Below are positions 1 to 64,000 of a DNA stretch of 64,000 nucleotides, piece by piece. Position 1 is the stretch's first letter, and the number at the start of each line of letters is the position of its first letter. Origin of the DNA: an uncultured Pelagibacteraceae bacterium. Lineage in GTDB: Bacteria; Pseudomonadota; Alphaproteobacteria; Pelagibacterales; Pelagibacteraceae. The position numbers were made by a program, and so were the translations under genes. Location of the stretch: positions 124,001 to 188,000 of the forward strand of contig CACPCD010000001.1 in the NCBI GenBank assembly GCA_902632315.1, read 5' to 3'. Below the pieces are notes generated by a model, which searched no databases, was not told the origin of the DNA, and saw only the letters and a program-made list of their open reading frames with translations.

Positions 1-834
1 AGTTAAATTTTCACTTAGTATAGGATTTTTTTTATGAGGCATAGCTGATGAACCCTTTTGATTTTTTGAAAAGTATTCTTGTAATTCATAAACTTCAGTT
101 CTTTGTAAATGCCTAATTTCAGTTGCAACTCTCTCAATTGATCCGGCAATTATCCCTAAAACTGAAAAATAGAAAGCATGACGGTCTCTAGGGATAATCT
201 GTGTTGAAATAGGCTCTACTTTTAATTTAAGTTTTTTTGCAACATGTTTTTCAACACTTGGGTTAATGTTTGCAAAAGTTCCTACAGCTCCTGAGATTGC
301 ACAAGTTGATACTTCATCTATTGCATTAACGAGTCTTTTTCTATTTCTCTTAAATTCTTCATAAAAGGAAGCAAGCTTTAAACCAAAAGTAATTGGTTCT
401 GCATGGATTCCATGACTTCTACCCATGCAAGGTGTAAATTTATATTTTCTTGCTTGTTTCTTTATTACTCTTAAAAGATTATCTAAATCTTTAAGAATTA
501 TTTTACCTGATTGAACTAGTTGAATATTAAAACTAGTATCTAATACATCTGAAGAAGTCATTCCTTGATGAAGATATCTTGCTTTGATACCAGCCTTTTC
601 TGTAATTGATGTTAAGAAAGCAATAACATCGTGTTTAACTTGAGACTCTATTTGATGAATCCTTTTAACATTAATTTTAGCTTTTTTCCTGACTGTTGCT
701 GATACCCCTTTAGGTATTTGACCAAGCTTTTCCATAGCTTCTGCAGCTGCAATTTCGACCTCGAGCCAAATTTTGTATTTATTTTCCTCTGACCAAATAT
801 CAGTGAGTTCTTTTCGCGAGTATCTTTTAATCAT
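1..834 (-). CDS. purB: Adenylosuccinate lyase, 3' end outside window
   Basis: Not in the ORF track because its stop lies beyond the window edge. The minus strand reads open for 278 codons from an ATG at 834 (MIKRYSRKELTDIWSEENK). The family signature of the fumarase/aspartase superfamily, SSAMPHKKNP, lies near the visible end, and the QGMTSSDVLDT block is further upstream. Both are typical of PurB, which releases fumarate from SAICAR and adenylosuccinate in purine synthesis. The full enzyme is usually about 430 residues, so roughly the last third is missing here. The start lies 4 bases before the map stop region, and the two genes are probably co-transcribed from the sfsA side. Identity is certain. 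Confidence 0.96.
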   Translation of the reverse strand, partial: MIKRYSRKELTDIWSEENKYKIWLEVEIAAAEAMEKLGQIPKGVSATVRKKAKINVKRIHQIESQVKHDVIAFLTSITEKAGIKARYLHQGMTSSDVLDTSFNIQLVQSGKIILKDLDNLLRVIKKQARKYKFTPCMGRSHGIHAEPITFGLKLASFYEEFKRNRKRLVNAIDEVSTCAISGAVGTFANINPSVEKHVAKKLKLKVEPISTQIIPRDRHAFYFSVLGIIAGSIERVATEIRHLQRTEVYELQEYFSKNQKGSSAMPHKKNPILSENLT

Positions 835-837
835 TAA

Positions 838-1611
838 TTATAAATATGGAGGCTTAAGATAACCTTTAGCAGATTCTGTAAAGATTTCATAACCATTTTC
901 AGTAATTCCAACAGTATGCTCAAATTGTGCTGATAAAGATTTATCTTTTGTAACAGCTGTCCACCCGTCATTAAGTACTTTGATATCAAATTTTCCCGCA
1001 TTGATCATAGGTTCTATTGTAAATGTCATTCCAGGTTTTAATTCCATGCCAGTGTTCTTTTTTCCATAATGTAGTATATTAGGAGACTCATGAAATGTTG
1101 TGCCAATTCCATGACCACAAAAATCTCTTACAACAGAAAAACCATTTTCTTCAACATGAGATTGAATTGTGTATCCGATGTCACCTAATTTAATTCCAGG
1201 TTTTAAAATTTGAATTGCCTTCATCATAGAATCATAGGTCACATTAATTAAATTGTTAAGTTTAACTGAAGTTTTTCCTATACAGAACATTCGACTAGTA
1301 TCACCATAATGATTATCCTTGATAGCTGTTACATCGACGTTAATAGCATCTCCCTCCTCTAAAATTCTTTCTTTAGAGGGTATACCATGGCAGACAACAT
1401 GGTTTAGAGAAGTACATAATGATTTATTAAAACCTCTATAAAATAATGGAGCTGAGTGTCCACCATTGTCTCGTATGAACTCATAGCCAAGTTTATCAAT
1501 ATAATCTGTTGAAATTCCTTCTTTGATGTTTTCAGTAAGCATATCTAAAGTTTGAGCTGCAAGTTTTCCAGCAATTCTCATTTTTTCAAATTTTTCAAAA
1601 TAATTATTCAT
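838..1611 (-). CDS. map: Methionine aminopeptidase, type I
   Basis: A cytoplasmic metalloprotease that removes the initiator methionine from new proteins. The 257 residues have normal type I length and no N-terminal zinc-finger extension. The metal ligands are visible in order: NVDVT and DTSR (the two Asp), GHGIG (His), IEPM (Glu) and the final Glu in SAQFEHTV. It overlaps the end of sfsA by 8 bases (ATGAATAA) and is followed at once by purB, so sfsA-map-purB form one minus-strand unit. Confidence 0.96.
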   Translation of the reverse strand: MNNYFEKFEKMRIAGKLAAQTLDMLTENIKEGISTDYIDKLGYEFIRDNGGHSAPLFYRGFNKSLCTSLNHVVCHGIPSKERILEEGDAINVDVTAIKDNHYGDTSRMFCIGKTSVKLNNLINVTYDSMMKAIQILKPGIKLGDIGYTIQSHVEENGFSVVRDFCGHGIGTTFHESPNILHYGKKNTGMELKPGMTFTIEPMINAGKFDIKVLNDGWTAVTKDKSLSAQFEHTVGITENGYEIFTESAKGYLKPPYL

Positions 1612-2302
1612 TTATAATTTTTAATTTTTTTTCAATCAAAATTTCTTTTGAACTTATCCTACATCTATAAGCTAAGAAATTTACACCAGCTTTTTTTGCT
1701 TTTAGATAATTTTTATAATATTCATCATCTATATCTTTAGCTATTTTAAAATATTCCATATTTTGTATTTGAACTAAGAAAATTAAATATGAATTATAAC
1801 CTTTTTTTATGGCATCAATAAGGGCAATTAAATGCTTGGAGCCTCTTGAAGTAATAGCATCAGGAAACTCTGCAGTTTTTTTATCTCTAAACAAGGTAAC
1901 ATTTTTGACCTCTACAAAATTTTTACGTTGATTTCGCTCAACTAAGAAGTCAAATCTTGTCTCTTTATTAAAAAAAACTTCTGATTTAATATTTCTACAA
2001 TTATTTAGTTCTTTTATTAAATTGTTATAAAGACCGTGGTTGACAATCTTGTTAGCCCTATGGGTATTAATACCAACCAAATTTTTTTCTGCTTTTATTA
2101 TTTCCAATCCATATTTTAGCTTCCTTTTTGGATCGTCGTGTTTCAGCAAATAAACATCATTTCCTTCTTTAAGAAGTCCTTTCATAGATCCTGTATTTGG
2201 ACAGTGAGCGGTTACAATTTGTTTATTTAATTTAACATCAACAAAAAAACGTTTATATCTTTTGATTAATTTGCCTTTTAATAAAGACTTGGTAAATTCC
2301 AT
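1604..2302 (-). CDS. sfsA: SfsA-family protein (sugar fermentation stimulation homologue)
   Basis: The sequence has the SfsA hallmarks: an N-terminal OB-fold-like part with AHCPNTGSMKGL, then a nuclease-like domain with FDFLVE, FVEVKNVTL and FPDAITSRGSKHL. The D..EVK arrangement is that of the PD-(D/E)XK fold. The biochemical role of SfsA remains poorly defined. The ORF track begins at 2353, but those 17 extra residues (MQHLLLCFWSYC...) would run into the start of the divergent gene at 2323. The ATG at 2302 (MEFTKSLLKGK) fits the family start and leaves a 20-bp divergent promoter gap. Confidence 0.9.
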   Translation of the reverse strand: MEFTKSLLKGKLIKRYKRFFVDVKLNKQIVTAHCPNTGSMKGLLKEGNDVYLLKHDDPKRKLKYGLEIIKAEKNLVGINTHRANKIVNHGLYNNLIKELNNCRNIKSEVFFNKETRFDFLVERNQRKNFVEVKNVTLFRDKKTAEFPDAITSRGSKHLIALIDAIKKGYNSYLIFLVQIQNMEYFKIAKDIDDEYYKNYLKAKKAGVNFLAYRCRISSKEILIEKKLKIINE

Positions 2303-2322
2303 ATTCAAATTATATATACAAT

Positions 2323-3072
2323 ATGACCAAAAACACAAAAGTAAATGCTGCAATACTTATAATTGGTAATGAAATTTTATCTGGTAGAACACAAGATACT
2401 AATACAAGCACATTAGCAGTTTGGTTAAATTCTATTGGAGTAAAAGTTAATGAAGTTAGAGTAATTCCTGATGATGAAAAAAAAATTATTGATACATTAA
2501 ATTTTTTGAGAAAAGAGAATGATTATGTTTTTACAACTGGTGGTATAGGGCCTACGCATGACGATATTACTGCACAATCTGTTTCAAAAGCTTTTGGTAA
2601 GAAGTATGAAATTCATAAAGAAGCGTTCAAAATTTTAGAAGCGTATTACAATCCTGGAGAGTTCAATCAGGGCAGACAGAGAATGGTATGGATGCCAGAA
2701 AATGCAGAATTAATTTTAAACCCAACTAGTGGTGCTCCAGGATTTAGTGTTGAAAATGTTTTTTGTCTGCCAGGTGTCCCTTCAATAATGAAATCAATGT
2801 TAGGTGGTTTAAAAAATAAAATAGTGGGTGGAGAGCCAATTTTGAGTCATACTATAAGTTTAAGAACTGTTGAAAGTGAAATAGCTAATTCATTGACAGA
2901 AATTCAAGATCGAAACAAAGATGTTGAAATAGGAAGTTATCCTTTTTTTCATGCTGGCAAGTTAGGAGTTTCAATCGTTCTACGATCAGAGAAACAGTCT
3001 AAAATTGATGATTGTAATTCGCAAATATTAAAATTTGTGAATGAAAAAAAAATAGAAGTTGTAGATCGATAG
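2323..3072 (+). CDS. CinA-like / molybdopterin-binding domain protein
   Basis: A 249-residue protein of the MoaB/Mog (MoCF) fold. It carries IIGNEILSGRTQDTNT at the N-terminus and TTGGIGPTHDD in the centre, which form the typical nucleotide or pterin binding loop of CinA N-terminal domains. It lacks the C-terminal nicotinamide-nucleotide amidase domain of full CinA, as is common for the short alphaproteobacterial form, so the exact substrate cannot be read from sequence. It starts 20 bp from the divergent sfsA start, and its stop abuts the ATG of the next gene, which implies translational coupling. Confidence 0.85.
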   Translation: MTKNTKVNAAILIIGNEILSGRTQDTNTSTLAVWLNSIGVKVNEVRVIPDDEKKIIDTLNFLRKENDYVFTTGGIGPTHDDITAQSVSKAFGKKYEIHKEAFKILEAYYNPGEFNQGRQRMVWMPENAELILNPTSGAPGFSVENVFCLPGVPSIMKSMLGGLKNKIVGGEPILSHTISLRTVESEIANSLTEIQDRNKDVEIGSYPFFHAGKLGVSIVLRSEKQSKIDDCNSQILKFVNEKKIEVVDR

Positions 3073-3474
3073 ATGCTTTATTTTGCTTACGGAAGTAATC
3101 TTAATCATTTTCAGATGAAACGTAGATGTAAAGATAGTGTTTTTCTTAAAAAAATTAATTTAAAAAATTTTAAACTTACTTTTAGAAGTAAATATAGAGC
3201 AGCTGATATAGAACCAAAGAAAAACTCTATTGTTACAGGTGGTCTTTTTGAAATATCTAAAAGTGATGAAAAAAAACTAGACATTTATGAAGATTTTCCT
3301 ACTCTATATAAAAAGTTTTATTTTTATCATTACGGAAAAAAAGTAATGACCTATACCATGGTTAACAAAACTTCTTTTAGATTTCCAACAGATCGTTATT
3401 TAAGAGTAGTACAACAGGGATATAAAGATTGTCGATTAGATAAAAAACTTTTGAAAAAAGCTCTTATAGAATAA
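3073..3474 (+). CDS. Gamma-glutamylcyclotransferase-like (AIG2/GGCT fold) protein
   Basis: 133 residues beginning MLYFAYGSNLN, the YGSN loop that binds the gamma-glutamyl group in GGCT-fold enzymes. The candidate catalytic acid is the Glu in LDIYEDFPTLY. Members cleave gamma-glutamyl amines or peptides to 5-oxoproline, but the substrate is not predictable here. The start codon directly follows the stop of the CinA-like gene. The protein is very lysine-rich, like its neighbours. Family assignment is firm; physiological role is open. Confidence 0.82.
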   Translation: MLYFAYGSNLNHFQMKRRCKDSVFLKKINLKNFKLTFRSKYRAADIEPKKNSIVTGGLFEISKSDEKKLDIYEDFPTLYKKFYFYHYGKKVMTYTMVNKTSFRFPTDRYLRVVQQGYKDCRLDKKLLKKALIE

Positions 3475-3489
3475 TATCTTACATAGAAT

Positions 3490-4701
3490 ATGAAAATTCC
3501 AAAAACCTTTAAAATAAAAAAATGTAGATTGTGTGGTAATTCAAAATTAAAACAAATTCATAATTTTGGAAATATTTATGTAAGTAATTTCGTAAATAAA
3601 AAAGATATTAAAAAAGGAGTAAGAGCACCCTTGAATCTAATTTATTGTAAGAAGTGTGAACTACTACAATTAGAACATTCTGCGCCTCAAGAAATAATGT
3701 ATAAAAAATTTTATTGGTATAAGTCTGGTATTACAAAAACGATGAGAGATGGTTTATATGAATTATATCAAGACATTAAAAAAAATTGCAAAGTCAAAGC
3801 AGGCGATGTGATTTTAGATATAGGAGCAAATGATGGCACTTTATTAAAATATTTTAAAAAAGATAAAATAATAACAATAGGCTGTGAGCCAGCAAATAAT
3901 CTTAAAAAAGAACTCAAAACTAATTGTCATTATATGATCAATGATTTTTGGCACGCAAAACATTTAAAAAATATTCCTAACAAATATCGTAAATTAAAAG
4001 TAATTTCTGCTATTGGGATGTTTTATGATTTAGAAGACCCATCAGAATTTATTGCTCATGCTGCAGATTGTTTGGACGATGATGGTATATTTGTTGCACA
4101 ATTAATGTGCTCTCATTCAATGTTTAGAACAAATGATTTAGGAAATATTTGTCATGAACATTTAGAATATTATTCCTATAATTCATTAAAATATTTATTT
4201 GAAAAAAATGGTTTAAAAATATTCAAGATGAGTGAAAATGAAATTAATGGGGGCTCATATAGAATTTATTGCAAAAAAAATATAAAAAGATCTATCAAAT
4301 TTAAGGAGAAAGCTGGATATAAAGAAATAATAAGTTTCATAAAAAGAGTAAAAAGAAACAAACAAATGACAATAAATTTTATAAAAAAGATGAACAAAAT
4401 TGGAAAAAAAATATTTTTGTATGGAGCATCAACGAAAGGAAACACTCTTCTTCAATATTACGGTTTAACAAGTAAAGAAATACCCTATGCAGCAGAAAGA
4501 AGTAAGACGAAGTGGGGAAAATATACTATTGGATCAGGCGTTAAAATAATTTCAGAAGAAAACGCAAGAAAACTTAAACCTGATTATTTTTTTGTTATGC
4601 CTTATGGATTTATAAAAGAATTTTTGATAAGAGAAAAAAAATGGCTAAAGAAAGGTGGAAAATTTTTACTTCCATACCCAAAACTAAAAATAGTTAAATG
4701 A
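3490..4701 (+). CDS. C-methyltransferase (zinc-binding, sugar-type)
   Basis: 403 residues with the three-part layout of NDP-sugar C-methyltransferases. An N-terminal zinc site is formed by CRLCGN near residue 14 and CKKCE near 54. A central SAM-binding Rossmann domain follows (VILDIGANDGTLL). The C-terminal domain has the YGASTKGNTLLQYYGL and SGVKIISEENARKLKPDY motifs. These enzymes add a methyl group to the carbon skeleton of a nucleotide-linked keto-sugar. A paralogue lies at 27544. It overlaps the following dehydratase by 4 bases (ATGA) and so begins the first glycan operon. Confidence 0.87.
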   Translation: MKIPKTFKIKKCRLCGNSKLKQIHNFGNIYVSNFVNKKDIKKGVRAPLNLIYCKKCELLQLEHSAPQEIMYKKFYWYKSGITKTMRDGLYELYQDIKKNCKVKAGDVILDIGANDGTLLKYFKKDKIITIGCEPANNLKKELKTNCHYMINDFWHAKHLKNIPNKYRKLKVISAIGMFYDLEDPSEFIAHAADCLDDDGIFVAQLMCSHSMFRTNDLGNICHEHLEYYSYNSLKYLFEKNGLKIFKMSENEINGGSYRIYCKKNIKRSIKFKEKAGYKEIISFIKRVKRNKQMTINFIKKMNKIGKKIFLYGASTKGNTLLQYYGLTSKEIPYAAERSKTKWGKYTIGSGVKIISEENARKLKPDYFFVMPYGFIKEFLIREKKWLKKGGKFLLPYPKLKIVK

Positions 4702-5678
4702 AAAAAAGAGCATTAGTCTTAGGAGCAACAGGACAGGATGGATCATATATGGTCGATCTTTTGCTTAAAAAAAGATATGAAGTTCATGGGATATATCGTA
4801 AATCTTCAGTCGGAAATACAAAAAATATTGATCATTTAATAAATAATCCAAAAATTTTGAATAAAAGTTTTTTTTTACACAGAGGTGATTTATTAGACCC
4901 AGGCTCTTTAACAAGCATCATTGAAAATACTAATCCAAATGAAATTTATAATTTTGCAGATCAAGATCATGTAGGCTGGAGTTATGAAATTCCTTCATAT
5001 TCCTTTAGAGCTACAGCATTATCAGTAATTGACATATTTGAAGTTCTGAGAAAATTAAATAAAAAGATTAAATTTTTTCAACCAATATCATCAAATATAT
5101 TTGGAGAGACAAAAAAAATTAAACAAAATGAAAAAACTATTCCAGAGCCCAACAGTATATATGCTCTTGCTAAAACCACTACACTCTATGCATCTAGAAT
5201 GTATAACAAAGTTTACAATCTTCATATATGTGGAGCAATTTTTTTTAATCATGAGTCACCTAAAAGGAATAAAGATTATGTTTCTAAAAAAATAGTTCAG
5301 CATGCTTGTGAAATATATTTTAAAAAAAGAAAATTCATTTATTTAGGAAACATTAAGTCTAAAATTGATTGGGGATATGCAAAAGAATATGTCGATTATT
5401 CATGGAGAATAATGCAGCAAAAAAAACCTGATTTCTATGTTATTGGCTCTGGAAAAAATTATACTGTCGAATATTTCTTAAAAAAATGTTTTAGCTACCT
5501 TGGGTTAAATTATAGAAAATATTTAAAAATTGATAAGAAATTATTTAGACCATCAAAAACTAGAAACTTATTAGCAGATACATCTAAAGCAAAAAAAGAT
5601 TTAAACTTTAAGTTAAAAACAGACCTAGATGCTTTGATTAAAATAATGATGGATAACGAGTTGAAAAAATATAACTAA
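4698..5678 (+). CDS. GDP-mannose 4,6-dehydratase-like NDP-sugar dehydratase
   Basis: An extended short-chain dehydrogenase of 326 residues. The NAD(P) loop LGATGQDGSYMVDLLL is followed by YRKSS, which is characteristic of GDP-mannose 4,6-dehydratases. The catalytic YxxxK is in SIYALAKTTT and the preceding Ser in PISSNIFGE. The family makes 4-keto-6-deoxy sugars, a substrate for the upstream C-methyltransferase, with which it overlaps by ATGA. Asp replaces the usual acceptor-loop residues in FADQDHVGWSYEIP, so the sugar substrate could differ from GDP-mannose; I leave the symbol empty. It is convergent with the next gene, with 1 bp between them. Confidence 0.82.
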   Translation: MKKRALVLGATGQDGSYMVDLLLKKRYEVHGIYRKSSVGNTKNIDHLINNPKILNKSFFLHRGDLLDPGSLTSIIENTNPNEIYNFADQDHVGWSYEIPSYSFRATALSVIDIFEVLRKLNKKIKFFQPISSNIFGETKKIKQNEKTIPEPNSIYALAKTTTLYASRMYNKVYNLHICGAIFFNHESPKRNKDYVSKKIVQHACEIYFKKRKFIYLGNIKSKIDWGYAKEYVDYSWRIMQQKKPDFYVIGSGKNYTVEYFLKKCFSYLGLNYRKYLKIDKKLFRPSKTRNLLADTSKAKKDLNFKLKTDLDALIKIMMDNELKKYN

Positions 5679-5679
5679 T

Positions 5680-6480
5680 CTAGTCAAAGTGTTTTTCTTT
5701 TAAAAAATAAGTATTTAAAGGAAAATTGTTATAAATTTTCTCAAATTTATTTTTTTTATTTGAGAAAGCATATTTTTCATATCTATATTTTTTTAAAATT
5801 TTAATAATTTTTTTAATATCTGAATCGGTTTCGATCAATAAAGCAGGCTGATCTTTTTTAATAATTTTTTCAAGACATTTAACAACTGATAGACCATTGT
5901 CGTTTACATCAATTTTAATTAAATCTATCCTATACTTAAGCTTTTTAATCTTATTAATTTTTAGTTTTTCTTTTACTATTTGAATATTTTTTTTAAATTT
6001 AAAATCCAATCCCAACTGTTTTATTAAGGTTAATTTATTGTAATATGTATAGGGTATAAGGTCTAAGTTAATATTAAAAAACTTATATCTTGGAAAATAG
6101 ATTTCCTTAATATCTTTTTTGTGCCCAATTGCATAGGGTTTTATTATTAGTTTATTATTTTTAATTTTTCTTAAAATTTTTATGTAAAAATTATTAGGTT
6201 CAAAACAAATAGCTTTATTAATGTTAAGGTTGTTTAAAAAAAATTTTGAGGCAATCCCATCACTTGCACCAACATCAATTATATTAATACTATCTTTAAA
6301 GTTTATAAACTTAACACCACTAGCATCTTCTTCAAAAATGTTTGTGTGTCTGACAAAATATCTTGCAAAAACATACAATAATGGGTGAGATCTAATTATT
6401 TTTTCAAAAAAATTTAGCAATCCAGAATTTGTAGAAGATTTACTCATAATAAATCCATTTGATTTTTTTTGCTTAGACAT
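5680..6480 (-). CDS. FkbM-family methyltransferase
   Basis: 266 residues with a SAM-binding Rossmann core: IIDVGASDGIASKFF (motif I), CFEPNN (acidic end of strand 2) and the downstream KIDVNDNG segment. The last is an altered form of the KIDVEGxE block that defines the FkbM family. The family usually O-methylates sugars or polyketides. It sits divergently from the next FkbM gene and inside a glycan region, so a sugar substrate is likely but inferred. The first about ten residues (MSKQKKSNGF) could be non-native; a second Met occurs at residue 12. Confidence 0.75.
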   Translation of the reverse strand: MSKQKKSNGFIMSKSSTNSGLLNFFEKIIRSHPLLYVFARYFVRHTNIFEEDASGVKFINFKDSINIIDVGASDGIASKFFLNNLNINKAICFEPNNFYIKILRKIKNNKLIIKPYAIGHKKDIKEIYFPRYKFFNINLDLIPYTYYNKLTLIKQLGLDFKFKKNIQIVKEKLKINKIKKLKYRIDLIKIDVNDNGLSVVKCLEKIIKKDQPALLIETDSDIKKIIKILKKYRYEKYAFSNKKNKFEKIYNNFPLNTYFLKEKHFD

Positions 6481-6483
6481 ATA

Positions 6484-7239
6484 ATGCTTTCCAGCAAGTT
6501 TTTTATCACAGTAAAAACAAAAAAAAAGATAGATAAATTTATGATTTATAAATATTTGGATAAATACTTAATGAATGATTTTACTGATGAAATTGCACAA
6601 ATCATAAGTAAAAAAAATAATAATGATTTAACAATCTTTGACGTGGGGTGTTTTTTAGGTAATTTCTCAAGAAATCTAAAAAAAAAAATTATTTCTAGAA
6701 ATGTAGATTTTTTTTTATTTGATCCAAATAAAAATTTAGAAATAAAAGACTTTGATTATTTTAAAATCGCTTTTTCTAATACAATTGGAAAACAAGATTA
6801 TCATTTAAATGAATTTTTTCCATCTTCAGGATCATCACTTAAAACTACGGTTAAAGATGATGCATTGTGGAATTGGACAAGAAAATTAGTTACATTTAAT
6901 TTTAATAAAAATTTTTCATCTCACACAGTTGATACAGATACAATTGATAATTTTTGTAAAGTTAAAAAGATAAATAAGATTGATATTTTAAAAATTGATG
7001 TTGAAGGGAATGAATTAGAAGTACTACTGGGTGCTGAAGAATCCTTAAATAGTATATTCTTAATTCAAATTGAAATTTTAGATTCTAAAGTAAATTTTGA
7101 TAAAAAATTTTCTGAAATTAAACTTCTACTTGAAGATAGATATGGATTTAAAATGATTAGGCAAAAAAATATTTGGACTCTGAATATTTTAAGCAAAATG
7201 AAGTCAAGTGATGCATTATTTATTAAAGATACATTGTAG
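6484..7239 (+). CDS. FkbM-family methyltransferase
   Basis: The ORF track opens at a TTG (6469) inside the divergent neighbour. The ATG at 6484 (MLSSKFFITVKTKK) removes that overlap and is preferred, giving 251 residues. Motifs are IFDVGCFLGNFSRNL for SAM binding, FLFDPN, and the canonical family block ILKIDVEGNELEVLLGA. It is the best-preserved FkbM core of the four in this window. It converges on the large membrane protein gene at 7255. Probably methylates a glycan residue; the target is unknown. Confidence 0.78.
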   Translation: MLSSKFFITVKTKKKIDKFMIYKYLDKYLMNDFTDEIAQIISKKNNNDLTIFDVGCFLGNFSRNLKKKIISRNVDFFLFDPNKNLEIKDFDYFKIAFSNTIGKQDYHLNEFFPSSGSSLKTTVKDDALWNWTRKLVTFNFNKNFSSHTVDTDTIDNFCKVKKINKIDILKIDVEGNELEVLLGAEESLNSIFLIQIEILDSKVNFDKKFSEIKLLLEDRYGFKMIRQKNIWTLNILSKMKSSDALFIKDTL

Positions 7240-7254
7240 ATTTTTATTATTTAC

Positions 7255-8613
7255 CTAATTAATTGAAGTCCTAATCACAAAGTAAATAATTAAAATTAAA
7301 AAATAATAAGAAATAAGATAAACACTAAATCTTTTATAATTTTCCTCCGTAAGGCAATTAAAAAATCTATTGTTAAACAAAAGTAACGCAATACATACCA
7401 AGAGCGGATCGAAAGTTTTGTGATACACGAATGGGTCAGGGTCTAAACATATTAATATTAATAACAATAATATATCACCGATATCTTTATCAAAAAATAT
7501 TTTACTAAAAAACAAAAAAGAAAAAAAACAAATAAAATAGAATAAATAATTATTGTTAAATAATAATTGAGATGCCTTATAAAAAATACCCCCACCGCCA
7601 AGTGAAGTAATAGGATAATTAAAGTTATAAATAAAAAAAGTTGTGATTAAAAAACTAGTTGATAGAAATAGAATTTGTTTTGTATTTATTTTTATTGAAT
7701 TAATAATGTTTTTATCATTCTTAATCATTATGAAGGGAAATAAATAAAATAAAAATATAGATGAACTAATCAGAATATTAGTTGAATATAAAACTAATGT
7801 AGGATCCATAAAAAAATTATTTGCCCAAGTAAAAAAAATATTGTCCAATATGAAGACATAATAAATTGCTGGAAAAGAAAAAATAATATTTAATAAACAG
7901 AATAAAATTAATTGTTTATTAAAACCTTTTAATAAGAAAATTTTATAAAAGAAAAATATTGAAAATAAGCTATAAATAGGTCTTACATATGCAGAGAGAG
8001 CTATAAATAATACATTTAAAAAAATAAAGATTAATTGTTTTTTTAATTCTAATTCATTAGTAAATTTTAAATAAAAAAGTATTCCAAGTAATAAAAATAA
8101 TAGAGCCAAATTCAAATCACCAGCCCATATAGCATAAGATCTAAAACATGGAGATATTAAGATGAAAAGTGAAATTAAAAATAATATATTCTTATCTAAT
8201 TCTTTGTATTTTTCTCTTAAACAAAAATAAAAAATTAGAGGTATTACTACAGATAAATGTAAATAAAATAATCTTAACAAACCATATTCAGCTCCATAAA
8301 CATCTAAATGGTGATGATAGATTTTAGTATTTGTGTTTACGTTAAGAGTGATGCCATCAAAAAAACTTTGAACCACAGTCATAAGTGCAAAATAAAAAGG
8401 TGAGTGATCCATGCTTAAATTTGAAAAAATATTAAAAAATTCAAATAAATCCTTTTTGGCAATATTTAACATCTGAACATAGGAGCTAAAATCTCGTATG
8501 GCACCACCGGTCAAATTTTCATTTGAGTAAAAACCAAACAACATTGTGAGATAAAGAAGTGAATAAACAATAATTAATTGTAAGTTTGATATTTTGAGAT
8601 TATTGTAATTCAT
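7255..8613 (-). CDS. Polytopic membrane protein, possibly GT-C-like glycosyltransferase
   Basis: 452 residues with roughly ten or more hydrophobic segments, starting at about residue 12 (LIIVYSLLYLTMLFGFY). The first large loop contains an acidic position (GGAIRDFSSYV) and MDHSPFYFALM. This resembles the acidic/HPPLYY loop of GT-C enzymes such as ArnT or PMT-type transferases that use lipid-linked sugars. That similarity is only at pattern level. Flanked by methyltransferase genes and followed (divergently) by a small methyltransferase and a GT2, it would fit a membrane step in surface-glycan assembly. Function unproven. Confidence 0.6.
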   Translation of the reverse strand: MNYNNLKISNLQLIIVYSLLYLTMLFGFYSNENLTGGAIRDFSSYVQMLNIAKKDLFEFFNIFSNLSMDHSPFYFALMTVVQSFFDGITLNVNTNTKIYHHHLDVYGAEYGLLRLFYLHLSVVIPLIFYFCLREKYKELDKNILFLISLFILISPCFRSYAIWAGDLNLALLFLLLGILFYLKFTNELELKKQLIFIFLNVLFIALSAYVRPIYSLFSIFFFYKIFLLKGFNKQLILFCLLNIIFSFPAIYYVFILDNIFFTWANNFFMDPTLVLYSTNILISSSIFLFYLFPFIMIKNDKNIINSIKINTKQILFLSTSFLITTFFIYNFNYPITSLGGGGIFYKASQLLFNNNYLFYFICFFSFLFFSKIFFDKDIGDILLLLILICLDPDPFVYHKTFDPLLVCIALLLFNNRFFNCLTEENYKRFSVYLISYYFLILIIYFVIRTSIN

Positions 8614-8710
8614 GAAATAGATTTAATTTAAATAATATTTAGATTAACACAAGTTAAACATAAATAAACTTTTTTAGTTATTTAAAAAATAAATAGCATA
8701 ATTTTTTAAT

Positions 8711-9328
8711 ATGAAATTGATAAATATTTTTTTTAAGATTTTTAAAAATTATAATTTTTATATCTTTATCATAATATTTTTTGAGATTTACTATTATATT
8801 AAAAAATATAAAGGTTTTAAATTTAATCTTTCTACAAATAAAACAATGGCTGATGATATTCCATGTCCATACTATTTTTTATTTAGAATTCTAAAAGTTT
8901 TAAAAAAAAAAAAATTTAAAAGTTTTATTGATTTAGGGTGTGGATCAGGAAGAATAATTGATTTTATAAATAATAATTTTTCTAATAAAAAGCTTGTTGG
9001 GGTCGAATATTTCAATAAACAATTTACTTATTCAAAAAAAATTTTCAAAGAATCACAAAATATTTCGATTATTCAATCAGATTTTACAAAACTAAATTTT
9101 AGAAAAAAAATCTATGATGTATACTTTTTAAGTGCTCCTTTTAAAAATAAAAAAGATTTTTTAAAATTCATGATGAAAATTTCAAAAATCAAAAAAATTC
9201 AAAAAAAAATTATTATAACAATTAATTATGAAAAAAAACTTCTCCAAAAAGTAAGTAAAATGAGATTTATTGACACTTTTTATTTAAGTGAAGACAAAGG
9301 CTATTCAATATGTTTAATTAAATCTTAA
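8711..9328 (+). CDS. Membrane-anchored class I SAM methyltransferase
   Basis: 205 residues. A hydrophobic N-terminal segment (about residues 14-30, NFYIFIIIFFEIYYYI) should anchor it in the inner membrane with the enzyme domain in the cytoplasm. The SAM motif is SFIDLGCGSGRIIDFI around residue 77, followed by LVGVEY and a SDF motif. It is extremely Lys/Ile/Phe rich. It opens a plus-strand run with GT2, cupin and DegT genes. The methylated substrate is unknown, but the context points to a lipid-linked sugar or lipid. Confidence 0.66.
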   Translation: MKLINIFFKIFKNYNFYIFIIIFFEIYYYIKKYKGFKFNLSTNKTMADDIPCPYYFLFRILKVLKKKKFKSFIDLGCGSGRIIDFINNNFSNKKLVGVEYFNKQFTYSKKIFKESQNISIIQSDFTKLNFRKKIYDVYFLSAPFKNKKDFLKFMMKISKIKKIQKKIIITINYEKKLLQKVSKMRFIDTFYLSEDKGYSICLIKS

Positions 9329-9343
9329 CTGTTATTATCAATT

Positions 9344-10042
9344 GTGAGTAAAAAAATTAGTATAATTCTCTCTACCTTTAATGAAAAGGAATCTATAAAA
9401 TATACAATTGATGAACTAGTTAAATATATTGATAACGTTGAAATAGTCGTAGTGGATGATAATTCACCTGATGGCACTTATGAAGTCTTGAAAGAAATAA
9501 AATATCCAAATATTAAGATATTTAATAGAAAAAAAAACAAAGGTTTAGCAACAGCTTTTCTAACAGGCCTAATAAATACTGAGGGGGAAATTGTTGGATG
9601 GTTAGACTCAAACATGGGAACTTTGGCAAAACATTTTCCAAAAATGATTTCCGAATTATCAAACTCAGATATTGTTTTACTTTCAAGATATGTAAACGGT
9701 GGTAATGATGAGCGAAATTTAATGAGAGTTATGTCGAGTAGAATTATTAATGGATTAGCTAGAATTATATTCAGATCAAAAATTAAAGATTTAAGCAGCG
9801 GTATATTCGTTATGCATAGAAAAGTTTTATTGGATGTAGTGCCTGTAGCTACTGGTCATGGAGAATTTTTTGTGGAATTTTTATATAAAGCTGAGAAAAG
9901 AGGAAATAAAATTTTAGAAATACCATATATTCACCCTGTAGATGTAGAAGGTAATAGTAAAAGTTTTCCAAGTTTACCAAGGTTTTTATTACTTGGTTTT
10001 TTTTATATATTAAGGTTGATACAAGCAATTTTTAGAAGGTAA
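9344..10042 (+). CDS. Glycosyltransferase family 2 (dolichol-phosphate-mannose synthase type)
   Basis: 232 residues, GTG start. The GT-A fold signature is ISIILSTFNEKESIKYTI, then VVVDDNSPDGTYEVL, a variant metal-binding region LDSNMGTLAKHFPKM (DPM-type enzymes usually have DADLQHPPE), and DLSSGIFVMHRKVL. The hydrophobic and basic C-terminus (FFYILRLIQAIFRR) suggests membrane association without full transmembrane helices. Such enzymes load a sugar from a nucleotide donor onto polyprenyl phosphate or another acceptor. The altered DxD segment makes donor and acceptor uncertain. Confidence 0.8.
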   Translation: MSKKISIILSTFNEKESIKYTIDELVKYIDNVEIVVVDDNSPDGTYEVLKEIKYPNIKIFNRKKNKGLATAFLTGLINTEGEIVGWLDSNMGTLAKHFPKMISELSNSDIVLLSRYVNGGNDERNLMRVMSSRIINGLARIIFRSKIKDLSSGIFVMHRKVLLDVVPVATGHGEFFVEFLYKAEKRGNKILEIPYIHPVDVEGNSKSFPSLPRFLLLGFFYILRLIQAIFRR

Positions 10043-10053
10043 ATTTAAAGATA

Positions 10054-10497
10054 ATGATTGAAAAAATAACTCACAAAAAAAAATTACTCGCTTTAATTGT
10101 AAGAAATAAATACAGAAAAAAAAAAGGAATTAATTTTTTCACAGATAAAAAGGCATCACAACAAGTTGGTTTCATGAAACATAAAAAAGATTATGTTATT
10201 TTACCTCATAAACATAACAAACGTAAAAAAACTGCTATTGCCAAAATAGATAGTACTACAGAAGTATTAATAATTCTCAAAGGAATTCTAAGAGTTGATT
10301 TTTACAGTCCTAATGAAAAATATTTGTTTAGTAAAAAACTTTATGAGAGTGATTTAATCATGCTATCAAGTGGTGGCCATGGTTTTAAAATATTAAAAGA
10401 TGTTGAAATGATCGAGGTAAAGCAAGGTCCTTATTTTGTATCAAAAGATAAAGTTAAATTCGATAAAACCGATGAAAGTCAAATCAAAATTAAATAA
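10054..10497 (+). CDS. Cupin-fold protein of sugar biosynthesis type
   Basis: 147 residues with the cupin barrel pattern: LPHKHNKRKK (His ligand pair), TTEVLIILKGILRVDFY, then SSGGHGFKIL. It resembles small WbuC/WxcM-like cupins found in O-antigen clusters, where related proteins isomerise or epimerise dTDP-keto-sugars or help assembly. It lies between the GT2 gene and an aminotransferase, and its 3' end overlaps the latter by 26 bases. The fold call is reasonable; catalytic role not established. Confidence 0.65.
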   Translation: MIEKITHKKKLLALIVRNKYRKKKGINFFTDKKASQQVGFMKHKKDYVILPHKHNKRKKTAIAKIDSTTEVLIILKGILRVDFYSPNEKYLFSKKLYESDLIMLSSGGHGFKILKDVEMIEVKQGPYFVSKDKVKFDKTDESQIKIK

Positions 10498-11605
10498 AAA
10501 ATTTATTTCAGTTAGTACACCACATATATCAAATCAAGATATTAAATCTGTTGTAAATGTTCTTAAAAAAGGCTGGATATCATCTGATGGACCTGAAGTA
10601 AAAACTTTCGAAAAAAAATTTTCAAAAAAAATTAAAAGAAAGTTTTCTGTCGCTGTATCAAGTGGAACAGCAGCACTAGAAATTGCAATTAAATCACTTA
10701 ATTTAAATAAAAATGATGAAGTAATTATTCCTAATTTTACAATAATTTCAAATGCATTGGCAGTTATCAAACAAAAAGCAAAACCAGTTTTAATTGATTG
10801 TGATATGAAAACTTGGAATATGAAATTAGAAGATTTAGAAAAAAAAATTACAAAAAAAACAAAAGCAATAATAATTACTCATATTTACTCTTTTTCTAAT
10901 GACATGGACAAGATTAAAAAAATTTGTAAAAAAAAAGGAATATTTTTAATAGAGGATGCTGCTGAAGTCATAGGATTAAAATACAAAGATAAATATTGTG
11001 GATCATTCGGTGACATAAGTACTTTTAGTTTTTATGCTAATAAGCAATTAACCACAGGTGAGGGTGGTATGATTTCTACAAATAATATTAGATTATTCAA
11101 AAAATGTAAGTCATTAAGAAATTTATGTTTCGGAAATAAACAAAGATTTAATCATGAAGATATTGGATGGAATTACAGATTAACAAATATTCAAGCCACA
11201 TTGGGAATAAGTCAGTTAGAAAGACTTGATAAGGTTGTTAGAAAGAAAATGTACATTGGAAATTATTATTATAAAAGATTATCTACAAATAAGAATATAT
11301 ATATGACTCCACCTAAAATCTCTTTTTCAAAAAATATTTATTGGGTAGTGGGAATAGTCATAAAGAATAAAAAGGTTTTAGCTTCAAGTATTATTAAAAA
11401 ATTAGCCAAATTTGGAATTGGTGCTAGACCTTTTTTTTGGCCAATGCATGAACAAAAAATTTTTAAAAAAATGAAAATTTTCGATAATACAAAATATCCT
11501 AATTCGTCATATTTAGGACGATATGGTTTTTATATCCCATCTCATCCAAAAATTAGTAATACTGAGATGAATTTTGTAATATCTAAAATTAATGGATTAT
11601 TATAA
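10472..11605 (+). CDS. DegT/DnrJ/EryC1/StrS sugar aminotransferase
   Basis: PLP-dependent aminotransferase that makes an amino-sugar from an NDP-keto-sugar. The 378 residues from the ATG at 10472 (MKVKSKLNKKF) match the family length; the track's TTG start adds twelve residues lying inside the cupin gene. Visible motifs: SSGTAALEIAI, the EDAAEVIG block carrying the PLP-binding Asp, the Schiff-base lysine in FSFYANKQLTTGEGG, and NYRLTNIQATLGISQL. With a 4,6-dehydratase nearby, it would supply a 4-amino or 3-amino-6-deoxy sugar. Confidence 0.88.
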   Translation: MKVKSKLNKKFISVSTPHISNQDIKSVVNVLKKGWISSDGPEVKTFEKKFSKKIKRKFSVAVSSGTAALEIAIKSLNLNKNDEVIIPNFTIISNALAVIKQKAKPVLIDCDMKTWNMKLEDLEKKITKKTKAIIITHIYSFSNDMDKIKKICKKKGIFLIEDAAEVIGLKYKDKYCGSFGDISTFSFYANKQLTTGEGGMISTNNIRLFKKCKSLRNLCFGNKQRFNHEDIGWNYRLTNIQATLGISQLERLDKVVRKKMYIGNYYYKRLSTNKNIYMTPPKISFSKNIYWVVGIVIKNKKVLASSIIKKLAKFGIGARPFFWPMHEQKIFKKMKIFDNTKYPNSSYLGRYGFYIPSHPKISNTEMNFVISKINGLL

Positions 11606-11673
11606 TAAAAAATTTACTTATTCATCTTGTTCAATTATAAATATTAGCCTAAACACTCATAATAACAATGTAT
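11604..11673 (+). promoter_or_regulatory. Copy 1 of the tRNA-Leu promoter region
   Basis: The stretch 11613-11660 matches 23940-23987, upstream of the intact tRNA-Leu, at 45 of 48 positions. It includes a TTTACT -35-like and a TATAAA -10-like hexamer about 17 bp apart. It lies directly upstream of the decayed tRNA-Leu fragment and the oxygenase gene at 11718, for which it is the likely promoter. Confidence 0.75.
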
Positions 11674-11718
11674 GCCTTAGAGATGAAATTGATTGATAGA
11701 AAGGGCTTCAAATATTGA
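11674..11718 (+). pseudogene. Decayed 5' half of tRNA-Leu
   Basis: An ungapped alignment to the first 45 bases of the intact tRNA-Leu(UAA) at 24001 gives about 33 identities, including TGAAATTG (D-arm region) and AAAGG.CTT.AAAT (anticodon arm). The acceptor stem is broken by substitutions, and the 3' half of the tRNA is absent. The fragment ends exactly at the ATG of the following gene. It cannot fold into a tRNA and is a relic of duplication. Confidence 0.72.
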
Positions 11719-12470
11719 TGATTTATTTTAATAAAGAAATTACTGAAATAAAAAAACAACCAATTTCTATATTCAAAATTGACAATTTTTTTGATTTAGA
11801 TTTTTATCTAGAGATAAAAAAAGTTTTTTATAAAATTGATCCTGAAGAATTAAGTTTGACAAAAAATTTTGGTAAAAAATCAATTAGTTCATTGGAATTG
11901 TCCTATGAAGATGAAAATCAGAGGAAAATATTAGAAAAGTTAAATCAGGTTTTTTTAAGTAAAGATTTTTTTAATTTTTTTGTAAAAAAAATATATTTAA
12001 ATAATATTAAAACGCAAAAAAATATTCTAAGAAAAATAAAGTATACAAGACTCCCAATGTTAAATAATAAAAAAAAATCAATATTTGATTTTTTATTTTC
12101 AAAAATCTCAGTAAGTTATCAATTGAGTTATATCAAAAATAATGGTGGCATTGTTCCTCATGTTGACTCTCAAAGAAAATATCTATCCTTAATGTTATAT
12201 TTTCCAGATAATGAAGAGAAAGAAATTGATTATGGAACAACTTTTTGGGAATCAAATGCTCCAAATTTTACAAATACTCACATTCAAGACAAAGAAAAAA
12301 TCAGTGATTTTAAAACCAAAAGTAAAAAGTTATATAAGACTCAATTTAATTCTAATTGTTTATATGGTTTTTTAAGAAATGATTTTTCTTGGCATAGTGT
12401 AGAACCTGTTAATATAGATGCAAATTACATAAGAAAATCAATAAATATTAATTTTCTTTATGATAACTAA
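11718..12470 (+). CDS. 2OG-Fe(II) oxygenase-like protein
   Basis: 250 residues from the ATG at 11718 (the track used the preceding TTG). The C-terminal half has the double-stranded beta-helix signature: GGIVPHVDSQRKYLSLMLYF gives the HxD iron ligands, WHSVEPV the distal His, and RKSININF the Arg that binds 2-oxoglutarate. Similar proteins occur in marine bacterial glycan clusters and in phages; the substrate is unknown. The gene starts immediately after a copy of the tRNA-Leu promoter and a dead tRNA fragment. It overlaps the next gene by 11 bases. Confidence 0.72.
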   Translation: MIYFNKEITEIKKQPISIFKIDNFFDLDFYLEIKKVFYKIDPEELSLTKNFGKKSISSLELSYEDENQRKILEKLNQVFLSKDFFNFFVKKIYLNNIKTQKNILRKIKYTRLPMLNNKKKSIFDFLFSKISVSYQLSYIKNNGGIVPHVDSQRKYLSLMLYFPDNEEKEIDYGTTFWESNAPNFTNTHIQDKEKISDFKTKSKKLYKTQFNSNCLYGFLRNDFSWHSVEPVNIDANYIRKSININFLYDN

Positions 12471-13299
12471 AAGTAAGAATAAGCTAAATCAAATATTTAA
12501 AAAAATTTTTCTCAAAAAACTCTATCAAAGACTTTACAGTTATTATTTAGTTTTAAGACATCCTAAAAAAGAACTACCAAATTATATTTTAAGAAAAAAA
12601 TACTTTGTTCAAGATGATAAGAAAAATAATCTTTTTTCATTAAGGTTAATGGGAGGTGCGATTCTCGCAAGAGGAACCACATTTTATACTAAAGAGCCTG
12701 AAACCGTAAATTGGATTAGAAACTTTAATAAGGAGTCTGTTTTTTTTGATATTGGAGCTAATATTGGAATTTATAGTTTATTTGCTGCCAGACTTAATCA
12801 TAGTACAGTATCTTTTGAGCCAGAAAGTCATAACTTTGCGGCATTAAATATAAATATTAATGACAATAATTTTGAAAAAAAAATTATTTCATATCCAATT
12901 TCTCTAGATGAAAAGATGAAAATATCACAATTAAATATTTTTAAGTTTAGATTTGGAAGCTCAGGACATTCATTTGATAGATCAATAAACTCTAAAGGAA
13001 AAGATTTTGATACATCACATATACAAGGAAGTATATCTATTACGCTTGATAAGTTTTGTGAAGAAACAAATATTTACCCAGATCATGTTAAAATAGATGT
13101 AGATGGTAATGAACTTAGAGTTGTAAAGGGAATGAAAGATTTGTTAGCTTCAAAAAAAATAAAATCTATATTAATTGAACTAGACAGATCGTATTCTGAA
13201 CACATAGAAGTTGTTAGTATATTAAAGTCATTTGATTATAAATTGATTTATAAAAATGATAAAGATGGTGTTTCTAATCATATATTCAATCGTAATTAA
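12460..13299 (+). CDS. FkbM-family methyltransferase
   Basis: 279 residues. An N-terminal extension of about 75 residues precedes the Rossmann domain, which shows VFFDIGANIGIYSLFAARL, SFEPESHNFAALNIN and the family block HVKIDVDGNELRVVKGM. It overlaps the oxygenase gene by 11 bases, so the two are translated together from the tRNA-Leu promoter copy. It converges on the next FkbM gene with 3 bases between stops. Confidence 0.8.
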   Translation: MITKSKNKLNQIFKKIFLKKLYQRLYSYYLVLRHPKKELPNYILRKKYFVQDDKKNNLFSLRLMGGAILARGTTFYTKEPETVNWIRNFNKESVFFDIGANIGIYSLFAARLNHSTVSFEPESHNFAALNININDNNFEKKIISYPISLDEKMKISQLNIFKFRFGSSGHSFDRSINSKGKDFDTSHIQGSISITLDKFCEETNIYPDHVKIDVDGNELRVVKGMKDLLASKKIKSILIELDRSYSEHIEVVSILKSFDYKLIYKNDKDGVSNHIFNRN

Positions 13300-13302
13300 A
13301 TT

Positions 13303-14028
13303 TTAATTTTTTTTCTTAAACAATATTTCTGTATGGTTTTTATTAGGTGAAGTTGACGAGTAAAAATTTTTTCCATTCAACCATTCTGACAGTTCGTTCC
13401 ACAAAACACCACCATCATAATAATTAATCTTGCTCACTTCTACCGAAAGCGAATTACAAAATTTTAGAGAATTTTCAGCTCCTTTAAAAGCTAGAAGTTC
13501 TGCACCTTGTAAATCAACTACCCAGTGATTGTACTCTTTAACGTTAATATTATTCTTTTTTAAAACAGTATCCAATTTAGTCATTTTTAATTTTATTTTA
13601 CTTCCCATATGAATTTTGCGACCTTCCCAACCTTTCTCTATAACTTCATTGCTAAAATTGAAGAGAGAAGAGCTCGCAGAATCATTACTAGAAATAAAGA
13701 AATCTTTTTGAACATCATCCTGATCACCGAGTAAAGCATGGAAAGCTTTTTGATCACCATAAAAGTACAAATTATCTTCTAGCTGGTCAAAAATATGCGG
13801 AACTGCTTCAAACCATATAACTTTCTTTCCAAACCAATTATATACTTCTGCCTCGGTTCCTTTATGAGCACCTAGATGTAAAATACCTGTTGATTTATTT
13901 ATACAATCTAAAGTTTCTAAGTCGATCTTACCGTAAGGATTAGATTTATAAGGAGGTCCTATTCTGATTAATTTAAAACCTAACGATCTTAATATTTTTT
14001 TAATTATTCTTTTTAAAATATATATCAT
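13303..14028 (-). CDS. FkbM-family methyltransferase (divergent)
   Basis: 241 residues. Motif I is changed to GILHLGAHKGTEAEVYNWF, followed by VIWFEAVPHIFDQLEDNL and WVVDLQGAELLAFKGAENSL in place of KIDVEGxExxVLxG. This LHLGAH subfamily is widespread in FkbM proteins of marine bacteria. Base composition is slightly less extreme than that of the neighbouring glycan genes. Start ATG at 14028, with Lys/Arg-rich first residues. Probably methylates a sugar, by family and context only. Confidence 0.74.
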   Translation of the reverse strand: MIYILKRIIKKILRSLGFKLIRIGPPYKSNPYGKIDLETLDCINKSTGILHLGAHKGTEAEVYNWFGKKVIWFEAVPHIFDQLEDNLYFYGDQKAFHALLGDQDDVQKDFFISSNDSASSSLFNFSNEVIEKGWEGRKIHMGSKIKLKMTKLDTVLKKNNINVKEYNHWVVDLQGAELLAFKGAENSLKFCNSLSVEVSKINYYDGGVLWNELSEWLNGKNFYSSTSPNKNHTEILFKKKN

Positions 14029-14064
14029 TTAATAAATGAGTAATAAATTAACATATAGATATAG

Positions 14065-14112
14065 AGATAAAATAAAAAAATTTTACTTATTATTCTTGTT
14101 CAATTATAAATA
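14065..14112 (+). promoter_or_regulatory. Copy 2 of the tRNA-Leu promoter region
   Basis: The 48 bases match 23923-23970 at 45 positions (AGATAAAATAAAAAAATTTT and ATTATAAATA are shared). This copy extends further upstream than copy 1 but stops just after the -10-like TATAAA. No tRNA remnant follows. It ends 4 bases before the ATG of the gene at 14117, so it would produce an almost leaderless mRNA or start further in. Confidence 0.72.
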
Positions 14113-14116
14113 GTTG

Positions 14117-15502
14117 ATGATACTTAAAATTTTGAGTGCAAAATCAAAAAAAGCTATAGGATTACTTGCTTTACTGGCATCGCTCGGAAGTTTTATTGCA
14201 GATGTGCTTCAGCCGTTAGCACCATTTTCTAAATATATTTTCTTTTTAGCTGTATTTTTATTAATCGTTTTTAGGTTATTAAATTTTTACAAAAAAGGTA
14301 TTTATGAAAAATTTTCTTTTATAATTATCTTTTTTTGGTTAGTTGCAATAATGAGTGGAGCTGTTTATTTAACAAAACAAAATTCTTTCAAAAAAAATGG
14401 TTTATTTGCAAACTTATTCCCATCAATACAAGAAGCTCAAAGTGGTCTTGGTATAATAGAAAAAGACTTAAGTGACATAAAAACCACAACAAATGAGATT
14501 AAAGAGGAAACTAAAGAAATTACAAAAAAACTTGAAAAAATTGAAAAAAAAATAGACTTTAATCAAAGAACAGAATTAGATCAGACAAAATTACCATTAA
14601 AATATAAAGTAAATTTTAATAAAAATAACGAAATAAGTATTTTCTTTCAGCCAGTTGAGTCCCCAAGAGAATTTTATGTAAGTAATGACGATGGAAAAAA
14701 TTTCAATTCTTTGGGATTTTTCGATGAAATTGACCAAAGGACAGGATTAAATTTACCAAAAAACAATTTTTCTTTTTCTTCCACAGAAAAGTATAAAAAT
14801 TTACAAGTTAAATATTTGGATATAAATTCTGTAATAAAAGGACCGTTCGAACTAAATATTGATTTAATTCAAGAATTTAAAATTTATCAAAAGAAAAAAA
14901 TTAAAAACAGTAAAAACAAATGGGTGCAAATAAATAATTATTCATGGTCAACTAATAATTTAGGCAATGCAGATCCATCTAAAGATACGAATATTTATGG
15001 TGATTGGAACATATCTTTTCTTTTAAAAAATAGATGTGCATTAAAATCAGTAATAATTAAACTTGACGACAAATACTATATGAGAGGTTTAGGATTTAAT
15101 AATACCCATAAAACAATTAGGCTTTATGAAAGCTCTTTTAAAGAAAAAAAAATTGTTTTACCTAATTGTGATTTAGAATTAAAAAATTATGACTTTAAAG
15201 AAGACTATAAACCGAGTAAATATATCACTAAATCGTCTTATAAAACAACAGATGCCTTTACTGGTAAAGAAATAGAAAGAAATATAAATTTACCCTCAAA
15301 AATTTGGGAAAAAAAATTTTCAGAAATTTCAATTAAATATTCCGAAATCTTAGATTTATTAAAATATGAAGATATGAACTTGGAAACAATTTATAATGAT
15401 ACATATGCAAAAGGGCCTTTGAGAGAAATAGCAATAAGAGTCGAATATTTTGATGGAGAGAGTTCAATTTTTGAAAAATTTGTGAATTTAAATAAGAACT
15501 AA
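14117..15502 (+). CDS. Membrane-anchored coiled-coil protein of unknown function
   Basis: 461 residues from the ATG at 14117 (TTG at 14114 in the track). Three hydrophobic segments lie at about residues 14-90 (LLALLASLGSFIADVL, YIFFLAVFLLIVFRLL, FIIIFFWLVAIMSGAVYL). A coiled coil rich in Lys/Glu follows at about 118-155 (TNEIKEETKEITKKLEKIEK). A long, probably beta-rich domain to the end carries Trp and Tyr. I recognise no catalytic motif. The topology suggests a large domain held at the membrane surface by a stalk. First gene of the island, directly behind tRNA-Leu promoter copy 2. Confidence 0.6.
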   Translation: MILKILSAKSKKAIGLLALLASLGSFIADVLQPLAPFSKYIFFLAVFLLIVFRLLNFYKKGIYEKFSFIIIFFWLVAIMSGAVYLTKQNSFKKNGLFANLFPSIQEAQSGLGIIEKDLSDIKTTTNEIKEETKEITKKLEKIEKKIDFNQRTELDQTKLPLKYKVNFNKNNEISIFFQPVESPREFYVSNDDGKNFNSLGFFDEIDQRTGLNLPKNNFSFSSTEKYKNLQVKYLDINSVIKGPFELNIDLIQEFKIYQKKKIKNSKNKWVQINNYSWSTNNLGNADPSKDTNIYGDWNISFLLKNRCALKSVIIKLDDKYYMRGLGFNNTHKTIRLYESSFKEKKIVLPNCDLELKNYDFKEDYKPSKYITKSSYKTTDAFTGKEIERNINLPSKIWEKKFSEISIKYSEILDLLKYEDMNLETIYNDTYAKGPLREIAIRVEYFDGESSIFEKFVNLNKN

Positions 15503-15541
15503 TTTACTTGCAATATTTATCATAATTGATAATTCTTAAGT

Positions 15542-15901
15542 ATGAATTTTCAGCAATCTATAGAAAAATGTTTTAAAAATTATGCCAATTTCAATGGTCG
15601 AGCTAAAAGATCTGAGTTATGGTTTTTTTATCTCTTTGTAATATTAGTTGGTATGGCAACTGGGATTATAGATTTTATTATCGATCCTACTGGTAATTTT
15701 GTACTTTTTAATTCTATAGCTTCACTAGCTTTACTTATTCCTCAATTTTCAGTTGGTAGTCGTAGATTACACGATATTGGTAAATCTGGTTGGTGGCAAT
15801 TATTATACCTAACAATCATTGGAGGTATTGTAGTTCTAGTTTGGTTTGCAACTGATACAGTAAAGAAAAAAAATCAATTTGGTCCTGTACCTAAAAAATA
15901 A
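15542..15901 (+). CDS. DUF805 family membrane protein
   Basis: 119 residues with the DUF805 pattern: N-terminal FKNYANFNGRAKRSELWFFYLF, a hydrophobic core with several short helices, then SRRLHDIGKSGWWQLL and a C-terminal helix ending in basic residues. Such proteins are small inner-membrane proteins without a defined biochemical role. A second DUF805 gene of different sequence lies at 17851 on the other strand. Six bases separate it from the PrsW-like gene. Confidence 0.86.
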   Translation: MNFQQSIEKCFKNYANFNGRAKRSELWFFYLFVILVGMATGIIDFIIDPTGNFVLFNSIASLALLIPQFSVGSRRLHDIGKSGWWQLLYLTIIGGIVVLVWFATDTVKKKNQFGPVPKK

Positions 15902-15906
15902 TTTAA

Positions 15907-16566
15907 TTGTTTTTATTGTTTTTAACCGTAGCGCCTTCTTTTTTTATATTACTTTATTTAGTTAAAAGTGATCGTTTCCCCGAACCAACAGAAAAGATTA
16001 TAAAAACATTTCTTTGGGGTGTTGTTATTATTATACCTGCAGCTATTGCAAATGACTTGTTAATAAGTAATTGGAGTTTATTAAAAATTAGTGATTCAGT
16101 TTCTCATTCTTTTTTATCAGCTGGACCTATAGAGGAAGGGTTAAAGTTTTTAATTCTTACAAGTATAATTTCAAAATATAAGGATTACGATCACCCTGTA
16201 GATGGAATAGTTTATTGTGTCTGTTTATCTCAAGGTTTTGCGTCTTTAGAAAATATTTATTATATATACTTATTATATGGATCTTCATTTGAAATAGCTG
16301 TCTTAAGGGCTATTACTGCCGTCCCCGCACATGCAATGTTTGGTGCAATCATGGGTATTTTTTATTCACACCATCTATTAGCTAAAAAAAAAGAAGACAA
16401 AAAAATGTTTTTTGCGCTATCAATCATTGTGCCCATTCTGTTACATAGTTTTTATAATTATTTTATGTATACAACTCCGATTCTAGCAATTGTTTTACTT
16501 GGCACAGGAATCTATTACAGCTTTACAGTATTTAAAAAATGGAATGAAAAAAAAATTAGAATTTAA
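15907..16566 (+). CDS. PrsW-family intramembrane metalloprotease
   Basis: 219 residues, TTG start. The PrsW/CPBP-type motifs are visible: GPIEEGLKFLIL with the paired Glu, AVPAHAMFGAIMGIFY with its His, and a later VPILLHSFYNYF with the third His, spread over about seven transmembrane helices. In Bacillus, PrsW cleaves an anti-sigma factor. Here the substrate is unknown; neighbouring membrane proteins are candidates. It overlaps the convergent gene at 16556 by 11 bases. Confidence 0.82.
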   Translation: MFLLFLTVAPSFFILLYLVKSDRFPEPTEKIIKTFLWGVVIIIPAAIANDLLISNWSLLKISDSVSHSFLSAGPIEEGLKFLILTSIISKYKDYDHPVDGIVYCVCLSQGFASLENIYYIYLLYGSSFEIAVLRAITAVPAHAMFGAIMGIFYSHHLLAKKKEDKKMFFALSIIVPILLHSFYNYFMYTTPILAIVLLGTGIYYSFTVFKKWNEKKIRI

Positions 16567-17854
16567 CTTCTTTTTTTTTCAAAGTATTTTCATTATCTTT
16601 AAACTTATAGCCCATAAGATTTAAAAGATCATAGTAGTTATTATATCCGATATTATTTTCATTAATTCCAACAACTAAATTAAAATAAAATTTTGATGAA
16701 AAGAAAGAGCTAAAACAACCAGAACGAACACTTAATGTATACTCTTTATTATTCAAGTCAGAGACAATAAATGACTCTGATATATCTTTTTGAGTTTTAT
16801 ATTCCTTAACTATTTTGTTTGCAGCTTCATTGCAGCTATTTATATCGTCATAAACCTCTTTAGAGGAAGCAATTATTCTTATTATAGGTTCTGGATTGTC
16901 ATTTTTATCAATTATTTTATAAGTATAAAAGTAGTATCTTTCAAAAATGTCATTTTTTGTTTCAGGCAAAAATTCATATCGAAAAACTGATACTTTTAAT
17001 TTTTTAAAGTTTTCATAAAAAAATTCAACTGTAGGATCAAATCTATCTTTTTCTGTAATAATATCGTCATAATTTTTTTTTAAACTTAAAAACCTTATAT
17101 TAAATAGACTAGAATTTTTTTCTATCTTCTTTTTTCTTAACAAATTTTTTTCTAGAGAGACTATTGATTTATTCTCATTTTCAATATTTGTTATACTTTG
17201 CTCAATTATTGATAAAATTTTCTCATTGTAAGAAATTAACAATTGAGATGATTTTTTTAGAGAATTATTATGATTTTCATTCAATGAATAATTCAATAGT
17301 GTTCTGAAATTTGACAATTCTAAAAGAAAAACCTCTAAATTTTTCTCTATTTGAAATAATAAATCATTACAAGCTTTATCTTTATTGATTTTTTTATTGT
17401 TAAGATCATCGTTTTCAATAACTATTATGCTACTTTTACAAGTATCTTTTAATTTTAAAAATAAAATATTAAATTTACGTAAAAATGTATTTGTATTTTT
17501 TATTGCATTAGCAGAACTTTCTTTTTGTTCAAAATATATATTTTTATAATTTTGATATTCCTCGTAAGTAAACTTTTTTCCAAACATACCTTTTTTTTCA
17601 CCAGTTGCATTTTGGAGGCTATATAAAACTCTATTATAATGTTCAAGAAGGCTAGAGCCACATTGGACAGCAACACATGTGTTAAAAGCATTTTCATTAT
17701 CCCTTCTAAAAATATCCTCATATCTATTAAATTCACCACGGTTCCAGCTATTATAAATTAATTCAAAATCATTAGAGATTTTTTCAAAATTTGTAGAAGC
17801 GTTTACATTAAAAATAAAAAATAAGGATAAGAAATATAAGTATAAAAATTTCAT
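16556..17854 (-). CDS. Exported protein of unknown function
   Basis: 432 residues with a clear signal peptide (MKFLYLYFLSLFFIFNVNAS), so it is probably periplasmic or outer-membrane associated. The mature part has a Cys pair in NTCVAVQCGSSLL, long helical and coiled-coil stretches between about residues 150 and 270, and a C-terminal beta-like region with two further Cys. I recognise no family. Its start overlaps the stop of the upstream DUF805 gene by 4 bases, so these two form a minus-strand pair. It converges with the PrsW-like gene. Confidence 0.6.
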   Translation of the reverse strand: MKFLYLYFLSLFFIFNVNASTNFEKISNDFELIYNSWNRGEFNRYEDIFRRDNENAFNTCVAVQCGSSLLEHYNRVLYSLQNATGEKKGMFGKKFTYEEYQNYKNIYFEQKESSANAIKNTNTFLRKFNILFLKLKDTCKSSIIVIENDDLNNKKINKDKACNDLLFQIEKNLEVFLLELSNFRTLLNYSLNENHNNSLKKSSQLLISYNEKILSIIEQSITNIENENKSIVSLEKNLLRKKKIEKNSSLFNIRFLSLKKNYDDIITEKDRFDPTVEFFYENFKKLKVSVFRYEFLPETKNDIFERYYFYTYKIIDKNDNPEPIIRIIASSKEVYDDINSCNEAANKIVKEYKTQKDISESFIVSDLNNKEYTLSVRSGCFSSFFSSKFYFNLVVGINENNIGYNNYYDLLNLMGYKFKDNENTLKKKEVKF

Positions 17855-18228
17855 GTAAAATCGCTTAACACTTTAGGAATATTACCATAACGGTTTTTTT
17901 TTGGATCACCCGTTGTACACCACCACACAAATAGAGGAATTAATCCAATTATTGTAAAGGAAAGTAAGAACCACCATCCACTTTTCCCAGTATCATGCAA
18001 TCTTCTAAAGATAAGACTTAATTGAGGAAAAGCTGTAGCTAGGAAAAAAATTCCACTAACCACACCCATTTCATCTGGGTGATACCCAATAACGTATGTA
18101 TCAATTAAATGTGTAAAAAAGTTAACTATAAGAATAAATAAAAAAAAATACCAAAATTCTGATCTATTTGATCTTCCACTAAAATTAAAATAATTTTTAA
18201 ACGCTTTATCTATTGCAAAACTCATCAT
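17851..18228 (-). CDS. DUF805 family membrane protein (second copy)
   Basis: 125 residues, N-terminal FKNYFNFSGRSNRSEFWYFFLF and central FRRLHDTGKSGWWFLLSFT, the same family landmarks as the gene at 15542 but clearly diverged. ATGATG start; either Met is possible. It is translationally coupled to the exported protein downstream and is read divergently from the small membrane protein at 18252, 23 bp away, so a two-way promoter must sit in that gap. Confidence 0.86.
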   Translation of the reverse strand: MMSFAIDKAFKNYFNFSGRSNRSEFWYFFLFILIVNFFTHLIDTYVIGYHPDEMGVVSGIFFLATAFPQLSLIFRRLHDTGKSGWWFLLSFTIIGLIPLFVWWCTTGDPKKNRYGNIPKVLSDFT

Positions 18229-18251
18229 AATAAAATATTAAACATATTTAT

Positions 18252-18557
18252 ATGGCTTTTGCACTAATTTCATTGGAAAATAAAAAAACAAATCAAGTTA
18301 AACTTGCCCCAATAGGTTTTTCATGGACTAACTTTTTTTTTGGTTTTTTTGTTCCATTATTTAGAGGTGATTGGAAATGGGCAGCAATATTTTTTGCTGT
18401 AGGTTGGGTAACTTTTGGATTTGGAAGCCTTATAACTGCTTTTTTTTACAACAAACTTTACGCAGAAGATTTATTAAAAAATGGTTTTAAAGTAAAATCT
18501 CTTAACGGGGCTGACAAAAGTTTAGTTAAAGCACGTTTAGGTGTTACAAAATTATAA
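18252..18557 (+). CDS. Small membrane protein (DUF2628-like)
   Basis: 101 residues. The conserved-looking part is GFSWTNFFFGFFVPLFRGDWKWA, followed by a Gly/Phe-rich hydrophobic hairpin (FFAVGWVTFGFGSLITAFFYN) and a polar C-terminal tail. This W..FFFG..W..RGDW..A pattern resembles DUF2628 and related short proteins that pack against membranes. No enzymatic motif. The next gene follows after 3 bases. Confidence 0.65.
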   Translation: MAFALISLENKKTNQVKLAPIGFSWTNFFFGFFVPLFRGDWKWAAIFFAVGWVTFGFGSLITAFFYNKLYAEDLLKNGFKVKSLNGADKSLVKARLGVTKL

Positions 18558-18560
18558 GTT

Positions 18561-19298
18561 TTGTTTAATTTTATTAAAGACACGTTTAATAAAACAATAA
18601 TTGATTTAGAAAATCCAAAAATCTTAAAAACATTATTTTTTTCAATTTTAATTACAACAATAATTGCAATTATAATTTTTATATTTTTCTATTATTTTTT
18701 ATTTTCTTCATTATTCAATCTATCTGATCCATCTAATTTTGATGAAGATGGAATATTATACTATATTTTTAGTTTAAAAATTTTTGCTGTGCTGTTAGGC
18801 ATAATTCAATTTTTTACCTCATGGATATTAGTTTCTCTAATATTGGTTCCAATTGGTTCAATTGTTTCAGGTTTATTTGCTGAGAAAATATTTTTCAATA
18901 TTAAAGAAACTCATAATTATAAGTGGGAAAAAAAATTAAAAAAAAACGCATTTTATCTATCAAATAAATTTGCTTTAATCGCTGCTATTAAAAGTTTTTT
19001 AATCAATATATTAATTTTACCTTTATATCTGTTGCTACCAATTGCAAACATTTTTATATTTATTTTCGTAAATGGTTTATTGATTGGTCGAGAATTTTGT
19101 GGAAACTTTTTAATTCAATTTTTTGAAAAAGAAAAAATTAAATTAATTAATCTTCATTTAGATAGTAAAATTTATGTTCTTGGAATATTTGTGGTTGTAT
19201 TATATACAATTCCATTTGTTAATTTATTAGCTCCTACAATAGCAAATCTTCTATTTTCACACTTGATTTTACAATCTAATAAAAGTATTTTTAAGTAA
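18561..19298 (+). CDS. EI24/CysZ-like integral membrane protein
   Basis: 245 residues, TTG start, with four to six hydrophobic segments. The signature [20 protein letters not shown] near residue 165 matches the conserved N-G-x-L-x-G-R-E/Y block of the EI24/CysZ family. CysZ proteins take up sulfate. Many family members of unknown substrate exist, and no cys genes lie nearby, so sulfate transport is not asserted. It continues the operon from 18252 and precedes the TM2 gene. Confidence 0.7.
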
Positions 19299-19318
19299 AT
19301 AAACTACAAAGGAGTTAT

Positions 19319-19519
19319 ATGCAAAAATCAAAAACAACAGCAGCTTTGCTTTGCTTTTTTTTAGGTGCGTTAGGTGTTCATAGATTTTACACAGGAAAGA
19401 TTGGAACTGGTGTAATTCAATTATTAACATTAGGTGGCTTTTACATATGGGCCGTAATTGATTTTATTATGATTTTAACGGGCTCTTTCACTGACGTTAA
19501 CGGCAAAAAACTTAAGTAA
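19319..19519 (+). CDS. TM2 domain protein
   Basis: 66 residues, essentially one TM2 domain: [32 protein letters not shown], then [17 protein letters not shown]. Two helices are joined by the GxxGxHRFYxG loop. It has an unusually clear ribosome-binding site for this genome (AAGGAGTTAT before the ATG). Function of TM2 proteins in bacteria is not defined. A strong hairpin lies just downstream at 19556. Confidence 0.88.
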
Positions 19520-19553
19520 AAAAATATTTTTTTTTTTAATATTTTTTTTCAAA

Positions 19554-22061
19554 ATGGGAGTGGTTCTATCAGAACCACTTCCTTTAATTGTTAATTATTC
19601 ACCTTCAGATTATGGAGCACTTACACAAAATTGGGGTGTGACCGAAGATAAAGATGGGCGTATTTATTTTGCAAATAACAATGGAGTATTAATCTACGAT
19701 GGATTCAATTGGAAACTAATTGGCTTACCAAACTTTAAAAGTGCAAGATCAATATCAGTTGATAACAATGGTAGTGTTTTAGTTGGAAGTAGAGGTGAAT
19801 TTGGTTTTATTAAAATAGATAAAGATAACAAGATTTCTTATAAAAGTCTTAGCAAAAATCTTCCTAATTATAAATCGAACTCAGTTATATACGAAACCCA
19901 TGTATTAGATGAGCATTTAATTTTTTTTAGATCTTATAAAAAATTATTTTTAGTTGAAAAACAAAAAGTTTTTGAACTTGAAAATTCTTTCAATGATAGG
20001 GTGGAGAGATCTTTTTTTACAAATCAAGAATTATTTGTCTTTATAAGAAATACTGGCCTATATGAGTTTGATAAAAATAACAAAAAGTTTGATTTAGTAA
20101 AGGAGTCAAAATTTTTTGATACAAAATCAAAAACCGTCAATGGATTTCATATCATTGATGATAATAAAATATTTATAACAAGAGGATCAGGTATTTATAT
20201 ATCTAACAATAATGAGTTAAAAAAAATTAATTATGAAAATAAAATAATTAATGAAACTACTATATACCGATCGTATCAATTAAAAAATTCTAATATAGCA
20301 TTAGCCACGTATGATGGAATTTTCATATTAAATAAATCACTAGAAATTATTGATCATTTTAATTCCGATAAAGGTATGAGATCAAATAATGTTAGATCAC
20401 TATTTGAGGACTCATCAGGAAATCTTTGGGCTGGACTGGATGATGGAATAGCAAAAATATTAATAAAATCTCAATTTAGATTTTATCCTAAATTATATGC
20501 TAAAACTGGTGGTACTGTTTATGACTTAAATCTTTTTAATAATAATGTTTTCATTTCATCTGCTACAGGACTTAGAAAACTGAGTACTAATAATGTTGAT
20601 TTAAATGCTGAATTTATTTCTGTGGCTAATGAAAATATAAAAAGTCAAACTTGGGCTATAGAACCTATCAATGGTTCACTAGTTGTAGGACATTTAGGAG
20701 GTTTAGGAAAAATTGATGAAAATGAAATTTATTCCCAAATTGTTTCTAAAAAAATAACTGGCACAATATATTCTCTTAAAAAATCAGAATTTTTAAAAAA
20801 TAAATTTTTTGTTGGCTCTAGAAAAGGATTATTTATTTTTGACAATAGTTTTGAGGAATTTCAAAAAGTTGAAGGTATAAAATCATCTATTTGGAGAATA
20901 GTTGAATTACCAACCAGAAAAGAAGTGTGGGTATTTAATGAAGGAAAAGGAATATTTAGAATAAAATTCGATGAAAATGAAAAAATTTCTGTCAATAAAT
21001 TTTCATCTGATGATGGTTTACCATCTAATAATAAACTCTACATCTTAAAATACAAAGATACATTGATAGTAGGTACGAAATTAGGAACCTATGAATTTGA
21101 CTATAAAAATAAGAAATTTATTAAAAGTAATATTTTTTCAGAAAAAATATTAGGAAAAAATAAACATCTAATTAGATTGGTTTCGATAAATGACAAACAT
21201 TTATTTCATACTGTTCATTATGAAAATTTTAAACGTATTCAAAAATTTTATGAAATAAAAGATGAAACTATCAATGAGTTTCCAATACCAGAAGTATCGA
21301 AAAATGTTTCCGTTAAATACCATTACTTAAAAAAGGATAAATTATTTTTTACAAGTAATGAAGGAGTAGCAGTTTTTAATATTAACAAAAAAGAAGTAGA
21401 CAGAAAAAGTAATAGCAAGGTTATATTTTCTAAAATTTTAGTTAATAAAAAGCCTATATTTTTTGGTGGAAATCAACAATCCTACGATAAAGAAGTCCAT
21501 AAAATAAAGAATATTTTTAAGTATAATGAAAATTCATTTGATTTTTATTTTTCAGCTACAGATTATTTAGATGAGCAAAGTAATTCTTTTAATACAAATA
21601 TAGTTAATTATAAGGAAAAAAATATTTTTTTTTCAAATGATAAAAAATTTACTTATGAAAATTTAATCCCAGGCAAATATATCTTAGAGGCAAATTCAAA
21701 AAATGCTAGAAATGAAGTTTTGCCATCACTTTATTATGAATTTACAATCAATAAACCTTGGTGGCAAACTGCCTATTTTTATATTGGGGAAATTATTTTT
21801 TTTATGATTTTGCTTTTCTTTACAATTATTTCTAAGCAAAATAGCAAATCTCAAAAATACGCTACTGCTTTAACCTTTATAATGATCCTAATTTTATTTG
21901 AATACATTAATTTTTTCCTAGATCCTCTTTTTTATAATTTGACAGGTGGAGTTCCAGTATTCAATATATTAAGTAAAGTATTATTAGGAGTTTTATTAAA
22001 ACCAATTGAAAATTTAGCTGACAAACTTCTTCTGTTATCCTCCCAATACCTCAAAAGATAA
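19554..22061 (+). CDS. Beta-propeller sensor protein (Reg_prop/Y_Y_Y) with C-terminal membrane segments
   Basis: 835 residues. Multiple two-component-regulator propeller repeats are visible, such as EDKDGRIYFANNNGVLIYDG near residue 32 and LFEDSSGNLWAGLDDGIAKI near 285. A Y_Y_Y-type Ig domain follows (YENLIPGKYILEANSKNARNEV), then hydrophobic helices (FYIGEIIFFMILLFFTII and two more). Related proteins sense periplasmic glycans and end in a histidine kinase; here no kinase, HTH or GGDEF domain follows. No signal peptide follows the ATG used. In-frame codons just upstream would encode [12 protein letters not shown], so the true start may be a non-canonical codon or be lost by a homopolymer indel. 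Confidence 0.72.
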   Translation: MGVVLSEPLPLIVNYSPSDYGALTQNWGVTEDKDGRIYFANNNGVLIYDGFNWKLIGLPNFKSARSISVDNNGSVLVGSRGEFGFIKIDKDNKISYKSLSKNLPNYKSNSVIYETHVLDEHLIFFRSYKKLFLVEKQKVFELENSFNDRVERSFFTNQELFVFIRNTGLYEFDKNNKKFDLVKESKFFDTKSKTVNGFHIIDDNKIFITRGSGIYISNNNELKKINYENKIINETTIYRSYQLKNSNIALATYDGIFILNKSLEIIDHFNSDKGMRSNNVRSLFEDSSGNLWAGLDDGIAKILIKSQFRFYPKLYAKTGGTVYDLNLFNNNVFISSATGLRKLSTNNVDLNAEFISVANENIKSQTWAIEPINGSLVVGHLGGLGKIDENEIYSQIVSKKITGTIYSLKKSEFLKNKFFVGSRKGLFIFDNSFEEFQKVEGIKSSIWRIVELPTRKEVWVFNEGKGIFRIKFDENEKISVNKFSSDDGLPSNNKLYILKYKDTLIVGTKLGTYEFDYKNKKFIKSNIFSEKILGKNKHLIRLVSINDKHLFHTVHYENFKRIQKFYEIKDETINEFPIPEVSKNVSVKYHYLKKDKLFFTSNEGVAVFNINKKEVDRKSNSKVIFSKILVNKKPIFFGGNQQSYDKEVHKIKNIFKYNENSFDFYFSATDYLDEQSNSFNTNIVNYKEKNIFFSNDKKFTYENLIPGKYILEANSKNARNEVLPSLYYEFTINKPWWQTAYFYIGEIIFFMILLFFTIISKQNSKSQKYATALTFIMILILFEYINFFLDPLFYNLTGGVPVFNILSKVLLGVLLKPIENLADKLLLLSSQYLKR
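19556..19583 (+). terminator. Stem-loop after the TM2 gene (terminator-like)
   Basis: GGGAGTGGTTCT-ATC-AGAACCACTTCC folds into a 12-bp stem with one G-T pair and a loop of about 3-4 bases, followed by TTTAATT. It would end transcription of the TM2 operon, but it overlaps the annotated start of the propeller gene, so it might instead control that gene. Confidence 0.55.
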
Positions 22062-22071
22062 AAATTTTGAT

Positions 22072-22527
22072 TTATTTTGCTGATATTTTTAGATTTTTTA
22101 TTTTTTCTTCCAATAAAGAAATTGCTTTATGAATTTTGTCTTTTTCATTTTTACTTAGAGATGCACCTAAGTCACTTTTAGGATCTAATGCAGACTCAGT
22201 TAAATCCATAATATCACCTAAACGTCCCCCAATATTCATTAAAATTGAATTGATATTTTCAAAGTAATTTGCTTGATTCATAATTTCATGTAAATTTGTG
22301 CTTATAGCATCAAACAACGGTGTTCCTTTAGATTTCTTTAGTAATAACTCATCTATACTGAGTGCATCATTGATTGTTAATGAATGATTATGATCATCAG
22401 GATCTCCACATTTAAAAAAATGTGATTTACTTTTATTTGTTGCACTTTTTAATTCTTCTTCAGTTAAATTTTTAAGAGCATTTTGTAATGCAAATTCGAT
22501 AGTATTTGGCTTTCTTAATTTAGTCAT
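22072..22527 (-). CDS. Phage CII/CP76-like regulator (tentative)
   Basis: 151 residues, cytoplasmic, no membrane segment. The N-terminal half (LKNLTEEELKSATNKSKSHFFKCGDP, then LTINDALSIDELLLKK) resembles the helix-turn-helix and proline/aspartate loop of phage CII-like regulators. The rest is predicted helical with an acidic/basic C-terminal coil. The similarity is pattern-level only. It is read against the propeller gene and divergently from the small secreted-protein operon at 22610, so it could control that operon. Alternative: an unrelated helical protein. Confidence 0.5.
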   Translation of the reverse strand: MTKLRKPNTIEFALQNALKNLTEEELKSATNKSKSHFFKCGDPDDHNHSLTINDALSIDELLLKKSKGTPLFDAISTNLHEIMNQANYFENINSILMNIGGRLGDIMDLTESALDPKSDLGASLSKNEKDKIHKAISLLEEKIKNLKISAK

Positions 22528-22609
22528 AAGGTGGTTTATATCATTTTAGGTGAAAAATATAAGTAACTATTTCACTATAAAATTAAAAAAAATTTCCTAA
22601 ATTTAAATT

Positions 22610-22900
22610 ATGTTTAAGATAATGAAATTAATCATAGTTTCTTACATGATCTATTCATCAGTATTAGTTACTTTTGGATATGCTAGAGAATATGAAAAAG
22701 GCAAGCAAATAATTAGCAATATAGTTAGTGAAGATTGTAAAAAGAATAAAAGATGTATTAATTCTATCCTTGAGTCTGAGTTAAAGAAATCAACAAATAT
22801 TTTTCTTTTAGGTGCAATTGACAAAATTGAGAATTATTTACCAGCTTTTATTTATGAGCTCAAATTAGACGTTCAAAGGAGTTTAGATGTTAAATTATAA
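22610..22900 (+). CDS. Small exported protein, unknown
   Basis: 96 residues. The hydrophobic N-terminus (IMKLIIVSYMIYSSVLVTFGYA) looks like a signal peptide ending near Ala26. The mature part contains two Cys (EDCKKNKRCINS), which could form a disulfide in the periplasm. First of four short overlapping genes; the next starts 14 bases before its stop. A second Met at residue 5 could be the real start. No family recognised. Confidence 0.55.
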   Translation: MFKIMKLIIVSYMIYSSVLVTFGYAREYEKGKQIISNIVSEDCKKNKRCINSILESELKKSTNIFLLGAIDKIENYLPAFIYELKLDVQRSLDVKL

Positions 22901-23150
22901 AAAAATCGCAATATTTATATTCTTAATATCTTTGGTTAATTTCAATAATGTAAATGCTAGAACAGTTTGTAACTACAAAGTTACTACTATTACAGAAAAT
23001 AATGTAATTAAAGGTCATCGAGAAGTAAAAAATTGTGAGGAAACGAGAATTACAGGCGATCAATTTAGTTTTGTAGAGTCTGTTTTATCAAGCCCACAAT
23101 ATGAAACAACTTTAATATTGGTGTTATCTTTAGTTTTGGAAAGTATATAA
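22887..23150 (+). CDS. Small exported protein, unknown
   Basis: 87 residues with a signal peptide (KIAIFIFLISLVNFNNVNA) and two Cys in the mature part (TVCNYK and KNCEET). The C-terminus is hydrophobic (ETTLILVLSLVLESI), so it may be membrane-tethered. It overlaps the preceding gene by 14 bases, a sign of coupled translation. Unrecognised. Confidence 0.55.
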   Translation: MLNYKKIAIFIFLISLVNFNNVNARTVCNYKVTTITENNVIKGHREVKNCEETRITGDQFSFVESVLSSPQYETTLILVLSLVLESI

Positions 23151-23167
23151 ACATAATGAAAGGAAAA

Positions 23168-23605
23168 ATGAAATATATATCATTAATTTTAATAACAGTT
23201 CTCACAGCTTGTTCAAGTAACTATGCTGAAAAGAAAACAATAATAAATGATAACAGTGATTTGTTAAAACTCAATGCAGAAATCTGCAATAAGTATAAAA
23301 GTGATGAGTCAAAAACCTACGGTTGTGGATCTGGATTGAGCTCTGATCTAGAAGTTTCAAAAACTAAGTCACTGCTTAATGCAAAGGTGAATGTTGCAGA
23401 CGTTGTTGGCTCTTCAATTCTGAAAAGTGAAAAACAAACTAGAACAGAAAACTCAAAAGGTGTTAATAGCAAATATCAAACAATTGAAGAAAATAAAATT
23501 TTAGAGACATCTTTAAATAATTATAAAGTAGTTTTTACTAAAACTTTTAAACAAGGAAATAAATTTAGAACATATACGGTAATAAAATATGCAACAAAAA
23601 CATAG
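23168..23605 (+). CDS. Small lipoprotein, unknown
   Basis: The ATG at 23168 (MKYISLILITVLTACSS) is preferred over the track start at 23156 because AAAGGA precedes it at a suitable distance; this gives 145 residues. LTAC is a lipobox, so the mature protein would be lipid-anchored at Cys15. The mature domain has a Cys pair (EICNKYK, TYGCGSG) and a KTKSLLNAKVNVADVVG segment of alternating hydrophobics, then a beta-like C-terminus. This recalls LPP20-type lipoproteins, but weakly. Overlaps the next gene by 17 bases. Confidence 0.62.
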   Translation: MKYISLILITVLTACSSNYAEKKTIINDNSDLLKLNAEICNKYKSDESKTYGCGSGLSSDLEVSKTKSLLNAKVNVADVVGSSILKSEKQTRTENSKGVNSKYQTIEENKILETSLNNYKVVFTKTFKQGNKFRTYTVIKYATKT

Positions 23606-23849
23606 AAATATAATATTAATTATCTTTTTTGTTTTATTCTGTAATACAAGTCTTTTTGCAGCAAACAACAAAATTCAACTTAATAACGTTAAGACTAATG
23701 TTGATAATGTAAAAAAAAATATATCTGAGTGGTTTGTTGATGAGTGGAATAAAACTGTTGAGTATCAAAAAGATGGATTTAATCAAATGAAAATTCAAAC
23801 AGAAAATACAAAAAAAGGAATAAGTAAACTTCTCAACCCTTTTAGATAA
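23589..23849 (+). CDS. Small exported helical protein, unknown
   Basis: 86 residues: signal peptide (NIILIIFFVLFCNTSLFAA) and a short amphipathic mature part (VDNVKKNISEWFVDEWNKTVEYQ) likely to be one long helix. Last gene of the small secreted-protein operon; its stop is 151 bp upstream of tRNA-Leu. No family recognised. Confidence 0.5.
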   Translation: MQQKHRNIILIIFFVLFCNTSLFAANNKIQLNNVKTNVDNVKKNISEWFVDEWNKTVEYQKDGFNQMKIQTENTKKGISKLLNPFR

Positions 23850-23897
23850 TCATTACATTAATCTTATTGGAAAATAAGGCTCAATTAATTTGTGAAA

Positions 23898-23917
23898 ACC
23901 AGCACAAGACCAGCACA
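23898..23917 (+). repeat. ACCAGCACA direct repeat, 11-bp spacing
   Basis: The nonamer ACCAGCACA occurs at 23898 and again at 23909, one helical turn apart, about 85-100 bp before tRNA-Leu. The geometry is that of integrase arm or regulator sites; no protein can be assigned. Confidence 0.55.
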
Positions 23918-23922
23918 TAGAA

Positions 23923-24000
23923 AGATAAAATAAAAAAATTTTACTTATTCATCTTGTTCTATTATAAATATTGGCATAAACACTCATGAAATTCATTAAT
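23923..24000 (+). promoter_or_regulatory. tRNA-Leu promoter region (parent of the copies)
   Basis: AT-rich segment with TTTACT and TATAAA hexamers at -35/-10 spacing, followed by 30 bases to the tRNA 5' end. Copies occur at 11604 and 14065. It would also drive the GT17 gene that starts 6 bases after the tRNA. Confidence 0.7.
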
Positions 24001-24086
24001 GCCCTCGTGGTGAAATTGGTAGACACAAAGGACTTAAAATCCTTGCCGCTTGCGGAGTGCCAGTTCGAGTCTGGCCGAGGGCACCA
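24001..24086 (+). tRNA. tRNA-Leu (anticodon UAA)
   Basis: Acceptor stem GCCCTCG/CGAGGGC, anticodon stem AAGGA/TCCTT with loop CTTAAAA (anticodon TAA), a type II variable arm, T-arm with GTTCGAGTC, and an encoded CCA at 24084-24086. The long variable arm confirms Leu. Confidence 0.96.
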
Positions 24087-24091
24087 TTGAA

Positions 24092-24973
24092 ATGAAAATT
24101 TACGATTGCATAACTTACTATAATGAACCAATGCTTTTTGATTTGAGGCTAAATGTTCTAAATAATTATGTTGATAAATTTATTGTAATAGAAGCAAAAC
24201 ACTCACACAGTGGTAAGAAAAAAAAACTTAATTTTAACATAGATAATTATAAAAATTTTAAAGATAAGATTATATATAAAGTAATTGAAAATGAACCAGA
24301 CGGTATCAAAGAAATAGATTCATCTGACACTGCTATAAATCAAAGCAATCAGAAGAGATTAAATAGTCTTAAAAGAATAGAACAATCATATGATACCGCA
24401 ATCGAATGTCTAAAAGATGCCAATCCTGATGATATTTTTTGTTTAAATGACAGTGATGAAATTCCAAAATATGAAAATTTTAATTTTAAAGAAATAAAGA
24501 ATAATTTGCTTATTGCAAAACTTAAATTATGTTATTTTAAGTTTAATCTTTACTATGATTTGCACCCTTGGCTTGGAACAAGAGCTTGCAAAGTAAAGAA
24601 CTTAATAAGCCCAACATGGTTAAAGTATGTAAAACCTAAAAAATACCCTTTTTGGCGAATAGATACTTTTTTTTCTAAAACAAAATATATGAATGTGAGA
24701 ATTATAGAAGATGGAGGCTGGCATTTTTCTAACTTAAAGACACCAGAAGAAATTGAGGATAAGATGCTTAATTTTGGTCATCACAACGAAGTAGAGGATA
24801 GCGGTATAGGATTGAAAGATATAAAAACTATGATTTCAGAGAAAAAAGTTATATTTGCTCATAATAGAAAACCAGACGATCCAAGTGTAAACCTTTCAAG
24901 GTTATCTGTGAATGAATTACCTAAATATGTTAGTGATAACATAAAAAAATATAATGATTGGTTAGAAAAATAA
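24092..24973 (+). CDS. Glycosyltransferase family 17
   Basis: 293 residues from the ATG at 24092; the track's longer start lies inside tRNA-Leu. The opening MKIYDCITYYNEPMLFDLRLN is typical of GT17, the family of beta-1,4-N-acetylglucosaminyltransferases, also common in bacterial glycan clusters. Other landmarks are DKFIVIEAKHSHSG, DIFCLNDSDEIP (the DxD-like metal site) and EDGGWHFSNL. It begins 5 bases after the encoded CCA of tRNA-Leu, so tRNA processing would release a nearly leaderless mRNA. It runs into the next gene after 5 bases. Confidence 0.85.
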   Translation: MKIYDCITYYNEPMLFDLRLNVLNNYVDKFIVIEAKHSHSGKKKKLNFNIDNYKNFKDKIIYKVIENEPDGIKEIDSSDTAINQSNQKRLNSLKRIEQSYDTAIECLKDANPDDIFCLNDSDEIPKYENFNFKEIKNNLLIAKLKLCYFKFNLYYDLHPWLGTRACKVKNLISPTWLKYVKPKKYPFWRIDTFFSKTKYMNVRIIEDGGWHFSNLKTPEEIEDKMLNFGHHNEVEDSGIGLKDIKTMISEKKVIFAHNRKPDDPSVNLSRLSVNELPKYVSDNIKKYNDWLEK

Positions 24974-24978
24974 TCTTG

Positions 24979-25740
24979 ATGCAAACTAAAATAAAAAATT
25001 ACGAAGCAATGTTAAAAGATTACACCAAATATTTAAAAGAAAAAAAAATCTACCAAAAAAAAAATAAAATTTTTTATGAAACTACTGTTGAAAAATTGCA
25101 GAATTGGAAAAACACAGATATAAAAAAAATACTTAATTGGTATGAATTTGTAAAAAAAACTGACAAAAGTAAAGTTACCAATGTTCACTTAGAAAAATTA
25201 AATAAGTGGCAGTATAATAAAAAAAAAGGAACTATTTCCCACAAAAGTAAAAAATTTTTTATTGTTGAAGGTAAAAGAGTTGACAATTCTAAAAGAGAAA
25301 TTTCTAGCTGGGATCAGCCATTCTTGACTCAAGTAGGATACAAAGGAGGTGTTATAGGGTTGGTAAGATGTAAAATAAAAAAAATACCGCATTATCTAAT
25401 TGATGCAAAGTTTGAGCCAGGTAATTATAATGATATTCAACTTAGTCCCTCATTACAGGGCACATACTCAAATCTTGATAGGGTTCACCATGGTGAAAGA
25501 AACAAGGTGTTAAATAAGTTTTTTAAGAATAATTTTTCGACAATAAAAAAAATGTGGGTTACTGAGGATGGCGGTCGATTATTTAAAAAAAGAAACTTGC
25601 ATTGGATTATTGATTATAAAGGCAAACCTGCACTTCCAAGCACAAGATATAAGTGGCTAACATTGTGGGAAATAAATAAGTTAATTAAACATGGTCCTAT
25701 TGTAGGTCCTCATTTAAGAGCAATTCTTAGTTTACTGTAA
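24979..25740 (+). CDS. NDP-hexose 2,3-dehydratase-like protein, single-repeat form
   Basis: 253 residues from the ATG at 24979 (the track's TTG start overlaps the GT17 gene). Recognisable pieces are FFIVEGKRV, SWDQPFLTQ, GLVRCKIKKIPHYLIDAKFE, LSPSLQGTYSN, EDGGRLF and the terminal YKWLTLWEINKL..GPHLRAIL. Known NDP-hexose 2,3-dehydratases of deoxysugar pathways contain two such modules (about 450-480 residues); this one has one. It would start removal of the C2 hydroxyl of an NDP-4-keto-6-deoxyhexose. The following Gfo/Idh/MocA enzyme is the usual partner that reduces the product. Confidence 0.8.
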   Translation: MQTKIKNYEAMLKDYTKYLKEKKIYQKKNKIFYETTVEKLQNWKNTDIKKILNWYEFVKKTDKSKVTNVHLEKLNKWQYNKKKGTISHKSKKFFIVEGKRVDNSKREISSWDQPFLTQVGYKGGVIGLVRCKIKKIPHYLIDAKFEPGNYNDIQLSPSLQGTYSNLDRVHHGERNKVLNKFFKNNFSTIKKMWVTEDGGRLFKKRNLHWIIDYKGKPALPSTRYKWLTLWEINKLIKHGPIVGPHLRAILSLL

Positions 25741-25741
25741 A

Positions 25742-26680
25742 ATGAAAAAATCTTTAGGTATAATTGGACCAGGCTACCATTTTGAAAAAAATATACTACC
25801 AATACTGAAGAAAAATAAATTCTTTAAGATTTCAGGAATACTAAGAAATAAGAAAAAAAACTTTAAAAAATTTAAAACTTTTACTGAGAAAGATTTTTTT
25901 AAAAAAAAATTCGATTTTGTTTATATAAGTTGCCCAAACAAATTTCATGAAAAATATATCATTAAATCTTTGCAAAGTAACTTTCATGTAATTTGTGAAA
26001 AACCGTTTTTAACGAATGATTTCAACTTAAAAAAGATATTATCTTTATCAAAAATAAAAAAAAAATTGGTATTTGAAGCTTTTATGTATACTTATCATCC
26101 AATTTTTTACAAAATTAAAAATCTTATAAGTGAAAAAAAAAGAGGCAAATTAAGATATATTATTTCAAATTTTAGGTTTCCTTCTTTAGATAAAGACAAT
26201 AATAGATATAAAAAAAATATAGGTGGTGGCTTTTTTTATGATACAGCAACTTATCTAATTTCCTTAGAAAATTATTTATTTAATAACGTTGATATTTCTA
26301 TTAAAAATATTCAACAACTAATCGTTTCCAATAAAATTGATCTTAGGGGATATTTTATTATTAATGATAAAGAATTTAAAAGATTTTATTTTTGGGGTGA
26401 AGGACAAAATTACACTAATAATTTAGAACTTTTTTTTGATAATTCCACAATCTTTGTTGATAGATTTTACAGTAAATTAAAAAATATATCCTCAAGTATT
26501 AAAATATTTGAAAATAATAAGACCAAAGTAATAAAAGTTAATAACAAAATTGATCATTTTCAAGAAATGTTTGATGAAATTTCTCGAAATTACAATAAGG
26601 ATATTTTTCAAAATTTCCACCGACACAAAATTATTAGTCAAATTAAATTGATAAACAAATTTAGTCATATTAAAATTTAA
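25742..26680 (+). CDS. Gfo/Idh/MocA-family oxidoreductase
   Basis: 312 residues. An N-terminal NAD(P) Rossmann fold (LGIIGPGYHFEKNILPIL) carries VICEKPFLTND with the family's EKP lysine near residue 97, then the C-terminal beta-sheet domain (GGGFFYDTATYLISL). In deoxysugar pathways such enzymes are the 3-ketoreductases acting after 2,3-dehydratase, and the gene lies 1 base after that dehydratase. The C-terminal half is shorter and more divergent than usual. Confidence 0.82.
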   Translation: MKKSLGIIGPGYHFEKNILPILKKNKFFKISGILRNKKKNFKKFKTFTEKDFFKKKFDFVYISCPNKFHEKYIIKSLQSNFHVICEKPFLTNDFNLKKILSLSKIKKKLVFEAFMYTYHPIFYKIKNLISEKKRGKLRYIISNFRFPSLDKDNNRYKKNIGGGFFYDTATYLISLENYLFNNVDISIKNIQQLIVSNKIDLRGYFIINDKEFKRFYFWGEGQNYTNNLELFFDNSTIFVDRFYSKLKNISSSIKIFENNKTKVIKVNNKIDHFQEMFDEISRNYNKDIFQNFHRHKIISQIKLINKFSHIKI

Positions 26681-26690
26681 AATTCATCTT

Positions 26691-27485
26691 ATGAAAAAAA
26701 AAAAATTATCAACTAAATCAAAAATTCAAATTATATCAGATACTAATTCAAAATCATTGAAGATTAAAAATCTTATTAGCAGAAAAATAGAAGATTCTCC
26801 TAAAATAAAACCAAATATAGTTATTGTAATCGGTGGAGATGGTTTTATGCTTCAAACACTTAAAAAAAACAAAAATTCAAAAAAATTCTTTTATGGTATT
26901 AATTCGGGAAATTATGGATTTTTGATGAATAAATTTTCTTCAAAAAATATTCTTCAAAATCTATTTAAGGCAAAAATGATTACTATTTCACCTTTAGAAA
27001 TGACAGTAAAAAATAAAAACAATCAAATGAAAAAATATTTAGCTATCAATGAAGTTTCTATCTTGAGACAAAGTAGACAAGCTGCATCTTTATCAATTGA
27101 GTATGGAAGAAAAAAAATAATTAAAAAACTGGTTGCTGATGGAGTTTTGGTTTCTACACCAGCGGGAAGTACTGCATATAATCTTTCTGTCCATGGACCT
27201 ATTTTGAGTTTAAATTCAAAAAAATTATCCATTTCGCCAATAAGTCCTTTTAGACCAAGAAGATGGCGAGGTAAAATAGTTGGTGATAAGTCAAAAATAG
27301 TTATTAAGAATTTAAATCCGAGCAAAAGACCAATTAGCTCAGTAGCAGATAATATTGAGGTAAGAAATGCAAAAAATATCTTTGTTCAAACAAATAAAAA
27401 AATAAAATTTAATCTTCTCTATGATAAAAATAGAAGTCTTCAAAAAAAAATTAAGATTGAACAGTTAAGGAGAGAAACTTCTTAA
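26691..27485 (+). CDS. nadK: NAD kinase
   Basis: 264 residues. The kinase signature GGDGFMLQTLKK near residue 49 and the conserved NEVSILR and DGVLVSTPAGSTAYNLS blocks identify NAD kinase, which makes NADP from NAD and ATP. Unusually, this housekeeping gene sits between glycan genes, 10 bp after the oxidoreductase. The very basic N-terminus (MKKKKLSTKSK) may contain a few non-native residues. Confidence 0.93.
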   Translation: MKKKKLSTKSKIQIISDTNSKSLKIKNLISRKIEDSPKIKPNIVIVIGGDGFMLQTLKKNKNSKKFFYGINSGNYGFLMNKFSSKNILQNLFKAKMITISPLEMTVKNKNNQMKKYLAINEVSILRQSRQAASLSIEYGRKKIIKKLVADGVLVSTPAGSTAYNLSVHGPILSLNSKKLSISPISPFRPRRWRGKIVGDKSKIVIKNLNPSKRPISSVADNIEVRNAKNIFVQTNKKIKFNLLYDKNRSLQKKIKIEQLRRETS

Positions 27486-27543
27486 TTTATGAAATTCTTA
27501 GAAAAAGAAAATATTTGAGTAAAGATTTCTTAGAAAAATGTAA

Positions 27544-28743
27544 ATGAAAAAAAAGTGCAATATTTGTAATAAGAAATTCATTGATTATTTATCTTTGGGA
27601 AATCATCCTTGTGCAGATACTTTTCTTAAAAGTAAATACAAAGCAAAAAGATTAAGAAAATATCCTTTAGTGGTAGGATATTGCGAATGTTCGCACATGA
27701 CATCTGTATTTCCTGTACCAAGCAGTGAAAGATATGAAAAATATGATTATTCTTATACTTCTGATAATTCAGTCATTTCAAGATCACATTTTAAGTCAAT
27801 AGCTAAAAAAATCTGCAAGTTGTTTAAAATCAATAAGCATAACTTTATTATTGAGGCAGGAAGTAATGATGGAACTTTCTTAAATGAAATAAAGAAAATA
27901 GCAAAACCTAAGCTCTTAGGAGTAGACCCATCAAAAAATATTTCTTATTTAGCTAAGAAAAAGAAAATAAACACTATGGTAGATTATTTTAACTCAAAAG
28001 TTGCTAAAAAAATTATAACGAAGTATGGTTTTGCTGATGTTATTTATGGTGCAAATGTTTTTAATCATGTAGATGATAATATTGATTTTCTAAAAGCATC
28101 AAACATTTTACTTAAAGATAGTGGAGTTTTGATTTTAGAAGTTCCAGATCTGAATTCATTAATTGACAAAGTAGGATTTGATACAATTTATCACGAACAT
28201 AGACACTATTACTCTCAAAGATCTATTTATAAAGTTCTTGCTAAGGAAAGTTTTGAGATAATAAAAATAGATAACATAAAGTATATGGCTGGTTCAATTA
28301 GAGTTTATGCAAAAAAAACAAAAAGTAATTCAAAATTTTCAATTAATTATAAAAAACTATCCTATGTAAATCATCGTCAATTCAAAAAATTTAAAAAAAA
28401 TATTCATATTGTCATTAATGAAATTCAAAACTTCATTAATTATAATTTAGAAAAACAAAGAATTATATATGGTATTGGTGCTGCAACAAAAGGAAACACC
28501 TTATTAAACTGCTGTAAATTAGATGATAAAAAAATTAAATATATTTTAGAAATGTCTAAATATAAAATTAATAAATTTACCCCAGGATCAGCGATTAAAA
28601 TAATTAGCGAAAAAAAAGTCAAAAATATTAAGGCAATTTTAATACTTCCATGGAATATAACTTCTCATTTATTAAATAAATTTTCAAGCAGGCAGAAAAT
28701 TTTATATACATCTATTCAAAAAGTAGTAAGAAAAATTAAATGA
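27544..28743 (+). CDS. C-methyltransferase (sugar-type), paralogue of 3490
   Basis: 399 residues with the same architecture as the protein at 3490: zinc site CNICNKKF plus YCECSHM, SAM loop FIIEAGSNDGTFLNEI, and C-terminal IYGIGAATKGNTLLNCCKL and GSAIKIISEKKVKN. The two are clearly different at sequence level, so they probably modify different sugars. The central tyrosine/histidine block TIYHEHRHYYSQRS is typical of the TylC3-like family. It overlaps the cupin gene by 4 bases. Confidence 0.87.
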   Translation: MKKKCNICNKKFIDYLSLGNHPCADTFLKSKYKAKRLRKYPLVVGYCECSHMTSVFPVPSSERYEKYDYSYTSDNSVISRSHFKSIAKKICKLFKINKHNFIIEAGSNDGTFLNEIKKIAKPKLLGVDPSKNISYLAKKKKINTMVDYFNSKVAKKIITKYGFADVIYGANVFNHVDDNIDFLKASNILLKDSGVLILEVPDLNSLIDKVGFDTIYHEHRHYYSQRSIYKVLAKESFEIIKIDNIKYMAGSIRVYAKKTKSNSKFSINYKKLSYVNHRQFKKFKKNIHIVINEIQNFINYNLEKQRIIYGIGAATKGNTLLNCCKLDDKKIKYILEMSKYKINKFTPGSAIKIISEKKVKNIKAILILPWNITSHLLNKFSSRQKILYTSIQKVVRKIK

Positions 28744-29129
28744 AAAAAAAATTAAAAAACAATTTTAAAGACAAAAGAGGTGCTATTATAGATATTTTTA
28801 CTAACGAACCCAAAGATCACTGTACTTTAGTAACGTTTAACAAATCAGCCATCAGAGGAAATCATTTTCATAAAAAAAGTACACAATACTCATTTGTTAT
28901 CTCAGGAAAGTTGAAAATGTTTACTGCTAAAGTGAGTAATAAAGGTTTGTTAGTTGGAAAAATTAAAAAAGATATAGTTAGTTCTAATACACTCATTGAA
29001 CACAAGCCATACATAGCCCATGCCTTCAAGGCGATAAAAAAATCCAATCTATTAGCTTTTGTAAATGGGAAAAGAGGAGGAAAGAACTATGAGAAAGATA
29101 CATTTAGACTTAAGGTAAAGTTAATTTAA
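28740..29129 (+). CDS. Cupin-fold sugar epimerase/isomerase-like protein
   Basis: 129 residues. RGNHFHKKSTQYSFVISGKL is the metal or substrate face of a cupin barrel and resembles WxcM/FdtA-type isomerases and the C-terminal domain of CapF. A second His is in KPYIAHAFKAIKKS. Coupled by an ATGA overlap to the C-methyltransferase, so both probably act on the same NDP-sugar. Exact reaction unknown. It is convergent with the GT4 gene, stop to stop with no gap. Confidence 0.72.
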   Translation: MKKKLKNNFKDKRGAIIDIFTNEPKDHCTLVTFNKSAIRGNHFHKKSTQYSFVISGKLKMFTAKVSNKGLLVGKIKKDIVSSNTLIEHKPYIAHAFKAIKKSNLLAFVNGKRGGKNYEKDTFRLKVKLI

Positions 29130-30221
29130 TTAAATAATTTTATTATAAACCTGCAAAGTTTCATCTGCACATTTATCCCAAGAAAATAGTTTTGACCGAT
29201 TAATTCCAAGCAATTTTAATTTTTTTTTTAATTCATCAGAATATAAAACTTCTTCAATTTTGTTTTTTATATCCTCTGGCTCCTCTGGATTAAATAAAAT
29301 AGCTGCATCACCAACCGCTTCTATAATTGCTTCATGATTACTTGTAATAACTGGACATCCTAAGGACATAGCCTCTAAAGGAGGGAGTCCTAACCCTTCA
29401 TATTTCGATGGAAATACAAATGCAGAGGCATTTTTATATGAATTACCTAAAATATTATCATCTGCTTCAATTTGAATAATTTTTGAAATATCTATATTTA
29501 ATTCAGAAATTATTTTTTTTTCAGCTGGGGTTATTTTTTCTCCACCACAACATACGATACAAAAATCTTTTTTTAGATTTTTTGAAAGTGAATATGCTTT
29601 TAAAAAATTTAAGAAATTTTTATATTTTTTACGATCCCCTACATATAAAATATATGGTTGCTTAAAGATATTGTGATTTTCTATATCCTTGTTAAAATTA
29701 TGTGGAGCCATGTAAATTACTTTGATCTTATTTTCTGGTATATTATAAAAATCCATTAAATCTAACTTAGTTTTGTTTGAGGGGCATATGATAAAATCAA
29801 TATTTTGTAAGGCTATTCTTTTTGGTTTATAATCTCTAGGAAGATTATACTCTTTAAAATAAATTTCATGAACAAGATCATAAACTGTAATAATTTTTTT
29901 AATTGAATTATTAGCTGAAAAATTTCTCTCATAAAAAGTCTTGTGGATAATATTTGGTTTATAAATTTTGGTAAATAACTTTGAATATATGTGATTAAAC
30001 TCTTTAAATAATTTTCTTGTAAATCTTGGATAATCCTTAATATAAAAACCACTAAAATAATTGAGATTATGATTTTTTAGGAAAATATTATTATTTAAAG
30101 GTGCTAATATTTTTGCCTCAACATCTTTTTCAAGTAATTTGTTGTGCAAATTTAAAAAATATCTTGAGATACCACCGTATTTTTGATGAAAAAAAATCGA
30201 ATAATCAAAAATTATTTTCAT
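29130..30221 (-). CDS. Glycosyltransferase family 4
   Basis: 363 residues of GT-B fold. The N-terminal domain begins MKIIFDYSIFFHQKYGGISRY. The donor-binding half contains YILYVGDRKKYKNFLNFL and the family block PSKYEGLGLPPLEAMSLGCPVITSN with the catalytic-site Glu. Retaining enzyme that transfers a sugar (often mannose) from a nucleotide donor in glycan assembly. Last glycan gene before the tRNA-Thr element; its start is about 110 bp from the displaced tRNA fragment. Confidence 0.9.
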   Translation of the reverse strand: MKIIFDYSIFFHQKYGGISRYFLNLHNKLLEKDVEAKILAPLNNNIFLKNHNLNYFSGFYIKDYPRFTRKLFKEFNHIYSKLFTKIYKPNIIHKTFYERNFSANNSIKKIITVYDLVHEIYFKEYNLPRDYKPKRIALQNIDFIICPSNKTKLDLMDFYNIPENKIKVIYMAPHNFNKDIENHNIFKQPYILYVGDRKKYKNFLNFLKAYSLSKNLKKDFCIVCCGGEKITPAEKKIISELNIDISKIIQIEADDNILGNSYKNASAFVFPSKYEGLGLPPLEAMSLGCPVITSNHEAIIEAVGDAAILFNPEEPEDIKNKIEEVLYSDELKKKLKLLGINRSKLFSWDKCADETLQVYNKII

Positions 30222-30329
30222 TGTTAATTTTTATATGACATTTTTAGAATTAATATAAATTTAACAATTTCCACAATCAATTAATATTATTCATTTTATA
30301 TATGATGGATTTTGAATAAGATTGAATAA

Positions 30330-30384
30330 TGGTGCCCCCGCACGGATTCGAACCGCGGACCTATTGATTACAAATCAATTGCTC
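30330..30384 (-). repeat. attL: displaced 3' part of tRNA-Thr
   Basis: These 55 bases are identical to 37257-37311, the 3' part of the intact tRNA-Thr on the same strand, including the encoded CCA. After the shared TTGCTC the sequences diverge (GTGCAG against TACCAG), so no full tRNA can form here. It marks the left end of the integrated element; crossover lay within the repeat, near or 3' of the anticodon loop. Confidence 0.93.
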
Positions 30385-30447
30385 GTGCAGTTCTGCTCGT
30401 TGGGATACAATACTAATTCAGCATCACAGAGTCAAAAGTAAATATCC

Positions 30448-30465
30448 GACAACACTATGACAACA
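30448..30465 (+). promoter_or_regulatory. Left-arm GACAACA sites
   Basis: GACAACAC (30448) and TGACAACA (30458) lie about one helical turn apart, just upstream of the integrase start. The same word recurs three times at the right end of the element. Likely integrase arm sites or autoregulation sites. Confidence 0.6.
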
Positions 30466-30479
30466 ACATAGGAGGATAT

Positions 30480-31460
30480 ATGGCTACAATTTACAAAAAT
30501 AAGGGTAAGTGGGGTGCTTGGATAAGACGTTCATTTCATAAACCAATTCACAAAAGTTTTATATCAAAACAAGATGCACAACGTTGGGTTAGAGAAACTG
30601 AACGCTTGATTGAAGTAGGTCAGTTTGTAGATTTGTCAGAAGCAAACAAGACTACACTTAAAGCATTACTTGAACGTTATGAGCGTGAAGTATCTGCAAA
30701 GAAGCGAACCACCGCAGATAAATATTTAATCAAAAATATTATGCGACACGAGATTGTTTCAAAGGTCCTCGCTCACATAACAACAACAGATGTTGCAAAG
30801 TTTCGTGATGAAAGGTTAAAGACTATTAGCGGCAGTTCAGTCAATCGTGAATTAAGTATATTGAGTGATTGTATCAAAAGAGCAATCAATGAGTGGGGGT
30901 GTTACATACGAGAGAACCCAGTCAAAGCTAACTTACGATGTAAGGAAAATAACAAACGAAATAGACGACTAGAAGCTGGGGAGTACGAGAAGCTTATGAG
31001 TTCTTGTAAAAGTAACAGAGCGTTTTGGTGCCCAGTAATTGACTTTGCAATACATACTGGAATGCGTAGAGGGGAGTTATTAAACATCACTTGGGATATG
31101 GTCCAATGGGATAAAAAGTTTATTAAATTACCCGCACATATTACCAAAACTAATAGGGACAGAAACGTACCGCTTCAACCTCACGCCATAGAAATATTAC
31201 AAAACTTACCTCGGTCCCTGGGCGGTAAAATATTTCCCATAGGCATAAAAAACTTTGAGCGTAGTTGGAGGGCAATCTGTAAGAGAGCATCTATAACTGG
31301 ATTAAGATTTCACGACTTAAAACGTGAGGCGGTGTCCAGGTTATTTGAGAAAGGTTTATCTGTATCAGAGGTGCAAACATTCGTAGGTAATTCGTTTGCA
31401 ACATTGTCAGTTTATACAGAACATAACTCAACAACACTTGCAGAAAAGTTAGCAAAATAG
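30480..31460 (+). CDS. int: Tyrosine recombinase (integrase) of the tRNA-Thr element
   Basis: 326 residues. An N-terminal arm-binding part of about 60 residues is followed by a core-binding domain (TTTDVAKFRDERLKTISGSSVNRELSIL), then the catalytic domain. Catalytic Arg I is in HTGMRRGELL (about 195), the beta-hairpin Lys in ITKTNRDRNVPL, and the nucleophile Tyr in LSVYTEHN (about 311). Two positions depart from consensus: HDLRRE is HDLKRE (Arg II to Lys), and the usual GH before the Tyr is GN. It has a strong ribosome-binding site (AGGAGG). Adjacent to attL, as expected for an element-encoded integrase. Confidence 0.92.
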   Translation: MATIYKNKGKWGAWIRRSFHKPIHKSFISKQDAQRWVRETERLIEVGQFVDLSEANKTTLKALLERYEREVSAKKRTTADKYLIKNIMRHEIVSKVLAHITTTDVAKFRDERLKTISGSSVNRELSILSDCIKRAINEWGCYIRENPVKANLRCKENNKRNRRLEAGEYEKLMSSCKSNRAFWCPVIDFAIHTGMRRGELLNITWDMVQWDKKFIKLPAHITKTNRDRNVPLQPHAIEILQNLPRSLGGKIFPIGIKNFERSWRAICKRASITGLRFHDLKREAVSRLFEKGLSVSEVQTFVGNSFATLSVYTEHNSTTLAEKLAK

Positions 31461-31857
31461 ACTCATAATTGGTGCCTAAAACTTGACCCAATTGTTCACT
31501 TGACCTTGTATTAGCGTATGTTAAACAAGGTCATTCGAGCAAAGAAAGAGTTTTATCGATTGTCGCAGAAAGTTATTACAATCGTGTGTAAATGAAGTCA
31601 CAGAAGTTGCTCATCTAATCTTCACAAACTGAAACGAGAAAATTCAGATTGGATTATAAAAATGATATTAGATGACAAATTATTTGTGAGAGATAACTCG
31701 AACATCATAATTGCAGATTTTACTATGTACTCACTGGCCAGTGTGTATTTCATCTTAAAGTATCAAAGCTTCATCATATCATCTTAATCCTGGTAGATGA
31801 ATTTCTCGTTGCGTGTGGGAGTAACCACCTCCCACCGCACAACACATAGGAGGACAT
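31461..31857 (+). other. Non-coding gap between integrase and replication operon
   Basis: About 400 bp without a convincing gene. It holds ACTTGACC twice (31481, 31498), a perfect 12-bp palindrome CACTGGCCAGTG (31732), TCATCTTAA twice (31750, 31779), a 42-codon ORF (31662-31790, MILDDKLFVRDNSN...) with no good ribosome site, and the hairpin at 31810. It probably contains the operon promoter and operators; an excisionase or repressor gene could not be found. Confidence 0.5.
31810..31839 (+). promoter_or_regulatory. Leader hairpin before the element operon
   Basis: TGCG-T-GTGGGAG, loop TAACCAC, CTCCCAC-CGCA: an 11-bp stem with one bulged base, ending 8 bases before AGGAGG of the first operon gene. 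No T-run follows, so it looks like a 5'-UTR structure or operator and not a terminator. Confidence 0.5.
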
Positions 31858-32289
31858 ATGTCCAACGAGAAAAGAGGATTAGGCGATAACTCTATAAACA
31901 CGTCTGATTATATTGGTGGAGTCGAATACTTGCACTCTGCTTTAGATGAAGCAGTTAAGCTAATCGTAAGGTTATCAAAACGAAATGCAAAGACTGATAA
32001 ACTTCTAAACAACAGCATCTATGCAAAAAATAATTTGCAGCGGGGTGTACATCTAAACAAAGCTATTGAAGTTCAGAGTAAGAATAAATCTGAATTAGAA
32101 AGTTTTGATAAGATATTAACTGCAATCAATAACAGACAAGACATACATACTGGATTGAACAAATCTCATAAGCTAGAAATGTGCAGTCAGTCGGGTAACT
32201 TTGGTAACTATATTGCAAACAATACTGGTGGACCATTCGATAAAGATGTAGTCGATGTTGCATTCAGAGAGGCGGATAAAGATGAGTAA
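31858..32289 (+). CDS. Element protein, unknown (143 aa)
   Basis: First gene of the element operon, with a near-consensus ribosome site (ATAGGAGGACATATG) almost identical to that of the integrase. Begins MSNEKRGLGDNSINTSDY. Helical centre with Lys/Asn (VKLIVRLSKRNAKTDKLLNN) and a Gly/Asn-rich tail (SGNFGNYIANNTGG). No transmembrane segment, no recognised domain. The codon mix is visibly less AT-extreme than that of host genes. Its stop overlaps the next start (ATGAGTAA). Confidence 0.68.
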   Translation: MSNEKRGLGDNSINTSDYIGGVEYLHSALDEAVKLIVRLSKRNAKTDKLLNNSIYAKNNLQRGVHLNKAIEVQSKNKSELESFDKILTAINNRQDIHTGLNKSHKLEMCSQSGNFGNYIANNTGGPFDKDVVDVAFREADKDE

Positions 32290-32785
32290 TAACTACAAAG
32301 GTTATCTGCCTGGAATGAATCCAAATCGTACACGTAAAATTTTTCAAGATGATGACGATAGGTATTATGCTTATGAAAGTTCTACTGGACGATTTGTAAA
32401 CAATTTAGGTCAAGAAGTTAAAACTGCAAAAGAGGCAATCGCATTCAACGATAAACTTGATGCAGAATATAAACAGATGTTCCCACCGCAAAAGTCGGTG
32501 GGTGCAAAACCATTTAGAGCTAAACCTCAAAGAATGACACCAACAAAAAGTTTTCAGCAAATTAAAAAATCTGAAAAACAGTTGGGCAATGTAAATACTT
32601 TGGGTGCTGGAGTGTTTTACGATTTTAATAGTCCAGTTGATAAGTTGTTAGCACAACGTAAGGAAATGGAAAAATCAAGAGCTGAAAGTATTGAAGCTGA
32701 AAAAAGATTTAGACAATCCATGCGTACCACTGATGAGGATAAGGGTAAAGGTTTACCTGGAATATTGGGGGTAGATAATGCGTAG
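32282..32785 (+). CDS. Element protein, unknown (167 aa)
   Basis: The ATG at 32282 (MSNNYKGYLPGMNPNRTR) overlaps the previous stop by 8 bases and is preferred over the track's TTG at 32255. Soluble, polar, with a Tyr/Asp-rich stretch (FQDDDDRYYAYESSTGRF) like a short beta-hairpin found in host-nuclease or phage accessory proteins, then a basic, proline-rich middle (GAKPFRAKPQRMTPTK) that could bind nucleic acid or protein. No family recognised. The next gene starts 8 bases before its stop. Confidence 0.65.
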   Translation: MSNNYKGYLPGMNPNRTRKIFQDDDDRYYAYESSTGRFVNNLGQEVKTAKEAIAFNDKLDAEYKQMFPPQKSVGAKPFRAKPQRMTPTKSFQQIKKSEKQLGNVNTLGAGVFYDFNSPVDKLLAQRKEMEKSRAESIEAEKRFRQSMRTTDEDKGKGLPGILGVDNA

Positions 32786-33125
32786 AAAAAAGCTAGTCAA
32801 TCCTGGTGTTAAATATCCAAAATCAAAACTTGTAAGAGAAGCATTAATACCGAAACGTAAACGTGAGCATACGTATACTACGTGTGCTTGTGGCAATGTT
32901 GATTACAAGACACTTGTTTATTTAGCAAAAAACTCAATCAGAGTAATTGATAACTTGGCAAAGACGTTAGCATCAATGGAAGAAAAATTTGATGAAACGA
33001 AAAAAACAGTTGAGTACATCACTAACTCTGCATCAAAGCAGTTAGATACTAAAGATGCACAAATTAATTTCCTAAAAGACAAACTAGAAGAAATGGGGGT
33101 AAGAACAAATGAAACGGAACAATAA
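32778..33125 (+). CDS. Element protein with CxC motif and coiled coil, unknown
   Basis: 115 residues. The basic N-terminal tail (MRRKKLVNPGVKYPKSKLVRE) is followed by YTTCACGNVDY and then a heptad-like coiled coil from about residue 55 to the end (NLAKTLASMEEKFDETKKTVEY). Suggests a DNA-binding or scaffold dimer, by shape only. Overlaps the next gene by 17 bases. Confidence 0.62.
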   Translation: MRRKKLVNPGVKYPKSKLVREALIPKRKREHTYTTCACGNVDYKTLVYLAKNSIRVIDNLAKTLASMEEKFDETKKTVEYITNSASKQLDTKDAQINFLKDKLEEMGVRTNETEQ

Positions 33126-33516
33126 CATCGATAAGGAAATTTACTCTGCACCAACACTTAAAGAAGCATTGAAGATAGCAATGTCAGAAACACCATTAGA
33201 AGAATTTGAAATGGACGTAATACAAACGCTATCACAATACGATGACTGGAAAAGAGATAACCCAGGTAAGTCGTATGATGATTTCTTAAAAGAAATGGGA
33301 CTCGACAGAGTAAAACTAAATGCTGGAGGATTAAGTAGGGAAGCATTAATTGATATGCTGAAAAACGAATATCCGAAAGAATATGCAAGACTCAAAAAGG
33401 GAAACTTATCTCAATCTGAATTAAAAAAGTTATTAGATAATTTAGACAAAGACGGAGTACCATTTAATACAGGTGGTCTTGTAAGTAACTACAAAAAGAA
33501 TGCGAGGAAGCCGTGA
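33109..33516 (+). CDS. Element protein, unknown (135 aa)
   Basis: Acidic N-terminal half (TLKEALKIAMSETPLEEFEMDV) with the segment YDDWKRDNPGKSYDDFLKEMG, then a KNEYPKEYARLKKGNLSQSELKKLLDNL helical pair and a short basic tail. No membrane or catalytic motif. It is coupled to the replicase gene, whose GTG start overlaps its TGA stop, so it may act in replication initiation. Function not recognised. Confidence 0.62.
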   Translation: MKRNNNIDKEIYSAPTLKEALKIAMSETPLEEFEMDVIQTLSQYDDWKRDNPGKSYDDFLKEMGLDRVKLNAGGLSREALIDMLKNEYPKEYARLKKGNLSQSELKKLLDNLDKDGVPFNTGGLVSNYKKNARKP

Positions 33517-35588
33517 GTTTAAATCCTATCGCAAATCTTCTAAAGACTGATGCAATATTGTTTTGGAGTACGTATGGTACAAAAGCAGTTGCAGAAAGTT
33601 GGACTCAAAGACTAAACAAACAAATAAAATCTGTTGAACAAGTCAAAGAGTATACAAATATAAATATAGCAACGGGGCGAGAAAGTTTAATTGTAGATGT
33701 AGACTTGGATTGCCCTGAAGCAAATCTGTTAGCAGATTATTTTTTACCAAAAACTGAATTAGAGTTTGGACGTGAAAGTACACCTAGGGCACATAGATTG
33801 TTTAAGGTTATAGACCTACATTTAAAGCATACTAGAACGTATTGTAGCTTCGCAGACGCTAAAAAATCAATGCTGGTGGAGGTTAGAGCTAACAAACACT
33901 ATACGATGTGCTGGGGACAATATGAGAACCAGGAAAAAGTAGTTTGGTCCAATAGTGGATTACCTACTGAAATTTCTTGGGAAGCATTAAACAAAGCAGT
34001 AGCATTGTTAGGTGTAGCTTGTGTGATACTTCGTAAATATTCTAAACCAGGTACACACGACCAATACTTACGACTTGTTATAAATAGTTTGTGGCAGCAT
34101 AAGTTGGAACAATCTGATTGTGAGAAAATTATAAAAGCAGTTCTTGCAAATTCTAAATGTGAAAATTGTAACGATAGTAAGTTAGCAAAAATAAAATCTG
34201 TATATGCAAAGGATAGGACTGAACAAATACAAGGTCTACCTAGTCTTGCAACAGAGTTTAACTGGAGTGAAGATGAGGTCAAAGACTTCAAAAAACTGTT
34301 ATTCAAAATAACTGGTAGAGATGTTGTTCCAGAGTTTACTCACGAGTTTGTAAATAGAATTGCTTATATGATGAAGCAAAAGAAATATTACGACTTGGAA
34401 GATAAAGAAATGTACGATGCAGAAGCTATCGATGTTAAGTATGCAAAATACTTTCCAAACTATACACCGCTAAAGTGGTGGAAGATGCACAGAGATAGCA
34501 AAGTATGTGTAGATTTTGCTTATAAACCAAACGACAAAAATAGATTTGTACACGTTAATAAAAAGCTAATGATTAACGTATATGAACCTAATCTAATAAC
34601 ACCCGATAAAAGCGTAGATACAGATGTGTATTTTGATTTGTTAAAATGTGTAATACCTCACGATGCAGAGCGTAACCATTTTTTAGATTGGATAGCATAT
34701 CAATATCAAAATCCTGGTAAGAAGATTAGACACGCTCTAATCATGCAGTCCGATGAATTTCAATTAGGTAAGGGAAGTTTATTTGACGTGCATAGAGATA
34801 TACTTGGTTATAATAACTCCAGGAAGATTGAATTAGAAGAAGCACTAGACAAAGGCAAGGGCTATCTAATCAATGCGCAAACTGTGTTAATAGATGAAGC
34901 TAAATCTAGCGGCAGTTGGAGTGAGAAAGCAAAACTAATCAATACACTTAAAACAATTATTAGTGAGGGTACAATTGGTATACGTCAGCTATACAAAGAA
35001 TATGCTGAACAAGATACTTGCACTAACTATTGGATTAATACTAACTACAAAGATGCGTTTCCGCTTCCATATAACGAGGTAAGATACTGGGTATATTTTA
35101 GTCCTGGTAAACGAAACCAAAACTTGCTGGATAGGTACCACCTACATAGAGAAAAATATAATCTTGCTAGTGGTGTTTATGCAGAATTATTAGACAGAGA
35201 TATTAGTAAGTTCAAACCGCTGGGTGTTGCACCGCATACTCAATACAGAGATGAAATGAGTAAGTTAGCAGACAGACCTTTGAATGATTTAGTCAAAGAG
35301 TTGTTTGAGCAAGGCGTATTTCCGTTTGATAGGGATATGGTTACAACAATCGAATTGTTTGATTATTTGAAAGCAGAGAAGCGAGTAAAAATAACTAGAG
35401 AACGTGAGATTGCAAATGCACTAGAGTTAATTGGAGGCCGTAAAAAACCTGGGTGTCCAGTTGAACAAGTAGGGCAGAAAGTAACTATTTGGGTAATTAG
35501 AGATTGGGAAAAATACAAAAATCATACTGCCGCAGAATTAGGCAGAGTGTATGTCCCGTTTTATTCAGATAGTCGAAATAAGAAATAG
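33513..35588 (+). CDS. Primase-polymerase/SF3 helicase replication protein (DUF5906-like)
   Basis: 691 residues, GTG start overlapping the previous stop. The N-terminal third looks like a primase-polymerase domain: LIVDVDLDCPEA near residue 58 (metal-binding acidic pair) and SMLVEVRANKHYTMCWG near 120. The C-terminal half is an SF3-type AAA+ helicase. It has a degenerate Walker A (MQSDEFQLGKGSLF, near 413, lacking the first Gly), Walker B TVLIDEA, and a motif C-like NYWINTNYKD. This combination replicates phages, satellites and integrative plasmids. The large non-coding tract behind it is the obvious origin. It is the only protein of the element, besides the integrase, with a clear role. Confidence 0.85.
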   Translation: MSLNPIANLLKTDAILFWSTYGTKAVAESWTQRLNKQIKSVEQVKEYTNINIATGRESLIVDVDLDCPEANLLADYFLPKTELEFGRESTPRAHRLFKVIDLHLKHTRTYCSFADAKKSMLVEVRANKHYTMCWGQYENQEKVVWSNSGLPTEISWEALNKAVALLGVACVILRKYSKPGTHDQYLRLVINSLWQHKLEQSDCEKIIKAVLANSKCENCNDSKLAKIKSVYAKDRTEQIQGLPSLATEFNWSEDEVKDFKKLLFKITGRDVVPEFTHEFVNRIAYMMKQKKYYDLEDKEMYDAEAIDVKYAKYFPNYTPLKWWKMHRDSKVCVDFAYKPNDKNRFVHVNKKLMINVYEPNLITPDKSVDTDVYFDLLKCVIPHDAERNHFLDWIAYQYQNPGKKIRHALIMQSDEFQLGKGSLFDVHRDILGYNNSRKIELEEALDKGKGYLINAQTVLIDEAKSSGSWSEKAKLINTLKTIISEGTIGIRQLYKEYAEQDTCTNYWINTNYKDAFPLPYNEVRYWVYFSPGKRNQNLLDRYHLHREKYNLASGVYAELLDRDISKFKPLGVAPHTQYRDEMSKLADRPLNDLVKELFEQGVFPFDRDMVTTIELFDYLKAEKRVKITREREIANALELIGGRKKPGCPVEQVGQKVTIWVIRDWEKYKNHTAAELGRVYVPFYSDSRNKK

Positions 35589-35608
35589 AAATACAAGGAG
35601 GTAAAAAT

Positions 35609-35857
35609 ATGGGTAGAAGTACCAAAACAAAAACTAATTTGCGTACGCATATGGTACCAACAACACCCGACGAAGTGTTGAAACGTATTATGACAGATTT
35701 CTCTACCCACCTACGTAGGTCAAAAGAAACTTACGCAATCTCAAAAGAGATGCCAAAGTTTCCAATGGTCGACTATGAGGAATTGAGGAGGATTGTACAA
35801 TCAAACTTTCAATACCTTGGAGTACAGATACGTAAGTGGAAACGTGAAAACACATAA
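35609..35857 (+). CDS. Element protein, unknown (82 aa)
   Basis: Preceded by AAGGAGGTAAAAAT, one of the strongest ribosome sites in the window. Small basic protein (MGRSTKTKTNLRTHMVPTTP) with the segments VLKRIMTDFSTHLRRSKE and DYEELRRIVQSNFQYLGVQIRKWKRE, both amphipathic and Arg/Lys rich, suggesting a nucleic-acid-binding helix pair. Last gene before the origin-like region, 20 bases after the replicase. Could be a copy-control or accessory replication protein. Confidence 0.65.
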   Translation: MGRSTKTKTNLRTHMVPTTPDEVLKRIMTDFSTHLRRSKETYAISKEMPKFPMVDYEELRRIVQSNFQYLGVQIRKWKRENT

Positions 35858-36008
35858 TTAGAACGAAGCGATGCAAATTGTAGAGTTGTTAAATTTTCAG
35901 TCCAGCACCCTAGACAGAAATATTTTTTAACACTTTGCAATTTAGCTTCGTATGGTTCGAATTTGAAAAAGTTTTGAGCGTGGTTAAGAGGCGGGTATAT
36001 GCTGGTCC

Positions 36009-36133
36009 AGTAACCTTTTGTAACCCCAGGATAACTCCGAATGTACGAGAGTAAAGTTACGTTTTGTACGAGTATAAAGTTACCTTATGATACCTCCGAA
36101 AGTTAGCTTTTGTTAACTCGAAAAATAAAGATT
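36009..36133 (+). repeat. 23-bp iteron array
   Basis: Cores AGTAACCTTTTG (36009), AGTTACGTTTTG (36055), AGTTACCTTATG (36078) and AGTTAGCTTTTG (36101) are all multiples of 23 bp apart; the slot at 36032 is degenerate. TGTACGAG starts two of the units. Iterons of 18-23 bp are the normal binding sites of replication initiators. Confidence 0.75.
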
Positions 36134-36420
36134 AGTGAGTCATACCAACAATTTTTTTAAGCTAACAAATTGCAAACTTAACTAGGTAACTGCGGCATCT
36201 AATTATCGTACACGTGTACTTATTCGTACATAATCTTCGTACATTATTCAGTCCATATTCAAGGTTACCATTTAGCGTAACATTTACATTTATCCGTAAG
36301 TATTTATGCGTAAATATTTTCTACAAAAAGCTGGACAATGCTGGACTAAAAAAACAAAAGCGTAACTTTCAGAGGTTACGTTTTGTTACGTTTATTCCTG
36401 GTAAATTAATTTTTTAAATA

Positions 36421-36540
36421 TGGACTTTTATGGACTTTGTGTACTGATGTGTACTTACTCAAACTTACTCTGATTGTTCCGTTCAGTTCCTTTGAAAGTA
36501 AGCAAATGTAAGCTTGTAAAAGTATACTAATGTATACTTG
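36421..36540 (+). repeat. Ten-bp doublet tract
   Basis: Successive words each occur exactly twice at 10-bp distance: TGGACTTT (36421/36431), GTGTACT (36439/36449), TTACTC (36455/36465), GTTCC (36476/36486), GTAAGC (36498/36508), GTATAC (36522/36532). Words differ between doublets but agree within them. Confidence 0.78.
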
Positions 36541-36564
36541 TAAATACCCTTATGTCACCCAGGG

Positions 36565-36573
36565 TTATCCACG
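36565..36573 (+). promoter_or_regulatory. DnaA-box-like site
   Basis: TTATCCACG matches the consensus TTATCCACA at 8 of 9 positions, inside the origin-like region of the element. Confidence 0.5.
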
Positions 36574-36676
36574 TTTCGCGAGTCTTTATGCGGCTAAAAT
36601 AAAAAATACAGTCGGGGTACATGACTAGTATACCTCAATCAATTTAACTTGCTAACCTCGTAAACTTTTGGGGGAA

Positions 36677-36877
36677 TTATTTGAGTAAAGCTTTCCTAGA
36701 ATTTGCGTGGTAACACCTAGTACACATAGGACCAGTATTGGTTTCAAATTCACTAAATACAATTGTCATTTCGCATTTAATTTTTTCGTGATTACCGCAA
36801 AATATACATCTATCAATTACTGGAGTTTCGTAGAGTGACTTATCGTTTTCTTTACCAGTTGCATTGTACCAGGCCAT
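36677..36877 (-). CDS. Small zinc-ribbon-like protein
   Basis: 66 residues. Two Cys pairs (CIFCGN near residue 24 and MCTRCYH near 52) could bind one zinc ion. The rest is short and polar (MAWYNATGKENDKSLYE). No strong ribosome site precedes it, unlike the other element genes, and it runs against them. The regular Cys spacing argues that it is a real gene; related mini zinc-ribbons occur in phages and satellites. Possible transcription-factor or anti-host role is speculation. Confidence 0.5.
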   Translation of the reverse strand: MAWYNATGKENDKSLYETPVIDRCIFCGNHEKIKCEMTIVFSEFETNTGPMCTRCYHANSRKALLK

Positions 36878-37082
36878 ATCATTTAGAATATACCGATTGC
36901 TGACTCATACATAGCAAAATTTTTAAAATTTTCAGTCCAACGTACACTTGGGACTCCAAAAATGATTTCGCGCTCTACGAGTCTCTAAATCAAGCTATAT
37001 ACCCTAATGCAGTGGGACCCCTTTACAAAAAAAGGGTGGTGGGGGGTTGGACTTTGTTGGACTTTTGAAAACGTCTTGGTAC

Positions 37083-37134
37083 CTCTATTGCTTGTCCGCG
37101 CGAGTCCGTAGGACGAGCGCAGTAGAGATTTTTT
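37083..37134 (+). terminator. Strong terminator-like hairpin near attR
   Basis: CTCTATTGC (37083) pairs with GCAGTAGAG, and TTGTCC with GGACGA inside it, giving a long GC-rich stem followed by ATTTTTT. It would stop plus-strand transcription from the element before tRNA-Thr, which is read in the opposite direction. The inner GAGTCCGTAGGAC can form an alternative small hairpin. Confidence 0.65.
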
Positions 37135-37145
37135 GACTCTTGTTT

Positions 37146-37177
37146 TGACAACAATCTGACAACACTAATTGTTGTCA
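37146..37177 (+). promoter_or_regulatory. Right-arm TGACAACA sites
   Basis: TGACAACA at 37146 and 37157 (11 bp apart) and in reverse at 37170-37177; the outer pair forms a perfect TGACAACAAT/ATTGTTGTCA inverted repeat. Same word and similar spacing as upstream of int, about 80 bp from the att core, as expected for integrase arm sites. Confidence 0.68.
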
Positions 37178-37256
37178 GTAGACTCCGTATAGGATAAACT
37201 GGGATTTAGAAAGTAGAAATATAAACTAGTGTTTACGAAACTTTTTACTTGGTGTG

Positions 37257-37311
37257 TGGTGCCCCCGCACGGATTCGAACCGCGGACCTATTGATTACAA
37301 ATCAATTGCTC
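37257..37311 (-). repeat. attR: 55-bp repeat inside tRNA-Thr
   Basis: Perfect copy of 30330-30384. Together they delimit the element and define the integrase target as the 3' half of tRNA-Thr. Confidence 0.93.
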
Positions 37312-37332
37312 TACCAGCTGAGCTACAAGGGC
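37257..37332 (-). tRNA. tRNA-Thr (anticodon UGU), integration target
   Basis: Read on the minus strand: GCCCTTG acceptor pairing with CGGGGGC (two G-U pairs), D-arm AGCTCAGCTGGTAGAGC, anticodon stem ATTGA/TCAAT with loop TTTGTAA (anticodon TGT), T-arm GTTCGAATC, and encoded CCA. Its 3' 55 bases equal attL, so this intact copy was restored by the element's own 3' half. Confidence 0.96.
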
Positions 37333-37361
37333 ATGCGCAATAATTATTAATTATTTGAAAA

Positions 37362-38108
37362 TTAATCAACTGTTTTTTTTATATAGCTTAAGTGGTGGAA
37401 CACAATTGCTGCACTATTTGATATATTTAAGCTTTCTATCTTTTTATCAATGTCGATTTTGACTAAAAAGTCTGCATATTTGGATGTGTGTTGATGCATA
37501 CCTGAACCTTCTGATCCAAATAAAAGAATATTATTTCCTTTCCATTCAATATCAGTAAAATTTTTTTCCCCCTTACCATCAAAACCATATACCCAAAAAT
37601 TTTTTTCTTTTAGGTTTTTTAAAGTTGAATTGATATTTGATACTTCAAATATATTCATATATTCAATTGATCCACTTGCAGCTTTGTACATAAGTTTACT
37701 TTCGCTGGGAAAGTTTCTTTCTTTTATCAAAATTCCATCAATATTAAATGATGTGGCACTTCTAATTAAAGATCCTATGTTTCTAGGATCTGTTACGCCA
37801 TCTAAGCAGACCAAAGTTATATTATTATTTTTTTTAATAAATTCTTTTAAAATTGGTTTTTCTAAATGTTCTATCTCTGCCACGTAACCTTGATGTAATA
37901 AATTTTCTTTAGTGCTATATTTATCCAATTCTTTTTTAGTTTTGAAATAAACCTTTACATCAGTTAACAGATTTTTTTTTGGATTTTTACGATGAATATT
38001 TTTTTTACTTTCTTCCGTTAAAAAAATCCTCAAAACCTTTCTTTTAGGATTTCTGAGAGCCTCTATAACAGCATGCTGCCCAACTATAAAAAATGATGAT
38101 TTATTCAT
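37362..38108 (-). CDS. rlmB: TrmH/SpoU-family 23S rRNA 2'-O-methyltransferase (RlmB-like)
   Basis: 248 residues. The N-terminal substrate-binding domain (FIVGQHAVIEALRNPKRKVLRIFL) is followed by the SPOUT knot domain with CLDGVTDPRNIGSLIRSATSF (motif 1), NILLFGSEGSGMHQHT (motif 2) and IESLNISNSAAIVFHHL (motif 3). RlmB methylates G2251 (E. coli numbering) of 23S rRNA in the peptidyl-transferase P loop. RlmB and TrmH relatives are close, so the target base is inferred. Convergent with the tRNA cluster downstream only by position; transcribed from about 38115. Confidence 0.87.
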   Translation of the reverse strand: MNKSSFFIVGQHAVIEALRNPKRKVLRIFLTEESKKNIHRKNPKKNLLTDVKVYFKTKKELDKYSTKENLLHQGYVAEIEHLEKPILKEFIKKNNNITLVCLDGVTDPRNIGSLIRSATSFNIDGILIKERNFPSESKLMYKAASGSIEYMNIFEVSNINSTLKNLKEKNFWVYGFDGKGEKNFTDIEWKGNNILLFGSEGSGMHQHTSKYADFLVKIDIDKKIESLNISNSAAIVFHHLSYIKKTVD

Positions 38109-38162
38109 AAATTTAACCAGGTTTTACACGTTTTTTTGATTATTTTCTTGTTAAATCACGTG

Positions 38163-38190
38163 TTGCAATTGGACAAATAAAATATATAAA
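38163..38190 (+). promoter_or_regulatory. Putative promoter of the tRNA-Tyr/tRNA-Gly/tuf unit
   Basis: TTGCAA, 16-base spacer and TATAAA, about 48 bases before tRNA-Tyr. Hexamers match sigma-70-type consensus moderately. Confidence 0.45.
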
Positions 38191-38237
38191 ACGCATGTTG
38201 TTTGAAGCTTTATTGAACAGGGGACACTTCCCCTAAG

Positions 38238-38323
38238 GGAGGGGTTCCAGAGCGGTCAAATGGGGCGGGCTGTAAACCCGTTGACTTCGGTCTTCGAAAG
38301 TTCGAATCTTTCCCCCTCCACCA
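38238..38323 (+). tRNA. tRNA-Tyr (anticodon GUA)
   Basis: Acceptor GGAGGGG/CCCCTCC, anticodon loop CTGTAAA (GTA) on stem GCGGG/CCCGT, long variable arm, T-arm GTTCGAATC, encoded CCA at 38321-38323. Confidence 0.95.
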
Positions 38324-38369
38324 TTCAATTGAACTTTAAATAATGATGGAGTGATACTCTTGGGGTTGT

Positions 38370-38443
38370 GCGGGTGTAGTTCAATGGTAGAACGCTAGCC
38401 TTCCAAGCTGGATGTAAGGGTTCGATTCCCTTTACCCGCTCCA
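38370..38443 (+). tRNA. tRNA-Gly (anticodon UCC)
   Basis: Acceptor GCGGGTG/TACCCGC, D-arm AGTTCAATGGTAGAAC, anticodon loop CTTCCAA (TCC), T-arm GTTCGATTC, encoded CCA. It lies 44 bases before tuf, as in the tyrU-glyT-tufB arrangement of many proteobacteria. Confidence 0.96.
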
Positions 38444-38487
38444 AGAAAAGAAATTATAAATAAAAAGAAATGTGAGGAATATAAGTA

Positions 38488-39678
38488 ATGTCAAAAGAAA
38501 AATTTGTAAGAAATAAACCGCATTGTAACATTGGTACAATTGGTCATGTCGACCACGGTAAAACAACTTTAACAGCAGCTATCACTAAAGTTTTATCTGA
38601 AACTGGTGGTGCTAAAGCGGTAGCGTACGATCAAATTGATAAAGCTCCAGAGGAAAAGGAGAGAGGAATTACAATTTCAACTGCGCACGTTGAATATGAA
38701 ACAGAAAAAAGACACTACGCACACGTAGATTGTCCAGGTCATGCTGACTATGTAAAAAATATGATTACAGGTGCAGCTCAAATGGATGGTGCAATTTTAG
38801 TTGTAAACGCAGCTGATGGGCCAATGCCACAAACTAGAGAACATATTCTTTTAGCAAGACAAGTTGGTGTTCCTGCTATTTGTGTTTACTTAAATAAAGT
38901 TGATCAAGTAGATGATAAAGAAATGATTGATCTTGTTGAGGAAGAAATAAAAGAATTATTAACTTCTTATAAATTTCCTGGAGACAAAACTCCAATTGCG
39001 AAAGGTTCAGCTCTTGCTGCAGTAGAGGGCCGAGATGATGAGATTGGAAAAAACTCAATTTTAGAATTGATGAAAAATGTAGACGAGTTTATTCCTCAAC
39101 CTGATAGACCAAAAGATAAGGATTTCTTAATGCCTGTTGAAGACGTTTTCTCAATTTCAGGAAGAGGAACAGTAGCTACAGGTAGAGTTGAGTCTGGTGT
39201 TCTTAAAACTGGTGATGAGTTAGAAATAGTTGGTATTAGAGAAACAAAAAAATCAGTTTGTACTGGGGTTGAAATGTTTAGAAAACTTTTAGATTCTGGT
39301 GAGGCAGGTGACAACGTAGGAGTGCTTTTAAGAGGTGTGGAAAGAACTGATATCGAAAGAGGTCAAGTTCTTTGTAAACCTGGTTCAGTTACTCCTCATA
39401 CTAAATTTGAAGCTCAAGCGTATGTGCTTAAAAAAGAAGAAGGTGGAAGACACACACCATTCTTTACTAAGTATAGACCACAGTTTTATTTTAGAACAAC
39501 AGATGTAACTGGAGAAGTTGAATTACCTTCTGGAACAGAGATGGTTATGCCAGGTGATGATGCTAAATTTACAGTTAAATTAATTACACCAATCGCGATG
39601 TCAGAAAAATTAAATTTTGCTATTCGTGAAGGTGGAAGAACTGTTGGAGCTGGAGTAGTAACTAAAATTATAGAGTAA
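38488..39678 (+). CDS. tuf: Elongation factor Tu
   Basis: 396 residues. GTPase that delivers aminoacyl-tRNA to the ribosome. G1 [14 protein letters not shown], switch region [14 protein letters not shown]3 DCPGHADY, G4 NKVD, G5 SAL; domains 2 and 3 complete up to [11 protein letters not shown]. It follows tRNA-Tyr and tRNA-Gly and is followed by tRNA-Trp and secE-nusG. It is the only tuf in this window: the usual position between fusA and rpsJ is empty. Weak GAGGAAT ribosome site precedes the ATG. Confidence 0.99.
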
Positions 39679-39687
39679 GCTCTATAT

Positions 39688-39763
39688 AGGAGTGTAGCTC
39701 AATTGGTAGAGCGCCGGTCTCCAAAACCGGAGGCTGAGGGTTCGAGTCCCTCCGCTCCTGCCA
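39688..39763 (+). tRNA. tRNA-Trp (anticodon CCA)
   Basis: Acceptor AGGAGTG/CGCTCCT with discriminator G, D-arm AGCTCAATTGGTAGAGC, anticodon loop CTCCAAA, T-arm GTTCGAGTC, encoded CCA. It sits between tuf and secE, the conserved bacterial position. Confidence 0.96.
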
Positions 39764-39787
39764 ATAAACTATAAAATAAATTTTGAT

Positions 39788-39979
39788 ATGAAAAACCCGA
39801 TAAAATTTATTCAGGAAGTTAAACAAGAGGCTTTTAAAGTTTCATGGCCAACCTATAAAGAAACTTTGCAAGGCGCACTTATGGTTTTTTTAATGGCTTT
39901 AGTGATGTCTCTCTTTTTTCTGTTACTCGATCAGATTTTAAAATATTTTTTAGAAATATTACTTCAAATGAGCATCTAA
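39788..39979 (+). CDS. secE: Preprotein translocase subunit SecE
   Basis: 63 residues: the short single-helix form. QEVKQEAFKVSWPTYKETLQG is the conserved amphipathic helix, followed by one transmembrane helix (VFLMALVMSLFFLLLDQIL). Clamps SecY in the SecYEG channel. Overlaps nusG by one base, 24 bases after the CCA of tRNA-Trp. Confidence 0.96.
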   Translation: MKNPIKFIQEVKQEAFKVSWPTYKETLQGALMVFLMALVMSLFFLLLDQILKYFLEILLQMSI

Positions 39980-40509
39980 TGAAAAATTGGTATATAGTTC
40001 AATCACACTCAAGTTTTGAAAATAAAGTTGCTGGTCTTATTAAAGAAGAGGCTGATAAAGCGAAAATTTCTGATAAATTTGAGGAAATTATTGTCCCAAC
40101 ACACGATGTTACTGAAGTGAAAAGAGGAAAAAGGATACAAAGAAAAAAGAAGTATTTCCCTGGATATGTCTTAATAAAAAGTGAGATGGATAACAGTATT
40201 TACCATATGATAAAAAATATCAAAAGAGTGAGTGGTTTTTTGGGTACAAAAGGTATGCCAGTCCCAGTTTCAGACAAAGAAATAGAAAAAATTCTTGGTC
40301 AAATAAAAGATGGTGTAGCACAGCCAAAATCTGGTATAGAGTACAGCGTTGGTGAAAAAGTTCAGGTAGTAGATGGACCTTTCGCATCATTTAGTGGAAT
40401 GGTAGAAGGTATAGATGAGGAAAAATCTAGACTTAAAGTTTCTGTTTCTATATTTGGACGCCCAACACCAGTTGATTTAGAGTACAACCAAGTTGAGAAA
40501 GTAAGTTAA
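39979..40509 (+). CDS. nusG: Transcription elongation/antitermination factor NusG
   Basis: 176 residues. NGN domain from [17 protein letters not shown] through [11 protein letters not shown], then a C-terminal KOW domain ([22 protein letters not shown]). Binds RNA polymerase clamp helices and couples to S10 or Rho. Directly overlaps rplK (TAATGG). Confidence 0.98.
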
Positions 40510-40940
40510 TGGCAGCAAAAAAAGAGATAAGCGGATTTATAAAACTACAAATAAAAGGTGGTCAAGCAAACCCAGCTCCTCCTGTTGGTCCAGCATTAGG
40601 ACAACGAGGTGTAAACATAATGGAATTTTGTAAAGCCTTTAATGATAAAACTAAATCTTTAGCTGGCAAACCTGTCCCAGTTGAAATAACGGTATATAAA
40701 GATAAAAAATTTGATTTTAAAATAAAATCACCACCAGCATCATTTTTTATTAGAGAGGCAGCTAAATTGAAGAGCGGATCAAAAGAGCCAGGAAGAAATA
40801 TTGTAGCATCAATAACAAAAAAACAAGCTGAAGAAATTGCAAAACAAAAAATGAATGATTTAAATGCAATCGATTTAGATCAAGCAGTTAAGATAATAGC
40901 TGGATCAGCGAGATCTATGGGAATTGAGGTTAAAGAATAA
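40509..40940 (+). CDS. rplK: Ribosomal protein L11
   Basis: 143 residues, standard length. The N-terminal [22 protein letters not shown] motif and the C-terminal rRNA-binding [11 protein letters not shown] are intact. It forms the GTPase-associated centre with L10/L7/L12 encoded just downstream. One-base overlaps at both ends. Confidence 0.99.
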
Positions 40941-41629
40941 TGTCATCCAAAAGATTTAAAAAACTACCAGAAAAAACTTTGGAACTTTCAGCTCAAAGTT
41001 TTGATAGTTTATTACAAACGATAAAGAAAAATTGCACTACTAAATTTGATGAGTCTATAGATCTAAGCTTTCAAATAAATAATAAACAAAAAAAAGGTGA
41101 AGTAAACATAAGAACAGTTGTAAATCTTCCCGGCGGCACTGGTAAAAAAATTAAAGTTGCTGTAGTTTGTGAGGAAACAAAATCATCTGAAGCAAAAAAT
41201 GCAGGAGCTGACATTGTGGGAGGAGATGAATTTATAGATAAAATAAAAAATGGTGAAATGAACTTTGAAAAATTAATATGTACACCATCAATGATGATTA
41301 AACTTTCAAAACTTGGTAAAGTTTTAGGACCGAAAGGATTAATGCCAAATCCAAAATTAGGAACTGTAACTGATAATCTAAAATCTGCAGTAGCTGATGC
41401 AAAATCAGGCCAAGTAGAAATAAGAAATGACAAAGATGGAAATATAGGTCTTAGTGTTGGAAAAAAGTCCTTTGATAACGAGAAATTATCTAAAAACTTT
41501 ACCGCTGTTTTAGATGCCTTAGAAAAAGAAAAAGGAAATAATACTTTAAAAGGTGATTTAATAAAATCTGCTTTTATTACATCCACTATGGGTGTTTCAT
41601 ACAAAATAAAACTTGGAAAAAATATCTAA
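40940..41629 (+). CDS. rplA: Ribosomal protein L1
   Basis: 229 residues. VRTVVNLPGGTGK-like start of domain I (RTVVNLPGGTGKKIKV) and the hallmark LGPKGLMPNPKLGTVT in the hinge region. L1 forms the mobile stalk at the E site and in many bacteria represses its own L11-L1 operon; I could not identify the leader target here. Confidence 0.98.
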   Translation: MSSKRFKKLPEKTLELSAQSFDSLLQTIKKNCTTKFDESIDLSFQINNKQKKGEVNIRTVVNLPGGTGKKIKVAVVCEETKSSEAKNAGADIVGGDEFIDKIKNGEMNFEKLICTPSMMIKLSKLGKVLGPKGLMPNPKLGTVTDNLKSAVADAKSGQVEIRNDKDGNIGLSVGKKSFDNEKLSKNFTAVLDALEKEKGNNTLKGDLIKSAFITSTMGVSYKIKLGKNI

Positions 41630-41633
41630 TTTT

Positions 41634-42155
41634 ATGATGAACAAAGAACAAAAGAAAAATTATATAGCTGAAATGACATCTCAGTTTGAAAATAGTAAAG
41701 CAATAATGGTTACTCATTATCAAGGCCTTACTATGCCACAATTAGATGAATTAAGATCTAAGATGAGAGAACATGGAATAGTTTTTAAAATAACAAAAAA
41801 TAGAATTACAAAATTAGCTTTAGAGAAAACAAAATGTAAAGATTTATCGAATCTTTTTACTGGACCAACAGCAGTTGCTTTTGGTGAAGACGCAATTATG
41901 TCAGCTCGAATTTTATCTAAATTTGCAAAAGATAATGAAAATCTAAAGTTAATTGGCGGAATAATGGATAATGAAGTTTTAGATCAAGCTGGATTAATGA
42001 ATGTAGCAAATTTACCTACTTTGGATGAGGCAAGAGCTAATATTGTGGGTATTTTGAATGCCTCTGCTTCAAAATTGGTGAGTATTTTACTTGCACGATC
42101 GGAAAAAATGAGTAATTTACCCCCAGAAAATTCTGAAACACAACCTAAAGAGTAG
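41634..42155 (+). CDS. rplJ: Ribosomal protein L10
   Basis: 173 residues from the ATG at 41634 (ATGATG; either Met possible). The track start lies inside rplA and is not needed. [18 protein letters not shown] and [12 protein letters not shown] are family motifs. The C-terminal helix ([12 protein letters not shown] region) carries L7/L12 dimers. 5 bases before rplL. Confidence 0.97.
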
Positions 42156-42160
42156 TACAT

Positions 42161-42526
42161 ATGCCTGACCTAAATAAAATTATCGACGATTTATCAAAAT
42201 TAACTGTTGCAGAAGCAGCAGATCTTTCAAAGCAATTAGAAGAAAAATGGGGAGTGACTCCAATGGCAGCAGCAGCCCCGGCAGCAGCTGGCGGTGCAGC
42301 AGCAGCTGAAGATAAGGATGACTTTACTATCATGTTAGTATCTGCTGGTGATAAAAAAATAAATGTCATTAAAGAAGTAAGAGCAGCTACTTCACTTGGA
42401 TTAAAAGAAGCGAAAGATTTAGTTGAGGGAGCACCAAAAGAGGTTAAAGCAGGTGTACCTAAAAAAGAAGCTGAGGAAATTAAAGCTAAATTAGAAGCTG
42501 CAGGCGCAAAAGTAGAACTTAAATAA
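42161..42526 (+). CDS. rplL: Ribosomal protein L7/L12
   Basis: 121 residues. N-terminal dimerisation part, an Ala/Gly-rich hinge ([16 protein letters not shown]), and the C-terminal factor-binding domain ([23 protein letters not shown]). Its GC content is locally raised by the alanine hinge. Followed by a strong stem-loop before rpoB. Confidence 0.99.
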
Positions 42527-42542
42527 ATTTAATAAGGATTTT

Positions 42543-42577
42543 TTTAAGTACTGATTAAAATGTGATCAGTATTTAAA
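42543..42577 (+). promoter_or_regulatory. rplL-rpoB intergenic stem-loop
   Basis: TTTAAGTACTGAT, loop TAAAATGTG, ATCAGTATTTAAA: a 13-bp stem with a single G-T pair, ending five bases before the rpoB ATG. No T-run follows. A candidate RNase III site or translational control element between the ribosomal and polymerase genes, as known in the E. coli rplL-rpoB gap. Confidence 0.6.
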
Positions 42578-42582
42578 CATTG

Positions 42583-45500
42583 ATGCAAATATCTTTTACT
42601 GAAAAAAAAAATATTAGAAAAAGCTTTGGTAAACTTAAAGAGAGTTTATCTATACCTAATTTAATAGAAGTTCAAAAAAATTCTTATAAAGAGCTTACAG
42701 ATTTTAATAAAGATGCAGGGGAGTTAGCAAAAGGTTTTGATAGAGTTTTTAAGAGTATATTCCCCATAGAGGATCTTAATGATAAAGCAACTCTTGAATA
42801 TGTATCTTATAGACTTGAAAAACCAAAGTTTGATGTTGAAGAATGTATCACTAGAGGATTAACTTACTCTTCAGCTTTAAAGTGCACTTTAAGATTAGTG
42901 GTTTATGAAATAGATCAAGAAAATAATACTAAAGACATATTATCGGCAAAAGAGCAAGAAGTTTATATGGGAGAAGTACCAATGATGACGAATAGTGGTA
43001 CTTTTATTACCAACGGAGTTCAACGAGTTGTTGTAAATCAAATGCACAGAAGTCCTGGTGTATTTTTTGATCATGATAAAGGAAAAACACACGCAAGTGG
43101 AAAATTATTATTCAATTGTAGAGTAATACCAAACAGAGGATCTTGGCTGGATTTTGAATATGATGTGAAAGATTTGTTATATTTTAAAATTGACAGAAAG
43201 AAAAAAATCTTAGCTTCAACTTTGCTCCTGGCTCTTGGTTTTTCCAAGTCTGAAATTGTTAATGAGTTTTATGAGAGTGAAAAGTTTATATATGATAGTA
43301 AAACAGAAAAATGGAAAACAAAATTTAATCCTGAAAATTATAAGGCAAAAAATTTCTCAGAAGAAGTAATTGATGCAAAAACTGGCAAGGTTGTCGTTAA
43401 AGTTGGTGACAAAATTAATTATTTAAATGCAAAGAAATTAGCTAACGAGGGGTTAAAAGATATTTTAGTTTCAAGTGAGTCATTACACGGTAAATTTTTA
43501 CATAAAGAGGTAAAGGTAGGTGATCAGGAGACTGATATATTTAAGATTGGAACTGAAATAAATGAAACCATAATTCAAAAAATTATTCAATCAAATATTC
43601 ACACACTAGATATTTCAATTACCAACTCAATTAATAAAGGACCATACTTACTTTTGACAATTCTGAACGATAAAAATAATACAAAAGATGAAGCAATAAC
43701 AGAAATTTATAAAATGCTAAGACCTGGTGAACCGCCAACAATTGAAATAGCTACACAAATTTTTAATAATTTATTTTTTAGTTCAGATAGATACGATTTA
43801 TCAGATGTAGGTAGAGTTAAAATGAACTCAAGATTAAATTTAGAATGCTCAGATAAAATAACAATTCTAAGAAATGATGATATAATTTCAATTATACGTA
43901 AAATGTTGGATTTAAGAGATGGAAAAGATGAGGTTGATGATATCGATCATTTGGGAAATAGACGTGTAAGATCAGTAGGTGAATTAGTTGAAAATCAAGC
44001 TCGTATAGGTGTTTACAGAATGGAAAGAGCAATAAAAGAAAAAATGACAACTTTAGATGTTGAGTCAGCTATGCCACAGGATTTAATAAATGCAAAACCT
44101 CTAACAGTTTCGTTGAAAGATTTTTTTGCAAGTTCGCAACTTTCTCAATTTATGGATCAGACAAATCCATTATCTGAAATTACTCATAAAAGAAGAGTCT
44201 CTGCACTAGGTCCTGGTGGATTGACAAGAGAAAGAGCTGGGTTTGAGGTACGTGATGTTCATCCAACTCATTATGGAAGAATATGTCCAATTGAAACTCC
44301 TGAAGGTCCAAACATTGGTCTCATAAATAGTTTATCTACTTATGCTAAAATTAATAAATATGGTTTTATTGAAAGTCCTTACAAAAGAGTAAAGAATGGA
44401 ATAGTACAAGATAAGGTTGAATATTTGTCAGCAATGGAGGAAACAAAGTTTACAGTAGCTCAAGCAAATACAAAAATAGACAAAAATGGAAAAATTATTG
44501 AGGAACTTGTCTCTTGTAGACAAAATTTAAATTTTCTCTTAGCCAAACCAGAGACTATTGATTATATCGACGTATCACCAAAGCAACTAGTTTCTGTAGC
44601 TGCATCATTAATTCCCTTCTTAGAAAACGATGATGCAAATAGAGCTTTAATGGGATCAAATATGATGAGGCAGGCCGTTCCTTTACTTAAACCAGAGTCA
44701 CCACTTGTTGGAACTGGTATTGAGAGTGATGTAGCACTTGATTCTGGTGTTACTATTGTTGCCAAAAGAGATGGTGTGGTTGATAAAATTGATGGTAAGA
44801 GAATAGTCATTAAGGCGACAGAAGAAACAGATTTCTCAAAATCTGGAGTTGATATTTACAATTTGCAAAAGTTTAAAAGATCTAACCAGAATACTTGCAT
44901 CAATCAACGTCCACTAGTTAGAGTTGGAGATAAAGTTAAAACGGGTGATATTATTGCTGATGGACCTTCAACAAAGCTTGGTGAATTAGCTTTAGGAAAA
45001 AATGTTACTGTAGCATTTATGCCATGGCAAGGTTATAATTTTGAGGATTCCATTCTTATATCTGAAAGATGTGTTACAGATGATGTTTTCACTTCTGTAC
45101 ATATTGTCGAATACGAAATTATGGCAAGGGATACAAAACTTGGCGAAGAGGAAATAACTAGAGATATCCCTAACGTTAATGAAGAGGCATTAAAAAACTT
45201 AGATGAGTCCGGTATAGTTTACATTGGAGCAGAAGTTAATGCTGGTGATATTTTAGTAGGAAAAGTTACTCCCAAAGGAGACTCAGCATCTGGCCCTGAA
45301 GAAAAATTATTGAGATCAATTTTTGGAGAAAAAGCCATTGATGTAACGGATACTTCACTTCGAATGTCTAGAGGAAGTAGTGGTACAGTAGTAGATGTAA
45401 GAGTTTTTAATAGGCACGGTATTGATAAAGACGAGAGATCAATTACAATTGAAAGAGCTGAAATAGAGCAAGTACAACAAGATAAAATCGTTGAGGAAGA

Positions 45501-46671
45501 AATCTTAGAGAGAAGTATTAAACAAAGAGCTTCTCAAATCTTATCTGGGGTTTCATTAAATAAAAAAATCAAAGATGTTGACGCAGGTACTAAACTAGAT
45601 TTTGATGTAATAAATAAACTAAGTATTAATGATGTTTTCAAAATTTCAACAGGCAATTCTAAAAATGAGGAAACTTTTGCACAGTTGAAAGATCAGTATA
45701 ATAAAGCCAAACAAGATATTACAGAAAGATTTGAAGACAAAGTCTTAAAAATAAGAAGCGGCGACGACTTACTACCAAGTGTCATGAAAATGGTTAAGGT
45801 GTTTGTTGCTATTAAAAGAAGACTAAGACCAGGTGATAAAATGTCTGGTAGACATGGTAATAAAGGGGTCGTAAGTAAAATAGTCCCAGTTGAAGATATG
45901 CCTTACAGAGAAGATGGAAGACCTGTAGATATTGTTTTAAACCCCTTAGGAGTACCAAGCCGTATGAATGTAGGTCAAATTTTAGAAACTCATCTTGGAT
46001 GGGCTTGTAAGGAGTTTGGAGAAGAAGTCAGAAAACTAGTAGATGAGAATAATAAGAAGATTGAGAAGACTCAAAAAATAGCTGATTTTTTAAAATCAGT
46101 TTATGGTGAAGAAATCTTTAATGATAAAGTGGATAAATTAAGTAAATCAGAGTTTAGAGATTTATGTGAGAATCTACAAAATGGAGTTGCTATTTCAACA
46201 CCCGTATTTGATGGTGCGAAAGAGAAAAATGTAACAGAAATGTTAGAATTAGCTAAACTTCCAAAATCTGGACAAACTTTTTTATGGGATGGCAGAACAG
46301 GTGAAAAATTTGATAGACCTGTAACCGTTGGAATAATTTATATGTTAAAACTTCATCATCTGGTCGAAGATAAAATCCATGCAAGATCAACAGGTCCTTA
46401 TAGTTTAGTCACTCAACAACCACTTGGTGGAAAAGCCCAATTAGGTGGACAGAGATTTGGTGAAATGGAAGTTTGGGCTCTAGAGGCATATGGCGCATCT
46501 TATACTCTTCAGGAAATTTTAACTGTAAAATCTGATGACGTAGCTGGTCGTGTAAAAGTATACGAAACTATAGTCAAAGGAGAAGAAAATTTTGAGTCAG
46601 GTATTCCTGAATCATTTAATGTTTTAGTAAAAGAAATAAAATCATTAGCTTTAAACGTGGAATTAAATTAA
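42583..46671 (+). CDS. rpoB: RNA polymerase beta subunit
   Basis: 1362 residues from the ATG at 42583; the track used the TTG just before. Intact blocks include [22 protein letters not shown] (rifampicin-binding region, wild-type pattern), [18 protein letters not shown], and [14 protein letters not shown] near the active site, up to [23 protein letters not shown]. Transcribed with rplKAJL and rpoC; 2 bases separate it from rpoC. Confidence 0.99.
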
Positions 46672-46673
46672 TT

Positions 46674-49600
46674 ATGAAAAAAGAATTAACAGATCTGTTT
46701 AAAAACTCCGAAATATCAGAGGCTCAAAATTTTAATAGTATTAAGATAACACTAGCTAGTCCGGAAAAAATAAAATCTTGGACATATGGAGAAATAAAAA
46801 AACCTGAAACAATTAATTACAGAACTTTTAGGCCTGAAAAAGACGGTTTATTTTGTGCAAGAATTTTTGGACCGATAAAAGATTATGAATGTTTATGTGG
46901 GAAGTATAAAAGAATGAAATTTAGAGGAATTATTTGTGAAAAATGTGGAGTTGAGGTCACAAAATCAAACGTTCGAAGAGAGAGAATGGGTCATATTAAC
47001 TTAGCTACACCAGTTGCACACATTTGGTTTTTAAAATCATTACCTAGCCGAATTGCTTTAGCAGTAGATATGAAGCTCAAAGAGATTGAAAGAGTTTTAT
47101 ATTTTGAAAATTTCATAGTAATAGAACCTGGTCTTACAAATCTTCAAAAAAATCAGTTATTAAATGAGGAAGAATTAGCAAAATATCAAGATGAATTTGG
47201 TGAGGAGGCATTTACAGCAGGTATTGGAGCTGAAGCTGTATTAGAAATGTTAAAAAATTTAGATTTAGAAACTGAAAAAAAGAGTCTTGTAAACTATATT
47301 AAAGAAACAAAATCAAAAGTTAATGAAGAAAGAGCTATAAAGAGACTTAAGCTCATAGAATCATTTATTGAAACGGGACAAAAACCAGAATGGATGATAA
47401 TGACTGTTGTTCCAGTTATTCCTCCAGAGTTGAGACCACTTGTGCCCCTAGACGGAGGAAGATTTGCCACTTCAGATTTAAATGATCTCTATAGAAGAGT
47501 AATTAATAGAAATAATCGTTTAAAAAGACTTATCGATTTAAAAGCTCCAGATATTATCGTCAGAAATGAAAAAAGAATGCTTCAAGAGTCTGTTGATGCT
47601 CTTTTTGATAATGGCAGAAGGGGCAGGGTTATTACTGGAACAGGAAAAAGACCATTAAAATCACTAGCTGAGATGTTAAAGGGTAAGCAGGGTAGATTTA
47701 GACAAAACTTACTTGGAAAAAGAGTCGATTACTCAGGACGATCTGTAATTGTTGTAGGTCCAGATCTTAAGCTTCATGAATGTGGATTACCAAAAAAAAT
47801 GGCATTAGAACTTTTTAAACCATTTTTATATGCTAGGCTGAATAAACTAGGTTTAGCCTCGACAATTAAACAGGCAAAAAAATTAGTTGAGAAAGAAACT
47901 AATGCAGTGTGGGATGCTCTTGAACTTATAGTAAGAGAACACCCAGTCTTATTAAATAGGGCTCCAACTCTTCATAGATTAGGTGTACAAGCTTTTGAAC
48001 CTAAACTTATTGAGGGTGACGCAATAGAACTTCATCCGTTAACTTGTGCAGCTTTCAATGCTGATTTTGACGGTGATCAAATGGCAGTACATGTACCATT
48101 AAGTTTGGAAGCTCAATTAGAGGCAAGAATATTAATGTTGTCAACAAATAATATTCTTTCACCATCAAATGGAAAACCGATCATAGTACCAAGTCAGGAT
48201 ATGATTTTAGGAATTTATTACTTATCTCAAGAACCAATTCATGAAAAACCAGCAGGATATTTTGTTAATGCAGATCAGATTGAATTTGCGTTATCTAGTG
48301 GACAAATTAAAGTACATAGTACAATTATTTCAAGATTTGAGACAGTCGATGAAAATGGTAACAAGAAATTTGAAAAGTATACATCAACAGCAGGTCGATT
48401 TTTACTTGCAAATCTTTTGCCAAAAAATAGTAAAATTAAATTCTCTTTAATTGATAGGCTTTTACCAAAAAAAGTTGTTTCAGAAATAATTGATATTGTA
48501 TTTAGATTTTGTGGTCAAAAAACAACAGTTATATTTTGTGATAAATTAAAAGATTTAGGATTTAAACATGCATTCAAAGCAGGAATATCATTTGGAAAAG
48601 ATGATCTAGTAATTCCAGCAAATAAGACACAGTTAATTGAGGATACAAAAAAGTTAATTAAAGATTACGAAAATCAATATGCTGAAGGTTTAATTACTAG
48701 AGGAGAAAAATATAACAAAGTTGTTGATGCGTGGTCTAAATGTACAGATAAAGTTGCTGGTGAGATGATGCGAGGAATATCTGCGACTGAAAAAACATCT
48801 GATGGACTAAAAATTAATTCTGTATTTATGATGGCAGATAGTGGTGCGAGAGGTTCTGCTGCTCAAATGAAACAATTAGCAGGAATGCGAGGTCTTATTG
48901 CAAAGCCATCTGGAGAAATTATTGAAAGTCCAATTATCTCAAATTTCAAAGAGGGTCTTACAGCTCTTGAATACTTCAATTCAACACATGGAGCTAGAAA
49001 AGGGCTAGCTGATACAGCCCTTAAAACCGCGAGTTCTGGATATCTAACAAGAAGACTTTGTGACGTTGCTCAAGATTTAACTATCACAAAAATGAATTGT
49101 GAAAATCCTGGATTTATAGAATTATCTGAAATTTTAGAGGGTGGAAATGTTGTGGTCAGTTTGTCAGAAAGAGCTTTAGGTAGAGTAACTGCAACAGATG
49201 TTAAACATCCTTTAACAGGAGAAGTTTTAATTAAGAAAAAAACTATGATTGATGAGGCTGGTTGTGATCTTATCGATGCAGCAGGAATTAAATCATTAAA
49301 AGTTTATTCGGTTATGACGTGTAGCTCAAAAGAAGGTGTTTGTGCAACATGTTATGGAAGAGATTTATCTAGAGGAAAAATGGTTCATGTTGGAGAAGCG
49401 ATTGGAATGATTTCTGCTCAGTCTATAGGAGAACCTGGAACACAACTTACTATGAGAACCTTTCACGTAGGTGGAACAGCATCAGTTAAACAAGAGTCTC
49501 AAATCATTAGTAAATCTGCAGGAACCTTAAAAATTATTAATTCAAATATATTAGAGGATTCAAAAAAGAATTTGATTGTGATGGGAAGAAATACTCAACT

Positions 49601-50837
49601 TTCTATTGAAGATGATAATGGAGTTCAAATAGCGGTATATAAAGTTGCTTATGGTTCTAAGCTATTTTTTAAGAATGGTGATAAAGTAAACGCAAACACA
49701 AAAATTTGCGAATGGGATCCCTACACAACACCTGTAATTGCAGAAAAAAGTGGAATTGCAAGTTATGTTGATTTGATTGACAGTGTTTCTATACAAGAAA
49801 CTACAGATGACGCTACAGGAATTTCCTCAAAGTCAGTAATTGATTGGCGATCACAATCAAAAAGTACAGATTTAAAACCTAGAATTACATTAAGAGATGA
49901 AAAAGGAAATGTGATAAAAAAAGCGGATGATAATGAGGCTAGATATTATTTAGTTCCAGATTCAATTCTTTCTGTAAAAGATGGTCAAAAAGTTTCAGCA
50001 GGTGATGTAATAGCTAGACTTCCAAAAGAAACAACAAAAACAAAAGATATTACAGGAGGACTACCAAGAGTAGCTGAACTGTTTGAGGCAAGAAAAGCAA
50101 AAGATAGCGCAATAATTGCAGAAAATGATGGTCAAGTAGTATTTGGAAAAGAAGTGAGAGGCAAACAAAGAGTTTCAATTGTACCCGAGGATGGTGCTGA
50201 ACCGTCAAATTATTTAATACCAAAAGGAAAGCATATTAATTTTAATCAAGGCGAAAAAATTAAAAAAGGTGAATACCTACTAGATGGTCAACCTTTGCCA
50301 CATGATATCTTGAGGATATTAGGTATTAAAGATCTTACAGAATATTTTGTAAATCAAGTGCAAGAAGTTTACAGGTTACAAGGTGTGATAATTAATGACA
50401 AGCATATAGAAACAATATTAAGACAAATGCTCAAAAAAGTAGAGGTTAAAAGTTCTGGAGATTCAAGTTATCTACCTGGTGAAATAGTTGATAGAATCAA
50501 ATTTGATCTAGTGAATGAGAAATTAAAATCTGAAGGTAAAAATATTGCCACTGGAGAAAGAGTTTTAATGGGTATTACAAAAGCATCTTTACAAACAGAG
50601 TCCTTTATTTCCGCTGCGTCATTTCAAGAAACTACTAGAGTGTTAACAGATGCGGCTATTAAGGGTAAAGTAGATCCATTAAATGGTTTAAAAGAAAATG
50701 TAATAGTTGGAAGATTGGTCCCGGCTGGCACAGGTAATATAAAGAATAAATGGAACAAAAAAGCACTTGAGGAGGATAATAAATTCCTCTCTGAACAAGA
50801 AAAAATTGAACCTTCAGAAACTCAAATAAATCAATAA
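46674..50837 (+). CDS. rpoC: RNA polymerase beta' subunit
   Basis: 1387 residues. The N-terminal zinc ribbon ([20 protein letters not shown]), the catalytic magnesium motif [15 protein letters not shown], the second zinc site ([16 protein letters not shown]) and the trigger-loop region ([16 protein letters not shown]) are all present. The Glu/Gln-rich C-terminal tail is normal for alphaproteobacteria. A promoter-like gap of 166 bp follows before rpsL. Confidence 0.99.
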
Positions 50838-50866
50838 AAATAGTCCTTAAGTTAACTAGTTTTAGT

Positions 50867-50894
50867 TTGACAAAGTCAAATTTATTAGTATTTT
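50867..50894 (+). promoter_or_regulatory. Putative str-operon promoter
   Basis: TTGACA, 16-base spacer, TATTTT, about 110 bases before rpsL in the only sizeable gap of the ribosomal region. A TAGTAC/GTACTA inverted repeat (about 50917-50937) lies in the leader. Confidence 0.5.
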
Positions 50895-51003
50895 GGCGAT
50901 GTTTTTGGTTGGAATGTAGTACTAATCTACTGTACTAAACGCTGCCACGAATAACCTGTCAGTTATTTCACTCAAAATCACAACAATTATACAAATAAAA
51001 TTT

Positions 51004-51375
51004 ATGCCGACTATTAACCAGTTGCTGAAAAAGAAAAGAGTAAAACAAATAAATAGGAATAAAGTTCCTGCTCTTGAAAAACAACCTCTTAAAAGAGGTG
51101 TTTGTGTAAAGGTTTATACAACAACACCAAAGAAACCAAATTCAGCATTAAGAAAGGTCGCGAGGGTCAGATTATCTAATGGTTTTGAAGTAACCGCCTA
51201 TATACCCGGTGAAGGTCATAACTTACAAGAACACTCAGTAGTGTTAATTAGAGGTGGACGTGTAAAAGATTTACCTGGTGTAAGATATCATATCTTGAGA
51301 GGCAATTTAGATACCCAGGGAGTGGCTAATAGAAAAAAAAGAAGATCTTTATATGGAACTAAAAAAGGTAAATAA
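51004..51375 (+). CDS. rpsL: Ribosomal protein S12
   Basis: 123 residues. Loop [17 protein letters not shown] with Lys at the streptomycin-determining position (wild type) and the [10 protein letters not shown] motif. Decoding-centre protein and first gene of the str operon; rpsG follows after 2 bases. Confidence 0.99.
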
Positions 51376-51377
51376 AG

Positions 51378-51848
51378 ATGTCTAGAAAAAAAACACAACC
51401 CAAAAAAAATGTTGTTCCAGACCCAAAATTTAATTCAACTATAATTCCAAAGTTAATTAACAACATAATGTATGATGGTAAAAGAGGAGTAGCTACGAAA
51501 ATAGTTTACGATGCAATAGAAAAAATAAAGACAAAATCAAAAGACGAACCAATAAATATCTTTAACGAGGCAATCAATAATATCAAACCAACAGTTGAAG
51601 TAAGATCTAGAAGAGTTGGTGGAGCCACATATCAGGTCCCAGTAGAGGTGAAAAGTAAAAGAGCTCAAGCTTTAGCAATTAGATGGTTAGTCGACTCTGC
51701 AAGAAAAAGAAAAGATAAACATATGTCTGATAAAATATTTAATGAATTATATGATGCATACGAAAAAAAAGGTGCAGCAGTAAAAAAAAGAGAGGATGTA
51801 CATAAGATGGCGGAGTCTAATAAGGCTTTTGCTCATTTTAGATGGTAA
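51378..51848 (+). CDS. rpsG: Ribosomal protein S7
   Basis: 156 residues. VRSRRVGGATYQVPVEV and the C-terminal KREDVHKMAESNKAFAHFRW are family landmarks. Nucleates assembly of the 30S head; in E. coli it regulates the str operon. fusA begins 6 bases later. Confidence 0.99.
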   Translation: MSRKKTQPKKNVVPDPKFNSTIIPKLINNIMYDGKRGVATKIVYDAIEKIKTKSKDEPINIFNEAINNIKPTVEVRSRRVGGATYQVPVEVKSKRAQALAIRWLVDSARKRKDKHMSDKIFNELYDAYEKKGAAVKKREDVHKMAESNKAFAHFRW

Positions 51849-51854
51849 TAAATT

Positions 51855-53933
51855 ATGGCTAGGACTCATACTTTAGATAAATATAGAAATATTGGGATCA
51901 TGGCTCATATTGATGCTGGTAAAACGACAACAACTGAAAGAATTTTATACTACACAGGCAAAAGTCATAAGATAGGAGAGGTACATGATGGTGCTGCAAC
52001 AATGGATTGGATGGAGCAGGAGCAAGAAAGAGGTATAACCATCACCTCAGCAGCTACTACATGTTTTTGGCAAGATCATAGAATAAATATTATTGATACA
52101 CCGGGTCATGTTGATTTTACGATTGAAGTCGAGAGATCTCTTAAAGTTTTAGATGGTGCTGTTGCTGTATTTGATGGTGTCGCAGGAGTTGAACCACAAT
52201 CTGAAACTGTTTGGAGACAAGCAGATAAATATAAAGTTCCTAGGATTTGTTTTGTTAACAAATTAGACAGAACAGGAGCAGATTTTTTTAGATGTGTAGA
52301 AATGATCAAAGATAGATTAGGTGCAAAACCATTAGTCATACAAGTACCGATTGGGATTGAAGCTTCACTTTCAGGTGTAGTAGATCTCGTAAAAATGAAG
52401 GCTCAAGTTTGGAAAAATGAGGCTCTAGGAGCTGAATGGGAATATAAAGAAATTCCAGATGATCTAAAAGAAATTTCACAAAAGTATAGAACAGAATTGG
52501 TTGAGATGGCTGTTGAGCAAGATGAAAAATTAATGGAAGCTTATTTAAATGGAGATGAAATTAAAGAGGAAGATTTAATTAAATGTATTAGAAAAGGAAC
52601 TTTAAATTTCAGTTTTGTTCCAGTATTAACAGGTTCTGCCTTTAAAAATAAAGGTGTCCAGCCACTTTTAGATGCTGTAATAAATTATCTTCCTAGCCCA
52701 ATTGATATCGGATCTATTAAGGGGACTAAATTAGGATCTGATGATGAGATTGAGATGAAATTTGATGATAGCGCTCCTTTCTCAGCCCTTGCTTTTAAAG
52801 TAGCGAATGACCCATTTGTAGGATCATTAACTTTTATTAGAATATATTCTGGTACAATTAAAACAGGTACTGCAGTTTATAATTCTTCAAAAGAAAAAGA
52901 AGAAAGAGTGGGTAGAATGCTCCTTATGCATGCTAATTCTAGAGAAGATATAAAAGAGGCTAATGCTGGTGACATTGTATCCTTAGCTGGTTTGAAAAAT
53001 ACGATAACTGGCCACACTTTATGCAATAAGGAAAATTCTGTATTGCTAGAGCCAATGGAGTTTCCAGACCCAGTTATTGAAATAGCAGTAGAGCCAAAAA
53101 CAAAAGCTGACCAAGAAAAAATGGGTGAGGCTTTAGGAAGATTAGCTAAAGAAGATCCTTCTTTCAGAGTTTCATCAGATGAGGAGTCTGGGCAAACCAT
53201 CATCAAAGGTATGGGTGAGCTTCATTTAGATATAATTGTTGATAGAATGAAAAGAGAATTTAAGGTAGAAGCTAATGTAGGAGCTCCTCAAGTTGCATAC
53301 AGAGAAACAATAGAAAATTCATCTGAAATTGAATACACCCATAAAAAACAAAGTGGTGGAGCAGGTCAGTTTGCAAAAGTTAAACTGCTTGTTGAGCCGC
53401 AAGAACCAGGAAAAGGAAGAGCAGTTGAGAGTAAAATTAAAGGTGGAGCTATACCTAAAGAATTTATTCCAGGTGTTGAAAAGGGAATAGAAACAGTTTC
53501 TGATGGAGGAATATTAGCAGGTTTTCCAATGATAGATTATAAAGTTACAATTATTGATGGTCTTCATCACGATGTTGACTCAAGTGTTTTGGCTTTTGAA
53601 TTAGCAAGTAGAGCATGTTTTAAAGAAGCGTGCACTAAGGGTGGATTAAAATTACTTGAACCTGTAATGAGAGTAGAAGTAGTTACACCAGAGGATTATA
53701 TGGGTGATGTTATTGGAGATTTAAATAGTCGAAGAGGTCAAATTAGCACCCAAGAGCAGAGAGGAAATGCTACAGTAATTACAGCAATGGTTCCTCTAGC
53801 AAATATGTTTGGTTACATTAATAGCTTAAGATCAATGTCTCAAGGAAGAGCTCAATACTCAATGTTTTTTGATCATTATGCGAAAGTACCACAAAATGTT
53901 CAAGACGAAGTAACAAAAAAGATTGCAGGATAA
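51855..53933 (+). CDS. fusA: Elongation factor G
   Basis: 692 residues, full length. G1 [15 protein letters not shown], switch [30 protein letters not shown], then domains II-V to the C-terminus ([18 protein letters not shown]). Translocase of the ribosome. Here it is followed directly by rpsJ with no tuf in between. Confidence 0.99.
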
Positions 53934-53934
53934 G

Positions 53935-54243
53935 ATGGAGAAACAAAATATTCGAATAAAACTTAGAGCATACGACAATAAAATTTTGGATGCATCTACA
54001 GAAGAAATAGTCAATACAGTTAAAAGAACTGGTGCAACAATTAAAGGACCGATTCCGCTACCTACTAGAATTGAAAGATATACAGTTTTAAGATCCCCAC
54101 ATATAGATAAAAAAAGTAGAGAACAATTTGAATCAAGAACACATAAAAGATTAATAGATATAATTGAACCAACACCACAAACAGTTGAAGCTTTAATGAA
54201 ACTTGATTTAGCTTCAGGTGTTGATGTGGAGATTAAGATTTAA
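53935..54243 (+). CDS. rpsJ: Ribosomal protein S10
   Basis: 102 residues from the ATG one base after the fusA stop; the track start inside fusA is not needed. [17 protein letters not shown] and the ribosome-assembly loop [29 protein letters not shown] are present. Also the NusB/NusG partner in antitermination. First gene of the S10 operon. Confidence 0.98.
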
Positions 54244-54245
54244 TT

Positions 54246-54956
54246 ATGAGTGAAATAGCTTTGATTGGAAAAAAAATTGGTATGACTAGAGAGTTTTATA
54301 AGTCAGGTCAACTGGTGCCTGTGACTGTATTAAAAATTGAAAAGGCAAGAGTTATTAGCGTGATTGAAAAAGAAAAAAGAGGTTATTCAGCTGTTCAACT
54401 AGGTTACGGAAAAATTAAAAATTCAAAAATTAATAAAGCAATGAAAGGCTATTTTACAAAAAAAAATACAGAAGCTAAAAAAACTCTTAAAGAGTTTAGG
54501 GTTGAGAAAACAGAAAACTTTAAAGAAGGAAATGAATTCGGTCTCGAAATTTTTAAAGATGTAAAATTTGTTGATACAAGATCAAAAACTATTGGTAAGG
54601 GTTTTGCAGGAGCCATGAAAAGACATAATTTTGGTGGTTTGAGAGCTACTCATGGGGTCTCAATATCTCATAGATCTCATGGTTCTACAGGCCAAAGACA
54701 AGATCCAGGCAAGGTATTTAAGGGAAAAAAGATGGCAGGTCACATGGGAGACAAATTAAGAACTATGCAAAATATTGAAATTATTAAAACAGATTTGGAT
54801 AATGAATTACTTTATCTTAAAGGATCTATACCAGGATCAAAAAATTCAGAAGTCCTTGTTAAGCGTTCAGTGAAAAATATAAAAAAGATGACTGTTATTG
54901 AAAAATTAAAAGCTGCTGAAGAAGCTAAAAAAACACCAGAAAAGAAGAAAAAATAA
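54246..54956 (+). CDS. rplC: Ribosomal protein L3
   Basis: 236 residues, about 25 more than the usual 210 because of a Lys/Ala/Glu-rich C-terminal tail (LKAAEEAKKTPEKKKK). The peptidyl-transferase-proximal loop GGLRATHGVSISHRSHGSTGQRQDPGKVFKGKKMAGHMG is intact; its glutamine is the PrmB methylation site in other bacteria. One-base overlap with rplD. Confidence 0.98.
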   Translation: MSEIALIGKKIGMTREFYKSGQLVPVTVLKIEKARVISVIEKEKRGYSAVQLGYGKIKNSKINKAMKGYFTKKNTEAKKTLKEFRVEKTENFKEGNEFGLEIFKDVKFVDTRSKTIGKGFAGAMKRHNFGGLRATHGVSISHRSHGSTGQRQDPGKVFKGKKMAGHMGDKLRTMQNIEIIKTDLDNELLYLKGSIPGSKNSEVLVKRSVKNIKKMTVIEKLKAAEEAKKTPEKKKK

Positions 54957-55579
54957 TGAAAATAGATAAATTAAATTTAGATGGCAAAAAAAATCAAATT
55001 CAAGTTCTAGACAAAATTTTTTCAGCCAAAATAAATAAAAAACTAATTTACTCTGTCTTATATAAAACAAATGCTAATTATAAAGGTAGGCATGCAAAGA
55101 CAAAACAACAAAATGAAGTATCTGGTCCTACATCAAAAATTTATGCTCAAAAAGGTACTGGTAATGCCAGACATGCTAGTAGAAAGGCTCCTATATTTGT
55201 TGGTGGTGGAGTAGCTCATGGCCCAAAAGGAGAAACCTCTTATAAAAAAAGAAAGCTAAATAAAAGTGAAAAAAAACAAAGTATAGCTTCTCTTATAAGT
55301 GAAAAAAATAAGAATAATAATTTACTTATTTTTAGCGATTTTAATTCAGAAATAAAAAAAACTAAGGAAATGAGCTTAATAATAAAAAAATTCGAAATTT
55401 CAAATGCATTAATTATACTAGACAAAGAATCTAGAAAAAACATAGAACGTGCAGCAAGGAACATTCCAAATATAAAAGTAACCGATGTTAATCATTTTAG
55501 TGCGTTTGATGTTATCAAATTTAGAAAAATTGTTTTTACAGAAAGTTCAGTAAAAGAATTAGAGAAGAGGTATACATAA
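54956..55579 (+). CDS. rplD: Ribosomal protein L4
   Basis: 207 residues. The exit-tunnel loop GTGNARHASRKAPIFVGGGVAHGPK is conserved. In E. coli L4 represses the S10 operon; a matching leader is not obvious here. The following rplW starts at the next base. Confidence 0.97.
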   Translation: MKIDKLNLDGKKNQIQVLDKIFSAKINKKLIYSVLYKTNANYKGRHAKTKQQNEVSGPTSKIYAQKGTGNARHASRKAPIFVGGGVAHGPKGETSYKKRKLNKSEKKQSIASLISEKNKNNNLLIFSDFNSEIKKTKEMSLIIKKFEISNALIILDKESRKNIERAARNIPNIKVTDVNHFSAFDVIKFRKIVFTESSVKELEKRYT

Positions 55580-55873
55580 ATGAGCAAAATTCATCTATAT
55601 GATACAATTTTATCTCCTTTAGTGACTGAAAAATCTACAAATTTATCTGAACAAAATAAAATTGTTTTTAAGGTTCCATCTAAATCAAATAAAAAAAATT
55701 TAAAAAAGAATATTGAAAAAATATTTAAGGTTAATGTGACAAAGATTAATATAATAAATAAACAAAATAGAATTAAATTAACAAGAGGACGAAAAATTAA
55801 AGTTTCAGGATATAAAAAAGCAATAGTGACACTTAAAAAGGGTCAGAGCATAGACTTAACAACTGGTATTTAA
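55580..55873 (+). CDS. rplW: Ribosomal protein L23
   Basis: 97 residues with the start LYDTILSPLVTEKST and the tunnel-exit beta-hairpin NRIKLTRGRKIKVSGYKKAIVTL. Docking site for trigger factor and SRP at the exit. Very Lys-rich. Confidence 0.97.
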   Translation: MSKIHLYDTILSPLVTEKSTNLSEQNKIVFKVPSKSNKKNLKKNIEKIFKVNVTKINIINKQNRIKLTRGRKIKVSGYKKAIVTLKKGQSIDLTTGI

Positions 55874-55874
55874 T

Positions 55875-56714
55875 ATGGGATTAAAAACATTTAAACCTTA
55901 CACAAAATCAACTAGAGGTACAATTCTAGTTGACAGATCAGGTCTATGGAAAGGTAAGCCTTTTAAATCTTTAGTTTCACCAAAAAATTCGATGAAAGGA
56001 AGAAATAATAACGGCCACATAACATCCGTAAATAGAGCTGGTGGTCATAAAAAGATGTATAGACATGTTGATTTTTATAGAAAAAAATTTGATATGCCGG
56101 CAAATGTTGAGAGAATTGAATATGATCCAAATAGATCATGTTACATAATGTTAGTAAAATTCTCAGATGGAAGTCATGCTTATTACCTAGCACCACAAAA
56201 AATCAAAATTGGTGATAAAATTGAAAATGGTTCAAAAAAAGAGATTAAGGTTGGTAATTGTATGCCTCTACAAGATATCCCTGTTGGTATTGATATTCAC
56301 AATGTTGAAATTCAACCTGGCGGTGGAGGAAAGATTGCAAGATCTGCAGGCACTTCAGTTACTATAAGCGGATTAGACGGAAATTACAGTCTTATAAAAT
56401 TAGCTTCCGGAGAAGTAAGAAAAATAGACTCAAGATCTTTAGCAACAATAGGTGTTTTAAGTAACCCAGATCAAAAAAATATCAAAATTGGAAAAGCCGG
56501 AAGGTCAAGATGGCTTGGAAGACGACCGCACACTAGGGGAGTAGTGAAAAATCCAGTTGATCACCCCCATGGAGGAGGAGAGGGTAAATCAGCAGGCGGA
56601 AGACATCCTGTTTCTCCAACAGGTCAATCAGCAAAGGGATTGAAAACTAGAGACAATAAGAGAACTGATAAATTTATAGTTAAAAGAAGAAATAAAAGAA
56701 AGGATACTAAATAA
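55875..56714 (+). CDS. rplB: Ribosomal protein L2
   Basis: 279 residues. Conserved RNA-binding core ([22 protein letters not shown]) and the C-terminal [21 protein letters not shown] with the His implicated in peptidyl transfer. One-base overlap with rpsS. Confidence 0.99.
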
Positions 56715-57013
56715 TGGCTAGAGCGGTTTGGAAAGGTCCTTTTGTTGAAGAAAGCTTAATGAAAAAAGTTGATAAATACAAAGTTGACCCAAAAAAGATT
56801 CCAATAAAAACTTGGTCAAGAAAATCTACAATTATTCCTGATTTTGTTGGTGTAAGTTTTTTAATTTATAACGGCAAAAAGTTTATACCAATAACAATCT
56901 CTGAGGATATGGTGGGCCATAAACTAGGGGAATTTGCACCCACAAGAACTTTTTTTGGTCATACTCCGGCAGATAAAAAAGCAAAACCAGCGGAAGCCGA
57001 GGTTAAAAAATAA
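56714..57013 (+). CDS. rpsS: Ribosomal protein S19
   Basis: 99 residues. [17 protein letters not shown] and [23 protein letters not shown] are intact, with a short Ala/Glu/Lys tail beyond the usual end. Head protein contacting S13. Followed after 2 bases by rplV. Confidence 0.98.
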
Positions 57014-57015
57014 TT

Positions 57016-57420
57016 ATGAGTAAAGAAACAATAAATAAGAATAATAAAGAAAAAATAGTGAGGTCTATTAACAATAATATAAGATCGAGTGTAAGAAAAC
57101 TTAATCCAATTTTAAAAGGAATAGTTGGTAAAAAAGTTGATATAGCTATTAGAGACCTACAATTTTCTGAAAAGAGAATTAGTAAAGATATTCGAAAAAC
57201 ACTAAATTCTGCTGTAGCCAATGCAGAAAATAATTTTCAATATGATATAGATAAACTTTTTGTAAAAGAAGCCTATTGTGGAAAAAAGATCATAATGAAA
57301 AGATTTAGACCCAGAGCAAAAGGTAGAGCAGCGCCAATATTAAAACCTTACTCGAGTGTTACGATAATTCTATCAGAAAACCAAAAAAAGAAAGTGGAAA
57401 ATCATGGGACAAAAAGTTAA
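57016..57420 (+). CDS. rplV: Ribosomal protein L22
   Basis: 134 residues, about 20 longer than typical through a Lys/Asn-rich N-terminus ([16 protein letters not shown]). The tunnel hairpin [21 protein letters not shown] is present. Overlaps rpsC by 17 bases. Confidence 0.96.
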
Positions 57421-58084
57421 TCCAGTAGGTTTTAGGTTGGGTGTCAACAGAGGCTGGGACTCTGTCTGGTATGCAAAAAAAAAGGACTTTGGTAATTATT
57501 TAATAGAGGATTTCAAAATAAGAGAATATATCAAAAAAAATGTGATTAATTCAGGTGTATCAAAAGTTATGATCGAAAGGACTTCAAATAAGTGTTATGT
57601 TACAATTTATACCTCAAGGCCGGGTTTTGTAATTGGTAAAAAAGGAAGTGATATAGACAAAATTAAAAACAATCTAGCTAAGCTTACATCAAACGAAGTA
57701 GCTTTAAACATCAAAGAAATAAAAAAACCAGAAACAAATGCTTATTTAGTTGCAGAAAATATTGCACAACAATTAGTTAAAAGAATTTCTTATAGACGAG
57801 CAATGAAGAGAGCAATGCAATCATGTTTAAGATTAGGAGCTAAAGGAATTAAAGTTTCGATAAGTGGAAGATTAGGTGGAAATGAAATTGCTAGAACAGA
57901 ATGGTTAAGAGACGGCAGCATTCCATCTCATACACTAAGAGCGGATATTGATTATGCAGAAGCCGAGGCGTTAACAACTTATGGTATAATTGGAATTAAA
58001 GTTTGGATTTACAAAGGAGAAGTTTTTGCAAAAGAGTTTAGTCAGGAGACCAACAAAGTGATGAATAAAGAGGTAAAAGAGTAA
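57404..58084 (+). CDS. rpsC: Ribosomal protein S3
   Basis: 226 residues. [20 protein letters not shown], the KH domain [14 protein letters not shown] and the C-terminal [15 protein letters not shown] region. mRNA-entry helicase protein of the 30S head. rplP starts one base after its stop. Confidence 0.99.
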
Positions 58085-58085
58085 G

Positions 58086-58496
58086 ATGTTGCAACCAGTA
58101 AGAACTAAATGGAGAAAAGCTCATAAAGGTAGAATTCATGGAACTGCCTCGAGAGCTAATTTTATAAATTATGGAGCATTTGCCCTAAAAGCTCTAACAC
58201 CTGACAGGGTAACTGGGAAACAAATTGAAGCTGCCAGAGTTGCTTTAACAAGACATATGAAAAGACAAGGAAGGGTTTGGACTAGAATTTTTCCTAATAT
58301 TCCAGTCTCAAAAAAACCAATAGAGGTTAGAATGGGTAAAGGAAAGGGTTCACCAGAATTTTATGCGTGCAGAGTTAAACCAGGTAGAATTTTATTTGAA
58401 GTAGATGGTGTTTCAGAACAAATAGCTAAAGAAGCCTTATACAAAGCCTCAGCTAAATTACCAATTAAGACAAAAACCATAAAGAGGTTTGCTTAA
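58086..58496 (+). CDS. rplP: Ribosomal protein L16
   Basis: 136 residues with [12 protein letters not shown] near the N-terminus and [26 protein letters not shown]. Contacts the A-site tRNA elbow. rpmC begins at 58498 after the TAA. Confidence 0.98.
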
Positions 58497-58497
58497 A

Positions 58498-58689
58498 ATG
58501 AAAAAACAGGAAGTCAAAAAAATGTCAAAAGACGAGATTTTGAAAAATATTGATAAAAATAAAAAAGATTTATTCAATTTTAGATTTCAAAAAGTAAACT
58601 CGCAAGTTACAAACCCAGCAAAAATTGGAGAAACAAAAAAAAATATTGCAAGATTGAAAACAATTTTAAAAGGAAAATTAAATGCCTAA
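58498..58689 (+). CDS. rpmC: Ribosomal protein L29
   Basis: 63 residues from the ATG at 58498; the TTG start in the track lies inside rpl[21 protein letters not shown] followed by [11 protein letters not shown] is the L29 signature. Overlaps rpsQ by 8 bases. Confidence 0.96.
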
Positions 58690-58918
58690 AAAGATACTTA
58701 CAGGTACCGTAATAAGTGACAAACCAAACAAGACAATAACAGTTGTTGTTGAAAGAAAATATTCACACCCTTTGCTAAAAAAAGTAATTAAAGTGAAAAA
58801 AAAATATAATGTTCATGATGAAAATAATAAATTTAAAACAGGTGATAAAGTCTCAATAATTGAGAGTAAACCTTTTTCAAAAAATAAGAGATTTCAAGTA
58901 ATGGAAAGTGTAAAATAA
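58682..58918 (+). CDS. rpsQ: Ribosomal protein S17
   Basis: 78 residues; [29 protein letters not shown] and a C-terminal OB-fold strand ([23 protein letters not shown]). One-base overlap with rplN. Confidence 0.97.
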
Positions 58919-59286
58919 TGATACAGGTTCAAACAGAATTAATGGTAGCAGATAATACTGGTGCTAAAAAAATTGAATGTATAAAAGTGCTAGGTGGCTC
59001 TAAAAGAAGATATGCAAGTATCGGTGATACTATTGTAATAGCAGTGAAAGAAGCAATTCCGAAGGGTAAAGTCAAAAAAGGATCTGTTCACAAAGCTGTT
59101 GTGGTAAGAGTCAAAAAAGGAATTCATAGGGATGATGGTTCCAAAGTTAAATTTGATAATAATGCTGCTGTCTTAGTTGATGACAAAGGTGAACCTGTGG
59201 GAACTAGAATATTTGGTCCTGTAACAAGAGAGTTAAGAAATAGAGGGCAAATGAAAATAATTTCATTAGCACCAGAGGTCTTATAA
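58918..59286 (+). CDS. rplN: Ribosomal protein L14
   Basis: 122 residues, highly conserved: [22 protein letters not shown] and [25 protein letters not shown]. Interface protein contacting h14 of 16S rRNA. One-base overlap with rplX. Confidence 0.99.
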
Positions 59287-59531
59287 TGATTAAAAAAGGT
59301 TTAAAAGTTAAAGTTTTAACTGGAAAAGATAAAAAAAAAGAAGGTGAAGTTATTGAAATTGATAGATCAAATAATAGAGCCAAAGTAAAACAGATTAATA
59401 TGGTTAAAAAACATGTTAAAACAACAAAAGAAAAAAAAGGCGGAATTATATCAAAAGAGGATTTTATACATTTATCTAATTTAAAATTGGTTGGTGATAA
59501 AATTAAATCTAAAAAGACTGAGGCAAAATAA
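59286..59531 (+). CDS. rplX: Ribosomal protein L24 (short form)
   Basis: 81 residues, some 20 fewer than usual. The KOW domain is complete ([21 protein letters not shown]) and the internal strand [25 protein letters not shown] ends in a basic tail, so the C-terminal extension seen elsewhere has been lost. Consistent with genome economy. Confidence 0.95.
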
Positions 59532-59533
59532 TA

Positions 59534-60088
59534 ATGATACCAAGATTAAAAGAGCTTTATTTTAAAGAAATACAACCATCATTAAAATCACAATTTGGTT
59601 TTAAAAATTTATATATGGGACCTAAAATTGAAAAAATTGTATTAAATATGGGGCTTGGACTTGATGGTAATGACTCTAAAATTTTAAAGTCATGTGAAGA
59701 AGACCTAGCAAAAATAACTGGACAAAAACCTGTTATTACAAAGTTTAAGAAATCAGTCGCAAACTTTAAAACACGTAAAGGAACTAATGCAGGTTTAAAA
59801 GTAACATTAAGAAAAGACAAAATGTATGAATTTTTAGATCGGCTTGTTAATATTGCCTTACCTAGAATCAAAGATTTTAGGGGTCTTTCATCAAAAGGTT
59901 TCGATAATTTTGGAAATTATACTTTTGGGATAAAAGAACACATTATATTTCCAGAGGTAAGCTTTGATAGAGCTGATAAGGTAAGAGGATTAGATATCAT
60001 TATTGTTATTTCATCCAAAAATAATGAACATAGTTATGCTTTGTTAGAAAAATTAAATTTTCCATTTATAAAAAAAGGAGATAATTAA
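59534..60088 (+). CDS. rplE: Ribosomal protein L5
   Basis: 184 residues. KIEKIVLNMGLG, GQKPVITKFKKSVANFKTRKG and the RIKDFRGLSSKGFDNFGNYTFG block are standard. 5S rRNA and P-site tRNA contact protein. Confidence 0.99.
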   Translation: MIPRLKELYFKEIQPSLKSQFGFKNLYMGPKIEKIVLNMGLGLDGNDSKILKSCEEDLAKITGQKPVITKFKKSVANFKTRKGTNAGLKVTLRKDKMYEFLDRLVNIALPRIKDFRGLSSKGFDNFGNYTFGIKEHIIFPEVSFDRADKVRGLDIIIVISSKNNEHSYALLEKLNFPFIKKGDN

Positions 60089-60089
60089 A

Positions 60090-60395
60090 ATGGCTAAATT
60101 GAGCTCAATTAATAAAAATAATAGAAGAATAAAACTATCTAATAAATTTTATCAAAAAAGAGAAAAATTAAAAAAAATAGTTATGAATAAAAAACTCCCT
60201 CTAGAGGAAAGATTTAAAGCTCAGCAGAAACTGTCTAAGCTTCCAAGAAATTCTGCAAAAACAAGAGTTATGAACAGATGTCAAATCACAGGTAGGCCCC
60301 ATGGTGTTTATAGAAAATTAAAAATTTCAAGAATCGCTCTTAGACAACTTGGTCTCCAAGGAAAGATACCTGGTTTAATTAAATCTAGTTGGTAG
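60090..60395 (+). CDS. rpsN: Ribosomal protein S14 (zinc-free form)
   Basis: 101 residues, the long C- form lacking the CxxC zinc motif. RCQITGRPHGVYRKLKISRIALRQLGLQGKIPGLIKSSW is canonical. rpsH follows after 12 bases with a GAAAGGAAAAATT ribosome site. Confidence 0.98.
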   Translation: MAKLSSINKNNRRIKLSNKFYQKREKLKKIVMNKKLPLEERFKAQQKLSKLPRNSAKTRVMNRCQITGRPHGVYRKLKISRIALRQLGLQGKIPGLIKSSW

Positions 60396-60407
60396 AAAGG
60401 AAAAATT

Positions 60408-60803
60408 ATGAGTTTAAGTGATCCAATAGGTGATATGATAGCAAGAGTAAAAAATGCTCAAGCAAGAAATCATAAAAAAGTTGATTTACCTTCTTCGAAT
60501 TTTAAAACAAAAATAGCCGATATACTTAAGAATGAAGGTTTTATAAAAGATTTTAAAATAAGTAATGAAAATAATAAATCAATATTATCCATGGAACTAA
60601 AGTATCATTCAGGAAACCCAGTAATAAGTGCTTTTGAAAGGGTTTCTAAACCAGGAAGAAGAATTTTTTCAAGTGCCAATGGTCTTCCTAAGATAAACAA
60701 TGGCTTAGGCATAGCCATTATATCAACACCAAAGGGTGTCATGACAGATATTGACGCTCGTAAACAAAGGGTTGGTGGGGAAATAATTTGTAAGGTGTTT
60801 TAA
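60408..60803 (+). CDS. rpsH: Ribosomal protein S8
   Basis: 131 residues: DPIGDMIARVKNAQARNH and SKPGRRIFSS, GIAIISTPKGVMTD..A. In E. coli S8 is the translational repressor of the spc operon. One-base overlap with rplF. Confidence 0.98.
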   Translation: MSLSDPIGDMIARVKNAQARNHKKVDLPSSNFKTKIADILKNEGFIKDFKISNENNKSILSMELKYHSGNPVISAFERVSKPGRRIFSSANGLPKINNGLGIAIISTPKGVMTDIDARKQRVGGEIICKVF

Positions 60804-61342
60804 TGTCTAAAATTGGTAAAATTAATATTTCAATTCCAGAAAAAGTAAAAGTTGCTTTAGCAGGAAATATATTGAACATCGAAGGTCCGTTAGGGAAAAA
60901 ATCAATTAATATTGATCTGGAAACATTCAATCTGGATATAAAAGACGGAAAAGAAATATCTATAAAACCAAAAAAAATTGACGATCAAACAAAAAGATTG
61001 TGGGGAATGAATAGAAGCTTAATAAACAATGCTGTTATAGGCTCAAGTCAAGGATATGAAAAAATACTTGAGCTTGTGGGTGTTGGTTATAGAGCTGCAT
61101 TAAAAGGAAATCAGTTAAACCTTCAATTAGGTTACAGTCATGATATTAATTTCGACATACCCGAAGGTATAAAAGTTGTAGTTGAAAAACAAACAACGTT
61201 AAAAATTTCAGGAGCAGATAAACAACAAGTTGGGGCAGTAGCCTCAAAGCTTAAGACTTTAAGAAAAATTGAACCATATAAAGGAAAAGGTGTGAGGGAG
61301 AAAGGTCAATATATTCTAAAGAAAGAAGGGAAAAAGAAATAA
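60803..61342 (+). CDS. rplF: Ribosomal protein L6
   Basis: 179 residues with two related domains; the C-terminal [30 protein letters not shown] and [18 protein letters not shown]-like end ([18 protein letters not shown]) are diagnostic. Near the sarcin-ricin loop. Confidence 0.98.
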
Positions 61343-61698
61343 TGAAATTAAATACAAGTAAAAGAAAAAGATTTAGAGTGAGCAATAAAGTCAAAAAATT
61401 TGCTTCTAATGATCGTTTTAGATTAAGTATATCAAGATCAACAAAAAATATCTCAGCACAAATAATTGATGATAAGAAAAGCATTACCTTATTATCTGCA
61501 TCGTCTGTAGAAAAGGATATTAAATCAGTAAAAAAAGTTAATAAAACTGAGCTATCTAAAATAGTAGCTGAAAAACTTGCAAAAAAAGCTCAAGAAAAAA
61601 AAATAACAAAGATTTTTTTTGACAGAGGTGTTTATAAATATCATGGTCGAGTTAAAATATTTGCTGAAACTTTACGTAAAAATGGGATGGAATTTTAA
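61342..61698 (+). CDS. rplR: Ribosomal protein L18
   Basis: 118 residues: [19 protein letters not shown] and the C-terminal [26 protein letters not shown]. Binds 5S rRNA with L5. Overlaps rplF stop by one base. Confidence 0.98.
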
Positions 61699-61700
61699 TT

Positions 61701-62216
61701 ATGGACAACATTAAAGATAAAAAAAGTGATGATATTTTAGAGAAGTTGGTTCATATCAACAGGATTACTAAAGTAGTTAAAGGTGGAAGAAGATTTGGTT
61801 TCTCGGCATTAGTTGTTGTAGGGAATCAATCAGGAAAAATTGGTATTGCTCACGCAAAAGCCAAACAAGTGCCTGATGCAATTAAAAAGGCTAATGAAAT
61901 GGCAAGAAGAAAATTAATTCAAATTCCGCTGAGAGAGGGTAGAACTATTCATCATGATGTAAAAGCAAAAGACGGCTCTGGAAAAATTGTATTAAGAGCA
62001 GCTTCTAAAGGAACGGGAATAATTGCAGGTGGGCCTGTTAGAGCAGTTTGTGAAGTTTTGGGAGTAAAGGACATTGTTGCTAAATCAATGGGTACCTCAA
62101 ATGCGCATAACGTTATTAGAGCTACTATGAAGGCTTTATTAAAGCAAAATTCTCCAAAACAAATATCATCAATAAGAAATAAAAAAATCTCTGAAATAAT
62201 AGAAAAAAGAGGATAA
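61701..62216 (+). CDS. rpsE: Ribosomal protein S5
   Basis: 171 residues: [23 protein letters not shown] (spectinomycin-determining loop) and [31 protein letters not shown]. Directly overlaps rplO by one base; the usual rpmD (L30) between them is absent. Confidence 0.99.
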
Positions 62217-62668
62217 TGATAACTTTAAATAATAGATTAAAAATAAAAAAGAATAAAATCAGAGTGGGTCGTGGCATAGGGTCTGGTAAAGGAAAAACTT
62301 CTGGCAGAGGTGTAAAAGGTCAAAAATCAAGATCTGGTGTGGCCATTAAAAGTTTTGAGGGTGGTCAAATGCCTCTTTATAGACGATTGCCAAAAAGAGG
62401 CTTCAACTCAATCAAAAAGAATAATATTGCTATTTTAAATTTAGAAAAGATTCAGTCTTTCATAGATAAAAAAAGTTTAAAAACTAGTGATACTTTAAAC
62501 TCAAGCCTACTTAAAAAATTAAACTTAATTAATAAAAATTCAGTTAAATTAAAAATTTTAGGATCTGGAGAAATAAAAGATAAGATTAATATCGAAGCCG
62601 ATTTAGCTTCAAAATCTGCAGTAGCAAAGCTTGAAAAAATTGGTGGATCTATTCAACTTAAAAAATAA
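62216..62668 (+). CDS. rplO: Ribosomal protein L15
   Basis: 150 residues. N-terminal [24 protein letters not shown] and [17 protein letters not shown] are canonical. Contacts several 23S domains late in assembly. secY follows after 8 bases. Confidence 0.98.
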
Positions 62669-62676
62669 AATTAAAA

Positions 62677-63957
62677 ATGAGTTCTACGTCTTCAAGTCAT
62701 GATTTAAGAAATCGTATTTTGTTCACAATAGGTATCTTAGCAGTTTATAGGTTTGGCACTTTTGTTCCATTACCCGGTATTGATCCAGAACAATTAAAAA
62801 TAATGATGGAGGGTAATCAGAAAGGCCTTTTGGGCATGTTTAATGTTTTTGCTGGTGGGGCTGTTAGTAGAATGGCTATTTTTGCACTTGGAATAATGCC
62901 TTACATCTCTTCATCTATTATAGTTCAACTTTTAACTGGAGTATCTGATTATTTTAAAAATCTAAAATCACAAGGTGAAACGGGAAGGTCAAAGATTACA
63001 CAAATAACTAGATATGGAACTGTTTTACTTGCGACAGTTCAAGGATACGGTTTAGCAGTTGGTTTAGAGTCATCAGCTGAATTGGTTATAAATCCAGGTG
63101 CTTTTTTTAAAATTTCTACAGTGACTACTATTGTAGCAGGAACAATCTTTTTAATGTGGCTTGGAGAACAAATTACTCAAAGAGGTATAGGTAACGGTAT
63201 TTCACTAATTATTTTTGCTGGAATTGTTGCGGAAATACCTAGAGCTCTAGTAACAACTTTTGAATTAGGAAGAACGGGTGCTGTTTCAACAATTATGATA
63301 TTGGCTATTTTTATTTTATTAATTTTAACAATATTATTTATTGTATTTATGGAAAGAGCTTTGAGAAAAATTTTAATAAATTATCCAAAAAGACAAATGG
63401 GGAATAAAATGTATGGTGGTGAATCTTCTCATTTACCTTTAAAAATTAATCAAGCAGGAGTAATTCCAGCTATCTTCGCATCAGCTTTACTTTTACTTCC
63501 AGTAACTTTTTCAAATTTTAATTTCTCTGACAATGAGACTTTCTTGAATTTCAGTTCGTTTTTTACCCAAGGTCAACCATTGTATATGTTGTTATATGCA
63601 TCAGGTATAATTTTTTTTACTTTTTTTTACACATCAATAACTTTTAATCCAACAGAAACTGCAGAAAATTTAAGAAAGTATGGAGGTTTCATACCTGGAA
63701 TTAGACCTGGTGAAAGTACAGCCTTATATATAGAGAATATATTGACAAAATTAACTACTATTGGAGCTTTATATTTAACATTAGTTTGTTTAATGCCAGA
63801 GTTTTTAATTGCTAATTATCCAATACCATTTTATTTAGGAGGAACTTCAATTTTAATTGTTGTCGTAGTTGCAATCGATACCGTGACTCAAATACAAACA
63901 AGATTAATGAGTTCTCAGTATGAACAGCTTATTAAAAAAACAAAATTTGGTAGATAA
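62677..63957 (+). CDS. secY: Protein translocase channel SecY
   Basis: 426 residues, ten transmembrane helices. RILFTIGILAVYRFGTFVPLPGI (helix 1), a complete plug region, PYISSSIIVQLL (helix 2), and GIRPGESTALYIENILTKLT in the cytoplasmic loop contacting SecA or the ribosome. Partner SecE is encoded at 39788. Slightly shorter C-terminus than E. coli. Confidence 0.99.
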   Translation: MSSTSSSHDLRNRILFTIGILAVYRFGTFVPLPGIDPEQLKIMMEGNQKGLLGMFNVFAGGAVSRMAIFALGIMPYISSSIIVQLLTGVSDYFKNLKSQGETGRSKITQITRYGTVLLATVQGYGLAVGLESSAELVINPGAFFKISTVTTIVAGTIFLMWLGEQITQRGIGNGISLIIFAGIVAEIPRALVTTFELGRTGAVSTIMILAIFILLILTILFIVFMERALRKILINYPKRQMGNKMYGGESSHLPLKINQAGVIPAIFASALLLLPVTFSNFNFSDNETFLNFSSFFTQGQPLYMLLYASGIIFFTFFYTSITFNPTETAENLRKYGGFIPGIRPGESTALYIENILTKLTTIGALYLTLVCLMPEFLIANYPIPFYLGGTSILIVVVVAIDTVTQIQTRLMSSQYEQLIKKTKFGR

Positions 63958-63960
63958 TAA

Positions 63961-64000
63961 GTGAATATAATACTATTTGGTCCACCTGGCGCAGGAAAAG
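63961..64000 (+). CDS. adk: Adenylate kinase, 5' end only
   Basis: Begins with GTG 3 bases after the secY stop codon; the 13 visible codons read (M)NIILFGPPGAGK, the P-loop that opens adenylate kinase. The secY-adk order is the normal end of the spc operon. The gene continues beyond the window. Confidence 0.9.
   Translation, partial: MNIILFGPPGAGK

Follow-up and report, generated by a model that had tools for sequence, protein, structure and literature searches.

Promoter copies upstream of a SAR11 tRNA-Leu(UAA) gene as probable remnants of cassette accretion

The locus described here raises the question of why the promoter region of a tRNA-Leu gene recurs, far upstream of that tRNA, directly in front of a protein-coding gene. 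In the window (the whole analysed stretch of 64,000 nucleotides, from an assembly whose source organism was judged from its relatives to be SAR11), a repeat search revealed copies at 11590–11643, 14059–14112 and 23917–23970, all on the + strand, in agreement with an initial annotation that had placed three equally oriented copies at 11.6, 14.1 and 23.9 kb. The match it had reported between 14065–14112 and 23923–23970 could be reproduced, with 45 of 48 bases identical, where the 48-base background on both strands of the window averaged 15.8 (sd 3.4), with 31/48 as the top score of any unrelated place; chance or AT-rich similarity was ruled out by this difference as the source of the repeat. The third copy is the current promoter and leader (23917–24000, +) of an intact tRNA-Leu(UAA) gene (24001–24086, +), which is the attachment site, with an insertion point common to relatives. 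The 5′ half of this tRNA spans 24001–24039 and ends in the core CTTAAAA (24033–24039). No copy beyond these three was present in the assembly, which is 82.6% complete and was searched in full. Since a strict sigma-70 pattern scan gave no match in copies 2 and 3, the label promoter refers to their position before the tRNA and their conservation.

Copy 1 (11604–11713, +; 80% identity over 107–115 nt, profile E 4e-20) comprises a displaced promoter, the leader and a decayed 5′ half of tRNA-Leu. Its alignment to copy 3 (11607–11713 to 23934–24040, 80% identity over 107 nt) continues through the leader into the tRNA, of which it covers the first ~40 nt, and the core of this copy reads CTTCAAA (11706–11712). 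The A/T block described as missing from this copy turned out not to be wholly missing, as TATAATAAAAAA is retained with a 2-nt gap. Copy 2 (14059–14112, +; 91% over 54 nt) ends after TATAAATA and thus represents a promoter without any tRNA part, so that a tRNA fragment at the far border is present in copy 1 and absent from copy 2. As annotated, copy 2 lies between a divergent FkbM gene (–) and the first gene of a membrane island, the ORF of which starts at TTG 14114 or ATG 14117, 2–5 bases past the end of the repeat. Because copy 1 is decayed and copy 2 truncated, these two block borders are set by comparison rather than by intact ends.

A query consisting of the promoter and tRNA matched in 117 of 151 genomes of the genus (source genome included), with at least one additional match in 61 of the matching genomes according to a manual count of the table. 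Regions upstream of the tRNA were collected from relatives and compared with a profile model of the promoter and 5′ half, which revealed 256 copies in 143 loci and none on the opposite strand. Among 217 unique copies, 133 were partial, all situated upstream of the intact tRNA and on its strand, and 128 of these ended in the anticodon loop (model positions 122–126). Each partial copy comprises the promoter followed by ~39 nt from the start of the tRNA; the blocks bounded by such copies measure 0.15–12 kb. In a subset not selected by that sequence, the base following CTTAAAA was T in 53/53 intact genes and varied among partial copies, whose tRNA halves were 98.6% identical to the intact half, suggesting that most displacements are recent; 39 of 60 loci in this subset were occupied, which is no frequency estimate because the subset was partly picked for extra copies. 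At least 120 GTDB contig stretches contain the junction sequence; of these, the 80 listed belonged to Pelagibacteraceae or Pelagibacterales, one being titled only Alphaproteobacteria. The pattern is also present in two single-contig genomes and in a second genus of the family, and many of the loci stem from single-cell genomes, so that metagenome binning is not its cause. The phenomenon is general and extends beyond this window.

When gene order at this tRNA was compared among relatives, blocks proved to be gained or lost exactly at the repeats. In 50 locus pairs, the 300 nt before the promoter aligned and were followed by the intact tRNA in one member and by an extra block in the other; as these pairs share a flank yet differ by a block exactly there, blocks must have been gained or lost at this point. 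Shared flanks followed by different blocks were seen in 63 pairs, and by the same block in one. Loci L175 and L208, for example, are 95% identical across 2,950 nt, with the identity halting exactly at CTTAAAA, after which L208 carries an 825-bp block and a new promoter before homology to L175 returns at the tRNA. Promoter replacement predicts that an unoccupied site should have a promoter closer to the displaced than to the current tRNA promoter, and this was so in 23 of the 28 pairs that could be tested. The new promoter was clearly unlike the usual one in three integrase-bearing loci (L096, L143 and L144). The features of a tRNA-associated island were thereby found, namely an intact tRNA at one border, a fragment in direct orientation at the other, and precise unoccupied sites in relatives. 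The original proposal that blocks had been added successively at tRNA-Leu was largely right, additions in relatives lying exactly at the repeats, and it is refined here in that the repeated unit comprises the promoter together with the tRNA 5′ half, with the newest block adjoining the tRNA.

The ends of these blocks share a common anatomy. At the left end, the core is followed by three AGTCY repeats at ~10-nt spacing in 103 of 127 partial copies (background 0.6%), and no such repeats were present after intact tRNA genes. The arms are followed by a conserved A/T stretch and then by two 8–9 nt words at 11-nt spacing. Beyond this word pair lies the first ORF; its start is a median of 177 nt past the core (interquartile range 174–198), and 71 of 76 such ORFs have the orientation of the tRNA. 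A word pair is also present at the right end, directly before the next promoter, and although the words vary from cassette to cassette, an identical 8-mer occurred at both ends in 63 of 70 cassettes (permutation mean 9.9, maximum 20). Window copy 1 has a cargo ORF that begins right after the tRNA half, an arrangement seen in 4 of 24 unarmed copies, which does not differ significantly from the 11% background.

The 77 complete armed cassettes measure 0.15–8.7 kb (median 2.1 kb) and have 97% of their coding bases on the tRNA strand. Their cargo proteins are N-terminally hydrophobic in 62% of cases, versus 20% in upstream controls; type-IV-pilin-like genes are common, and Pfam assignments include DNA methylases with a restriction-enzyme part, a trypsin-like protease and an MFS transporter. 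One cassette (L037:4042–9348) holds about ten tandem type-IV-pilin-like genes that share an N-terminus and diverge in the rest. Cassette ORFs of L035, L037, L050, L267 and L269 encode differing cargo proteins with a near-identical, signal-peptide-like start, MKKLLGIVVLGLL, as if a conserved leader reached into the coding region.

An integrase is absent from 75 of the 77 armed cassettes, and no integrase was found in the window blocks at tRNA-Leu. The remaining two, L096 and L143, encode a tyrosine integrase ~100 nt from the core, and their left word pairs fall within the start of the integrase gene; the L096 word, ACCAGCACA, is also found at the tRNA of the window. L096 furthermore encodes a primase-type protein (AEP-TOTE + DUF5906), and these integrase-bearing elements look like phage satellites. 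A structure model of the integrase (mean pLDDT 73, pTM 0.42) matched Xer, Tn1549 and lambda recombinases, and one part of it aligned to the arm-binding domain of the HPI integrase (3jtz) with a TM of 0.76 (by target length) at an E of only 0.06, so that the N-terminal domain is predicted to be arm-binding-like. Relatives of this integrase occurred in 6 of 399 genomes. Searching viral contigs with the junction pattern, two word pairs and the integrase revealed no related viral contig, while a broader tRNA-junction pattern retrieved mostly pelagiphage-like ones. A third integrase, accompanied by other arm sequences, is present in L144, in which pilin genes, a cassette and an integrase-bearing satellite are stacked at one tRNA-Leu (1–14433). 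Given the different arms of this satellite, integrases of different arm specificity seem to use this site.

We therefore return to copy 2 of the window: the sequence at 14059–14112 is most probably a promoter left over from accretion, at tRNA-Leu(UAA), of mostly integrase-less, CIME-like cassettes. A cassette would enter at CTTAAAA in the anticodon loop through site-specific recombination, and its right end would bring a fresh promoter and 5′ half, so that the tRNA would be rebuilt under the promoter of the newcomer. The former promoter and 5′ half would be left at the far end, heading the new block, and repeated rounds would line up blocks 5′ of the tRNA, with the youngest adjoining it. This reading takes the end structures, the exact insertion point, block gain and loss, promoter replacement and the integrase-bearing elements as they appear in the compared sequences, and adds that integrase-less cassettes are presumably moved in trans by the tyrosine integrase of a satellite, or by accretion, that the word pairs may be arm-type integrase sites, and that the cast-off promoter may transcribe the cargo. 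The ends shared by integrase-less cassettes and integrase-bearing elements support it, and the lack of an adjacent integrase in most arrays, the rarity of integrase relatives (6 of 399 genomes) and the lack of related viral contigs for the integrase speak against it. A more tentative extension, which we regard as possible rather than probable, is that each insertion equips the tRNA with a replacement promoter while the former one becomes the promoter of the cassette, with the matched, variable 9-nt word serving as an address that chooses the helper integrase.

Within the window, block 1 (11715–14028) holds a 2OG-Fe(II) oxygenase-like ORF (under the Pfam cut-off) and two FkbM methyltransferase genes, one on the + and one on the – strand; its first and third ORFs had no homologue among the 61 loci compared. 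Block M (14114–23849) holds membrane and envelope genes (DUF805, PrsW protease, EI24/CysZ-like, Reg_prop and small secreted proteins) and is rare, one marker protein occurring in 4 of 399 genomes. It is collinear at the same tRNA in genome G008 (L133:6597–16218) and partially present in G160. The G008 alignment begins at the ATG equivalent to 14117, and the promoter copy before it is absent. Past the end of block M, G008 contains a decayed arm, promoter and tRNA fragment (identified by eye) and three further genes before the tRNA, meaning that, relative to the window, one block has been gained or lost exactly at the repeat. No AGTCY arms were found behind window copies 1 and 2. Given this lack of arms and the missing leading promoter in G008, copy 2 could also have arisen later, by a rearrangement that joined a promoter directly to the leading gene of block M. 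Between block M and the current promoter, 23850–23916 (+) is, by alignment and word match, a collapsed cassette in which left-end-type sequence runs into the word pair ACCAGCACA-AG-ACCAGCAC (23898–23916): it aligned to cassette left ends with a score of 121 (random maximum 73), and the word pair is an exact match where 0.01 would be expected by chance. This stretch, which resembles a cargo-less 147-bp cassette of genome G077, appears from its sequence to be a cassette end stripped of cargo and the youngest in the window. The window is thus best read as showing old stages, with copies 1 and 2 as old displaced promoters.

Alternatively, the tRNA promoter might have undergone homologous recombination or segmental duplication, the repeats being ordinary duplications at which blocks were later exchanged by crossover. 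At ~120 bp and 90% alike they would suffice for homologous exchange, and the collapsed cassettes (the 147-bp one of G077 and window 23.85–23.92 kb) resemble products of recombination between word pairs; random duplications, however, would not predict a sharp end in the anticodon loop, a constant strand, arm repeats or matched words, which renders this account unlikely. Homologous recombination probably acts in addition to integration, in the loss of cargo, and not in its place. We consider it very improbable that the blocks form an integron-like array run by the conserved SAR11 chromosomal tyrosine recombinase (about 305–320 aa), even though PF00589 proteins, mostly of this type, occur in 110 of 151 genus genomes, and cassettes without an integrase of their own and with co-oriented cargo (71/76 first ORFs) are integron-like. 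This recombinase has its own palindromic site just upstream of its gene (TTACTA.TGATAA-TTAATTG-TTATCA.TAGTAA), which disfavours it as the cassette enzyme; its length would leave little room for an arm-binding domain, it is not adjacent to tRNA-Leu, and the satellites encode a different integrase with ends matching those of the cassettes. Nor were the attC sites and adjacent IntI-type integrase of an integron found, the attachment site being an anticodon loop and the ends carrying phased repeats and word pairs.

That the blocks are remnants of T7-like pelagiphage prophages seems very improbable. The attP of such phages does hold the same tRNA 5′ half: in HTVC105P and an uncultured relative, 45 nt identical to it lie between the integrase and RNA polymerase genes, and many IMG/VR contigs likewise contain it. 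Yet no phage structural or replication genes were apparent between the attachment sites in the ORF lists of the cassettes read, young intact ones included, the AGTCY arms were not seen in phage flanks, and phage attP sites lack a host-like promoter, with L079 as the exception. This viral contig (1–3867) starts with a host-like promoter and tRNA 5′ half (93%), followed by phage genes including an RNA-polymerase-like ORF, and looks like the left junction of a pelagiphage integrated at the same tRNA-Leu site.

Of the features of cassette accretion described here, tRNA islands, islands stacked at one RNA gene, integrase-less CIMEs and a phage attP in the first half of tRNA-Leu are already known. 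In Dehalococcoides, tandem ssrA islands bounded by direct repeats, some without integrases and proposed to be cis-mobilizable, are likewise stacked beside one RNA gene, but they repeat the ssrA 3′ end (20 bp) and use a serine recombinase (PMC3146451); the SAR11 cassettes instead displace a promoter and 5′ half, measure ~2 kb and carry phased arms and matched words. CIMEs of the ICESt1 family and IMEs also lack integration genes, keep attL and attR and accrete in tandem (PMC5704250). Retained attL and attR with loss of integration and transfer genes was found in 75 of 77 armed cassettes (transfer genes being judged from ORF lists); unlike for CIMEs, no conjugative or mobilisation element was identified here, and the integrase-bearing relatives are phage-satellite-like. 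Small tRNA-inserted cassettes with partial-tRNA direct repeats also characterise the additive flexible genomic islands of Actinomarinales (PMC7771536) and Methylophilaceae (PMC10872708), whose hosts are streamlined marine or freshwater bacteria. The Methylophilaceae islands repeat the final 20 bp of tRNA-Lys, and the accessible text describes no promoter displacement or matched end words (PMC10872708). T7-like cyanophages have an attP equal to the first half (39 nt) of a tRNA-Leu, with integration shown by PCR (PMC8776855), and pelagiphage HTVC105P carries a tRNA-Leu 5′ half identical to that here; these are whole phages with capsid genes, other arm sequences and no arrays. Tycheposons, by second-hand description, likewise carry cargo, are bounded by tRNAs, encode a tyrosine recombinase and occur in marine streamlined bacteria; the same account gives them a different size (4–200 kb) and an xerD-type recombinase. 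In the searchable literature, outside which the original tycheposon, VEIME and pelagiphage-integration papers lie, we found neither SAR11 arrays displacing a tRNA promoter and 5′ half nor matched word pairs at cassette ends, and any novelty is claimed only within this limit.

The SAR11 clade counts among the ocean's most abundant groups of bacteria and has small, streamlined genomes. With a defined attachment site, cassette ends and recognisable integrase-bearing relatives, its gene gain becomes testable at one locus, where matched end words suggest a readable link between cassette and integrase and promoter replacement would offer a simple means of keeping the tRNA expressed while cargo accumulates before it.

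The source genome encodes two PF00589 proteins, namely the integrase of a tRNA-Thr island and the conserved recombinase on contig 35 (L060). The latter type (~305–320 aa; L053–L071) occurs once per SAR11 genome and scores far under the XerC/XerD cut-offs; a palindrome of the TTACTATTGATAA-TTAATTG-TTATCAATAGTAA type lies directly before its gene, and glycosyltransferase-like genes often lie behind it. This is possibly a single-recombinase system at a variable region. The tRNA-Thr(UGU) gene of the window (37257–37332, –) borders a conventional island (30330–37332) in which a partial 3′ copy of the tRNA, 68 nt long, occupies 30330–30397. This island encodes a tyrosine integrase (30480–31460) and a DUF5906 protein (33513–35588), a gene content like that of the tRNA-Leu satellites.
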